This document shows, in pieces, positions 1 through 64,000 of a DNA stretch of 64,000 nt. Made by a program: the position numbers and the translations under genes. Source of the DNA: Apostichopus japonicus (lineage: Eukaryota > Echinodermata > Holothuroidea > Aspidochirotida > Stichopodidae); contig NC_092576.1 in NCBI RefSeq assembly GCF_037975245.1, forward strand, positions 28,573,111-28,637,110, read 5' to 3'. Numbering within the stretch: position 1 is the stretch's first letter; each line of letters begins with the position of its first letter. The notes beneath the pieces were generated by a model. The model did not search any database and had not been told where the DNA came from. It saw only the letters and a program-made list of their open reading frames with translations.

Positions 1-517
1 AAACCCTGTTCAGACAAGTTTATGTTATACCTTATAGCTCTACAATATCATGTATAGAAATGTATGTATGGAGACATTAATGAAGCTTACATTGATCTAT
101 ATTGTTTTTAGGAATAATATCAAATAACATAATACTAAAGTTATCAAATTGACACTAAACGCTACGTCAATTTTGTCTTTTCTTTGTCTGCTCAGTGCAC
201 AAACGTCTGCTCATAATGAGTCTTTGACGGTGCAGCAAAGACGAGTATATAATCGATGCTGACGCACGTTTGGCTTACGATTGTTTCGATCGTTTACCCG
301 TTATGGACACTTACATAACTCCTCTTTGCATTTAAGAAATGTTTTATATACAAATGATTAAACGTATACTGTATAATTTGAAAACATGCTTTTAATTGCG
401 TGTGTAAGTTCATTTGAAGATTTATGACCTTTCAAATTTTCTTCTGATATTGGCCATATTGACATAGCAATTGATGCAATAAATTAAGTAAATAGGTATT
501 GTAACGTAGGCACTCAC

Positions 518-545
518 CTATTTCTTGTTCGGGTGTCATTTTTAC
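518..545 (-). CDS. Gene A exon 9: cytoplasmic micro-exon
   Basis: 28 nt, phase 0 in and 1 out, acceptor AATTTCCAG, donor ATAG|GTGAGTG. Encodes VKMTPEQEI. The chain must continue leftwards; nothing convincing was found in 1-517. Confidence 0.5.
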
Positions 546-3500
546 CTGGAAATTAAAACGATAACAAACAAACTTACTGTGTTAGTATGACACGACATCA
601 CAAGAAATTTGCACATTGTCATCAATATATTGAGTAGACTTTTCACAGAATCGTCAACATGTTGAGTTACTGTTGTGCACTGAACCTGTTAACATAATAT
701 CTGGTCAAAAATTGCCAAAATGTCGAATTTCTGCGTTGCCAAATTGATATAAGTTATGCTTAGCTTTGACAACATGCCAAAATAGTGATATTTGTTGCCT
801 TTGAAAAAAGTTACACTAACATGGCATGTTTACAAAAAAGTATAATCCTGTCAAACTTCCCTTCGTGGTTGAAATGTTTGCTTTGATAAAGAAGAATGTG
901 TAGAAAGTAAGAAACCATACGATCAAATAAAACGCAACTAATCTAATTTTGAGACCTCGTTGGAAAAACGTTTGAATTTAATAAATTAATTATACCTCAA
1001 CTCCTTTGCTTGTCTTATCTTCTTCTTCCTCTGAGAAAACAAAACATAAGCAGTAGAAATAGCAACCAAGCATTCATCACTGCAAAAAGTTTTAATTTTT
1101 AAATGTTTGTTACAGCTGTGTGCTGAAAAGTGTTTTTCCAGCTTGTGACCCACTAAAGTTTATTGCAAAGATTTACATCTACTGGATGTTTCATCGGGGT
1201 GTATATGCCGTTTATCTAGACTTCAGTACAAAATTTACTGTGAGTTGTCGTTACAATTAAAGGAAAAATCGCACAAAATGTAGAATTCATTGACTGATGT
1301 TGATACCACTTAATAAATCTACTTACTTGCATCGTTCACTTGAAGCAGTTCGGTGTCCTATGACAGGAAATAAGATTCATAACTTACTAAATGGTAAATA
1401 AATTGATATTTGCAAGGGTGTGAATATTTTTTCTTTGTTATAAACATAATGCTTAGTAAATAATATACATATACAGACAAAGACTGACCTCTTCATGTTT
1501 ACTTGTGACATCGTTTCCCTCATTCTTGGTTTGTCGTTTACCTTGTAAATTTTAATGAATATTGAATTCGTGGTGAACATACTTGAGATTACATTTAAGT
1601 CTTAATTACATTATGTGAAATAAACACATCTGCAATAACAAACAAATGCCATTAAAAAACTTTATACTTCATTTCTTTATCTTAATTAGAAACTATATTC
1701 AAATATTCAAACTGTCACAGGGTTGACGCAGGTTCCGTGATATCTTTAACTGATGGAAACTAATGTCGTTGGAAATTAAATTACGTTGATGTCCTTCAGT
1801 TAGCAAGACGCATTAGAAATTTCAGAATAGCTAAGAAATCATTTATTAGTTACATCATGGCATATAGTTTCTCAGCATAAAAGCCTTGAATTTAACCAAT
1901 AAAACTGATATTTTACTTCACTTAGGATTGATATATATTCCGTGATTAGAACACAGAACGTAGACATTTCCCTTCTTGTTTAAATGACGTACAAAATAAA
2001 AAAGTATAGTCAAAAGTAATATGCTGTAATTTAACGTCTAAATTTTCATTTTTTTTTTTTTTTTGATATACATTCAGTTGAAGAGTGAAAAATCGTTCAT
2101 AAAGCTGTATAAAACCATACTTTCTAATTTAGAAATGAATAACAAAGATTTTGGCAAGATACTTGCATACCAAATGAAACAAGTTGAAATGATATTTGCG
2201 TTATACCTTTCCTGAGAACGCATGATAATCCTAGGATGATGAGGAACAGAAATACAACCACTGCTGCAATTATGAAAATCACTCTCCGTGTTTCCAAATG
2301 AAGACCGGTATGGCCTGGCTCTTCGTAAGCTTTAAATGAGGAAAGGTTCGTTTTGTCAGTAACAGGACGACCACTTCACGCTTTTGGATATCTAATTTTA
2401 AATATACTTTATGAGAATGGGATGTTTTGGGATTAATTGTCTAAGTACAACAGAGAAAATGTTGTGTAGTGCATATTATTTTATTTTGCAATATTATTTG
2501 AGGTTGTATAAAATGAATGATTATCATATCCATTAGTGGAATTGAAATTGAATAATTATGTTCGTTTTGAAGACTTGTCCCGTTTATATTTTACGATTTT
2601 AACAGTACTGATACATCATTTGAACTTACCTTAATGTTGTATTAAGTGAGAACCTAGCTCGAAACAGGACTTTGAGTAAAGTACAATGAGGGATAACGAT
2701 CGATCTGTGCACACCAAGCCTTATTGTGGAAACATAACGTTTGAGCAAATGACATATTCATTGTCTGAACTTCCTTTATTGAATTCCTGTGCTGATGTGT
2801 TGATGTGATCGCGAAAAACATGTTATATATTTTGCTTGTACATTTTACATAGATCAGATATGTCAGTCTCAAACAAAAGGCGGATTAGAGTGCAAAAAAG
2901 ATTTCCTTCTCACAGCAGGTAAAGTTGTGGACGCTAAATGGGTGTGTAATTGCGATGATGATATTGCGCGCATTTGCACCTTTCTTCGTTATGGATAACC
3001 CATATTTCGGTAAGGTAGTCTGTTAGTATGCAACGGAAAGTCCCTCTTAGGCTCGAAAATGTATTTATGCAATGAGTTGATATATGAAATATTACTTCCA
3101 TGAATGAAAATCTTAACCATAGGAAGTTACAATGATTTTACTGAAATGGTGATGGCAGTGCTTACCGGATGGAAGAAGAAGATCCAGTTTGGATGATTTG
3201 TAAACCAAATCTTCATATGGTCCAAGTACACAACATTCTACCGTCACCCTGCTTTCTATAAAACTGTGTTCATATTGTGGTAGAAGTTGAATCACAGAAG
3301 AGATGGAAACATCGTATGAGTCTCCATTCTGTTCAACGAATAACTGTTGCAGTTCGAAAGTGACAGGTGAGTCTTTCTGGTACGCTTGAAATACCAGGTG
3401 AACTTTCGGTCTTATTCTGTGTATTGTACACGTGAGCGAGTCCCCAAATTTTGCGTAGACTGTGCAGTTGTTCCCCCGTTGTTTGCATTCCTCAATCACA

Positions 3501-5939
3501 GGATACAGTGGCGACGGATAAACTAGTACAAAGTATATTAATTTGAAAGATTTACAAGGTGGAAAAATTCATTGTGCGAATAATCTGTCAAAGCAAAAGG
3601 AATATATAACGCAGATGAAGTGTTCGCACTAAGAATAATTGTAACAGTTGAAAACCACATAACACTGCCTTGAGAATTGTAGGAAATGTTCCGCTGCAGC
3701 TAATCGCTATATAAGATAATATAGAAATGTATTCAAACATGTTTTGTATCGATATTTGTTCGATATCTCAATACTGAAAGAATCCCAATGTTTTGGGGTT
3801 TTGTTTTGGTTTTTTATTTAATCGTTGTATCTTTGTGGGTGGGCGGCTTATTAATCATATTTATCATATTAACTATAATACTAGCGCAATGACAATATAT
3901 AGTAACAACCTATTCAATGTTTTGTAATGGAAACATACCGTAGACGGACACATTGTACAATTTCATGCCTTCGATTAATCCGTTGGTGTAAAGACAAACG
4001 AAGAAGCCCTCGTCTTTCACTGCAATCTCTGATACGGACAGATTCCCGGAGGTTCCAAATTCATATCCACTGGTAAAATAATGTGTGCCATCGTTGATAC
4101 TATAAAGGATGTTCTCGAAAATACCGTCCATTCGAGAGGACTTCTTCCACACTAATATGCTGTAATTGATATCTGAAGTACAGTCTAGATCCAGTTTTGA
4201 ATGCATCTCGATGTATTTTTGTGTTGCTTCAAGGGAACTAAAGTCAAACGTCTTTTCGATTATAAGCGTAGACGAAGTGGCCATCATATGTGGAGCAACA
4301 CTGGAAGCCTCGCATGTAAATATGCTAAGTCGCGGATAATGTCGGTATGAGTATGACAATGTGGATTGCGTTGTATAGGTAATATTATTCTCATCCACCA
4401 CAACACTTGAGGTCGTGATGTCATCAGTTGTCGGAATTGTTGAATTCCATTTCAAGTTTACAGCAGGTCTGGCATTTTGAACAACACAATCATAGAGAGT
4501 GTCTTCGTCCGCTTGTTTGAAGCACACGTTATTTGTCATCTCACAATTTGGAATGACAGGATAAGACGTATCAGGGGTTACTGCAATGAGATAATGAGTG
4601 TGTTTCCACCGTGTTAAGAAATAACCGAGCAACAATTAACCAATGTGCAAACTGTAGAAAATCTTCATCGGCATATTGAGAGATAGTGGGTTCTCCTGTC
4701 TTAGAAACAATTTGAAATCTGAAGTTGATAGTAATGGTTGTAAGTTAAGCCACGGACCAGTTAACTAGTACATATTAAAATAAAATGTACTTCACTTGGT
4801 GATTTTTAGTAATATTTTAATGAAAGGTGCAGGTGGTATTTCCGTTATAGACCAAAATAAAATATTGCAATAGAATTTGTTAGTTTAGAAACAAAAGTCG
4901 CTACCGGGGTTGAAATGAACTTCAATTCGAAACCATTTGAAAGGAAAGGAATGCAACCTAACATTACGTTTGTATGACTAAGCATTTAATACATAGTCAA
5001 CATGAGAAGTAAAAGTGTTGTTTTTTGAAATCGCTTAGTTGATTGAAACATTTTCGAATTATATGTGTATATTTGTTAAGTGTCACGCAGCCATAACAAC
5101 CTACAGCAGAAGACAACTTTGAGATCAGGTTTTACGTGGAACTTCCATTATCTGTCGATTGAAAGAACCGTTTGAATGAGTTTTGCCATTGACCTCTCGT
5201 TATCGGAAAAGCTTCTTCGCCACACTTTAACGATTTTCACACTGCTCGATTGATTTTGTACGACAATAATAATGACAAGTGTACATGTAATTCCTATAAT
5301 AACTTACCTGTCGTTCTTGCAACCACTGTATGCTCGACGTACCGTTCTGTAAGTTGAATAACTTGTTTAACTCGAAAAACTTTATCGTGCTGCGTTGTCA
5401 CATTAAGTATTACCAAAGATCCATCTTTATCGATGTCATACTCTCCTCGTTTATATCCTTCCCCACTTTTCTCAGACTCCTTAAAGACTGCTACAGCTTC
5501 CTCTTCATTTGAAATGTACCAAAGAACAGCATCAAAAGTTCCATTTACAGAACATTTGATGGTGCCCCTTTCCCCTATCTCAAGATATTGAAATGCATTA
5601 CAACGTTTCTGTCCATAGGAAATGTCTGATGGAAAAACATGTATGAAATTACAAATCAGGCCAAAGAAGGAATTCATGGTGATTTAATTATTGTGACCAA
5701 ACTAGCAATATATTAATAAACAGAGTAGAAAATGATCCTAAAAATGTCATTTGTACAAAACCTAATCAAAAACTGCTAAACTGCTGAAATAAATTCTGTC
5801 ATACTTCATATTCTGTCATACTTAAAATAACACAAATATGTTAAGTAAGAAAAGAGAAGATACACCAATGAGCTTCGAGGGCTAACCAACCTGATTGAAC
5901 TGTAGTGATAAAGATGAGAGCCAGAACAAGCCATTTCAT
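518..5939 (-). CDS. Gene A: Ig-superfamily transmembrane receptor, spliced model (3' end not found)
   Basis: Likely a type I cell-surface receptor. Minus-strand exons read by eye: 5891-5939 signal peptide, 5308-5625 V-like Ig, 3939-4580 two Ig domains, 3166-3522 third Ig-like module, 2207-2329 transmembrane, then cytoplasmic exons 1489-1541, 1327-1357, 996-1030 and 518-545. Every junction has AG/GT signals. Extracellular introns are all phase 1, as is usual for Ig genes, and the tail exons alternate phase 1-0, 0-1, 1-0, 0-1, so the frame stays open throughout. The last exon (518-545) ends in phase 1 at a good donor, so at least one more exon with the stop must lie further left, possibly outside the window. 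The first two Ig exons match those of gene C in order and nearly in length. Ligand and partner are unknown. Confidence is high for the exon chain and low for function beyond an immune-type receptor. Confidence 0.82.
996..1030 (-). CDS. Gene A exon 8: cytoplasmic micro-exon
   Basis: 35 nt, phase 1 in and 0 out, acceptor TTCTCAG, donor GAG|GTATAA. Encodes an acidic/basic stretch, EEDKTSKGVE. Confidence 0.55.
1327..1357 (-). CDS. Gene A exon 7: cytoplasmic micro-exon
   Basis: 31 nt, phase 0 in and 1 out, acceptor TCATAG, donor CAA|GTAAGT. Encodes DTELLQVNDA. Found because its phases bridge exons 6 and 8 exactly. Confidence 0.55.
1489..1541 (-). CDS. Gene A exon 6: cytoplasmic tail
   Basis: 53 nt, phase 1 in and 0 out, acceptor TTACAAG, donor GAG|GTCAGT. 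Encodes a polar stretch starting KRQTKNEGNDVTSKHEE, without Tyr. Confidence 0.65.
2207..2329 (-). CDS. Gene A exon 5: transmembrane segment
   Basis: 123 nt, phase 1-1. It encodes a short stalk, then IIAAVVVFLFLIILGL within a 23-residue hydrophobic stretch, then a Cys and basic residues (LRK), which fits a stop-transfer signal with the tail in the cytoplasm. Confidence 0.82.
3166..3522 (-). CDS. Gene A exon 4: third Ig-like module
   Basis: 357 nt, phase 1-1, acceptor GTACTAG and donor CCG|GTAAGC. It contains DSLTCTIH, HLVFQAYQ in place of the usual W strand, and VTVECCVLG as a likely F strand. It fits a C-type Ig fold without the core Trp and forms the membrane-proximal ectodomain. Gene C lacks an equivalent exon. 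Confidence 0.72.
3939..4580 (-). CDS. Gene A exon 3: two Ig domains
   Basis: 642 nt, phase 1-1, acceptor TCATTGCAG and donor G|GTATGT. The first domain has the Cys-Trp-Cys pattern YDCVVQ, LKWNS and FTCEAS. The second has LDLDCTS, LVWKK and DEGFFVCLY and closes with LYNVSV. Gene C exon 39593-40228 has the same layout and the same LYNVSV ending. Several N-x-S/T sites are present. Confidence 0.85.
5308..5625 (-). CDS. Gene A exon 2: V-like Ig domain
   Basis: Acceptor TTTTTCCATCAG, donor CAG|GTAAGT, 318 nt, phase 1-1, the same length as gene C exon 38464-38781. The B strand reads GTIKCSV and the C strand VLWYIS with the core Trp. The D/E region has GSLVILNVTT. The expected F-strand Cys (Y-x-C) is missing: the strand reads KVFRVKQV. 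An extra Cys lies near the start (KRCNAFQYLEIGE). N-glycosylation sites are NGT and NVT. Confidence 0.82.
5891..5939 (-). CDS. Gene A exon 1: start and signal peptide
   Basis: ATG at 5939 opens MKWLVLALIFITTVQS, a short positively charged start followed by a hydrophobic core: a typical cleavable signal peptide. It ends in phase 1 at donor GTTGGT (5885-5890). The same one-exon leader plus phase-1 donor occurs in gene C. Confidence 0.8.
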
Positions 5940-6761
5940 TTTTGTTCGCTGTAAACGGATGAGACAGAAGGAAAAATGTGTAGTTCTTTCATCACACACA
6001 GCAAGAGAGTCTTCTTGTTACTTTCATGTGTGTAAATAGGGATAGGGAGAGGGGCCAGCTGTTCACAAACTGCTTTTCTAATTCTTAACCCAGTTACAGT
6101 TAGATAACCTGTCGTTACTTTGACCTTAACAGTTATTTTATCACCTACTATTCTACATTAATTATTATTCAATGTTCCAATTATCTGCCACAGTGTCTAG
6201 AAGATCTCGTGACTATCTGCATGGTCGTTATAAGGAATCCAAAAGGAGCGTATTGGGTGAACTAACATATATTCCACATTATTACATGGCATGACAATGG
6301 TTGTTTCACATGTTACAGTCCCGCTTCCGTAAAAGGAAACAATCTTTGTTTTATTTGTAGCAAGTCCAGTGTTGCAAGGAGTCACACGAGTCAATTCAAG
6401 TCATCACGTCAAGTCAAATGGTGAACAATAGTTAACCAGAGACAAAGAAAGTCAGCCATATTTTCAGTTCAAGCTAATCGACAATATGCTCGATTAATAG
6501 AGTCACCAGTTGATTTATATAAGTTTACAAAAATCACTTCAGAGTAATAACAAGCTTCATGTAATTGTCTCAGACACTCCTACCATAGTACACTATTTAA
6601 GCAGTCACATTTTTTGAACAAGGGTTAAAGATTAATGGTTCAATCTCTTTCTTTCAAGTTTAATATTATGTTGCTAAACACATTGTATTCGATGGGCTAA
6701 CTTGCAACTCAGAGTTCCACGCACACATTGAGTTATATTCACTGCGGCGATCATCATGGTA

Positions 6762-6762
<1 letters not shown>
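5940..6762. other. 5' flank of gene A, no gene seen
   Basis: About 0.8 kb upstream of gene A. No splice-compatible coding exon was found. The right end (about 6690-6755) matches a repeat segment also present at about 29030-29090 (shared text near ACTGCGGCGATCATCATG), so it is probably the edge of a dispersed element abutting a (TA)n tract. Confidence 0.4.
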
Positions 6763-6975
<213 letters not shown>

Positions 6976-7465
6976 ACGTATGTTCAAGGTTCATCCCTGT
7001 ATCATTGTTCCATAGCATCGGTGTGTTTACACTTGGTGATAAAGTTATCCAGTGCTGATTTTGAAGTGGCACAGGGATCCTTTGTATCTTTCCAAATGAA
7101 GATTCAAGTGGTTTCCACTTACTCTGGTGCCCTGAATCTAATTCGTGTATACATCCAAGTCAATTGAAGTTATTAATAAGTTGCCAATTTGATTCATGAA
7201 TAAGTCATTTCAGTTACAGACTAAGTGACTTTACTTGTCACAAAACACTTAATAAATATACATATCTCCGACACTTTCACTTTGGATGTGAAGTAACTCC
7301 TGCGCATGTGCGAGTATTGTCTCTACATATATTGCCATCAATACCGTATGTTTGCTCATTGATTGGGTTTCTAAGCGTGATGAAGATGGTTAAAAATAAA
7401 CGCGAGTATAGCATTTAATTGGGTATAAGATCAATAATCCTGTATCTTACTACATCTGAGCTATA

Positions 7466-7828
7466 ATGTTGTTAATAGATTTAATAGCATTTCTTGGTAT
7501 TTTCCTTCTCCTTTTCAACTCACTGATATTTCCCTTGGCTAGTTGTGGCGAAATATTATCTCATGTAGTTCCTCTCTCCGACTCTATTCTTTTAGAAGGC
7601 CATCATGGAGGTGATTGGGTTTTTAATAATTCTTACCTGTTCATCGACAAGATCTTGATGGATTCTAAATTTAAAGAAAGTATTTTCTTACAATGGAATT
7701 TGTCTCTTTACATCGATCCAGTGTCATTACTACATGAAGGCATCTACGAAGTACTCGGTAATTTTACCACCGTTTGCAGGCATGTCATTCATGTTGAAGA
7801 TAAGAAATTTTCGATGTGTTATACATAA
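7466..7828 (+). pseudogene. Locus D: signal peptide plus decayed Ig V-like exon
   Basis: ATG at 7466 opens a strongly hydrophobic leader (LIAFLGIFLLLFNSLIF), followed by an Ig-like body with LSLYIDPVSLLHEGIYEV, close to [17 protein letters not shown] in gene B. Leader and V domain share one exon, as in gene B. The B-strand Cys is missing (DSILLEG) and the usual Y-x-C is YEV. No good phase-1 donor follows; the frame runs to a stop at 7826-7828. It is either a decayed first exon or a short secreted Ig-like protein. No downstream exons could be joined with confidence. Confidence 0.5.
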
Positions 7829-10800
7829 ATCGGTAGTCAACGGTAGTTCAGTATGATATCAGTTTTGGTAACAAAACTAATACACATTTTCTGAGCAAAA
7901 ATTTGCTGATCCATTGGTATAAATTACGTCACCTTCTAAGTTGCATCATTTGGGTCAGTAGACCACAATCAGATCATCTATTGTTTTGTGGTAGATGTTT
8001 CAAGAAAACATTTGTATTTTGCAGATATGCATAACAATATCATGCACTCTTTTATGATGTTATTTGTCGAAATATGACTCTTCTTTTGGGATAGATGGCT
8101 TAAGAAATTATTTTTATTAGTGCAGATTGCAGATAATCTTATCAAGCAATTACAGTCTTAACTTTTAAACACTGAAGACTGTCATCCTTACTTGGAATAC
8201 ACGTTTATCAGCCCAAAAAAGTGTGCATATTGAAAACAATTACACAAGCAACCAGGGAAATCATTTCTGCAACATGCTTGGAATTCCTTGCTCTCTGCCT
8301 ATAATAATCAGATATTTATTGAGATTTATCCATTCATCACATATTTGACGTCAATATACATAAACAATACGAAACCATTAGTTTGTTGCATGTTTAGGAA
8401 GTAATGGTCTACAATACTCGAGTAGGGCCGTGGGACAGTCGAAACACCCTTAAGCTGATCCACAGTTAAAATATGCAATGATAGACTAAGTGTAAACGTC
8501 GGAAGAATTAAGAAAGATAAACATGTACATAATACGGTATTAAATATTCAATTTCTAAAAATTTTCCTGAAAATTCCTAAATTTGATCAAAGAATTAACA
8601 TTGTTCTTACACTATTAATACAGCATTTATTGTGACGATTTTCTATCTATTGTGATATGTAGAAAACCTAATTCACGAGAGTTGGAACAGTTTCAAAGCA
8701 ACATTTGTAGCTAATTTCACTTGTTGTTTATTATGTACAGAAAATAGCATTGTTTTCCATTAGATTCCCAGCCCTATGATAAGATAATATCGCTTGATAA
8801 ATATGAACTTACGTTTTTTTAAAAAGCAGTTGACATAATTTACACAATAAAACAAGATTATAATAGCTTTTGACAGACAAGATCTTAAGCAGTTTGTGTT
8901 GCGAAACTTAACAATGTTTAATATCATGTCAAACTATGTAAAGTTAAAGAATTTAAGACCTAAGAGGAACAAAGTCAGTTTGGTAACAAAACCAAAAGAA
9001 AAAGATACATTGCAGAACTGAGCTAACGTATGCTGAGCCCCTGGTCTAAATTATCTCACCATTTAAGTTGCACTATTGGCTGAATATACCAAGACAAGGT
9101 CAATCTTTCATTAATGTCTCACTAAATATACATTAAACCTTGATGCCCATAATATGAAGGAACTAACGCAACCCTGAGTTTCAGAGCCTTTCGTAGTCTT
9201 TACTCGCCAAATTTAAAGTATAGCATTTTGCATATTGATTAACTATTTTACTAAACCTAACGAGTATTACTCATTTTTTTTTTCTCAAAGTGAGAACTCA
9301 ATGAATGAAATCGATTCGATTTTCATTATTTCCTCGCACACAACTTTCATATTATTCAGTATTACTCAGAAACAATACAAATTGGAGACTATAAGCTTTA
9401 ATATTCTCATCTTTAACTTCCGAACGAAGATATGTTATGGGATTTTGGTATAACAAAAGACATGAAAGCATTTCTAAGAGCAATTTTACTCATTAAAACA
9501 GTTGTGAAGGTTTACATGAGGTATTAATCAATCTTATTGCAATTTTATAATTCGGATTTCGTTTAATTCTTTGAATATCAATCCTTTTTTTTTACTTGAA
9601 AGAATCACCCACACAGTTTGATATGGTAATAAAGATATCAAGAAATTTGGTTTATTCGTGAATAAGCTAACCTCCTTAAATTCGGAAGTACCACCTATTT
9701 TATTTTAGTTACCTTTATAAAGAAAACAATAGTGTAGACGGATGACTAAATCCACATGATCTGAATACCAGGCCGCTATAAGGATTCATATGTACATAAT
9801 CTGTATGAGAGCTATTCGCTTTTCTGTACTAAATTATTGAAAAAGAACTTTAAAAGCAACTGATCATTTTTTAATAAATATAAAAGAAAGAGTGAGAATA
9901 TGAAGAAATATATATATGCACATTTCGAGCAACAACTTCATGTTCTACGATGTAAAGTTGAAATTCAATGTCATAACTAGTTATTTTTGCATATGATGAC
10001 ACAAACTATATCAAGGCTAATATACAGATCATTAAATTATGACAAAGAACACACGTTTCTTAAATCTCTTCTTTTTGGAGGTATGTTTCTTTCCTTAGAT
10101 ATGAACTTATGTATATTTAATACATTAGGCAGCTTAGATAATGTTAGAAACGGAACACCTGATAAAAGAAATCCAAAGTTGGTCAGAAAACACATACGAC
10201 GTTATTGTCGGCATAGATTTAATTATAAGTACTCACATGGGTACTGCTTACTTCACAATTAAAAATAGCTTTAACGGTTTTCGCTTCACGATGATATCAC
10301 AGCATTACTCAACGGGAGTGATTTGATCTGTTTAGAAACAGTGAAAAAAAGGGTACGAAATACTGATGACAAGAATCATTGTTGGCATTATGTTTTTTAT
10401 ACCAATTCAAAAATGTGTAAGTAGTACATTCCTTTCAAGATGATTTTGGCCATTTTCAGATCAATAATATTTTTCAAAACTATATATATTATTATTATAA
10501 TTTTTTACCATATATCGAAAAATATATATATTATTATTATTTCTACTCAAATAGCTTGCAGTAGCAGTGGATTAGCGGTTGGAGACATTACAATTTTGAT
10601 TCTTTGTAACTTGAGCATTGTAGCTACAAAAAATATTCCAACGTTCTTTCCCTTCCGGTGGAATTAAACCTTTTCTTTGTGGCAAAAAGTCTTACAAAAG
10701 TACCCGAACAAAAGAGAAGACATAAAACGCTGGAAACAAAACTTGACCTTCTACAACGCTCTCGTTCAAATAGTCTTGACACCTTTAGTTAACTACTTAA

Positions 10801-13800
10801 AGACACACAAGGATCATCCGACGTCATTTTCCGACGCCAACTGATGTAAAGAAGTTCTGAAAGTTTTAATTTATTCCCTCGTGTGGAATGATGACATTGT
10901 TTCGTCGTTAATGCTTGTATTAATCCTTCATACTATCTATTTATTTGTTTTCCTTCAGCTCACTGAAAACTACAACTGCGATGGGTTCCCAATACAACAT
11001 AGATTCAGTCGAACAGCTAGACTTGACAGTCTCGTCTCATGTTATACTTCTCTTCTTGATCAATCGTACGTTTATATTTAGGATTTTTAGAATATAGAAG
11101 AATTATTTTACCTAAATTCGACCTAATTATAATCAGAAAACGTTTAAAATCGTGATGAACTTTTCCTTAGGAATCCCATTATTTTTCGTTTGTACTTGGT
11201 AATGACACAGCATAAATCATGACAATGAAATTCATTTGGTAAAAAATAACAGATTGTCTTAGTTTGATTAGTTGTAATATTACTCTGGTTATACTTAATT
11301 GATAAATTGATAAATCGAATTGAAACCAACGCCAAAACATTGTTTTTAAAGCACCTCTTTCCGTTTATTATCTAAGGTAATCAAAATAATTGATTGATGT
11401 TTGATCAAACTTAGACACCATATCAGATTCTTCATCAAATGAACATTAATTAGGAAATAATTAATACCTTTCATGCAAACATCAGTATCTTGTCTCCCAG
11501 ACACTTTTTTGAACGATAAACAGGTCATACGTTTTCAACGATCCATAGCTGACACCGTGGGTAAACAGAGCGGACAGTACCCGTGGGCACACATGCTAGG
11601 TCAAATTCGTGAAACGTTAACGGAATTGTGTTTCTGTGCTTCACATTGTATTCTGGGATTAAGTGATCAACTGATCAACGAGACTGTGCGGTATCAACAG
11701 AAGAGATGTGCAAAATTGTCTATAATTCCCCAGTCAGTTTTCCATTATTCACATGTAACGTGAAGAAGGATGAAAATACTATTTATGAGTGTAAGTGCCA
11801 ATAAACCAATTCAGACTGAAAACGATTATCAACGCCATAACTGCATGGCTGTATGATTGTCTAGTATCACTCAAACTGTCTCTCTTTGTAATCTTAAATA
11901 ACTCTCTGTGCAATAAGCCCGTATAGCAAAGTGTGTAGAATTGTGTAAATTTAAGCAGAGAGATGTTATGTTAATTGCGATCTTAAATGAACCATCAGCC
12001 CCCGCCGACAACACTTTATATCACATGTGCCAACTAATATATTTGACATGTACGAAATTGAGGCGCGGCTGCTTTGGTCATTGGCAAAATGAATAATGAC
12101 AGGCGGAGCCCATTAAGGGGAGAGAATATACGTCATAACGTTCCTATATCAAATGTTCCATTAGTTTTTATAAGTGAATGTGGTAACAACAAGAATATAT
12201 TAGCCCATGTTTAATGTTAGCTAAAGTCCATTGGAAGATTCTGCATAGAGGAGTTTCAAAGCTGATCTCGATTTCTATATACTTGAAAAGTGAGACTTTT
12301 GGAAATGTTTGCCTACAGTTGTCAATTTTTCCTTGTCTTTAGAATTCCATCATAATTTAGAATTTATTATTTTATCAATGGAGCAAATGCTATGTACATA
12401 ACAGACGTTGATATGACGACATCACTCATTTTGCTGTTACCATATGCAGTCACAAAATATCACCAAACTTGAAAACTTTGTACCGTTGACATACCAAATG
12501 CTTTGAGGGTGTGATTTGATTGACCTAACTATGCAAATATAAAGCCAGACATTTTGTTACTATCCAAATATAAAGTCAGACATTTGTTTAATAAGCAATT
12601 AACTTGAAAGTAATGGATCATTCATTCACGCGTCATTTATGCAACATAATACATTCAAATATCGAACAACAGTAAAACATTAATACAAAGGATTTATTAA
12701 CTTGGTTTATGATGGTCTACTCAAATAATGAAGAGTGCTTATACAGATTATAAAAGCATCTTGGATAATGGCTATTGTCCCTTGAACTTTGATTATTGTT
12801 CGAATTGGTTTCAGTTAATGTATAACCACCCCTTGACCATGGTAAGCGATTGTATAGTCAACGGTAGAAAGTAGAAGCATTGATAACACAATAGTAATGT
12901 TGAAACTTCCCTGTTTCGAATGTGATGGAATGTATTAAACAGATGGACACTTCAGGTTAACATTTTAATTGTCTACGCTGGCGAAGGATGTTTTTCAAGA
13001 TACTTGCTTATGATCCTAGCCTCATTGTCAAAGCTTAGCAAGAGTGTTTCGCTGAATAAATGCAATGTAAAAAGGTAGAGTTGTCTGCACTTGAGTTGCT
13101 TCTTTTTTGTTCTTTTTTGAGAGGAAGGACATGGGAGGGAGACTGGAGTCATTTGAAGTCCATATACATTATGGTCTACTTCTATGCGAATTAAATCAAA
13201 ATTAACTGCCCTAAAAGGACAAAATGAAAGTTGGATATCGATAGGCGATTCTGCCAAAAAGACAGTCTGAAAAAGTGAATATCTTTGAATATTTTGTTAT
13301 TTTCCTTTAACAAAAACATTATCAGAGGGTAAAGGAGGCCTGGGACTTGAATATGGAAGGTTTGTAACAGTACATATTTCAAAATGTTGTGTTATTTTTG
13401 CAAACAACACCTTATGGAAAAGTGCCAACCCTTAAATATTTTCTAGCCTTTCATCGCAAAATTTAACGGAAAACATTCTTTGACTTACCCAAAGTGTTAA
13501 CGGTCCTCTGCAAAACGAAACTGAAAAGGATCTTGAATGTTGATTGATATTTCTTTAAACAAAAATACACCTTGTATAGAGAGGTCTTGGTTCTGTTATG
13601 ATCATACTAAAATAAGTTGGACGTTAATATCTTGTCTGAATTTGTATAGCCAGATAGCGTAGCAAATCATTGACATGTGATCATGAAAATTGTATTTTAA
13701 ATAAACATCGGGTCTGTTCCTTGCGAAACAATTTTTTATAAGATAAAGAACAAATATTTACAAGTATGATGGGCTGACTTTGTCTCTTTGATATTCGTCA

Positions 13801-14390
13801 ATCTTATCACTAAACCATAATCTGTTAAAGATAGACTAGATGTGAGAGTTCACATATATAATACAAATATGATGCTTCAAATTAAAATAAAATGCAAATA
13901 AAACTAAAGTTAATGTTTAACGATTATTATTTCTCCTACATTAGTACTAGATTGTAAATCTTATCTACTGATAATGGTTTTGCCCTATAAACCTAACGTT
14001 GTTTGTAATGTTCTTCTCCCCTCTCTTTTCAGCTACTTCATCATGGTCACATTTTGTGCTTCATATCTTATTTTGACTACTCATCACATTAATAGGTGAT
14101 CAACTATAGATACTATAGGTCGAAGGGCGTATATTATCTTACTAATCGTTGTTATGTATCCATTATTATTTCTTACCGTATATATATAGATTTTTATATA
14201 TATGTATATACAAATGTATATAGATTTATTATTGATTTGAAATTTGTTAATTCCACAAGGTGTCGGATTTATTTGTGTAAAGAATCAAATTGGAATGTCA
14301 TCTCGCCATAATCATCACCATCTCAAAGAAGATTTTGAAAGATCTAATAAACTAAAAATTTTGGCATTGCATCAATCTTACAAAAGACAA
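7829..14390. other. Long AT-rich stretch without a supported gene
   Basis: About 6.5 kb of intron-like or intergenic sequence. Short open frames exist but lack splice signals and family features. Near 10950-11090 and 11600-11810, fragments such as FPLFTCNVKK resemble Ig F strands but contain stops and frameshifts. They could be further relics of locus D; they are too weak to call as exons. Confidence 0.35.
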
Positions 14391-15110
14391 TATTTCATGG
14401 ACACATTATTCTAAATCCGACTTTCCAATGCCTTATGGGTTCTATGCTATGAAAGTTCCAACGTCTTTCGGTAAGAGTACAACGTCCTCTGTAACGCACA
14501 AAGATCCAAACTGTGTGAGACGTTACACCAAATCAACGGCGTGTATGTCAACCTGGTCATCGACGAGTTGGAAGCGAGCAGCTTTCGTCAAAGAATTGCA
14601 AAAATATATGTCTACCAATTGCTTCGGGGAAACATTTAAAAAAATGTCAACGAAACACTCCCAGGTGTGAACAGACTTCAAGAAAGTACAACTTTTATTT
14701 AGCCCTTTGGAAAACAGTCTTAATATATTGCGGAGATATGTTGGAGAATATTGACTTACGACATCGTACCCGCAGTAGTCGGCGCTTCGCGAGTTGAATA
14801 CGAGCGACTTACTCCACCAAATTCATTCATATGTGCAGATGACTATGATAGGATTAAAAATCTTGCTGATTATATATTATACCTTGACATAAACGGTAAT
14901 GAATACAAAATATATTTTCATTGGAAAGTAGAAGGTAACGTCATTTCAAATTAATACACCATTCAAGATCACATCGTTAAACTTTTCTCCCGAAACATGT
15001 TCTATTCATGTACTGTTGTTTGTCGTATTGGCAGAAAGTCCATTGAAGAAGTAAATATTGTCATAAATGAAACGTCTTCTTCCTTTGATCCTAATGTATC
15101 ATTGGTGATA
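14391..15110 (+). pseudogene. Locus D: frameshifted Ig relics (V-like then C-like)
   Basis: Around 14420-14690, two frames carry pieces resembling the V exon of genes A and C: PYGFYAMK against YGIYWYD, and NALWVLCYESSNV against the DAVLWYIS region. From 14751 one frame reads through IYFHWKVEG (core Trp strand), a TAA stop at 14952-14954, then FYSCTVVCRIG, an Ig F strand. The mix of conserved Ig motifs with a stop and frameshifts indicates a dead Ig receptor. It lies upstream of the GTPase pseudogene at 17996-18932, the same order as the Ig exons and GTPase of gene C. Confidence 0.45.
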
Positions 15111-15232
15111 TAATTCTTGCACAACCTGTGGAATACAAGCGTTGATAAGTATGGCCTTATAACATAATTTGCATAACTGAAAGTTGGCTACGCATCTCCA
15201 ACTCCCCAATGTATCTCCAAAGACGTGTCTTA

Positions 15233-15233
15233 G

Positions 15234-15281
<48 letters not shown>

Positions 15282-15405
15282 GTGTGTGCGTGTTATATTT
15301 AGATATATATATATATATTAGATATATTTATATGTATTTATATATATATATATATATAAATATTTATAGAAATATATATATATCGGTGGAGAGAGAGATA
15401 TAGAA

Positions 15406-15441
<36 letters not shown>

Positions 15442-15458
15442 AGATATATATATATTTA

Positions 15459-15494
<36 letters not shown>
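15233..15494. repeat. Compound (TA)n / (GATA-like) microsatellite
   Basis: Alternating TA tracts interrupted by short TGTG, GAGAGA and AGATATA pieces. Confidence 0.95.
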
Positions 15495-15496
<2 letters not shown>

Positions 15497-15799
15497 GGAC
15501 AGCAGAACTAATATTCCATGTGCTTTACTTCCTTACATATCATATACTACTACCATTCGACTACTACTACAGATCGACTGCATAAGTTATCAATACTAAT
15601 AAACGTTTTTGAAACCTTCTTTCGAAACATAGCATTTGAAACCACCCGACATGAAAGTTGTAATCTATAAGCCCTTAGTGGGCTTCTTCCACATTTGTGG
15701 TGGCTTAAGGTTCGTTAAAATAACTGCTTCGTTATTAATAGTATTATTATTATTATTAACATTATTATTATTACTCCAAATGGAAAGCAGAATTTAGGG

Positions 15800-16060
15800 G
15801 TTTCAACAGCCAGATTGGAGTTATATTTTCGGTATGCAATGGCACTCTGTTTCTGAAACGAGAATCTCCTACTTTCAATTCCGGTTCTTGCATAGAATTA
15901 TTCCAAACAACAGACTCCTTCACCTAATGGACATGTCTGACACTTGATGTTTAATCTGTAAAATTGAAATTAAAACCATTCGACATCTTTTCTGGGAGTG
16001 ACACATCAATTTTTCTTACATAGGTGGTGTGGTCAGTAAGATCATTTGGTACAAAGTTCT
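15800..16060 (+). mobile_element. L1/Tx1-like LINE fragment, C-terminal end of the RT protein
   Basis: One frame reads YFQFRFLHRIIPNNRLLHLM, then CLIC...KTIRHLFWE, the pattern (bulky F/L..R..P.N.L, CxxC, HL..W.C) at the C-terminus of L1-type ORF2 proteins. Two in-frame TGA codons occur, the second at the expected Cys position after HLFWE. The flanks are AT-rich. It is a dead fragment on the same strand as the larger LINE piece at 16640. Confidence 0.6.
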
Positions 16061-16639
16061 ACTTCAAAAAAGCGGATTTTTTTACTTCGGGTTTTGATAT
16101 TAGAAACGTCACCCTTATTTATTTTCTCATTTTTCATCTTGAGTTCTATATTTTTAGAAACAAGCGTCCAAACAAGACTTTGTTAAGTTGAAATAAATTT
16201 ATTGATAAATTCACGTTCAGCTTTTCCTTATTTATAAATATATTAAATCCTTAACATGTTGGTTAAGCCTTTTAGTCTGTCGCCATTACAGCATTCTCAG
16301 TTCTTATATTGTTGTTACTGCATGTTGTAATATTTCTGTAGTGCGTGTGGGATTCTTGTAGCGTTTCTGTAAACTGTTGTACTTCTTCTAAATTTCTCAT
16401 CACGATTATGGTTTTTAGTTATTCTCACTTGGCCTTCCTAGCTTTGCCCCTTTCTGTCCCATGATGTACTCCATTTTCCTTACGGATACGGATCGTCTAC
16501 GTGACGGATTTGGCTCCTGTCCGCTAGGTTTGATTGTGTCTATATGTATGTTTATTCCTTTATACCTCCATATCTATTAAGAACAACGCACCACTACAGT
16601 CACATCACTCAAGTCTCCTAGTCGAGTCCTGTGTTCTCT

Positions 16640-17995
16640 TAACGTTGTTCATCTAGTTCAAGTAATGGCAGCTGATTTACATTTTATTTCTCAAAACGCA
16701 AGACGGCTCCAGGCAGGTGAAGAAGAGCAGACAGCCTTTTTTTTTATCTCCATAGGCGTAAAGCGGGTTTAATCTTTATTCAGGAAATACCAAACTACAT
16801 TTCAGATAAAATATATTAGCCGCATGAATGGGTGGAATTTGTTTTATTTTCACACCGGTCTTCAGCTAGTTGTAGGGGGTGTCTTGTTATAAATCCGAAC
16901 TTACTATTTGTAATAGTTAAAGAAGAACATTGCCAATTTGGTGGGCTTTTAATCATTGATATAAAAGTGCAGGAACGTGTCTCTAATTTATTATGTATTT
17001 TCGCTCCTAACATTGATTACCCGCACCTTTTTCGCCTGATCTCTAGGCGTTTAACGAAGTATCAGGGCGATATCATTCTATTGGCTGGGAATTTAAACTT
17101 TGTTTCAACTTAGACCTGGATAAGACAGGGGGTAATTTCAGAACGACTTTTAATGAAAGAAGAAAATATCTTCAGTTAGTTTATATTCATGACTTTATGG
17201 ATGTTTCGAGGGAGCGTAACCCTTTTCCTAACAATTTCACATGGATCTCAAACGTAGCGCCGGGTATTATAATATATTATTTCTTAGTATGCAGGATATG
17301 CGATTATAAAGGCTTCTTTCTCTCCAGGCATTCAGTCGGGCCACTCTTTCAATGATATATCCATGATATCCCATCTATTTAGTACTGGCTGTGGGTATTT
17401 GAAGCTAAACAACTCATTGTTAAATGACCCCCAATTATACAATTTATACAGAAATGAACCGGATCATAACTTTTTCATCGTCCCGATGGGAATTTCTAAA
17501 AATTATTTAAAATTTAATCTTTTAGTATAAAATATTCAAAAGTTAGCTCTAGAGAGCGCCGTGCGAAAGCGCAGGCGATTATACTTAAGATTTCCGCACT
17601 GGAGAAGCTACTTTTTGTAGCTCTGATGTTTGCTCCCAACTTATGGAAGCTCAAAAAAGCTTTTATTATATTTCAATTTTCAACTTTAAGGTTATATTAC
17701 TAGATCTCGTGCAAGATAGGTAGAGGAAGAGGGAAAACTAAAAAAAATATAGAAAATGAGAAATAAGTCTTCTAATTGTATTTTGAACGCAACAAGATGA
17801 TATCCTCCATCATATTATAACTTTCTGAGGGCCGTTATACTTCCACTGGCTGCTATCTACATAATATGTTTAATGGATTCCCAATTCATAATGAGGAAGA
17901 TCAGTTGCATGTGAAGGTGAACTTACTTTAGATGAATGTTTCGAAACCCTATCTATGATGAAAACCGATCAGACTCCTGGCAGTGATGCGCAATT
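16640..17995 (+). mobile_element. L1/Tx1-like LINE fragment: endonuclease and start of RT
   Basis: From 16832 one frame reads RVSNLLCIFAPNIDY, then a long stretch ending DIILLAGNLNFV, the iyaPn...GDFN pattern of apurinic-type LINE endonucleases (here the GDFN motif is changed to GNLN). After a stop it continues with FMDVSRERNPFPNNFTWIS, the usual D-x-W-R..P....FTW endonuclease end. Further right come KLNNSLLND and, near 17930-17990, LDECFETLSMMKTDQTPGSD, matching the al..m...ksPG.DG entry to the RT domain. Many stops and shifts show it is dead. The LINE similarity ends abruptly at about 17996, where inverted GTPase sequence begins. Confidence 0.65.
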
Positions 17996-18695
17996 GTTAT
18001 CTGATTTAAGTTTCTCTTCCAATGCTTCATCAGTAATTATTCGTGTACGCAGTGGCGGAGCTAGGGGTATTGATCAGGGGGCGAGAAGGGTCTGTAGGGG
18101 CGCTTTCGACACTATCTAAGCGGAGCGACACTGCAGGTTGCCGCGGAACATACTGAATTTTTTTGAGTAAATATACTCCCTAAAATCGCCGGAAATGAAC
18201 CTTTCCGGTCCTTGCAAATTTGCAGATAATGTGACAAATGTCAATAGATAGATGAGAGCGCAATAAAAAAGTCAATAATCGCGAATAATTAAAAAGTTGT
18301 AAAAAGCTGAAAAGGGCGCCAGCAGTCCATTTGAGTCCGTCAGGGGGAGGGGGGGGGGGACATCCGTCCTCCTGACTGTATGGACGCTCTGCCACTGCGT
18401 GTACGTGGTTTTCGTGTGTACATTAAGTTTTCCTTATAATGACAACGAGATTTACATTGTTGACATCCCCAAATCGAGGCGAAGGGTCTAATTGAAGGGT
18501 ATGTCCAAACATAGCTAGGGCGACACGGATAACAGCACGTAATTCCACAATGCAACCAAACAAATGCCATTTGACCATCGAGAATTGGTTCATACTGTCT
18601 CCTCATATGCTTCTTCATATTGATAGACTAACTGCTCATTTTCATTGCTCTTGAGGAGTAATGCATTCTCTTCAGCTTGTAACGCATTGTATAAG
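17996..18695 (-). pseudogene. GTPase pseudogene, inverted segment
   Basis: On the minus strand this encodes ALQAEENALLLKSN, LVYQYEEAYEETV, then DGQMAFVWL...GITCCYPC and GCQQCKSRC, matching the helical and Cys-rich part of the gene C GTPase (about 43920-44270). Its left end (17996-18049) matches the reverse complement of about 44222-44265. A hAT MITE (18050-18397) with duplicated CGTGTACG splits it. It lies in opposite orientation to the continuing GTPase C-terminus at 18700-18932, so an internal inversion occurred with a breakpoint near 18690-18715. No P-loop region is present. Confidence 0.8.
18050..18397. mobile_element. hAT-type MITE, 348 bp
   Basis: Termini CAGTGGCGGAGC and, on the other strand, CAGTGGCAGAGC (11 of 12 match). 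A perfect 8-bp target-site duplication CGTGTACG flanks it (18042-18049 and 18398-18405). It has no coding capacity. Terminal CAGTGGC and 8-bp duplications are hAT hallmarks. It sits inside the inverted GTPase pseudogene segment, so it inserted after that sequence was in place. Confidence 0.85.
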
Positions 18696-18699
18696 ATAA

Positions 18700-18932
18700 G
18701 CTTTGAAAAAAGTTTAAAGAGAGTCAGGAAAATAAAAAAAGCAGAAATATTGGCCCAGGTCGAAACCATCAGAGACTGCATCGAGCGAACTAACATGCTG
18801 TCTCTCGCATCAGCTAACATCACCGTAAAACAGTTTCTTCAAAACATGATAACAAACGAAAAAAGTAAAGCAGAATCAGGTTGGGAAGATCGCGTTGAGT
18901 TCCTAAAAGAGCTTGCTTCATGTGAAAAATAA
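18700..18932 (+). pseudogene. GTPase pseudogene, C-terminal segment in forward orientation
   Basis: Encodes AQVETIRDCIERTNMLSLAS and KQFLQNMI...GWEDRVEFLKELASCEK, close to the last 75 or so residues of the gene C GTPase exon. It stops earlier (TAA then TAG at 18930-18935); the acidic tail of the functional copy is visible just after, out of use. The downstream flank also matches that of gene C. Confidence 0.82.
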
Positions 18933-19744
18933 TAGCTTTTGTAAAATTCAGATGATGATGACTAAATACAATAAGTAACTGCTTTACGGCATGAAAGTCA
19001 AAGAGAATTATACTGAATTTTGAATATCTAAAGACTATCCCATTTTGTCAGTAAAGTTTCTAATAGTATGCTAGGGAGATTTACAATAGGTTTTGAGTGA
19101 CAGCAATCGTATTTCTCTTTGTTTAAAATAGAGTTGTCAATTCGTCTTGAGATCAGCGTGAAAGTATTTCTTCCCAATTATTACCATAACCTTCTTTTTT
19201 TACTGGTAACCTGAGATGGTAATGACTAACGCAATCGAAAATGCCTTGGAAATCACTTGCATACAAAACTATTAATGACTAATCGATGATATGAATTACA
19301 TTGAAAACCAAATTACGAACACAAAAAGCATATTTCCTGTTATACTTTTCTGTTTCTCCCCCAATTTCATATTGGATAAATTTTGAAGATTCTTTCGTAA
19401 GAATAAAAACATATAACGCTAAAATTCAATTCTTTTGTTTCAGAGATCTTTTTTAATGTTTTGGGATGTCTTTGTTTTGGGATGTCTTTTGTAGTTTCCT
19501 CATTTTATTCATAACACAATCTCGTAAGTTTTTTAAAGAGTTTATTAATAAGTAACCGAAATTAGCCTACCGTACTATTTATTGTAAGCATTAGGCATAA
19601 CTTCAAGACCAATCTACATTGCCAAGATTCCTTACACAGTACAAAACAGCAATTAGCTTCAAAGAAACATCATACCAGCTTTGACCGTAACATATATTGT
19701 AATCCTGTCATTTACTCAATTGGCCTTTTTTTTACAGAGTATAC

Positions 19745-20860
19745 TTATTGTTACGTCACTTCCCTGTCTGGTGGGGCAGTATTTATAGATGGGGTTGGCG
19801 AAGGAGATTTTCGACAAAAAGATGACAACGGAGAAGATGCTAAATTGCCCGTGGCAAAGTGGTACCGTTTATTCAGACCTCCGACTTACAGCTCCTTACT
19901 GGGTTCATTAAATATCCCTACACTAGTACTAAGCCTTACATTACGCATAACGTAACTGTTAGCGCAATTCCTAAACGCGGCGTATAAACGCAGCGTTAAA
20001 CACGGCACTAAACGAAACGCCTACCGCAACGTCCAACGCGGCGCCACACGCAGCGTATAACGCAACGTATAACGCGGCTATAAACGGAACGCCAAACGTA
20101 GGGTCTAAATATGAAAACAGATTCAAGCTACAGAGTTAACTTAACGGTTAACTTAACAGATGCAAAAATACTAAGAGCCAATCGATTTACTATATGGCAG
20201 TAACGTATCTTTCCGATGGCTGACCTAGGCTATTCACTAATGTTCCTAATTACGGACTAACTTAAATATATACAATCACAGCAGAATACTGATCACTACT
20301 AAGCACACACAGCGTCACGTAATCTAGAGCGCTACCAAATAACATAAAAGGATAACAGTCGGTCAATAACGTTACTCCTAAATAACTGGGGGTAATCTCC
20401 CTCAATGCAATAGTGCAGTTTGCTAACAATTTATACTCACAAGTGTATTCAATAATATTCTGAGCTCTTACAATATCTACTAACAATTATACACGGTGCC
20501 GTTGTATTAGAAACCTACCAACTTGGATAATAGTAAATTATAACGTACCGTACGTCGACGTCTTGCGAGAGTTTGTCAAAGAGTCCCACGCTGCACGTAC
20601 CATCAGTTCCTTATATACTAGCCTGAACAATGGCTTAAGTTTACGCGCGTGAGAAAGGACAAAGGACATCGCCTCGGAGTTGCAGTCACCAGACTTCCGG
20701 AGACCGAGAGGCCAGGTGCACGATTATTTACGTCATAGTAAACAACTTAACGGGAATTTCCCGACAAAGAATTATAACATTACGTAAACAGTTTATACAG
20801 CTTAAAAAATAGCCCTCAAAATTTAAACACTACGCAAGTTCGGTTACATTATATTCTGTG
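19745..20860. other. Insertion private to duplication copy 1, with CG-rich short repeats
   Basis: About 1.1 kb absent from copy 2 at the matching position. It includes 19960-20105, where short units of the form aacgc(g/a)(g/c)cgtata recur many times, giving unusually CG-rich text in this AT-rich window. It may be a solo LTR or an unclassified element; clear terminal repeats or target duplications were not found. The only open frame (20262-20486, minus) has no recognisable features. Confidence 0.5.
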
Positions 20861-22220
20861 TTAAGCATTATGTATATGAGAGATTTATCTAAGGAATCAA
20901 GTGAAAACTCTTTTCGATTATCTGTGTATATAACAATTTGTGACAGATCTACCATAGGATATGACACGAATTAATATAAAGCTGCAAAAATAGATGCAAA
21001 GATCTGAAACATATAGACTAATGGCATATATAGCAGTATAACATTATTTTTACATGTTTGTTCAAGTTAGACTGGGGTGACACTTTGAGGTCAACAATGC
21101 AGTGTGCATGGATTTACTCAATTCTGAATGAGCCGACTCTTGGCGGAAAGCGTGATCATTGTTCTATAGGCACTGCTAATGTCCGCCATATACCTCAAGG
21201 GGACAGTATGAATTTACTACGCGGACAAATATAATTATTGAGTGGAGGGAATACCAATGAGTGAACGAAGTGAATGAGATGTATCCATCTGATTAATGTC
21301 CAAAAGATGTTGGTGCGATGTGAATTATTTTCCACGATTCGTTCCGTTGCTATCGCATAGGCCTACGATAATTCTTACATTAGAGCATTTTCGCTTTCTA
21401 AATCTTATTGCTTTACAATTGGTCAAGATTAATATTGGGGCCTTCAGAGGTCCATTTCCAGTTTTAATTTTTTTTTGCATATGGTACCACTTAGATTGTA
21501 AATATGTGGACAAATATATGCTATTTATCAGGCGATGAATATATTTTTCTTTAAAAGGTTTGCAGCTCTGATAATTGTCTTGTAAATTTGTGTTTGTGTG
21601 TGTTTGGCTCCTAGTCTTGATTGGTGGAGTTGGGGCTTAGATTTACATAGGGGATGCATACCAATGGTAATTAAATAAATATCACTTTCATGTGTAGTCA
21701 CAATGTCACTTGAGTTATGAGATATAAAATATTTTGTTACAACTGGATCAGAAATAAATTACATCTGTGCTTGAAAAATGTCTCTGTTGCCGTCATTTTT
21801 ATATTGCATTTACGTTGTTTCAAGAGACAATAGTTACCATATTAGTTCTCTTCACCGACTTAAACACATATTTCATTACTACATAATGTTTCACAAGCAA
21901 AAAAAAAACAGCATCTGCCACTGTTTGATTGATCATGTCAGTGAAGTGAATTTAACTTACCTGAACGATTTGTTAGTTTATCGAAACCATGATAGATAAT
22001 ACTAAAATCTTGTCAGCATTACTTGTGGTATTACCATAAAAGTTACAAGGCTGACACATTATTCTAACTCAAAATTAAATTCATTATTTGGGAAAGATTG
22101 ACATACAAGTACTTAAAAGTAACCTGAGGCCGAAGCCCGACCATCTCCCTATTTTGTGAATACATTTATTTTATGACTCCCCAAGCGTTTTGACTGGGTT
22201 ATTTTTTAAGTCGCAACGAC

Positions 22221-22352
22221 CTTGAGATACAGTACAACTCGCTGGATTTGCGAGATACAGCCAAGCTCTTAGGTTGCGAGATACAGCACAGTCCGCAGAC
22301 TGAGTGATACAACTTTTCGCAGGTTGCGAGATACAGCGCAGCTCGCAAGTAG
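22221..22352 (+). repeat. 26-bp minisatellite, array 1
   Basis: About five degenerate units of gttgcgagatacagcncag with a ttcgcag end. The same unit recurs at 48005-48145 and 48745-48881. Confidence 0.85.
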
Positions 22353-22399
22353 CAAGAAACAGGGACAAGCGGAAGGGGTCAAGACATTTGAATGGTAGA

Positions 22400-22828
22400 T
22401 CCCCCCCCCCCCCCGCCTCCTGGTTATGCATGTCGTCCTTCGCCCGTTGGCATATCAAGGTCATCTCGCTATCTAGTTTCTCGGGAAGAGAAAGATAGAG
22501 AGAAATGACATGACACCTTTGGCATTTCAGGCTTTTTTTCATCTTTTATAGACTGATACATAGTTCGAAACCGATATTGTTGTTACACCCGGGCTAAGTG
22601 ATGAAGTGGGTCGAAATAAAGGAATATTTAATTCAAGTGGTTGCGTGATCACTTATGTTTATTACCCATTTCTTTGCGATTTTCAATTGCATCATCAGTG
22701 TTTCAGCAAATCAGATAGAGGGTTGTAAAACATCCAGTGGTACAAATAACATAACAATAAATATACTTTTCCCTTGCGCATTGAAGAAGAGTACACGAAA
22801 GGATCATCAACAACCAAGTCATCTAAAA
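22400..22828. other. 5' flank of gene B
   Basis: No separate gene seen. It starts with a C homopolymer (about 22400). An open frame with an ATG at 22655 runs into gene B, but the leader at 22829 is a better signal-peptide start, so upstream ATGs may be 5' UTR. Confidence 0.4.
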
Positions 22829-23180
22829 ATGGCTTTTAGACAAGCGAGACAAAATTTACTTTTCTTTGGAATTTACATTGTTTCCGTAAATGCATTTAAA
22901 GGTGAAAATGGAACTTCTCATGTAAAGCAAACTGAAGTGTATTCTTCAGTGATTTTCGAATGTCCTGGCGAAGATATGCCACAGCAAACCGTACAGAGAT
23001 GGGAGCACGATGATAAAGTTCTTTATGCAGGAAGAGCAAATGTCGGAAAACTCCCTGGCAAAAGCATGAGTTTATCTACGAACTATTCACTGGTTATAAC
23101 TAATGTTTCTTATTCACACGAAGGGAACTATCAATGTTTCCGAAACTCCGAACGGTGGACATATTTGCTGATTGTCACAG
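22829..23180 (+). CDS. Gene B exon 1: signal peptide and V-type Ig domain
   Basis: ATG at 22829, then a hydrophobic leader ([13 protein letters not shown]). The Ig body has the full pattern: VIFECPG (B Cys), VQRWEHD (core Trp), [19 protein letters not shown] (F Cys). It ends in phase 1 at TCACAG|GTATGT. An in-frame upstream ATG at 22655 is possible but would bury the leader. Confidence 0.8.
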
Positions 23181-26100
23181 GTATGTTTGTCATCATTTTC
23201 TCTGTATTTCATGGAGATGATCTAATCACAGACATTGATTTCGTATTTCGTTCAGCTTTCAAATTTATTGTGGTTTGCTTTATCTCATTAATGAAAAACA
23301 ATAGCAAAGTATCAGCATATGCATTTTGTTTTCTAAAGTAACTTTTTGTTGTTCCCTTGGAAACTGATGTTCAATATTTAGTTGGTCTAAATTTGCACTA
23401 GTCGAGTGTGATCGTGTTGAGACGTTGACCAGTGTCTCCCGAAGTTCCGGCTGTTTGAATTAACACAAATCTTGAACACATCTCGAGATCAAAATCAGAG
23501 AAGAGGTTGACGACTGGTTGATCTCTCATTTATTAATGTAGTTTAGTCAATCGCTGATTCACTGATATATGAATTGACCACAGATTACGGCTTTGACGGA
23601 ACTTATATATTAATAAACAGTATATATATATATATGGATATATATATGGATATATATCTATATCTACATATATACATACATATATATATATATATACATC
23701 CACGCCCTCGGAAGAATTCTATTGTATGGGGTATTGTTAAGGTTAGGACGTGGATTTGAACAATGGAAAATACAATAGGGTCCTCGGTCTGAATGTAATA
23801 CAAACATGAGTATATATATATATAAAGATATATACATCAACACAAGACTTTTAAATTTGCTATACAAATGAAAGAGTACAATCGTTATTGCTATACAAGA
23901 AATAAGAAGCGACGGTGCATTAATAACGTAACCGAAGAAATTACGGGCGGTTTTCTAGATATTGAATTGAGCATTTATTTAGTCTGTTTTATTTAGTTTT
24001 TGCAGAGCTTTCGAGCAAACTTAGCTCTTTTTCAGTGCATCATCACCGAAAGTGATCAGGAGTAGTAGGAACTGAACCTGTGTTATAGAGAAAAGTGTCG
24101 GCGACTTACTGTTTCTGCTGGATTTAGCAGACGTTTTGAAAGATCGGATTATTTTTTTTAAAAGTATTGGGTTATTTTAATCTGATTCCGTCATAATTTC
24201 AGAGGGATTGTTTAGGTTTATCTGGTACGGCAGATCGTTTCTGATGTTTCAACCGAATGGTGCTGTGGTCTTTAGGTTTAGTTCCCAGAAATTTTCTATT
24301 CCTTTTGTAGATTTATTTGTCCAAGAATCGTTTAAGTCAATGGCAATAAAACGTTTATTCTCAATCGAATATTTGTGAGATTGAAGTGATTTTCAACAGG
24401 TAGGTTGATCTTTTTTGTTTTGTTCGCCGATCTATGTTGAGTCATTCGTATTCTTGGGGTGTTTTTCGACTCTACAACGTATTGTAAGTTGCAAATATTG
24501 CAGTAGATGAGGTTAATGACATGTTTAGATAGGTGGTTTATTTTAGCCCGGATTCGGAACGTGCGTGTAGTTTGGTTGCTCTGAAATACCCCAGTCGAAT
24601 TGACAAATAAGAACGTCTTGCAATTTCGTGTATAGAGCGATGATCATGTAGTTTCTATTTTGCTTTCCCATGATGGGGATTCATCCTCAAAGGATACATG
24701 AACTTAATATCCCGTAGGTTTCTGGGTCTTATCAATAAGATGACAGGTGGTTCTGAAAAAAAACTGATTTTCAGACGTTCTGTGCTTTGAAGTAGATGAA
24801 AATTCTTCTGATTGATATTAGTCAGTGGCGGGAGACCAGGGTTGAATTCAATAACCAATGGTACCTTTTGGTACAGGTTTGACAAGTTTTATACGTCAAT
24901 GTTCGGCACGGGGTTTTCTTTTGGCCTTTCTAATGGCAATTTCAATAGTATCCCGACAATACTTTCTGTTGGAAAGGTGTTGTGACAGTTCTTTGGTGCA
25001 AGAATCAAAATCGACTTCAGAGAAGCACATGCGTGGAATGCTTAACGCTTGACTGAATGGAATATTTCTGGTACAGTGAGATGAATGGCAAATGCTTGGT
25101 AAGAGGTAGTTGTGCTTGTTCATGGGTATATTGAAAAGTCTGTCATGAGTGAGCCATTTTGTAGGGTCACAGTGGTGTTCAGAGCGTGAACGCTATGTCC
25201 AGAAAAGCATGCAGTAAATTTGATTGTGTGACGAAACGAGTTTGTCGTAAATGAAGAGTTTTAGATTTGCCTCACCATGGGTCCATATCATGAATATATC
25301 GTCAATGAGACGTAACCACGTGTGTGGTTTCAAGATTTGTCGAAACGAAAATTCTCACTCGATGTTTCCCATAAAGTTGTTGGTAAAAGACGGTGCCATT
25401 TTGGTAACCATTGCCGTGCCATGAATTTGGAGGTAGTGTTTGTCATCAAATATCAGATTATTGCCTGTCAAGAAAAGATTAAATTCTCCGGAAGCCAATA
25501 CATATTGCTATGACAATATAAAATGAAATAGTAACCTCGTTCTTTATGAAGTTCGGCTGTTCTTTCTCGAACAATAGTTGACGTTCACTATTAAGCGATC
25601 GCAGTACGTACTAGTGTGAAACTAAAACATGTAAAACTAAACTTCATGCCAAGTATTAAAAAGAGGACAATATACTTAACTTTCGATGCAAATTACACTT
25701 AAAACCTTTGTGAATTAGAAGTACCTTATAACCACGTTTACGATGTCTAAATCGGCTTTCGTTGCATGACATGCCCATTTATGTGTGTATGTCATTCATT
25801 TACAAAACAAATGTTATAGCTGATGGTTACACGTTTACGATCGTTCAAATTAGAACAATCGAAAGTTGACGAGAAATGTAAAAAGTTGTTCACGGAGGTT
25901 TTGGAAAGTGTTTACCGTAAGGCGGTAATTAGATGACAACTTTATCACGCCTTACCCAATTTTTGGTCACATACAGAATCATGAGATTAACTTTAGAGAA
26001 AGAATAATGTTATCAATTATAGAAAATAAGAACATGCTAGTTGAAAACTTTGTCAATGAGGTAAAAAACTTTACTTTTACCTCAAATTCTTGCACATAGA

Positions 26101-28898
26101 CCATATCCTTAGCCTAGCCCACATCAGAAACAAATTGAATTAACCGTCTTTGTAGTTGTTAGAAAATACGTAAATCAGGTATAATAAAACCCCAAAGGCA
26201 AATTATTTCTTCAATTATCCTGAAAATTACGGGGTTTTCCAATATCATGTGTGTCGATTACAGTGTAACAAGTGTTATATGCAGGTAAAGTTATCAAAGT
26301 ACCTTATTTGTAGCTTTGGGAGATCGGTTCATATGTGGTAAAGGATGCTCAATAAATTCGGTGTAACGACAGTAGCAATATCTGTAAGCAATACATGGAT
26401 TAAATTGTGTATTGCTTCGTTTTACATTGTTCCAATAAAAGATAGTTTCAACGTTTGCAATTTCAAACTATGCTGCGCCTCTTTGTTTAACTATGCTCCG
26501 CTTCTTCGTTTAACTATGCTTCGCTTCTTCATTTTCGCACGTGTTGACCAAACAAGAGTGTGGCCCTCTTTATACATGTTAGAAATCTTAGCAGAATTTC
26601 CAATTGTTTTTTCCAACTCTTTTCTTCATCAGCTATACCAAGTGTGACGTTGACTTTAAACAGCCAAGATTATCTGAATGATTCGCTGACTTTCGTCATA
26701 GGTGAAGAAATTGTTGCTGTCTGCAGCGCTTCAAGTGGTCGTCCGCGCCTTGAACTGACTTGGTTGATAGATAATACGACACTTGATGGATCCACACCAA
26801 ATGTTTCAACTAGTACATTTTCTTCTAATGTACATAATGAGACGTTTGATGTCACATCGATGTTATCATTGGAAGTAAATAATGCGGTAAATGGCACTAT
26901 CACGTGTGTGGTATCGCATTCCTACTACTATGAAGAAATGATTGCGAACTACGTAATATTGGGTAATTTTCACAAGATGTATTTTTCGTACAAATGAGGA
27001 AATTGCTAGTTAGTAAATGCCTATGTTTAAGGGGACTGGGATTCAAAGCCAATCACGTTGTTTGGTTTTCGTGGTCAGGTTCTTTCTTGGCCGACTTTTA
27101 TATAAATATAGCTTGTCAGTAATATGGTTCATTTGTAATTATACCAGCTCGCAGTCACATTGCGTTGTCGAAATTTGTCGTAGTGACGTATGGTTGCTGG
27201 CTAATGACAGTTTTATGACACTTTTGAAGTACCAATGATAGAATCCTATCGAAACTGAGCAAAATGATACCTGAACCTCTTCAATTTGTTTTTTATTAAT
27301 TTTATCACAGGACAGCTATTTCCATGTAATTGGAATACAATAAAGATGACACGTGTTCCTTCCATCAACTTCACCGAACCTTACTGTTAGTGGGACATAT
27401 GGCTTAGTATAAAATTAGTAGCCAAGTCAGAGACCTAGTTCTAATAAAGTTACGCTATAAAGCCTAGTCAGAAAGGAATTGTGATAAAGATGAAAGGTCT
27501 ATGATACCAACTTTAGTATTATGTGTGCCCATGGGCTAGGTTTTGCACACTTATTTCGGTTGTCACTAGTCTGCTAGTCGCATCAACGATCAGCTGTTCG
27601 TCGAGCAAGGAGAGCTTCGTTGGTACTGAATATGCATTACAATGCGTTCCGTTATTGGCTTGTTTAAATCAAAAGGCACGGCGAAACAGAATGCATTAAT
27701 GAAGTCCGTCTTCAGCAGAAACATTTTTGATACTTTCGATCATTAATTTCTGAATAAATGAAATGTTTTTTCTTCAAAATATGCTTGTTGAAATCTTCTC
27801 ATCTATTTTATGGTTTGTCAGCTTAGCAGATTAAACGAAGTTTAAAATGACCAGTTTTAATGTATTACCTATTTCGGAACTTAAGTCACGAGAAAATTGT
27901 TCCATGAACCATTTTGTAGATGAATGAAGAATCTGTAATATTATATTGTTTTTAGCTTAGGTTTAAAGCAATCATATTTTAAATTCACAAAATGACCTTA
28001 CTAATGTTGTTATGGAGCATATACAGTTATAATTTCGTTACCAGGATCTGCTGTGAAAATGATGGTAAATAATGTTTATAATTTCAGTTCCACCGACAGT
28101 GACCTTAACATTAAACGGGCAAGGCTATCTCTCCGGTAGACTTTCATTTGTCAAAGGTGAAACACTTGTTGCGATCTGTCACGCTTCTGGTGGTTGTCCA
28201 CCGGTTGAAATAACGTGGATGATGAACAACCGTAGTACAGAATTAACTACACATGATGTTTCCAGCATCGAAACACAGAATGCAAACAATGAAACATTTG
28301 GCGTTACATCGACATTAATACTGGAGATGAAGGAAGAGGCCATTGGAACAATTTCTTGTGTCGTTTCGCATTCGTGTCACTTTCCGGATCAAAAAAGCAT
28401 CGCCCACTATGTTATTGTTGGTAGGTTACATTGTTGCTGCATTTAAAGTATCCTCTGTCTGTTCCGCTCGCACGTCCCTAATACATTGGCAAAGAATACA
28501 TGTTTCTTTGAAACGATATCTATTTATAATCAACTACAAGAGCGGTTTGTTTTTGTGCCCATAATTGTATCCATAATTGATACAGTAACATAGGACTCTC
28601 TTTTTCGCCAATTGGCTAGCCACAATCGCTGCTTAGCTCCCGCCACTATGTTTCTAACAATCGTTAGACAACTTGAACCTGATATTCGTCGACATTACAG
28701 TCAGTCCCAAATGAAAATAAATAATATGCATTTAACAATAGATCAGCTCCTCGGATGCATCATTAACTCGATAAGAAATGCAACGTCATCTAAAGGTAAT
28801 GCATTATTCAAATGAAAATGAAAACTGTACCCAGAAGCTGAGGAAACCATCAATTTGTGATTAAATACAGTTTGCAATAGTTTAGTGTAGTACATATG

Positions 28899-28929
<31 letters not shown>

Positions 28930-28939
28930 ATAGTTTAAA

Positions 28940-28986
<47 letters not shown>

Positions 28987-31900
28987 TTATATTCATGTAT
29001 GTATGCATATATGTCTAATCACGCAATTCTCGCATTGCAACTCAGTTTTACGCACAAATTGAGTTCTTTTCACTGCGGCGATCATCATGTAACTGAATCT
29101 TGCAAGGACGACTAATTCCTTTGGGGCAGCCAGGGATTTTCTTTGAACGGTTGCCATGACGACATTTGGACACATTTTCGCTACGCTTGTTGATTGATTT
29201 GTAGCTTTTGTCGGCTCTGCTTCTTGATATTAAGAACTTGTTTTCCATACAGAGGTTACACTGGTTGGAGCTGCGCTTATGTGTATTGTAGTACTTTAGG
29301 CTTTCCCAAGAATTGGATTGATCGATTTTCTTTCTTTTTAAATCCAAGATATGTTTTGAGAACTCAGTTTTTGTCTTGGTAACGTTCGTTGTGGAAAGAT
29401 TTGGTGTGGTGGATGTACCTTGCCTTGCAGCTCCCACTGACCAGTAGTGAGCTTTTCCTTGTTGATTATATCGATGGCGAGACATTCCCGGACAGGAGGC
29501 AGTCGCTCATTTTAATGCAAATGCAAATGCAAGTTATTTCCCTGGTCTCCGGGTTCTCTTTCGATATGATCTTGTTATAATGGACTTTAATTATTTGCCG
29601 CATACTCCTCGTGCAACTTTAGCCAATTTTGATGTTGTTCTTGTTAAATGTACTATATATAATATAAATATATATATATATATATATCCACACAGAATTA
29701 TTATTGTTAGATACAGGCGACAAACGCCTGCAGTGGAAATACGACCTTCTTACCGGTTTCTTGACATACAATCAGCGTCCATAACCTAGCTTGTTAGGGT
29801 GTCCGCATATAAAGCGGAGGCTCGGGTTCAAATTCCGGTGGAGGCTGGGAGTTTTTCCTAGTTCTGAATTTTGAAACTTACGCTTTCAATATATTTTATA
29901 TCTTTTCATTCCGCAGGGTTTACCACCTGGAAATTCCGTATGCAAAATATCTACATTCCAATTTCCCTTACCTTCTTTGTTATTGTACAATGTGGACTTC
30001 TTGTCCTCATGAAACGAAACAGAGGTTAGTAATTCAGTAAATTTCCGTAGAGAATGACAAATAATAATAAAATACTTTTGGTTTACAACTTGCATCTGTC
30101 TAATATGTACTGGTCAACATAACTTGTCAACTCCTTAAATATGTTAGGCCTTCTCCTCTCATCTTTTAAATTTCCGTGCAATTTAAGATCTTAAATCTTA
30201 ATTTTAAATATTTTCTTTTTATCCTTCCATTTAGGAGACTAATCAGTATTTAATAGTTTTCTCAAATGAAAAGCCATGTAATTTAGAAGAAATAATAATA
30301 CGTTATTAACAGAATTACACTAAACTTACAGAATAACAAACACAGTCACGGAGTAAACTAAAGCTCTCCAAAAACGTCATTCTTTTAGTTTAGTAATGTA
30401 TACATATTGTTATGAATGTTGTTTTCTTCTTCCCGTAACCAGTTGCTTCTATGTGCCGAAATGTTTGCAGGTATTTACTTTCTTTGAATAAGTTAAGTTT
30501 ACAAATGTTCATGTGATTTGATGGCCTTTCTAGTCTTCCATTCAAAATTACATGAATACAATCGTTAAATAGCGTTTTATGTACAGTATTACACAAGAAA
30601 AATTTATCATTTATGACGTCTTTGCAACTACTGTGAAAATTCTTTGGGTATTTTCCATGACGCATGGTATCGCAAACCAGAAGACTTCACTTCAAATTGT
30701 AATATTTATGTGAAAAACAATTTAAAAAAGGAACCCATACTATTGTTCGCATAGTATGGCTCTCCGGTCTCCAGACCGAACATTCCAACACATTGACTTG
30801 TTTGGTCTTAAGCCAGATATGTAGGATAACAGGAAAGCAATAAAAGAAACGGAATGTTATAACAAATTGAACTTGCAAAAGGGAATTAAATAATTCAACT
30901 TGAAAAGGACACTTTATAGTAAAACCACATCATTCGATCGGAACTAGGATTCTTTGTATTATAATTTTATCACAAGCGTTGGGTCGCAGTTCTTTTTTAA
31001 TAATCACAGCACCGGGTATTATTATTTGTAGAGTTCGGCTAAAAATACTGATTTGTGTTTGATGTGGCGTTGGACGCTACAATAAATAACGCAGAGGAAG
31101 CCAAGTTTGAGGCTTCGTAAGAAGTTACATTGAACGCTTCTTTGATACACTGCTTTATTGTGTATCTCTTGTTTTCAAGAATTACCATTGGCACTCATCT
31201 AAGAACTTGTTTAGTTGTTTTGTATGATAGGCACAGTGTTACTGAACACATACAAGAGACTTTGAGAACGGTACAGAAGTGACATTACAGTATTCTCAAT
31301 GCTTCGATACCTACTCACTCATTTCTGTTCCTGACTCAAATATCAAGCACGTTTTCTTTAGCAGTCAAGGCAACAATTAAGTCACAAATACACGAATCAA
31401 AGACCCACTATTGAATTTTCACCTGCTGTTCACGTTACCTTATTCATATTATATTATTGTCAATTTGCAAATATGCAATATTTGGGTGCTGAGTTTTGAC
31501 TGAACCCCTTTTGCATCGTAACAATGAAGGCATTATTTCTTTACAGTAATAGTGACGTCGTACAAGTGTCGGGTCACGGGGGTTCACCAAAGACTAATCC
31601 GGGAACTTATGAAACAGGTAAGATCAGATAGATGAAGTCCTAGCAAATGAAAGGCGGAAGTATACGTAGTGTCTCACATAAATGCGTCTAGGGAAATGTC
31701 AAAGCCAACGTAACAGTAGTTAAAGCCCTAACCGTCTGGTCGGATACCTACGTACACATAATACTACGCATGTTAAATTGATTCCACCATTTAGGTGTTT
31801 GACCATCAAAGAGAACATGTCAATGACGTTCAGCGATGAGGAAGGCTTGTAGATCGAAATGCCGGAAAACACAAAAAGTAAAAAAAAATCAACTATCAGT

Positions 31901-32299
31901 AATGACTAAATTACGATCCCATGCAAGTTTGGACTTAACTGGAGCATTATAAATCGTAATGACCATTTATATTGTTGTGTTTTAGGAAATATGTTTACCT
32001 ATAAGTTACATTGAGCTATATACGTATCTATCCCTACAGACTTGTTGGCGTTGAGAGAAGCAAGACATGTTAACAGGTTAGTTGTTACTGTTAACACCTA
32101 TTACACGATAAAACTAGAATATTTTAATTGCTGCTCATTTCAAATAAATTTACAAATATTAAGTTTATATAATATATTTCATTACAGAAAACCGCTATCC
32201 GAAACTTATGAAGTTGATGATACCAGTCCTTATTTCTTTATACCTGAGGCACAGGTTTACGAAGACGTAAACTCAGGAGACAACAAAACTGAACTTTAA
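22829..32299 (+). CDS. Gene B: Ig-superfamily transmembrane receptor, spliced model
   Basis: Exons: 22829-23180 (leader and V-type Ig), 26633-26962 and 28088-28420 (two closely related Ig domains), 28637-28795 (non-Ig module), 29917-30024 (transmembrane), 31547-31617, 32040-32076 and 32188-32299 (tail and TAA stop). Ectodomain introns are phase 1. The last three exons run phase 2-1, 1-2 and 2-stop, which match each other. The transmembrane exon ends in phase 1 while exon 31547 needs phase 2, so one small exon (1 in, 2 out) between 30025 and 31546 has probably been missed. The tail ends with three Tyr residues, suggesting phosphotyrosine signalling. Introns hold a Penelope-like element, a GIY-YIG relic, a SINE and (TA)n. 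Confidence 0.78.
23610..23840. repeat. (TA)n-rich microsatellites in gene B intron 1
   Basis: TATA and TATGGATA/TACATA tracts near 23618-23700 and 23810-23835. Open frames here encode only Tyr/Ile strings. Confidence 0.9.
23995..25560 (-). mobile_element. Penelope-like element, degenerate, in gene B intron 1
   Basis: On the minus strand, in order: [19 protein letters not shown] (RT motif, Penelope AMGtk.AP.yAN.FMG), a stop, [16 protein letters not shown] (the Y-D-D-equivalent RT motif with IDDIF.iW), [40 protein letters not shown], then [19 protein letters not shown] and MTQHR, the GIY-YIG endonuclease. The 3' part has the element's typical ctttcgagc...ttagctctttttcag text. Stops and shifts show it is inactive. 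It lies opposite to gene B, within intron 22829-26632. Confidence 0.85.
26633..26962 (+). CDS. Gene B exon 2: Ig domain
   Basis: 330 nt, phase 1-1. Motifs [16 protein letters not shown] and [10 protein letters not shown] give the Cys-Trp-Cys Ig signature; several N-glycosylation sites. Clearly a duplicate of the next exon ([10 protein letters not shown] against [10 protein letters not shown]). Confidence 0.85.
28088..28420 (+). CDS. Gene B exon 3: Ig domain
   Basis: 333 nt, phase 1-1, acceptor TAATTTCAG, donor TTG|GTAGGT. Motifs [16 protein letters not shown] and [10 protein letters not shown]. Tandem duplicate of exon 2. Confidence 0.85.
28637..28795 (+). CDS. Gene B exon 4: non-Ig membrane-proximal module
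   Basis: 159 nt, phase 1-1, acceptor CTGCTTAG, donor AAAG|GTAATG. Encodes a mostly helical stretch ([18 protein letters not shown], later [17 protein letters not shown]) with one glycosylation site. No family recognised; perhaps a stalk. It is assigned to gene B only because the phases and position fit. Confidence 0.5.
28905..28995. repeat. (TA)n microsatellite
   Basis: Two TA tracts separated by GTTTAAAGTGTG, abutting the GIY-YIG relic to the right. Confidence 0.95.
29020..29485 (-). mobile_element. GIY-YIG retroelement relic, C-terminal part
   Basis: On the minus strand one frame reads [35 protein letters not shown] and [18 protein letters not shown]. This (sKhiweLK, W.il, CnLCl.EK, l.nKRselvsKCrH.nK) is the C-terminal signature of GIY-YIG-type retroelement endonucleases, often annotated in Penelope-related elements of marine invertebrates. 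It is an isolated fragment. Its 3' end is shared with about 6690-6755. Confidence 0.65.
29655..29695. repeat. Short (TA)n tract
   Basis: TA alternation just left of the tRNA-like SINE. Confidence 0.9.
29700..29875 (+). mobile_element. tRNA-derived SINE, copy 1
   Basis: Shares text with 60690-60840 (acgcctgcagtggaaatacgacctt, tacaatcagcgtccata). Contains a tRNA-like A box (taacctagcttgttagggtg) and B box (ggttcaaattcc). Both copies adjoin (TA)n. No cloverleaf good enough for a working tRNA gene is apparent. Confidence 0.65.
29917..30024 (+). CDS. Gene B exon 5: transmembrane segment
   Basis: 108 nt, phase 1-1, acceptor CATTCCGCAG, donor AGAG|GTTAGT. Encodes [17 protein letters not shown] followed by basic MKRNR, a membrane anchor with stop-transfer signal. 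It lies just after a tRNA-derived SINE. Confidence 0.75.
31547..31617 (+). CDS. Gene B cytoplasmic exon
   Basis: 71 nt, phase 2 in and 1 out, acceptor TTTCTTTACAG, donor ACAG|GTAAGA. Encodes a Ser/Gly/Thr-rich stretch ([18 protein letters not shown]). The frame was chosen because its outgoing phase fits the next exon. Confidence 0.6.
32040..32076 (+). CDS. Gene B cytoplasmic micro-exon
   Basis: 37 nt, phase 1 in and 2 out, acceptor TCCCTACAG, donor AACAG|GTTAGT. Encodes [11 protein letters not shown]. The other two phases hit stops. Confidence 0.6.
32188..32299 (+). CDS. Gene B last coding exon with tyrosine motifs
   Basis: Acceptor TTTCATTACAG, phase 2 in, stop TAA at 32297. The tail contains [14 protein letters not shown] and QVYEDV. 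SPYFFI fits the ITIM pattern S-x-Y-x-x-I. The spacing to YEDV (YxxI-x5-YxxV) is one residue short of a classic ITAM. These could bind SH2 proteins when phosphorylated. Confidence 0.72.
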
Positions 32300-33820
32300 A
32301 GCAACAGATAAGATTTCTGTAGAATTAGTGGATATTGTGGAATATAAGAGAAGCAATTTTGGGTTTCCTTTACATGCTTGCTTCAAACAAGAACTTGGCA
32401 TCAAACTCAAGAGACCACAATCTATAGTGTAGTGTATAACTGTTCTTTATCTTACAATGTGGAACTTTCATATTTTGCTTTGTTCATCTTTTCATGTTCA
32501 TATTTGTAAATACCTAACATGTTGTTCAGAATTGTTAAATGATCCTTTTTTTTTGGAGTGCTCACCATTTAACATGAGAAGCTTGCATTCTTTAGACATG
32601 AGTTCTTCATTTTGCGGTTCGGGTTGACGACACACGTAGGCCCATGAAAAACTGAATGTGTCAATAACTTAATGTAAAAATATATGGATATTAATATCTC
32701 GTATCTTAAAGGTCAAGATACACGTAGCAGATCCCTTAAAACTTGCACAGTTTGAGAAGCTACATATCAAAACCCTATACTCCAAATTTGGATTTCCATG
32801 ATTGTGTGATTGCTGTTTTTTGTAAGTTCATTACCAAGCTCATCCCGAAAGATGATAGACGTCATGGGGGGAAATACCACGGTGGCCAAAACTGCATAGG
32901 CAGAATGTGCTAACCAAGATCAAAAACGTAAACAGTAAGTCACGGACAGTCAACAAATATCTGAAAATGGATGCACAACAGTACCGAGATTTGCGCAAGT
33001 TTCAAGTTCGTCTAACACCGATAGCTCAGTAACACTGCACTCAGCTAGCCTAGCTGCCTAAGACCAATATTTATTTCCGAGTTATTTCTATCATGGGGAA
33101 AGATTGGTAACATCGGATCTAGGCCTAACGAATCACACAACTAGCCTATATAGTACGCTAGGCCTAACGTTACTATTGCGTTCCGTCAAGACGAGCAATT
33201 TCGACATCGCTGTCCGATCAGATCCGTTATTCGATGGTCTCCTATTCGAACATGTAGGGGAAAACTCAATATGTGTGAGCTAGCTTTGCATGCAGTGTAT
33301 GCATATTAGTGCGTGTATACCAACTGTATGTGGTAGCGGTAAGCAGCTCCCTGCGACGATATCCTAAATTTTCGCCTTGGTAAGCAAATGACGGCATTTG
33401 TTTTCTACTTTTTCTAACCGAGGCAATTTAGCCGATTTTTGCGGAGTTTTTGTTTCTTAGTAGGAGGCAAATCCATAAATTTTTTGAAACAAGGAGTCAT
33501 GCAATGTTTCGTTTGATGTTTTATGTACCAATCTGTTATTTTTCAAATAAATCCCAATCTTAACTTTCTTGTAACAGACTGTTGAGGAAATAATTTTCAC
33601 TAGTTAGAGATTTCTCCATACTCAAATACACAGCCCAGAACAGTTACATGTTTGCCCTCTTCTGTGTTTCCCCTGTGATGTCACGAAAACTATTACGTAA
33701 TAGAACTTGTTGCCAATTTCTACTCCTTTGGAGATGGAAAATGAACGCGGGTAAGGTTTTTCTTAACATTAGAATTGTTAAGTTTTACATTATTGAAAGT
33801 CAACTATACATGTCCCTTGA
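32300..33820. other. 3' flank of gene B, no further gene seen
   Basis: Probably gene B 3' UTR followed by intergenic DNA. No exon with Ig, transmembrane or other recognisable features was found. Confidence 0.4.
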
Positions 33821-33829
33821 CCTTGAATA

Positions 33830-34230
33830 TTTCAATATATTAGTGTACAAATAAAACGATAAGAAGTGCTCGCATCTTAATATTTCAATATCTTAGTGTA
33901 CATATCATAGGATATTAAGATTTTGTATCCCATTATTTCAATATCTTAAAGTGCAGATATTAACATCTTGTACCACAATATTTCAATATATCAATGTTCA
34001 GTTATTGAGATATTAAGATATCGAAGATATTTTGTCAATATCGTTATGTAAAGGTATTAAATATTAAGATCTTGTATCTTTATACTTCAATGATATCTTA
34101 GTGTACAAATATAAGTATATTAAAATCTTGTTTCTCAATTTTAACATCTCAACGTATAGATACCGAGATATTAACATCTCGTATCTCAATGCACACATTT
34201 TGAGATATTTATATAATTCACCTAAAATTA
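33830..34230. repeat. Degenerate tandem repeat, about 45-bp period
   Basis: Variants of atattaagatcttgtatc followed by caatatttcaatatcttagt recur about eight times, with many ATATT/AATAT palindromic pieces. No coding signal. Confidence 0.7.
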
Positions 34231-34718
34231 GTATCTCGTTGGCACCTGAAAAGTTCTGTAGATATCCCATCTGGGGTTTCCCCATTGTTGCTTAGGAGGC
34301 ATAGCAAAAATTGATTCTTCGACCTCTTACCTCCGATATTTTACCCGATAACATACCAAGTTAGGGAGGCGTAACATCACACCCGAAGGCACGCATCATT
34401 GGATAAACCAAAAATCTCGCACAACTGATATGTACAATTGGTTCATTGAAAGGAACTAGTGAGTCTAACGTTATCTAAAGATACAAAAAATTAAAAAGAA
34501 TGAAGAACCATACCGAAATTTCCCAATATAATTGCGATTACGATGTACCTCCACTTTTATGCATACAAATATTTCTAATTTCGCCACAAATACAAATTAG
34601 TAAGGATTTACTAAGCTCTGTCGTGCCATGCACAGTGGAGCCAATGACTTATTACCACACAAAACTGAACAACGGGTCAACAGCTTATGGAAGTCACAGA
34701 TTAAGAAAGTGTGTCACT

Positions 34719-35221
34719 CAGGGGCGTAGCGAGCGGGGGGTGTGGGGGTGTCACACCCCCCCCCCAATAATTTGGTCGCTGTCGGCAAATTTTGGGTCTG
34801 TCGGCAAAAGGAGAAAGGTGAAGAGAGCGGAAGGGGAAGAAAGAAGGAAAGCTGAATACAGAAAAGGAGAACGGGAGCTAGAACTGGAGCTTCTTCCGTG
34901 TCAAATTTGACTTAAAATATGCACCAGATTGCATCTAAGGACGTTTCAAAACTAAAAATTTTCCAAAGGGGGAGGGGTAGACCCCCTACCCTTAGACCCC
35001 TCCCCCATTTCAGTCACCACTTCCAGATCCGTCGGCAAATCAAATTTGACTTAGAATATGCACCAGATTGCATCTAAGGACGTTTCAAAACTAAAAAATT
35101 GTCAAAGGGGGAGGGCCCTCCCCTTAGACCCCTCCCCCATTTCAGTCACCACTTCTAGATCCGTCGGCAAATCAAATTCTCCACACCCCCCCCCAACAAA
35201 AAACCCTTCGCTACGCCCCTG
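34719..35221. mobile_element. hAT-type MITE, 503 bp, with internal tandem duplication
   Basis: Ends are exact 14-bp inverted repeats, CAGGGGCGTAGCGA on each strand. A perfect 8-bp target-site duplication GTGTCACT lies at 34711-34718 and 35222-35229. Inside, a 139-bp unit (starting tcaaatttgactta) is repeated at 34901-35039 and 35040-35178. Poly-C/G runs follow both termini. No transposase coding. The near-identity of the ends and duplications suggests fairly recent movement. Confidence 0.92.
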
Positions 35222-35229
35222 GTGTCACT

Positions 35230-37176
35230 CCCTATTTATTGTACTGCGCGTGCTTGCTACAATATTGACATTACTTGCCAATTAAACAATACTTACATTA
35301 CTAGACTTTGACATATAGTCTCTGTACATTTGCAGTTTTAGAGGCTAGCTGCGTAGGTCACTTATTTGAGCCTGTCACTGGCGCTCAAAAGTTACCTACA
35401 TGACTATACTCCATGGTGTGTTGTCCGCCCCCCAAAAAATAACACCATGAACAACCAAAAAGTTATTCCTAGTACTGCAAGAACTCCTTGCGCACACTTC
35501 AACACTGTGAACTCTGTGATTATTTAATAACTGTTTCCAGGCCAGTGGGGTACGGCTAGTTTCTGCTATCCTACCGTGCTTTGGTTGCGTGGGAGTCGCC
35601 TTGGGCTAGCGTTAATTGTAGTACAAGTACTACGGGATTTGAATGCTCACTTATCACACTCTTGCATTCGTAATTAATCTTCATGGTAATTTATGAGGCT
35701 TTCTAAAGTACAGATGAAAACCATGGCTATAGGGAGTGTAATGATTGAGAAATAACTTTGAAGGTAAATTTCACTGTGGCAGGAGTATACATGTGAAAAA
35801 TATAACGTTCTGGTAGAGTGCCCTCTTCTTTAGGTTAGGCCGCGTCCAAGTAACGTTAGTGAGACCTGTTCCAGCTGTGTACGGAAGGGAATGCATTTTG
35901 TCTGTAATGCTTTACTCTTTAAAGGTTTCGACATCAAATAATATATTACACCTGTAAGCAGTTTGATATGTTGGTAGTTAAAGCATTATTATAGGTGGTT
36001 AGTAAAGAAGCATTATATGTTGGTAGCTTAGATAGTATATTGTCAGTTTTCGTTCTTAATATTAAGTTGTTATAGAAAGAATTGCCAATGACTTGGCACT
36101 TCTGGTACTCTACACATTGTTCTGCATTGGATTAACAATAATGCCGTTTATATTTTAATATGTCATAATGATGTCTATTGCATGTTTCCTTTCAAAATTG
36201 GTTTAGGCGATGGAAATGTTTTGTTTCTGGGATATGTAAATTCTGTATTCTTCTTTAATTATTGTTGTTTATATTCTTTTCTTCCGGTGCATAATCATAA
36301 CCCACTGCTCTGTTGATCTCGATTTCTGATTTTTGTTCCAATACATGGCGTCAACAAGCAAACATGGAGAAATATAAAATACTGTTTTCGTGCGTGCTCT
36401 CCACCGCACACCTCCTTACATACTGAAGAATATATATCGGTGCAATGGAATGGATGGAGCAACATAGTTTGGGCTCTCAGTTGGTTGTTTAATTGTATTG
36501 GAGTCTATTATAAAGTAAGAAGTTTTCCAATGGGAATAGTTAAATCTAAGAAAAGGTATGTTACGAACTAAGACCTGAACTGGTTATTATTTGTATTAAT
36601 GAACATTATATCATTTGTTAGGGCTGTGGTGGTCTTCGTCATATGTCGAGAAACGTTACATAGTACACGGATTTTAGCTGATGTGTAGAGGCCTATATAT
36701 ATTCCTATGAACGAAACTATTCACGTCGTTTTTGAACACGACAGTCAAGACGTTGCCATAAAATTGAGTCCCGGTACAATATTATACAGAATCATGACCT
36801 CATTCCAAGAGTTTATCATTGGTCTCGTGATTAGCGAACTATATTAAGAAATTCATAACATCAGACAAAGTGTTTACATATTATAATTTTGGTATGTCGT
36901 TTGGCGCCAAGCTATAACACGTTCAACAAACGCAAAGCGAAACTATAACTGCACAGAAGCGGACTATCGACTTATGGATCAAATTCCAACTGAGCGATTG
37001 AACAAACATTTAAGTATTGATATGGATTGCTTTGTTCAGAACGTTCGAGAAATGGTACGCTTACCATTAACATACCTGAAGTGAGGACGGTTGGATTGTT
37101 GTATACAAAGGGACGTTTCAAAAATATATCCGGGATTACTTTATCATATTACTTACGACAGGAAGAACATAAGACG
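35230..37176. other. Intergenic, upstream of gene C
   Basis: About 1.9 kb without supported exons; presumably holds the gene C promoter. No clear core promoter could be picked by eye. Confidence 0.4.
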
Positions 37177-37228
37177 ATGACTGTCCTAACACTCGTTGCA
37201 GCTACATTATGTTCGCTGCTGATTTGTG
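37177..37228 (+). CDS. Gene C exon 1: start and signal peptide
   Basis: MTVLTLVAATLCSLLIC is a typical leader, ending phase 1 at TGTG|GTAACT. The frame is open upstream to an ATG at 37027, but that extension carries no features and would place the leader internally. Confidence 0.7.
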
Positions 37229-40200
37229 GTAACTTGATTTCTTTCTATATTACTTTCTTCAGTTCAGAAAAATGCTGTTAACACGTCACAAACAACCATG
37301 ATACATTAACTACTACTTCGAGACTACAAGTTTGCTACTTTTCTACATAATGTTGCCATGAAGTTAAAGACTAATATGTAATATATAATTGCAGTGTGGT
37401 ACAATTAACATTACTTCTGACAACTTGGCAAAACACTTGGTTTATGTTGCTTGACATAAGTAAATGTAAGGACGTTTCTCTACGCCGTCCCCTTGTTTAA
37501 ATCGGTGAAACTATCGATCTCTGAAAATGATTTTTCTTGTTTGAACCACAAACCTCCGTCCTCTTTTTTATCATTTTAATCGGCATTTAATGTAGTGCTA
37601 GTTTATTTGTACTTTATAAGTATTTACTATGTTATAATTGGTACGTAATGTATACCAATTATTACTACTCTGAAAAGACAGTGAATTACAGACAAGATCA
37701 CAAGACGTAATATGTTAAATATGGAAGACCAAGGTATCAATAATTAACTGATAAATTAAAAAATATACATTGACGATACGATCTAAAGTTATGCTTAGTG
37801 ATAAAAAAGCTTCAACATGGTTAAGAAGCTTAAAAACTCTGCCCCTTCATCCACCATTACTTAAAGTAATACAAGTTCCGTTCGGGCAACTATTAATGTG
37901 CGACAAAAATGGTAGGTAACAATTATTCTTGTTATGAAGAAGACATTACTTTTTGAGAAATATAACAAAAGCATGCGGCTCTGTGTCTTTGCAAAATGAT
38001 CACCTCCCTGTATTATCAATATGTTTATGTGAGCCCGGGTTGATTGGTTGTGTAAAAAGCGGCAGAAAGCCTTCCGAGACCAAAATGTTTAAAAAGTTGG
38101 TCGAAAAGAGGAGAAGTCCGTAATTAAAAATGAATCACCTTTTTATTAAATTGTTTTTATTAAATTGAGTAATCCTTTTAATTCTGTACATTTTCGTGTT
38201 GTTTTCATCACATATAAGCAACCAATAAGATACCAATATTCGGTTACGTCGACATTGAACTTGGTTACTTCACATTTGCTTAATTGCTACAAATTATTCG
38301 TATATACATCTTCTCCATACAGTAAGATCTTCCCTCTACATCATGTGGGTATAGTTCTTCTCAAAGTACAGGAAAAAAGTGTCCTAATTTCAATGGAATT
38401 TATCCCAATCTGTGAACGTATTCAATGTATGCATACTTAGCCATTGCACCTTCTCTTACTCAGGCGCCATGGAACCTATGTGTACACCATTGCAATACGC
38501 AGAACTGGGAGAAACGGTTACACTGGAATGCTCATTTGAAGAAGATTCCTATGGGATTTACTGGTATGACACGACGGATGTCACGGAAAGTCCATTTTTA
38601 TACTTAGATGAAGGAGTGAAAACCGGAGAAGGATATTTGTCAGGGGAGTTTGACATTCATGCCAACGGTTCTCTTATAATAAAGAATGTCTCATTAGACC
38701 ATGATCGCGTTTTCACCGTTGTTCAATTGCAGAACAGGGAGACCTTCACAATCACAAACAATGTCAAAGTTGTGGTAACAGGTACGTCTAAGAAATTTAT
38801 GCGTGCCATATACTAGAATGTGTCACTAAACACCAAACAAAGCCTCGCATGAAAAAGCCTTCTGGCAAGATGAGCCTTGGTTGGACAAATCGTCAGCTAG
38901 GGAATAAAGTCATATGAGCGTGGTACATATTTGTGTGTGCCATTCACTGCATTTGTTTCTATTTCTTGTATTCCGATATGTGTCTTTTATCAGCCACTTG
39001 AAGCACTTGAAACCAAACCAAGTTTTATGAAAGAGATTTGTTAATTGAATGCATAAAGGTCCTTTCAGCTGATTAAAATGTGACATTAATGTCAATCAGT
39101 GCATGGAGTAAATTGCATAGTCGCACAAATTAGTTCATCCAGCCCGTAGCTGATGTATTAAGAATGTCGTTGGAAACATGACGTTTTAAGAAACAAAATA
39201 AAGTCACATTTAAGCAGAGCTCAATATTACTCAATATTGTAACGACATGCATCAGTTAAAACTTGTACTCATGTGTGATTGTATTTCTACGATAGAGTGC
39301 TCATAAGATATGTAAGCAAACCATTCACTTGTACTTCTGGGCAATTCTCAAGGTATCTAACAAGCCAAACGTTATTACCAACATGTTTCAACACACAAAA
39401 ATACCATCTAAGAAATAACGAAGAAAACATACAACGTTTTAGATACTATATTTGTAAAAATAGATCAATTCTTTCACGTTAAATGTGATACTATAATAGA
39501 ACAATATTTTTCTTTGTAAGAAATAAGCTATACTGTTGTTACTTTCTTAAATTATGTCAGTGCTGTGACACTTCTAACTTTGACTTTTACAGTTCATCCA
39601 TCACTATCGTATCCCTCCATTCAGTGGTGCCATGAAAGTAGATATTGTTACAACCATCCACAGCACAATTTCACAGTGACCTGTTCCGCCAATGCCACTC
39701 GCCCACCCTTGACTTTGGCATGGAAGTTACAAACTGTCCATGGAAAGCAAAACATTTCTTTTGAAGCCAAGGTAGTCGAAAACCAAGGAGTGTTTACTAC
39801 TTTGATAGCAGTTGATCAGTCGGGATTGGAAAAAAACACTTTTGCGCCACTAGTCTGTGATACGGAGGTAAATCAACCTTTCAGTTCAATCAAGGATGCT
39901 TTTATCTTACTTGAAATAAATCAACCAGAAGTCATATTATCGGAAGCAGTCGTTCTGCGTCATTCCGAGAATGAATCTGTAATATTGCCTTGCTCTGATG
40001 ATGAACTTGTATTTTTTGTTTGGAAAAAGCAAATCAGCGCTTTTGAATACAAAGTCCTTGCTCACGGATCTTCCGGATATGCAATGATTGAATCCAGCGA
40101 ATACACTTTACTAAACAGTACGTCTCTGGACATACCAGGAAGTTCCGTAGAGTACAACGGCATTTACGTTTGTTTCTTCGGCGATGGGGTATATGAAGGA

Positions 40201-43200
40201 ATGACACTTTACAACGTTTCAGTCTCTGGTGAGTTCATTTTCCGTTGTTTTCCACAGCCTGTCAGTGTAAGTAGATATTATAAATTCACAGTTCACTATC
40301 AAACTGGAAATCTCATGAAACTTTCGATGTCTCTAACTTAACTGCAGAGTGGTTCGATTTCAAATTGATCTATTTAGGGCTTTATACATCGGGCATATTG
40401 TATAACCTACCAGTCTTCGAAATCAGTGAGTCATCATAGTTCCACCTTGGGACTTGATGGCAGCTTAACCGAAGTACTTCACAAGGAAGCAGTGGTATCT
40501 AGTCACTTGTTAAAGCAAAATTATGTCACGTATCGATCACAATATGTAAATGCATCAGCTTTGTGCTAGACATCTTCAATGTGTAGAATAATGATCCAAT
40601 GTTTAAACCAACATGGCAAAATGTACAGTCATTCCATTATACTATGTACGTAGTTTATCATTGAGGTCGTTAGAAGGTCAATTTACAAACAGTAGAAATT
40701 ACGATACTTTAAAAAGTTGCAACCTCTTCAATATCATGAACTTCACATATACTTTGGAACTGAAGCACACACGAAAAATTACTGTATTCAAGCACTAACG
40801 AGAAATGCAGTTTTAGGAGTACTAGGAGTACCACGAGACAGTTAATATCAAATGCAACATATATTTCCCCCCAAAATATCATTTTCATTTTCTTTTCTTT
40901 TCTTGCAGAATCGATTGGAACAGATCGTAAAAATGATAAGAATTGGACAGTAATAATCCTACCTTTAGTGATAGTAGTGATTGTTCTAGTTATAATGATA
41001 ATCGTAGTATTGATCAAGCGAGGTAATTCCATATATAATACTACGATGTATAATTTGGGTAAAATCATACTATGCATTACATACCTTTTAAAATATTAGA
41101 TTTATTTCACTTTGTAGAGATGCAAATGTTTGTATTGAGCATTGAACAACTTCATTGCAAAGAATATCACCTAGTAAGAGGCAGTCGGGCGACTTCCTCT
41201 CACGAATATAACTTAAAAACACAGTTACACGAACGCAGAAGTAACTGAATGACAGGGAATAGTAGCTGATGCAATGCGGGCGGGGGGGGGGGGGGCTTTT
41301 AAAATTTTAATGACATTCGCATAGTTTGAACAAAATTATCCATGTCTGGTTTACTTCTGTTTATCTTTTTATTCAATGTGCTTTTGATCAAAATACAAAC
41401 AAAAATATAATCACTAAAATGATAAAACAACATACACTGTGTACCAAATGGAACACATACATATTCATTCTGTTTCCATTCATAGAGAAACAATGTGGGG
41501 AATACAAACGAGCACCGACGTCAGGTGAGACGCTTCATTGCTTCATTGGTTTATGTTGGGCTTGTATACCAGACGTCTAGCCATACATTTGTTTGGTCTT
41601 TTCCTAAGACGAAACTGACTTAACTAACCTAACTAAATTACTGGTTATTTATAGTTTATATTCTTCGATTTCTTGCAGCAAACGTATAAATATATTTGTC
41701 TTAGTAAATTGAACTTGTAATCACTATGCAAAGTAACATGTAGCACATGTCATATAAGATTACGATCGATATTGTAAAGTGAATTGTTGAGTCAAGACAG
41801 ATTTTTTTTATTACATATTTCTTTTAAAAAAATAACTAAAATTGGTGGGCTGCAGGTGATAAGTTGGTATAGCAACTGAGAGATTACATTAATATCAAAT
41901 TGCAAAGATCCGTATATCTCAAATTATAGCAATTATAGCAAAGTACCGTATATCTCAATCAATCAATGACATGTAATGCATTTAAATCATCAAATGTTCG
42001 ACTGTAAAGCACAAACTACTACAGTTATGTCTACTGAAACAGGTGGACTTTCAAGCGAGCCTGACTAGTTCATGCCGACAGGTATTTACATATTCTGTCA
42101 CTCTGACCTGTGTCTTGATAACGAACACAACAAACGATTTAGAATGATAATTTATTGGTATATTCCTTGCAAATGAATATTGACATAAGCAACATAATCT
42201 TCCCCCAAACTACATTATACGCATTTTATTGTGATATTTTGCAAAGTGAAACTACACTTAAAGAATTCAAAAAGGTTTCCCTTTGTGACGTTTACCGTAA
42301 GTTGCAATTGGCTTTTGCAAATCAGAGCCACGTGTCTTCCGCCCTAACACATTTATACCTCTCACCTGCACCACCCCTCCCCCTATGATATTGCTACCCT
42401 CGGATGAATATGTATTATTAAAAATCATAAAACACACGTCTAGCGTGCGCAGAAATAGTAAACAAAAACAGGAACTCACTCTCACTCAGCAAAACATTTG
42501 AATTCAGTTAAGATAATATCAACAAACGGTTGGTAATTAAAGCTAAATATAGTTTTGTTTGTATCTCATGCACTTTTAATATTTGTTGACCCTAATGCCA
42601 GATACGGTCATATTTAATGACATGTTGATTTTCAAATTAATTATCTATTTTTCTTCTATTCTTTTCTTTTTCTATTTATTTTGACAGATAATCCAGGTGT
42701 CAAACAAGTTGACGGTACTAACATCAATGCGTCTTTGCTAGAACAAGAAACACCAGCCATACATGAACTCAACGACAGCCGTAAGCCAATAGAAAATTTT
42801 GAAGTCACTCTCACTCAGAAAAAATAAAACATTTTAATGTAATTAAGATAATGTAAAAAAGTGTTTGATAATTAAAGCTAAATAAAGTATTGTTCGTATC
42901 TCATGCACTTTTTAATATTTGTTGACTCTAATGCCATACACAGTAATATTTAATGAAATGTTGATTTTTATATTAATTATATATTTTTATTTTTATTTTG
43001 ACAGATAATCCAAGTGTCAAACAAGTTGACGGGACTAACATCAATGCGTCTTTGCTGAAACAAGGAACACCAGCAATATATGAACTCAACTACAGCCGTG
43101 AGCCAATAGAAAATTCAGATCTGAAAGTGAGAAAGTGTGACATCGGTGCATGTTCTGAAACACGCGATAACAAAGTAGTGCTGCTTGTTGGTGAGACTGG

Positions 43201-44548
43201 TGCTGGAAAGACAACGTTGATAAACGCCCTCGTGAATTATCTTTTAGGGGTCAAATGGAAAGATGATTTTCGCTATAAATTACCACTGGTTGATGAGGAA
43301 AAGAATAAATCGTACGGAGGAAGTCAAACAAAGTGGATTTCGGTTTACACCTTTCACGAACATAGATATAAAATTAATTGTAATATTACAATCATCGACA
43401 CCCCTGGGTTGGGCGATACCAATGGTAAAACGAGAGACGAAGAAATAATGAATCAAATACGAGGATTCTTTACGAATGAAATTGACCATTTAAATATGAT
43501 AGTCTTTGTCAAAAAGGTATCAGATTTGAGGAACACAGTAAGAGAAACATATATAACGAGCTTGGTCAAAAACCTCTTTGGCAAAGATGTGGCAAATATC
43601 ATATGCCTTTTTGGAACACATGCCTTAGTGAAAAACAATGAGAAGTTCAAAGATAATGCCAAAGAGTTTGGTTTTAAATTTATAGATCTATTTTTTTTTA
43701 ACAATAAACATTTGTATTTAGAGAAAGGTGCCAACAATTATATGGCACTGGAATCCCAATGGACGATGGGATGGAACAGTTTAATTTCATTTACAAATGT
43801 TTTGTCAGTATGTCCAAATGTAAGCCTAGAACTGACCAGGAGAGTAGGAACAGAAAGGGAACAGCTCAAGAAGTTCTTATCTCATTTTCCAAAGTTACTG
43901 AAAAGCAAGGTTTTCTCATACAAAGCGTTACAAGCTAAAGAGAATGCGTTACTCCTCAAGATCAATGGAAATAACCAGTTAGTCTATCAATATGAAGAAA
44001 CATACGAAGAGACAGTAAGAACCAACCTTCCTGATGGTAAAATGGCAATTGTTTGTATGCAATGTGAACGAACGTGTTGTTATCCGTGTTCTGCAAGATC
44101 GGTTTCGAGCTGCTCTTCATTTAGCTTTCTCTCCGTGGTTCGTGGATGTGAAAAATGCGAATCTCGTTGTAGGCTTGGTTATCATTTTAAGAAAAACTTT
44201 AAGTACGAACGAAAAGTAAGTACACGAATAATTACCAATGCAGCATTGGAAGAGAGACTAAAATCAGAAAAGTATGATGATATAAAGCAACTGCAAGAGA
44301 GAAACGAAAATAAAAAAACAAAAATATATGCCCAGGTCGAAACCATCAGAGACTGCATTGAGCGAATTAACAGGTTGTCTCTTGCATCAGCTGACACCAC
44401 CGTAAAACAGTTTCTTCAAAACATGATATCAAGCGAGACAGATGCAGCAGAAGCAGGTTGGAAAGATCGCGTTCAGTTCCTAAAAGAGCTTGCTTCATGC
44501 GAAGAAAAGGAGCTTTTGTCAAATTCAGATGATGATGACTCAATATGA
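37177..44548 (+). CDS. Gene C: Ig receptor with cytoplasmic GTPase, spliced model
   Basis: Exons: 37177-37228 signal peptide, 38464-38781 V-like Ig, 39593-40228 two Ig domains, 40909-41022 transmembrane, 41486-41524 short tail, then either 42688-42827 (tail with stop) or 43005-44548 (GTPase, stop at 44546). All junctions are phase 1, so both terminal exons fit the tail exon without a frameshift. Neither candidate terminal exon has a credible independent ATG start at its left end; both begin DNP.VKQVDGTNINASLL directly after a strong acceptor. Predicted product: a surface receptor with three Ig domains whose cytosolic part is a P-loop GTPase of septin/AIG1-like type, or a short-tailed isoform. 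The fusion is inferred from splice phase; transcripts would be decisive. Confidence 0.75.
38464..38781 (+). CDS. Gene C exon 2: V-like Ig domain
   Basis: 318 nt, phase 1-1, acceptor CTTACTCAG, donor ACAG|GTACGT. B strand VTLECSF, C strand GIYWYD, then NGSLIIKNVSLDHD. As in gene A the F-strand Cys is absent (RVFTVVQL) and an extra Cys precedes the domain core (MCTPLQYAELGE). Confidence 0.85.
39593..40228 (+). CDS. Gene C exon 3: two Ig domains
   Basis: 636 nt, phase 1-1, acceptor GACTTTTACAG, donor TCTG|GTGAGT. Domain one: FTVTCSAN, LAWKLQ, APLVCDTE. Domain two: VILPCSDD, FFVWKKQ, NGIYVCFFG, ending LYNVSVSG. Several N-glycosylation sites. Confidence 0.87.
40909..41022 (+). CDS. Gene C exon 4: transmembrane segment
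   Basis: 114 nt, phase 1-1, acceptor TTTTCTTGCAG, donor CGAG|GTAATT. A polar stalk rich in K, D and N is followed by PLVIVVIVLVIMIIVVL and then IKR: a single-pass anchor. Confidence 0.85.
41486..41524 (+). CDS. Gene C exon 5: short cytoplasmic linker
   Basis: 39 nt, phase 1-1, acceptor CATTCATAG, donor TCAG|GTGAGA. Encodes KQCGEYKRAPTS with one Tyr. It links the membrane anchor to either terminal exon. Confidence 0.6.
42478..43124 (+). repeat. Tandem duplication of intron plus exon head, about 330-bp unit
   Basis: Unit 1 (about 42478-42806) and unit 2 (about 42808-43124) both start cactctcactcag, run through matching intron text (tttgtatctcatgcactttt in unit 1), the acceptor and the first 40 codons. 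The junction itself creates the short exon's C-terminus and stop. Confidence 0.85.
42688..42827 (+). CDS. Gene C alternative last exon, short tail
   Basis: Acceptor TATTTTGACAG, phase 1 in. It is nearly the same as the first 40 residues of the GTPase exon (NPGVKQVDGTNINASLLEQ against NPSVKQVDGTNINASLLKQ), then diverges and ends FEVTLTQKK and TAA at 42825. AATAAA-type signals follow (42822-42827 and about 42876-42881), which could support cleavage here. It arose by a tandem duplication of about 330 bp. Use of this exon would give a receptor without GTPase. Confidence 0.6.
43005..44548 (+). CDS. Gene C terminal exon: septin/AIG1-like GTPase domain
   Basis: One large exon of about 513 codons, stop TGA at 44546. 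About 60 residues in comes the P-loop LLVGETGAGKTTLINAL (G1, near 43190), a SQT element (probable G2), then IIDTPGLGDT (G3, near 43400). The usual G4 (N/T-K-x-D or TxxD) is not clear: the strand reads NIICLFGTHALVKNN. After a helical region comes a Cys cluster, MAIVCMQCERTCCYPC and, later, GCEKCESRC (44042-44170), which may bind zinc. A coiled-coil-like helix (IKQLQERNENKKTK) and a C-terminal helix follow, ending in an acidic DDDDSI. It resembles the TRAFAC septin/AIG1 group. It has no N-terminal Met in frame near the start, which supports its being a 3' exon of gene C. Confidence 0.8.
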
Positions 44549-46249
44549 TAAGAATAAGAATTTTGAATATCTAAATACTATTCCATTTTGTTAGTAAAGT
44601 TTCTAATAGTATGCTAGTGAGATGTACAGTTAATTTTGAGAGGCTGAAATCGCATTTCTCTTTTATGAATATAGAGTTGTTCATTCGTCTTGTAATCAGC
44701 GTAAAAGTATTTCTTCCCAACTATTACCATAACCTTCTGTTTTACTGCTAACCTGAGATGGTAATGACTAACGCAATCGAAAATGCCTTGGAAATCACTT
44801 GCATACAAAAACTATTAATGACGATTATATGAATTACATTCTTCTTTTCAAGTTCTTTTTTGGGGATGTCTTTTGAGCTTGTAGTTTCCTCATTTATCAT
44901 GACACAATATCGTAATATTTTAATTCAGTTTTGTAATAGGTAACCGGAATCGGCTTACCGCCTTATGAAGTACTATGCATCTTAAGCATGAAGTATAACT
45001 TCAAAATCAATCTACATTGCCAAGATTCCTTACATAGTATAAAACAGCAATTCGCTTCAAAGTAACATGATATCAGCTTTGGTCGTACCATATATGATAA
45101 TCCTCTATTTTACTCAATTGGCTTTTCTTTTACAACGTTTACTCTATACTTTGTTGTCGTTGTCTTGCTGTTTATTTTTGCGTAAAGCTTTATGTATATG
45201 AGAGTTTTACGAGATTTATCTAAAGATTCAAGTGATTCTTCTTTCCGATGTCTGAATATATAACATTTGTGAGAGATCTATTGTAGAACATAACACGAAT
45301 AAATAAGTATGTGATAAAGAGATAAAAAGACCTTAAACCATTGTCCAACTTACTAATGGCCTATATAGCAGTAAACAATTATGCTTACATGTTTGTTTAA
45401 GTTAGACTGGGGTGACACTTTGAGGTCAACATTGCATGGATTTACTCAATTCTGAATGAGCCTACTCTTGGTCGAAAGTGTGATCAATGTTGATCATAGT
45501 TCTATAGGCACTGTTAATGTTCGTAAATTATATCAAGGAGAGAGTATAAATTAACAAATAGAAGTATGGAATGGAGGGAATACCAATGAGTGAACGAAGA
45601 GAATGAGATGTATCCATCTGACAAAAAAATACCGAAGATGTTGGTGCGATGTGAATTTTGTCCATGCTTCATACCGTTGGTATCGCATAGGCCTACGATA
45701 ATTCTTGCATTAGAGCATTTTCGCGATCTCAATCGTATTGCTTTACAATTGGTCAAACTTAATATGTGGTTTGCAGAGGTCAATTTCCAGTTTTCAAAAA
45801 CAAAATTAAATTGATACCATTAGATTGTATATGTGTGGACAACTATCTGCCATTTGGCCGGGGATAAATAGTTGTTTCAAGATGTTTGCAGCTCTGAATA
45901 TTTATATGTAAATGTGCGTGTGTGTGTTTGCCTCGTAGTCTTGATTGATGAAGTTGTGGCCCAGCTTACCAGAGGGGATGCATACCAATAATAAATAAAT
46001 TAAGACCACCCTTAACGTGTAGTAGGTATTTCATTATACGATGTCACTTGAGTTATAACCTATTTAGAATAATGTATTTAAAATATTTTGTTACAACTTG
46101 ATCAGAAATAAATTACATCTATGCTTGAAAAATGTTTCTGTTGCCGTTATTTGTAGATTGCATCTGCATTGTTTCAAGAGACAACATTTACCATATTAGA
46201 TCTATTCACACCAACTTGAACACATATCTGAATACTACATTATATTTCC

Positions 46250-47708
46250 CACGCATCCATGACTGTCATTTCAGTTGTTTCATCGTATTCAGTGACGCAA
46301 TCAGACTTTTTCATCTGGAAGGGGCAGATGGGGGGGGGGGCAAGTTTCGCGCGCGACTGGCTCGGTGATTTTAGGTATTTCACGGCAGTGTGCCGCATTC
46401 CCAAACAATTGTAACCATGGTAACGTTACTGTTATAACTGTTTCTTTACCTCATCAGAACAGGTTATTCCTGAGTTCCATCCGGTAAATTGTTGAAAGTC
46501 CAACTAAAATGTGAACTGTAGAGAAAGTTACTGTGCTATTAGCTGATAACCATGTGTGCTCAGTTCTCATACTGTTTACAGTACATACATGCAACACACA
46601 GTACATGTGCTTACAGCACAGCAGATCTTGACTGCAAAAGCTTGTATTCCTTTACAATTGGATGATCCCTTTTCTCAGTAAATTTCTTATCAAATTTAGA
46701 ATTTGAATAAACTTAAAAAATCAAAAAAGCTTAAAGCGATAGAATTTTGACAATTGGGTTCAGTTTTTCATCCTTTCAATTGTTTTGACTGAAGTTCTCA
46801 GTTTCATCTCGACTGTTCTTTCAAAAGTACAGGTTCAGCTAGAACATTGACTATGATTTACTATAATTATGATTTGTATCTAATGTACCATCGATTTAGG
46901 CTTCAGGCATTCAGCCACTACAAAACAGTCTGTCCAGCGCCATAGTCCACCGGTTACGTCATATTAATCGGCTTAAGTCTGTACAGTCGTCGGAAACAAT
47001 ATTTTGGTTAGGCCTGTTGTAACGATCGACTCTCAGTATGGGCGAGTTCACAAGTGCGGTGCTAAAATAACGTAATATATTGTTACAGAAATTTGGTCTA
47101 AAAGTCTGCAAATTACTTTTTGTTAAGTTGTTATTTTGTTAAGGCACTGAGCTCGAGTTATGTAACTTTGTTACTTTGATATCCCCGTCTCAGGCTCCAG
47201 AGTTCAAAATTTGTCGGGCGCTCTTGCGTCGTTTGTTTGTTAGTTAACCTTTTTTTTAGATCAGAGGAAACGCACCGCATTTCCCAGCGCCGAGTGCAAA
47301 AAATATTCCAAGATATAAAGAACCCACTTCCTGCGTACACGCGTTTCGGCCGACATCAAAAACTCTAAACGGGGGTCACCGCGCTCAGCTATGCAAGCTG
47401 CATCTTAAAACGAATTGATTGTTGTTTGTGTCAGGTAGAAGAGCGAAAGTTCTAAAAGTAGTCGGTCAGCGCTAAGTTGCAATCTTTAACTTCAATACAG
47501 CCCATGTGTTTAATTGAATGTGATTGGGTGAGGCTTCGTATATTTGTGTATCAAGGAGCTGTAATTGTATTTCCTGGTTCTGCCTGGTGACGCAATGGAA
47601 CGATCCCAGACATTTTACTGGATAATGGTTTCATTTGTTGTTATGCTTTCATGTGTTAAGATAAAACGTCAAAATAATCTAGGAATCTGAAAGCTACGAA
47701 TAAACCGT
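46250..47708. other. Insertion private to duplication copy 2
   Basis: About 1.45 kb absent from copy 1. It begins near a G homopolymer at 46330. No protein family or clear terminal repeat was recognised. Confidence 0.45.
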
Positions 47709-48004
47709 TAATATCTGATTGCTTGATTGACCATGTCAGTGAAGTGAATTTAACAAACGTTAAAGATTTTTTAGTCTATCGAGACCATAGATAATACTAA
47801 AGTGTTGTAAGCATAACTTGTGGTGTTACCATAACAGTTAAATGGCTGCCGCATTATTCTTACTCAGAATTCAATTCAGTATTTGGGAAAGATAGACATA
47901 CAAATACTTAAAAGAAACCTGAGGCCGAAGCTCGACCATCTCCCTAGTTTGTGAATATGTTTAGTTAAGACGAATTTTGACTGGGCTTCTGTTTAAGTCG
48001 CAAC

Positions 48005-48145
48005 GACCTTGAGATTTAATACAGCCCAATTTCGCAGGTTGCGACATGCAGCCCAGTTCGCGGGTTGCGAGATACAGCACAGTTCGCAGGTTGCGACATA
48101 TACAGCCCATTTCGCAAGTTGCGAGATATAGCACAGTTTGCAGGT
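48005..48145 (+). repeat. 26-bp minisatellite, array 2
   Basis: About five degenerate units like gttgcgagatacagcacag followed by ttcgcag. Interrupted on the right by a LINE-bearing insertion. Confidence 0.85.
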
Positions 48146-48359
48146 TTTACTTGGATTTACCTGGATTTACCTGGATGGCCACCCTCTCGTGTCGTCTCCG
48201 ATGAGGCTCTCGACAGAACGGCGCTTCGGGATAGGAGGTCTAATGACCCTTAAAATCCCACATTTCCTAAGTCCGTTGTTGAATGTGTTGATTATTCGGA
48301 CTCTAACTATATTCTGTTAAAGTAGGAGTTTCTTTTAACTTCTAGTCTCGCTCTTTTTG

Positions 48360-48665
48360 GTCAAATGTTCTTGGAATTTCCCCTGGTTCTTCTATCATTT
48401 ACAAACTCCACATGGTTTTCTATACTGATGGGTAACTTTCCTTGTGTAATATTATAAAATGTTATGAGATCCTGACGAATATGACGTTGCTCTATCTTGA
48501 TCAGGCCCAATATTGTAATTCTCTCCTCATAGGATTTGACCCTCATTCCTGATATTTTGTAATTCTACACTGAACACCTTCCAATAAACCAATGTCTTTC
48601 TTCAAGTATGGCTTCCATACAGGTATACAGTAGTCCAGGTGGGGCCTCACAGAAGACTTGTACAG
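48360..48665 (-). mobile_element. Non-LTR retrotransposon fragment, RT C-terminal part
   Basis: On the minus strand: YKSSVRPHLDYCIPVWKPYL, KKDIGLLEGVQCRITK, a frameshift, then MRVKSYEERITILGLIKIEQ and RQDLITFYNITQGK. This is the usual LY.s.vrPhLeYa..vW.P.l.kdi..le.vQrratk ... YeeRl..lgl..le.RR..gDli..yki pattern of CR1/Jockey-like elements. It sits inside the minisatellite of copy 2. Confidence 0.75.
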
Positions 48666-48744
48666 ATTCAATATCACTTTTCGATCACTTTATTGGCTTT
48701 TTGGTCGCTTCGGCGCATTGCCTGCTGAATTTTATCGAACGGTT

Positions 48745-48881
48745 GCGAGGTACAGCCCAGTTCGCAGGTTGGGAAATGCAGCCCAGTTCGCAGGTTGTGA
48801 GATACAGCCAAGTTCGCAGGTTGCGAGATACAGCACAGTTCGCAGGTTGCGAGATACAGCACAGTTCGCAGGTTGCGAGAA
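48745..48881 (+). repeat. 26-bp minisatellite, array 3
   Basis: Same unit as arrays 1 and 2. Its right flank (gcaagacatatgaatg) matches the right flank of array 1 (tcaagacatttgaatg at about 22379), so arrays 2 and 3 are probably one array split by an insertion. Just right, 48921-48932 reads gttacgccactg, a hAT-like terminal sequence without a visible partner. Confidence 0.85.
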
Positions 48882-49024
48882 ACAGAGGGAGCGGGAGGGA
48901 GGCAAGACATATGAATGAGGGTTACGCCACTGCTCGTATTCTATACGGAGCATGCGTACGTCCTAAAGATGCGGAAACAAACATAAGTGTGCACATGTTT
49001 GTAAACCCACTGATGCTGATCTGA

Positions 49025-49990
49025 CACATTCTCTCAAAGGTACCACACAATCTTAAGAAGAAATAAAAGATGAAGCTTTTCACTTGTTTCGGTTACTTGA
49101 TCATGAAATGTTTGTGAATTTTGAAAGGACTTTTACATTATAACGCATATTCGTCCCAACAACTCTCGAGGAAGAGTAAGGCTAACAATATGGTTGATCC
49201 TGTGTGTATGTCCTAACTTCTTGAATAAACGAAAGAGCAATTCATCTTGGTCTATGCATTACATCCGACAATCGTCTCATAGATATTGCACCTCCACTCT
49301 AGATATGTCTTACAACAAAATCCCGTGATGAACTCAACACAACTGGTCCTAGAATTAAACATGTAGCGTTGCAACAATTAAAAGTAGTGTTAAATGCCAT
49401 TTCCATAAGTAGGTTTTTTGGGAAGTGGTGGTGGTGGTGGGTGGGGATGGCCAATTGAAGTTGTATGCTGCTAAGACAACTAATTTTGTACATAATCACA
49501 AACAATATTTAGTAAATTTAATTGCCATGAAATCAAACGTTCATGGCATATCTTAGATGTTCATGTTCGTAGTGTGTGTATCGTAGTGAAGTTTCGATAT
49601 TCCCCACAACAGAGTACCGTACATCGTTCTAGTCAGCATAACCATACAAATTATATTTTTATTGCGGAATGTTGCCTTCTTAGAACAAAGAACGTGGTCA
49701 CGTGATCTTTGTTGCATATGCATAAGCGATTAGACAGCTACTAGATGTGTGACTTAATTTACGTAAAAGAAAATATCAGGTGAGTCCGATAAAATTTCTG
49801 AACCAATCAGCACAGTTTTCACATGAATGTAAAGCTTACAAAATATATAATCTAGAACCAATAATATTCGTAATGGCCAAGTAAGAGGGTTTGTAAGAGA
49901 AAAACGTGGAGGTTTGTTGGTTGAGGTGGTTGAGGGAATTCTCCATTGACAAACTATATTATATATAAACCGTTCCTAATGATTTATGTA
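49025..49990. other. Intergenic, nothing recognised
   Basis: AT-rich; a (GGT)n-like short tract lies near 49425-49445. No gene seen. Confidence 0.4.
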
Positions 49991-49995
49991 CTTTC

Positions 49996-50645
49996 ACAGA
50001 TTGGTTTGCAGCAAATAAGCTTCCCCTTAATATTGATAAACAAAGTATATTGTCTTCAATGCAAATAGTGTTATGGCTAACTGTGATATTGATGTCAATG
50101 GTAAACCACTGCAAAAGGTTGATTTTTTAAAATTCTTAGGTGTTCTTAAAGATTTCCAAGCTCACTTGGCGTGAGCACATTAGCCATATTTCCTCTCTTG
50201 TTGCAAAAGGCGTAGGCATCTTGTCAAAACTTAGAACGTTCCTAAGGTCTCTTTAGCAAACATACTTGACTTAATGTTGTATCATTTGGTCTGGCACAAG
50301 TAATCATTTGTTACGCAAGCTAACTATTTTACAGAAAAGAGCGATCAGACAAATTACTCTCTCTCACCCGAGGGATCACACAAACGTGTTATTTCAGTCT
50401 TTGAATTAACTGAAGCTTACTGATCAGGTCAGTCTCAATGTCCTCATTGTCATCCACGCTCACAATGCTAGGCAAGCTGATTACCTACACCCAAGACAAT
50501 GTCACAACAATTTCTCTAAAAATAGCTTACATCATCGGGCCATCGCACTTTGGAATCCCCTACCTTTCACTTAAAGGCGAAGCCTTCTTTAGTTGCTTTT
50601 AGAAAAAGCTTACAAAAGCACTTCATCAACATGTACTGGAACTGC
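49996..50645 (+). mobile_element. Non-LTR retrotransposon fragment, RT C-terminal part
   Basis: Plus-strand frames read DWFAANKLPLNIDKQSIL, then after shifts KFLGVLKDFQ and TWREHISHISSLVAKGVGIL-like text, and at the end HRAIALWNPLPF...LVAFRKSLQKHFINMY. This is the NKL.lN..Kt ... fLGv ... W..HI..i ... alWN.LP...r...s...Fk..lk motif order of CR1/L2-type LINEs. Several frameshifts and stops: dead. Confidence 0.7.
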
Positions 50646-50780
50646 GAAATGAAACTGGGGGAGGGGAGAGGAAGGGGTAGTTTTGTTTGTTTTGTTCTTT
50701 GGTTCTCTTTTCTTATTATAAAGTTCTGTATTTTTTCAGGGAATGTCACTATACCCGACAAGCCTTATAAGGTGTTTTAG

Positions 50781-52645
50781 TACACTTCCTTTCACAAGTT
50801 TTGTTTCTTATCTCCTTCTTGCCATATGTCATATTTATGTTGTGATAGAAAAAAAAGTAAATAAATAAATTAAATGAAAAATACATATTTTTTTCAAATA
50901 CTCAGTCCAACAACGAAACTTAAAGGCATTGAAGACTTGCCCCAAACCGCGTACGGCCATCTGCAAAAGTTAACGTTCTGTTGCTTGCAAGTGACGTTTG
51001 TTCGTGTCGCTACAAAATGCAGACAGTAATGAAATGTGATACCTTGTTATCTTTAGCTGGACCTGAGATGTCCATCGCTGTATCGTTCATACACTGTGCT
51101 GTGGGTATTGACCGCAGCTGTATGCACTGACTGTGCACTAGTGTCTAATTACCGACGGTAGCAAGCTGTGCGTGTATTATCAGGGATCGATGGTGGTGTT
51201 ACACCTCATTCGAAATTAGGTCAGATTACCGGCATTAGACGTTTCTTTTTGCGCGAGTCTTCACATACTTTAATGAAAGTTGGAGTAGCTCAGCGTTGCT
51301 CTTTCCATTAAGAGAAGCTGTACACCCCAAAGTAAAGCAATCGCTATATTGCAGGGGCAAGTCGAGTACCACGGAATTCACACATTGAATCACGTACTGA
51401 AATGCCCGCCTGATAGTACGGAATAGCAAATGCAACGTTTCCATATGGGGAGTTGACATAAAAAATAGTTTCCCGAAACCGGTTGATTTTGAGATATCAA
51501 AATGTGTACATTCTGCTTGAACGCAGAGTCATAAATTTTCTTCTGTTTGATATTAGCAGTCGTATATGTTTATGACACGGATCAATTTTATCATAACTGA
51601 AGCACTTTGTTAATACAACGTTACAAAGCGTAAAGTAAAGCGGGGATAGAGTGTTAAGTACACACCATATATTTGTCACTGCCCTTTGCCTCTGCGAGGT
51701 GATAACATGTTGAATTTAAAAATAAAAGTAAACAGTTTCGTTTCTGGTGTGCAAAGAAGGCATAATATAACGATATACACCTAAGCATTGTGTGTGATTG
51801 GAACGCTGTATAACCAGCTTGATAACTGGACAAATATCGGTTGTTTCGTAAACGTGTCGAAGAAGCATTCGACGACAAGTACCGCTTAGCTTCTTAGGAC
51901 ACCTAACACAGTTGCATGGTGAGCAGTGGTGACATTGGCACGTCAAGCAAAAGTATTGTCCAAGGTAATGTAAACAACGTAGAATATAATGCAGTGCAAT
52001 AAGTGAAACGTTCTACGTATTTACACTACACCCTCCTATACTATACTGTTACCTGGAATTATTTTAACATATTTATGTAATAGTAACTTAAACTCCAATA
52101 TTTTATATCCTAGCTTAAATGTATCATAAAGTATTTGAATAACATTATATAGAGTAAACATAAAAAGTAGATATAAGTAAGGCCAACTTACTTTACACAT
52201 AGAGTAAACATGTTATCTTTTCATTAATCATTCTTTCTTAACCACCAGATTTCTTTACTTATGAATTCTTTCATTACTTAATATTTGTCATGATATTAAG
52301 AGCAAGTTTCGAAACTGTATTTGCAATGTGGTCTCATGCAAGTGAAATCTTTAGTGTTTATTTTTTAAATGATTATCTCCTTCAATCTCTCTGGGAATAA
52401 GTATCAAATCACGAATGTTTTACCTCTGTAAATCAAAGAGTTGCATTGAAACGCTTCATCGTTTCTTTTGCGTTCTATTCCGTTTTACATAGAGTCGTTA
52501 ATGCAGTAACATATGTTCTACATAACGCCAGATGTGCCACTTTATCAGCAATACGATTATTTGGACCACAAGAAACGAGGCGTAGGAGAGTTCCCAAAAG
52601 AGATTAGAACTGACGCCCAACAATGAACATAGACTATTTTCCAAT
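50781..52645. other. Intergenic, upstream of the TRIM-like gene at 52646
   Basis: No firm exon. On the minus strand near 51716-51970 one frame encodes a Cys-rich stretch, GQYFCLTCQCHHCSPCNCVR, with later Cys and His. It has no start or splice support and is described under findings. Confidence 0.35.
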
Positions 52646-53575
52646 ATGGAAAAACAGTCATCTGAACCAGTCGAACAGAGAATGACTCCGGGGGCTACGC
52701 ATTCTGTGCAAAATAAAGGAAAACCTGTTAATACAAACAAACTGATTGGCAGTGTCATGATCCTGCCGAATCAGCTGATCCATATTTACGACGAAAGGAT
52801 CGAGAATGGATGTGTTCGGCTTGTTTGTAAGGACCCTCAAGACGTAAATGGAATGATTTGGCAATACCTGGTGCGAACCTACGATAAAACGGCTCCCGTG
52901 GTCATGTCAAATGTGACCATACGAGACAGGGAGACCAACGTTGCAGCTTTTGCCGTTGGAAAGAGAGTTTTCTTGGTGAGGTTCCATTTTCTGGGTCAAA
53001 TTTATGACTCCGTTGAGTCAATTTCCTCCTTGAAGGTCGACGACGTTATTACAGGTTCTTGGATTTCTTGTATCAATGCGCATTACTCTTCCGGCAGCAA
53101 GTTAAAATTTGACCTGTTGATTTCTATCGGCGTTCAGAATGAAATAAGAGGTTGCAAGCTAACGGGAGAAGTGGTCAAGGAAATCAAACCGCGGGAGGAC
53201 CTATCACTCGTTACGTCCATTGCATCGTCCGGCAATGTCATTGCCATTATCCACCGCGAATTCGATCACGTCATATTGTTGACATCCGATATCACCACCA
53301 AAGCATGTGGATCGCTCATACCTGTTAAACGTATGTCCCGTCAACGACCTGTTTCAGTGATTTGGACCGGATCGATGTGGATGGTTCTATGGGTTGGTCG
53401 AGAAAGATCAAAAGTTTGGATGATTTCTACGTACAAACAGACAGGGGAACTTCTTAAAGTAACCGTATCTTCTTCTCAAATCAGTGACGGCGACGAGCCA
53501 ATAAGTCTTGCACGATTCGGCAACACTGGCTTTGTCAGCTTCAAAAACCAACCAATCAAATTGTTTCAGTTTTAG
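52646..53575 (+). CDS. TRIM-like C-terminal domain protein lacking B-box
   Basis: A 309-residue single open frame starting at a well-placed ATG (A at -3, G at +4) and ending TAG. From about residue 30 it parallels the C-terminal half of the B-box protein at 58469-59958: HIYDERIENGCVRLVCKDP against RVFDERKSYGRIRFICTDS, and a shared end, SFKNQPIKLFQF against CFSNDDVVNFNLP. The repeated hydrophobic-strand pattern suggests a beta-propeller-like or other all-beta substrate domain; this is inference. No RING, B-box or coiled coil precedes it. It may be a full short gene, or an upstream exon was missed in 50.8-52.6 kb. No signal peptide or membrane segment. An AATAAA signal lies at about 53936. Confidence 0.72.
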   Translation: MEKQSSEPVEQRMTPGATHSVQNKGKPVNTNKLIGSVMILPNQLIHIYDERIENGCVRLVCKDPQDVNGMIWQYLVRTYDKTAPVVMSNVTIRDRETNVAAFAVGKRVFLVRFHFLGQIYDSVESISSLKVDDVITGSWISCINAHYSSGSKLKFDLLISIGVQNEIRGCKLTGEVVKEIKPREDLSLVTSIASSGNVIAIIHREFDHVILLTSDITTKACGSLIPVKRMSRQRPVSVIWTGSMWMVLWVGRERSKVWMISTYKQTGELLKVTVSSSQISDGDEPISLARFGNTGFVSFKNQPIKLFQF

Positions 53576-54124
53576 AGATCTATGTGAAAAGTTGGGCAGT
53601 GATGTGTTTTTAAGTGTCACTTAAATGATTCGGTATTTAAATTTGTTGGTATGACAACGTCCGAAGAAGAACAACTGTGATACAACGTTCGATTTCAATA
53701 TGCAAATCGTACATCTGCTGGACTGAAAATGATACACGTCTATATATGCCAATGACTTCCAAATATGTAGGATTGTATTTTAGTTTTACCATGAGCATAG
53801 AAGATCAAGGTAAACGGCCCGGGTTATACTGATTTGAACTCACGTGTGCATGTTAAAAGCGAAATCTTACGGACGATTAAGAAGAAGCATATTAATAAAC
53901 ATTTCCTTGAACGAGAATTATTTTTTCTTCTTGTAATAAAACATTTAAAATATAAAAAAGCAGAACATAAATACACATACTCATATACCAACGACAGTAA
54001 TATTCCAACGTTATTATAAATGTGAATTAATTGGGTAATTAATCATCTTTTGGGGGGCTTATATTGGGGGTTTTGCGATCCATAATCCTTGGCATTGGTT
54101 CTAACTCGAAACGATCATCGTTTT
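53576..54124. other. 3' flank of the TRIM-like gene
   Basis: Probable 3' UTR and intergenic DNA; no gene seen. Confidence 0.4.
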
Positions 54125-54244
54125 ACTATACTATTATTATCACTTCTGTCTTCAGTGTAACATCATAATTAGTAATAATATCATATTATACTATTATTAT
54201 CACTTCTGTCTTTAGTGTAACATCATAATTAGTAATAATATCAT
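54125..54244. repeat. 60-bp unit in tandem, two copies
   Basis: tactattattatcacttctg... repeated with one base change (cttcag / ctttag). Confidence 0.93.
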
Positions 54245-54920
54245 AAATATGATGAGATGTAATGCAAAGTAGTTATATCAAAACTATGATGAGATGGAAT
54301 GTGACTCAAAACAATAAATAAAATTGAAGTATTTAAATTTACTTTCATACAAACAATTTATAATGAGTTCACAATCACAAACTATGCAAGTAAGATGTTT
54401 TTTTACAGATTATAGTTATGGGGTGATTTAATCTCCTTACCTTAACTGAATAGTATCCAATGCTTAAACTGGTCTCAACTTAACGCACTGTGCAAGGAAA
54501 GCGAAATAAAGTGTAACCAATAAAAGAGGTGTGTGAAGATGCCTTCTTCGATATTGTTGGATTTGGGAGGAGGGGGGGGGGGACTTTGAAACAAATTTAC
54601 ATTGCGACTTGTTAAACTCTCTTAGCTACTATTTAATCTGTAACATTGATACACAACGAGTCATAACGTACTGACATTCACCAAAATGATTGAAATATGT
54701 AATGTGATTAGTGTAACCACCCCACCCCCATCCCAGAAGTAAAATGACAATGTAAAGTAACACAAGCCATACCTGCCGGATATGAACAATCGTGAGCGCC
54801 AAATTTAGCTTTCTATTTGGTTATTGACATCACGAGTAAACGAGTGCTTGTTCCTTGCCGTAATAACAGTATGACCAGGCATTCAATACTGTTCTGTGTC
54901 CATATCAAGCTGTACACGTA
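54245..54920. other. Intergenic, nothing recognised
   Basis: AT-rich with a G homopolymer near 54570. No gene seen. Confidence 0.4.
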
Positions 54921-54923
54921 TAC

Positions 54924-55325
54924 ATGGAGGCGTTGTTGTCAAGCGGTTAAGGAAACGAACTGGTGAAATAAGGATTACAGGTTCGAGCTCTGGCCAGATC
55001 ATTGTGTTGTGTCCTTGGGCATGGCACTTTATCTCCAGTGCCTCTCTTCACCCAGGTGTATAAATGGGGACTTGCGAAATAACTTGTAAATATAGTTGCG
55101 TGCGCCGGTTTGTGACTGCACCCTATGGGAAGTCCCCCGGGAGACACGTGGTTGTGGTGCACTGTGGTGCCCCAGGATAGTTTGATTAAATTGCGCACAC
55201 TTGTGTGTAGGTGTGACAAGTAACCAATGACCAAGGCTAAGTTGTACATGCTATGGTACATAAGCGCCTTTGAACAATTTCTGTTGAATTTGGCGCTATA
55301 TAAATGTCTTCTGACTGATTCATTG
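54924..55325 (+). mobile_element. tRNA-derived SINE with LINE-like 3' tail
   Basis: The head has a pol III A box (tgtcaagcggttaagg) and B box (ggttcgagctc). The body has ttgtgtccttgggcatggca and a cacccaggtgtataaatggg block typical of widespread invertebrate/fish SINEs. The tail ends ttggcgctatataaatgtc, as does the LINE tail at about 62500 (agcgctatataaatgc), so it probably borrows that LINE's machinery. Confidence 0.75.
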
Positions 55326-56060
55326 ACATGCATACGATATAAGTAAATAAAGAATTTAGTTGTATTTCTACTACATAACAATAATCATAATCATCAAGCT
55401 TATTGAAGGAGTAAAACCTGGAAAGACCCCAAGTCGTGACGGTATTCCTGTTAAGTTCATTACAATTCCGTTTCCCATGTATTGGTCTATGAATTGGTCC
55501 ACGGTTGCTTTTTATCTTAGATTTATCGTAATGTTCTGAAAGTAGCAAAAGTTGTTCCATTTATTCAAAAAGGCTGAGACAAGTTTACTTCCTTTGATTA
55601 TAAAGATTCTTGATAGTGCCATAGAGAAAAGGTTGTGTACTTTTTGAAAACACAAATGATATTTAATTTAAATAATATTCATAGCAATTTTTAAATTAAC
55701 TTTTACAAATTTTTTATTTACTATAAATATCATTTATTTATTCTCAACTTTCTTATGCAATTGAAATTTATGGTACAGCATGTACTCCTTCCTAAATCCT
55801 CTTCACATTTTACAAAATGTATTGTTGAAACTAATTTCAATGAGACCTAAAAGGTTTTCAATTTTTCCATTTTTCCCGCCATAAAACTGTACATGGTAAA
55901 TCACAGCTTAATAAATATTTGTTTAAACATCTGACACAAACGTCTTTCCACATTTAAACAAATAATTGTCTGCAAGCTTTTCAAAAGAGTAAAAATAATA
56001 TGCTAATTCATAATTCGACAGTATAGCAATACCAATACCTGTTATATAGATATATGATGT
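55326..56060. other. Intergenic, nothing recognised
   Basis: AT-rich. A possible tiny LINE scrap lies near 55400-55570. No gene seen. Confidence 0.35.
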
Positions 56061-56064
56061 GTAT

Positions 56065-56430
56065 ATACTTATTTTTTTTCTCTTCTTTTCGCACCAACTT
56101 GTCGCCAGCTTTGTTAAACAACATTATTTTACGATTGTGTTATCGTGAATGAAGTGAACCTATTTTTTCTCTTTTTTTTGCACTAACTGGTCGCTAACTT
56201 TGTTAAACAGCATTCTTTTTTGTAGTGTGTTATCGTGAATGAAGGGAACCTATTTTTTCTATTCTTCTCTCACCAACGCACCAACTAGTCACTAGCTTTG
56301 TTAAACAGCATTCTTTTTTTCTAGTGTGTTATCGTGAATGAAGTGAACCTATTTTTCTTCTCTTTTCTTCGCACCAACTGGTCACTTGCTGTGTTAAACA
56401 GAATTATTTTTCCTAGTGTCCACCATATGC
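56065..56430. repeat. Minisatellite, four copies of a 90-100 bp unit
   Basis: Each unit has a pyrimidine run, gcaccaactggtcgctagct-like text, tttgttaaacagcatt and gtgttatcgtgaatgaagtg. Units start near 56065, 56158, 56249 and 56347. Confidence 0.88.
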
Positions 56431-57698
56431 AATCATTCATCAGTTTTATTAATTATTATTTGTACTTCAGGTTTGAGTACCATATCAAAAACGCAATGAG
56501 AACTTGAACTTGTGGACCGATATGAACGCATTTGTTATCGGTGACATGATTTCAGTGAATGATTGCATTGGGTTTGATAGGTTTCAACTCTTGAAAAAAG
56601 TCTTTCCTTATATGGTAACGCTATACGTCTAAGGAAGATCCCGAAATACTACGATTTTAACTTGAAACCCCATTGCTACAACACACCAACATATCAGAAC
56701 AGGAACATACAGCGTTGCAATCAGATTGCGTTATATAGTGTACGAAGACAACCAAAGCTCTTGGTGGTGGCAAAGGATTACCAAAATCTTTTTAGACTGT
56801 ACAGATAGTTTAGATGTCATTTCCAGGTGACTGGCTCAGAGATGGAAAAAAGGATTTCAAGATCAATCCACTACATGAGTTGTAAGAGGTGAGTGATCAT
56901 TTTCACCAACAGTTATATGGTCTATTTTGGACACAGAGCGTTTATAATATTGACTGTCGCGTGATCCTATAAACAGAGTGTAATCCAAAGATTCACAATG
57001 TTGCATTCAACATTCTGTCCCACTAGAGGTTAAGTTGCAACAATTACAGGGTTCGGTTATATCAAAAATAGTTAAGTAAAAACTGTCTTCGATTTTATTC
57101 AACAATATTTGTGCATACTATTACTTTATGTACAAACTCCCATAGCGTTCCATGCAAAACAGTAGCAATACAAGTATCCAGGCACACATGGAAGCATTGT
57201 TTAGGGAGTTTTTTGGGGGTTCACGAAGTATTCGATAGGTACATTTCCGTTTTACGTGTGACTCACATTGAAATAAACTGCTAAATCCCTTTGGAAACAG
57301 CCTATTGCGCTACAACATCACGTTGATTGCCCAATAATTTGCTAGAACCAAACTTCCCCTTTCTGAAATCTACACGATATATTTGCAAATCATGCAGTAT
57401 GCAATCATGGGTCCGTGCCTAGTCACCTGTGGGAGAGGCAGGACGACGGGGGGGGGGGGGGCGTGCAATCCAGGAATGATAAAAACAGTTCCCGAGGACT
57501 ACCCTCTTTTTTGTTGCCCCATAAGCCTTCGGAAGCGCTCTCGTTGGTTCACTACAGTCGGTCTCAACTAGGTCAGTCGTCGCACATGTAGCCAATCAGA
57601 ATCGACATCGGTCTCTACATCTTGTATAATGATTATTTTCTTGAAAATATGGGAACTGTATTCATACTCTAGTTAATTAATATTCATTTTCCGTACAG
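56431..57698. other. Upstream of the B-box gene
   Basis: No coding exon recognised. The AG acceptor at 57697-57698 before the ATG exon implies a 5' UTR exon somewhere in this stretch. Confidence 0.4.
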
Positions 57699-57994
57699 AA
57701 AATGGCCACGTCATATATTTATAATGAGCTTCAAAACATTTATGAGTATATTCAGTCTCTTATACAAAAGAACAAAGAACTTTCGACTGCAGATGTTTAG
57801 CAATTGGTTCGGAGTATCAAAAGATTTACTGTTCAACACAAGAATGAGGTAAAGACTGGATACGACATGATTAAGGAACCGGAAAAAACAAACCATGAAA
57901 CTGTTGATCGATTTGTTAAAAGACCATAACTGGACAATACCTGCTAATCTGTTGATCGCCTATCGAGATAACTATTCGACATCAACGAAAGCAG
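57699..57994 (+). pseudogene. B-box gene exon 1: N-terminal helical domain, broken
   Basis: Acceptor CCGTACAG, ATG at 57702, donor GCAG|GTAACC in phase 1, which is what the B-box exon needs. The frame opens MATSYIYNELQNIYEYIQSL, hits TAG at 57798-57800, stays readable (QLVRSIKRFTVQHKNEVKTG), then needs a one-base shift near 57890 to continue KLLIDLLKDHNWTIPANLL into the donor. The helical pattern with D.L...L....W...A resembles a death-fold domain (CARD/DED/death type), but the family is uncertain. Two breaks make a normal product from this exon unlikely in this allele. Confidence 0.55.
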
Positions 57995-58468
57995 GTAACC
58001 AGACATTAATTTATTTTTGTTTCTTATTCTTTGATAAAATGTTTGTATCTTTTCGTGTAAACACATGAAATAAATTTAAAAAAATGCTTGCATGTAAAAC
58101 AAACACAAGATTGTTTTACCATGATATCCCACAAGGCACTCAATATGCAATTCACTTGCATAATAAAAGTAAAGCAATCTTTTACAATACTAGTTTCCTT
58201 TCGGGATAGTTGTACCCTGTTATACGGTATATTTAATAACGTTTTGGAAGGCACATCTTTAGTTCAATCCTTGCTCGGGAACAACCAACTTTTTGGTGTT
58301 ATCCCAGTTCGGTATTTTAGTGAACGTATCCTGCAGTCTGTTCCAGTAGTTGTTTGGTTTATCGATGGTTACTTTCATACTATCGTCTGCAGTCATATTT
58401 TAAAATCTTTAGTCATCCATGGAAATATGAAATGACTTGCGATTCATACATTGATTTCTGTTCGACAG

Positions 58469-59958
58469 ATGGTCCATGTGACTTCACAGAAGTATGTAAA
58501 AGACATGAAGCATTTCGCATCGATTATTTCTGTACAATTTGTGCTGAATGCATATGTCTAAGATGTCTTGTGGACGCTCACATTGAACATGATGTCATCA
58601 AATGTTCCAAATACGCGAGTCACGCAAAAGAATTGCGAAAACAAATCGACGACATCGCGGCCAAAAACGATAGGTGTAAAGACATGGACAACTATTACAA
58701 TACTCTACAGGAGAAAGTAGTCCAAAGTTACAACAAGATATGTGGGAAGATAACGGACGATCTGTTGGCGAAATTAAGGGTGATAGACCAACATCGGTTG
58801 GCAGAGAAAGTCAAAATGGATCGCACCAGCAACGTTTTGAAAGGCAAGGCAGTCGATCTCAAGGAAAACCTTGATTCGATGTATGTTTCTGCGGGAAAAA
58901 ACAATGAAGTATGGAATAATTTGAACAGTTTAAAACAAAGAATAAACAGTTTGGAGAAATCGACCAAAGAATCCACAGTTTCTGCAGAATACAAGAAGGT
59001 ATTATTTATTTCGGCATCGGAAGCATCATCTTTCACCATTGGTAGAATGATAAAAGGTTCGACTGTGGGTGCTAACTGGATACGACAAGCTCCAGACCAA
59101 TTTGTTCGTGTATTCGACGAACGAAAAAGTTATGGCCGTATCCGCTTCATTTGTACCGATTCCAAACAGTTGGACACATTTTTTGGGGACTTTCCAATAA
59201 TGGACAGTTCCTCAACAAAGCTGGTCATGTCGCACAGCTGCATACCTATTAACGGACACAAATATATGTTATTGGCGTGGAAGAAGATAATCATGATTGA
59301 GTTGATAATGAGCAAAATCAACGGTGCTGGACAACCTCACGAAGAAGTCAAATCGCACAAAATCATCGATATTGAATGTCCACGAGATGATTCACACATC
59401 ATAGGAATTAATGCCCACCGACCATACGATGAAGATTGCAGTGAATACCTGGTTGCGTTTAGTAACTGCCTCATGCTATATGAGTACAACATTGATGAAA
59501 TTAAGCCCCGTCGCATTATAGACTGTGGTAGTGAGCTTGGCAAACGTGTAAGCGGCTTTTTTGACATTGCCTACAGAGAAGCACTTTATATAGTGATCGA
59601 GTCTCCAACCCAAACAGTGACGCTGCTAAAAAGTGATGAAGCCAGTAGAATTGTTCCTCCAAAACCGATTCGTTTGACGGAAGTGAAGAATTTAATTCAT
59701 CCCAAAGGTATGCAGCCCCTTATTGTGTACCCGAGCTGTAAGAAGTGGTTGCTATTATGGCAAACCATCTCTGCAACAGACCAACCTATCTCTCTCAACG
59801 TCGGTACGTTCGATATGGATAAAGAAGGAAGTTTCACTTCGTGTTGGGAAGGGCAGTGTCCTAATAGTGTTGTACCTGTTGGAGTATGCCGATATCAAGA
59901 ACAGGCGCTTATTTGCTTTTCTAACGATGACGTAGTCAACTTCAATCTTCCGCCGTAA
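58469..59958 (+). CDS. B-box/coiled-coil TRIM-like protein, main exon
   Basis: About 495 codons, stop TAA at 59956. Acceptor GTTCGACAG, phase 1 in. First comes a B-box type 2 zinc finger, VCKRHEAFRIDYFCTIC, then ECICLRCLVDAHIEHD (C-x2-H-x9-C-x2-C-x4-C-x2-C-x4-H-x2-H). A long coiled coil follows (about 58620-59000: AKELRKQIDDIAAKNDR and QEKVVQSYNKI). The C-terminal half is all-beta in character and matches the 52646-53575 protein. There is no RING, so it is unlikely to be a ubiquitin ligase on its own. The open frame also runs upstream through the intron to a Met at 58432 (MTCDSYIDF), a possible alternative start if the broken exon 1 is skipped. Probably cytosolic, with innate-immune-type scaffolding as in other TRIM proteins; the role is inference. 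Confidence 0.78.
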
Positions 59959-60689
59959 AGAATGTTCATGATATGCCCCAGATGATGTGCAAAATTTTGA
60001 TGATTGTCGAACACAACACAGTGAAGTCAAATTAGTAGGAGACCAAACTCCACAATATGGGTTTTGTACTTTGGTTCAGCGTGTGACCTACACGATCAGA
60101 AAAGTTTGCATTCCTCCCTGCCAATTAAAGTATCGCATCAAGGTGTGCGTACTACTTTAGGCGTAATGTATCACGTAGGAAAATTTGCAAGCAGTTGCAG
60201 AGAACCTATTACTTACGATCCGTTGCATAAGTGAATTTCCTTCAAAGTAGCCCTTGATATTAAGCTATGATTCTGTACGCCATTCTTATTGGTACTAAAA
60301 GAGTGTTAGAATATCACGTATGTATATAGGTATTCATTTCACTTCCATTACTCAGAAAAAAAGTATTCACATCATTTTCAGTATAACTATATTATACCCA
60401 TCATCAATTTTCTGTTTTATGCTTTTACAATATTTGTGTTATTGTTCTATAGTTTCTCATACTTACTCATATTTAAATATTGACTATGTTTAAACCTGTT
60501 GTCTTTGTTTAAAACTACTTTACTATTTACATATTTCTGATTTTTTTGTTGGACTATATGCCTTAAGGGCTTGTAATTATCGTATAGTACGGATGTTTTT
60601 CATATTGTTGCTTTAGGCTTTTACATGTTGTGCCTTATTAGCTCTATATATTTAATACTTAGGTTTTGATTACTTTTTGTGTTTAGGTA
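59959..60689. other. 3' flank of the B-box gene
   Basis: ATTAAA at about 60125 could be the poly(A) signal. Otherwise AT-rich with no gene seen. Confidence 0.4.
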
Positions 60690-60838
60690 TCGTTCGATAC
60701 TGGTGTCAAACGCCTACAGTGAAATTACGACCTTACCGGTTTCGAACCTCTGGACATACAATCAGCGTCCATAGCCTAATTGGTTAGGGTGTCCACGTAC
60801 AAAGCGAGAAGCCCGGGTTCGCATCCCGGTTCCAATCC

Positions 60839-60840
<2 letters not shown>
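60690..60840 (+). mobile_element. tRNA-derived SINE, copy 2
   Basis: Matches 29700-29875. A box tagcctaattggttagggtg and B box gggttcgcatcccgg are well kept. The cloverleaf is not intact in the anticodon region, so it is a SINE head rather than a tRNA gene. A long (TA)n follows immediately. Confidence 0.72.
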
Positions 60841-60907
<67 letters not shown>

Positions 60908-60908
60908 A

Positions 60909-60952
<44 letters not shown>
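60841..60952. repeat. (TA)n microsatellite
   Basis: About 110 bases of TA with one TCTATATT break; it forms the tail of the SINE. Confidence 0.97.
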
Positions 60953-60953
<1 letters not shown>

Positions 60954-61511
60954 CAAGGAAGAATCAGGACTATGTATACATATTCCAGAATAGAAGAATA
61001 TTCCAGAATAGAATTAATGTTACTTATTACCACATGCAAGTTTATATATCTTGAGTCAAAATTTAATTCTGTTGAGGTAGGTAGAATAAATTAGCGAAAA
61101 CTTGACATCCTATTATCAGTCATTGTATACTTGCGTTTCACTTTCATTTGGCACGAGAAATACGACATTACCATATGCGCCCTCTATTTATCTGCATTGG
61201 AAGATCAGTTTCCATCCATCCTCTCTCAATTCATAACACGCCCTCCATTCTACAAGACGATGACATATATGTATGTTGAAGGGTTATGCATAAATAAGTT
61301 CCTGGTCGATCCTTGCGAAATTGAGACTGTAGACTCTAATTCTTAGGATTTAGTGTCGGGTTGGACCACTGTCAATAAATAATTATAACTGACTTTAATT
61401 ATAAACCTTGCCAAGTGGTATTTTCTCTGCTACCAGTTTAATAGAACTTTTAGTTCGAACCATTTAGCTCTAACAAGTCCCTTCATAGATCAGAACCATT
61501 TGTGTTCTACC

Positions 61512-61513
<2 letters not shown>

Positions 61514-61591
<78 letters not shown>

Positions 61592-61610
61592 TATACATAT
61601 ATATATATAT
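61514..61610. repeat. (TA)n microsatellite
   Basis: About 97 bases of TA with two TACA steps, at the left edge of a LINE fragment. Confidence 0.97.

Positions 61611-64000
<2,390 letters not shown>

Follow-up and report, generated by a model that had tools for sequence, protein, structure and literature searches.

Exons for Ig domains lie upstream of an exon for a GTPase in the 64,000-nucleotide stretch of Apostichopus japonicus DNA analysed here (the window), which raises the question of whether they belong to one receptor gene with a GTPase as its intracellular part. We are fairly confident that they do and that, in architecture and family membership, the locus is a working host gene for a single-pass Ig receptor with a GTPase-class tail. 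The predicted protein would carry three Ig domains outside the cell, joined by one transmembrane (TM) helix and a short linker to an intracellular tail; the tail would comprise a G domain of the septin/Toc34/GIMAP class, then a helical arm, then a Cys/His cluster. A membrane receptor with a septin/GIMAP-class GTPase as its own cytoplasmic domain is unusual; in vertebrates, to our knowledge, receptors are proteins distinct from GIMAPs and septins.

Table 1. Features of the window, numbered from its first letter.
Feature	Position	Strand	Evidence
Leader exon, predicted signal peptide MTVLTLVAATLCSLLIC	37177..37228	+	In-frame ATG, hydrophobic stretch, GT donor, phase 1
V-set Ig exon	38464..38781	+	Pfam V-set 3.7e-8
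Alternative short 5' coding start, NCBI isoform X2	38551..38563	+	Exact match with P0001
Ig domains 2+3 exon	39593..40228	+	Open frame, splice borders, P0001
TM exon	40909..41022	+	Hydropathy 3.8 across 19-20 residues
Juxtamembrane linker exon	41486..41524	+	In P0001; as EYKRAPTS in P0004
Duplicated linker exon, optional	42688..42780	+	In P0001; homologue in P0004
Cytoplasmic GTPase exon	43005..44548	+	Pfam AIG1 and Septin; predicted-structure pLDDT 82.6; Toc34/GIMAP/septin folds
Neighbouring same-family receptor: V, Ig2+3, further Ig exon, TM (putative join)	2207..5625 (approximate)	-	

The first-pass annotation had proposed a phase-1 exon chain that runs in frame into the GTPase exon, and this chain is present, with GT-AG introns of a common phase. 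Spliced together, the leader, V-set, two-Ig, TM, linker, and 1.5-kb GTPase exons form 900 codons with a single stop. The six exons originally given stand, but the list was incomplete: it overlooked the duplicated linker exon, a near copy of the beginning of the GTPase exon, which extends the joined frame to 931 codons. An NCBI prediction from the same species (P0001, isoform X2, 812 residues) has the same joins from 39593 onward, letter for letter, and consists of the alternative start followed by the Ig2+3, TM, linker, duplicated linker, and GTPase exons. This isoform starts inside the V exon, from an internal donor in a different frame. The leader exon, absent from P0001, is the weakest and least certain part of the chain. 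The V-set exon is 99% identical to P0002 and 96% identical to P0004. Three Ig domains had been counted, of which the first and third are sound and the second is less well supported: the Ig2+3 exon scores 20.7 bits against Pfam Ig_3, below the cut-off of 30, and the homologous stretch of P0004 matches the Pfam family ig at 28.5 against a cut-off of 21.8. The only hydropathy peak of at least 1.9 in P0001 is that of the TM exon.

The GTPase exon encodes, in order, an N-terminal segment, a septin/Toc34/GIMAP-type G domain, a helical arm, the Cys/His cluster, and C-terminal helices. Both nucleotide-binding motifs read from the sequence at first pass are there, G1 (GETGAGKT) at tail residue 62 and G3 (DTPG) at residue 131. 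Pfam places the tail in AIG1 (7e-9) and Septin (2e-7), the AIG1 match reaching 35.7 bits, above the curated cut-off of 27, across profile positions 3-136 of 212 only. A NACHT domain was sought with Pfam and not found in the tail (E 0.027; 14.7 bits against a cut-off of 26.7), and the structure model matches Toc34, GIMAP, and septin folds. The tail has the AIG1 domain, G1, and G3 of AIG1/GIMAP proteins and lacks the G4 Asp; it also has the full-length similarity and C-terminal Cys/His cluster of Cys-rich septin/AIG1-like GTPases.

The exon order was sought in relatives, as the first-pass annotation had suggested, and it recurs in two further copies, a tandem paralog and a third copy; it is also seen in Holothuria leucospilota, where the GTPase is a different one. 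The tandem paralog (C16:28540599-28548644), 70 kb away, holds V, Ig2+3, TM, and GTPase exons in an 862-codon open frame. The diverged third copy (C16:29.154-29.164 Mb) has Ig, TM, and GTPase-like exons, in phase 1 by inspection. In a tail tree of 21 non-identical rows, each spanning at least 330 residues and matching at E 1e-10 or better, the third copy groups with the receptor tails at 89/93, with a long-branch warning. The two halves of the tandem pair do not diverge cleanly together, the Ig parts being saturated (Ks 1.9-2.9) and the tails young (Ks 0.21).

The Ig2+3 exon has at least 128 matches in the genome, itself included, 97 of them on one chromosome. We counted same-strand Ig2+3 exons within 20 kb upstream of each tail, using all 128 Ig matches, all 106 scored NACHT matches (from 487 candidates), and 10 of 19 GTPase places, with second pieces, fragments at 28.591 Mb, and the duplicated exon omitted. 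Such an exon precedes 38 of the 106 NACHT matches, against 1-3 in shifted controls, which fits the receptor AjNLRC4, described in print as Ig-TM-NACHT. For the GTPase matches the count is 3/10, and 0/10 after each of four shifts. The notion that every GTPase relative is a receptor fails at the other seven loci, which have no listed exon of this kind within that distance. Among the matches listed, which cover four of eight queries, no Ig match falls in the GTPase-relative stretches of C8 and C20. The same holds for a candidate AIG1-tailed receptor at C16:43.66 Mb, both in 43657000-43666999 and, for the Ig2+3 exon among matches listed genome-wide, within 20 kb. The neighbouring receptor in Table 1, which starts about 31 kb from the window gene, has its NACHT exon directly beyond the window (G000:C16:28572396-28572860, minus strand).

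How would such a receptor act? It is probably displayed on immune cells, where it would sense microbial or self surfaces. Ligand clustering would bring the tails together, nucleotide-dependent dimers or filaments could then form at the membrane, and, if AjNLRC4 is a guide, the assembled tails might draw in the cytoskeleton or death effectors. We infer that the protein is a pattern-recognition receptor of the cell surface and that clustering makes its tail assemble; that nucleotide binding drives this assembly is a tentative proposal, to which we give somewhat less than even weight. If the receptor works in this way, ligand binding would be coupled directly to a self-assembling nucleotide switch, with no adaptor.

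Three alternatives deserve weighing. First, the receptor may be real and its tail a nucleotide-independent scaffold, a pseudo-GTPase with helical and Cys/His parts that serve to recruit partners. This alternative concerns mechanism only, and its odds overlap with those of the receptor reading. The G4-like site reads THAL in place of THSD, its Asp being missing from all four receptor-tail rows and present in 25 of the 26 rows outside that group; with this residue absent, the tail may not be specific for GTP. In the third copy G1 and G3 are degenerate, as a scaffold would permit, but the window gene, P0002, and P0003 keep both motifs, for which a pure scaffold would have no use, and we consider this mechanism rather unlikely. 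Second, the gene may be joined but non-functional or decaying, with relaxed constraint on the tail, or a soluble or truncated isoform may be the main product. The tail Ka/Ks of 0.68 between the two tandem genes indicates weak constraint and would suit decay, as would the lost G4-like Asp, the missing signal peptide of isoform X2, and remnants of another tail copy in the window at 18.4-18.95 kb. Yet both tandem genes keep their frames open through 500 aligned tail codons despite a Ks of 0.21, and C350, C357, C361, C381, C388, and H393 are identical in 30/30 aligned rows (29 selected proteins among those found, plus the window exon), which makes decay improbable. Third, prediction may have misjoined two adjacent genes, namely a septin/AIG1-like GTPase and an Ig receptor that stops at the linker or has another tail. 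GTPases of the same class with no Ig exon listed nearby do exist, at the seven loci above; the Pfam lists of fish relatives are without Ig domains, and P0003 is a frame with the GTPase only, although its opening codons look like intron sequence. However, the GTPase exon has no Met near its start, as first noted: the first in-frame Met is residue 148, behind G1 and G3, so no intact G domain could be translated from the exon alone. Three gene copies, moreover, have their Ig, TM, and GTPase exons in the same order, strand, and phase, and the linker and duplicated exon are both retained in P0004, from an older assembly, whose missing G1-G3 are probably a model or assembly fault. A misjoin is therefore very improbable. 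A chance join of unrelated exons is ruled out by P0001, the tandem paralog, and the third copy.

The single-pass receptor with a GTPase tail also has counterparts in H. leucospilota and on further contigs. P0128 of H. leucospilota is an Ig-TM-AIG1 protein, as are P0076 and P0127, which are single unbroken frames on short contigs; for H. leucospilota, NCBI names P0128 and P0129 'GTPase IMAP family member 4' and '7'. These four proteins resemble the window gene in belonging to the same Ig receptor family and having a GTPase tail, and three of them have a single TM peak, the P0129 model being without one. Their tails differ from that of the window gene in being standard AIG1/GIMAP domains (Pfam AIG1 E-values 1.9e-42 to 2.2e-46), of another GTPase branch. 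The septin-like and AIG1/GIMAP tails are likely two separate gains, but not proven ones: placing all nine GTPase-tailed Ig rows in one clade is not rejected (p-AU 0.164). The tree of the Ig part covered four genomic exons and 16 proteins; P0118, P0137, and P0138 were excluded for a shorter or different Ig part. A wider reading is that sea cucumbers hold a chromosome-scale Ig receptor repertoire with interchangeable P-loop NTPase tails, NACHT being common, in which GIMAP and septin-like GTPases were gained separately and tails were copied between diverged receptors. We regard it as an almost evenly balanced proposition, its odds lowered by the surviving single clade. If true, recognition and effector halves would evolve as separate cassettes of a modular invertebrate immune receptor system. 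More than 100 related Ig exons lie mostly on one chromosome; NACHT follows many of them and a GTPase-like tail at least three, a setting in which effector-tail swapping is directly testable.

How does the window gene compare with known systems? The earlier note knew of no described family that joins these domains; among the papers listed in literature searches, none describes an Ig-GTPase receptor, but NCBI already has such proteins and the Ig-TM-NACHT sister class is published. One close likeness is zebrafish si:ch211-285c6.4 (P0017), an uncharacterised Cys-rich septin/AIG1-like GTPase with 27% identity across 95% of the tail and the same Cys/His cluster; unlike the window gene, it retains the G4-like Asp and its Pfam list is without an Ig domain. 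In A. japonicus itself, AjNLRC4 is reported with Ig outside and NACHT inside at the coelomocyte membrane, with two TM segments, an Ig part that binds microbes, and a role in driving phagocytosis (PMC8699970). AjNLR-new, a second Ig-NACHT protein, is described in the opposite topology, with NACHT outside (PMC13133943). By these published descriptions, each resembles the window gene in being a single chain with Ig domains, a TM segment, and a P-loop NTPase, and differs in having a NACHT tail where the window gene has a septin/AIG1-class G domain. Another holothuroid, Chiridota heheva, is reported to have NLRs with a V-set domain (PMC8913654), again pairing an Ig V-set with a P-loop NTPase that is NACHT rather than GTPase. 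The window gene shares the family Ig domains and the TM segment between Ig and NTPase, and its Ig2+3 exon is related to those of NACHT-tailed receptors; it is most likely a member of a large group of holothurian Ig receptors with P-loop NTPase tails, NACHT in many and GTPase in few.

The window covers positions 28573111-28637110 of C16 in the genome of Apostichopus japonicus, a sea cucumber. The window gene is built as a chain of exons that leads from a leader through immunoglobulin (Ig) and transmembrane (TM) domains into a GTPase tail. Joining its exons other than the second linker yields a frame of 900 codons with one stop, which grows to 931 codons when that linker is added. The top hydropathy stretches of the gene are the leader and a single TM helix, IILPLVIVVIVLVIMIIVV. 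Within the GTPase exon, the first in-frame Met is residue 148 and is preceded by both the G1 (62) and G3 (131) motifs.

Exons of the window gene (window positions) and of its tandem paralog (positions on C16)
Feature	Position	Strand	Remarks
Leader exon	37177-37228	+	phase 1, GT-AG intron
V exon	38464-38781	+	phase 1, GT-AG introns; good Pfam support
Ig2+3 exon (Ig domains 2 and 3)	39593-40228	+	phase 1, GT-AG introns; weak Pfam support
TM exon	40909-41022	+	phase 1, GT-AG introns
Linker exon	41486-41524	+	phase 1, GT-AG introns
Second linker exon	42688-42780	+	contained in P0001
GTPase exon (tail)	43005-44548	+	phase 1, GT-AG intron; good Pfam support
Paralog V exon	28540599-28540919		order and phase as in window gene
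Paralog Ig2+3 exon	28541585-28542220		order and phase as in window gene
Paralog TM exon	28542644-28542757		order and phase as in window gene
Paralog GTPase exon	28547128-28548644		order and phase as in window gene

The NCBI-predicted Apostichopus japonicus protein P0001 is 100% identical to the GTPase exon product and follows the window chain from 39593 onward, with both linker exons, behind a 13-base start in the V exon (38551-38563). The internal donor there is used by NCBI isoform X2, a model with neither the leader nor the greater part of the V domain. RNA reads usually underlie NCBI gene models, which, together with the odd start of P0001, suggests that this alternative splice may have read support.

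The tandem paralog, ~70 kb upstream, gives an 862-codon frame from its V, Ig2+3, TM and GTPase exons; the linker exon is absent, and no leader could be located. The two genes share 55% of residues in the V exon (Ks 2.9), 41% in the Ig2+3 exon (Ks 1.9) and 19% in the TM, versus 74% in the tail (Ks 0.21, Ka/Ks 0.68), and the DNA likeness extends into the intron 5' of the tail and beyond the tail end. Young tails on old receptor halves, with this flanking likeness, point to a recent common copy of the tail, probably by tail copying or conversion between receptors. A third copy (C16, 29.154-29.164 Mb) carries Ig2+3, TM and GTPase-like exons with borders compatible with phase 1 throughout; its GTPase-like motifs are degenerate (SESGAGKP, DLPES), and it is 28% identical to the window gene in the tail and 29% in the Ig exon. 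The same exon order occurs in P0002 and P0004, two older-assembly models. GTPase-exon pieces with stops lie on both strands at window 18394-18950, the debris of one more tail copy that was broken up and in part inverted.

The Ig2+3 exon has at least 128 genome matches, itself included (97 on C16), a lower bound from 150 of 229 candidates scored. At 38 of 106 scored NACHT matches (from 487 candidates), an Ig2+3 exon lies in the same orientation no more than 20 kb upstream. On C16 this holds for 29 of 34, and displacing the Ig coordinates by 100 or 250 kb in either direction leaves 1-3 such pairs among the 106. Downstream on the same strand it is found at 1 of the 106, and on the opposite strand at 0. 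Three of ten GTPase exons have it upstream by the same measure (shifted controls 0). As proteins, this NACHT-tailed type is represented by P0079, P0104, P0118, P0130, P0132, P0136 and P0137; the NACHT match of P0092 is slightly below cut-off (24 versus 26.7 bits), and that of P0131 is weak and partial. A minus-strand neighbour (approximately window 2207-5625) is a probable same-family receptor, with a NACHT tail exon directly left of the window. The open frame at 22649-23341 has one Ig domain (Ig_3, 3.2e-6, 28 bits, below the cut-off of 30). Long single frames also occur at 58324-59958 (weak B-box, 1.9e-4, below cut-off) and 52586-53575 (no Pfam match); a frame at 61454-62221, likewise without a Pfam match, resembles a reverse-transcriptase remnant by eye.

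AIG1 tails (E 1.9e-42 to 2.2e-46) follow related Ig domains in P0128 and P0129 of Holothuria leucospilota, annotated 'GTPase IMAP family member 4' and '7', and in P0076 and P0127 from source 'lgn', which we take to be Logan. P0076 is a 901-codon single frame in 5,295 bases and P0127 a 778-codon single frame in 3,944 bases; since the A. japonicus genes have introns, these contigs are probably spliced transcripts. In a tree of 20 Ig2+3 regions, septin-like tails form one clade (100/99) and AIG1 tails another (96/98), and two label changes suffice to explain the tail types, with 8 of 17 inner branches drawn open; the AU test does not reject grouping every GTPase-tailed row together (p-AU 0.164). 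Membership of the septin-like and AIG1 tails in different GTPase branches nevertheless favours two gains or replacement. Further Cys-rich GTPases of the tail's class, some in single frames of up to 1326 codons, lie at C8 14.96-15.52 Mb and C20 30.62-30.65 Mb, with no Ig exon among the matches listed for the stretches examined. True AIG1 matches cluster at C1 2.67-2.92 Mb, several within or adjoining frames of >700 codons.

By analogy with AjNLRC4, the window-gene receptor would sense ligand and then cluster its G domains. Nucleotide binding leads to dimerisation of Toc34 and GIMAP, and Toc33 dimerisation is named in the titles of structure entries matched. We tentatively consider that assembly of the window-gene tail could be nucleotide-driven; that the tail is a scaffold without nucleotide switching seems somewhat less likely.

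Our search of the open-licence literature found no paper on Ig-GTPase receptors. For the published A. japonicus proteins that join Ig, TM and NACHT, AjNLRC4 is reported to be located in the coelomocyte membrane, to bind microbes via its Ig part and actin via its NACHT, and to promote phagocytosis (PMC8699970); a second source reports that it dimerises and assembles with a caspase into an inflammasome-like complex (PMC11932488). NLRs with a V-set domain are reported in Chiridota heheva (PMC8913654). AjNLR-new is reported with reversed topology and NACHT outside (PMC13133943), which is at odds with the leader-Ig-TM-NTPase order.
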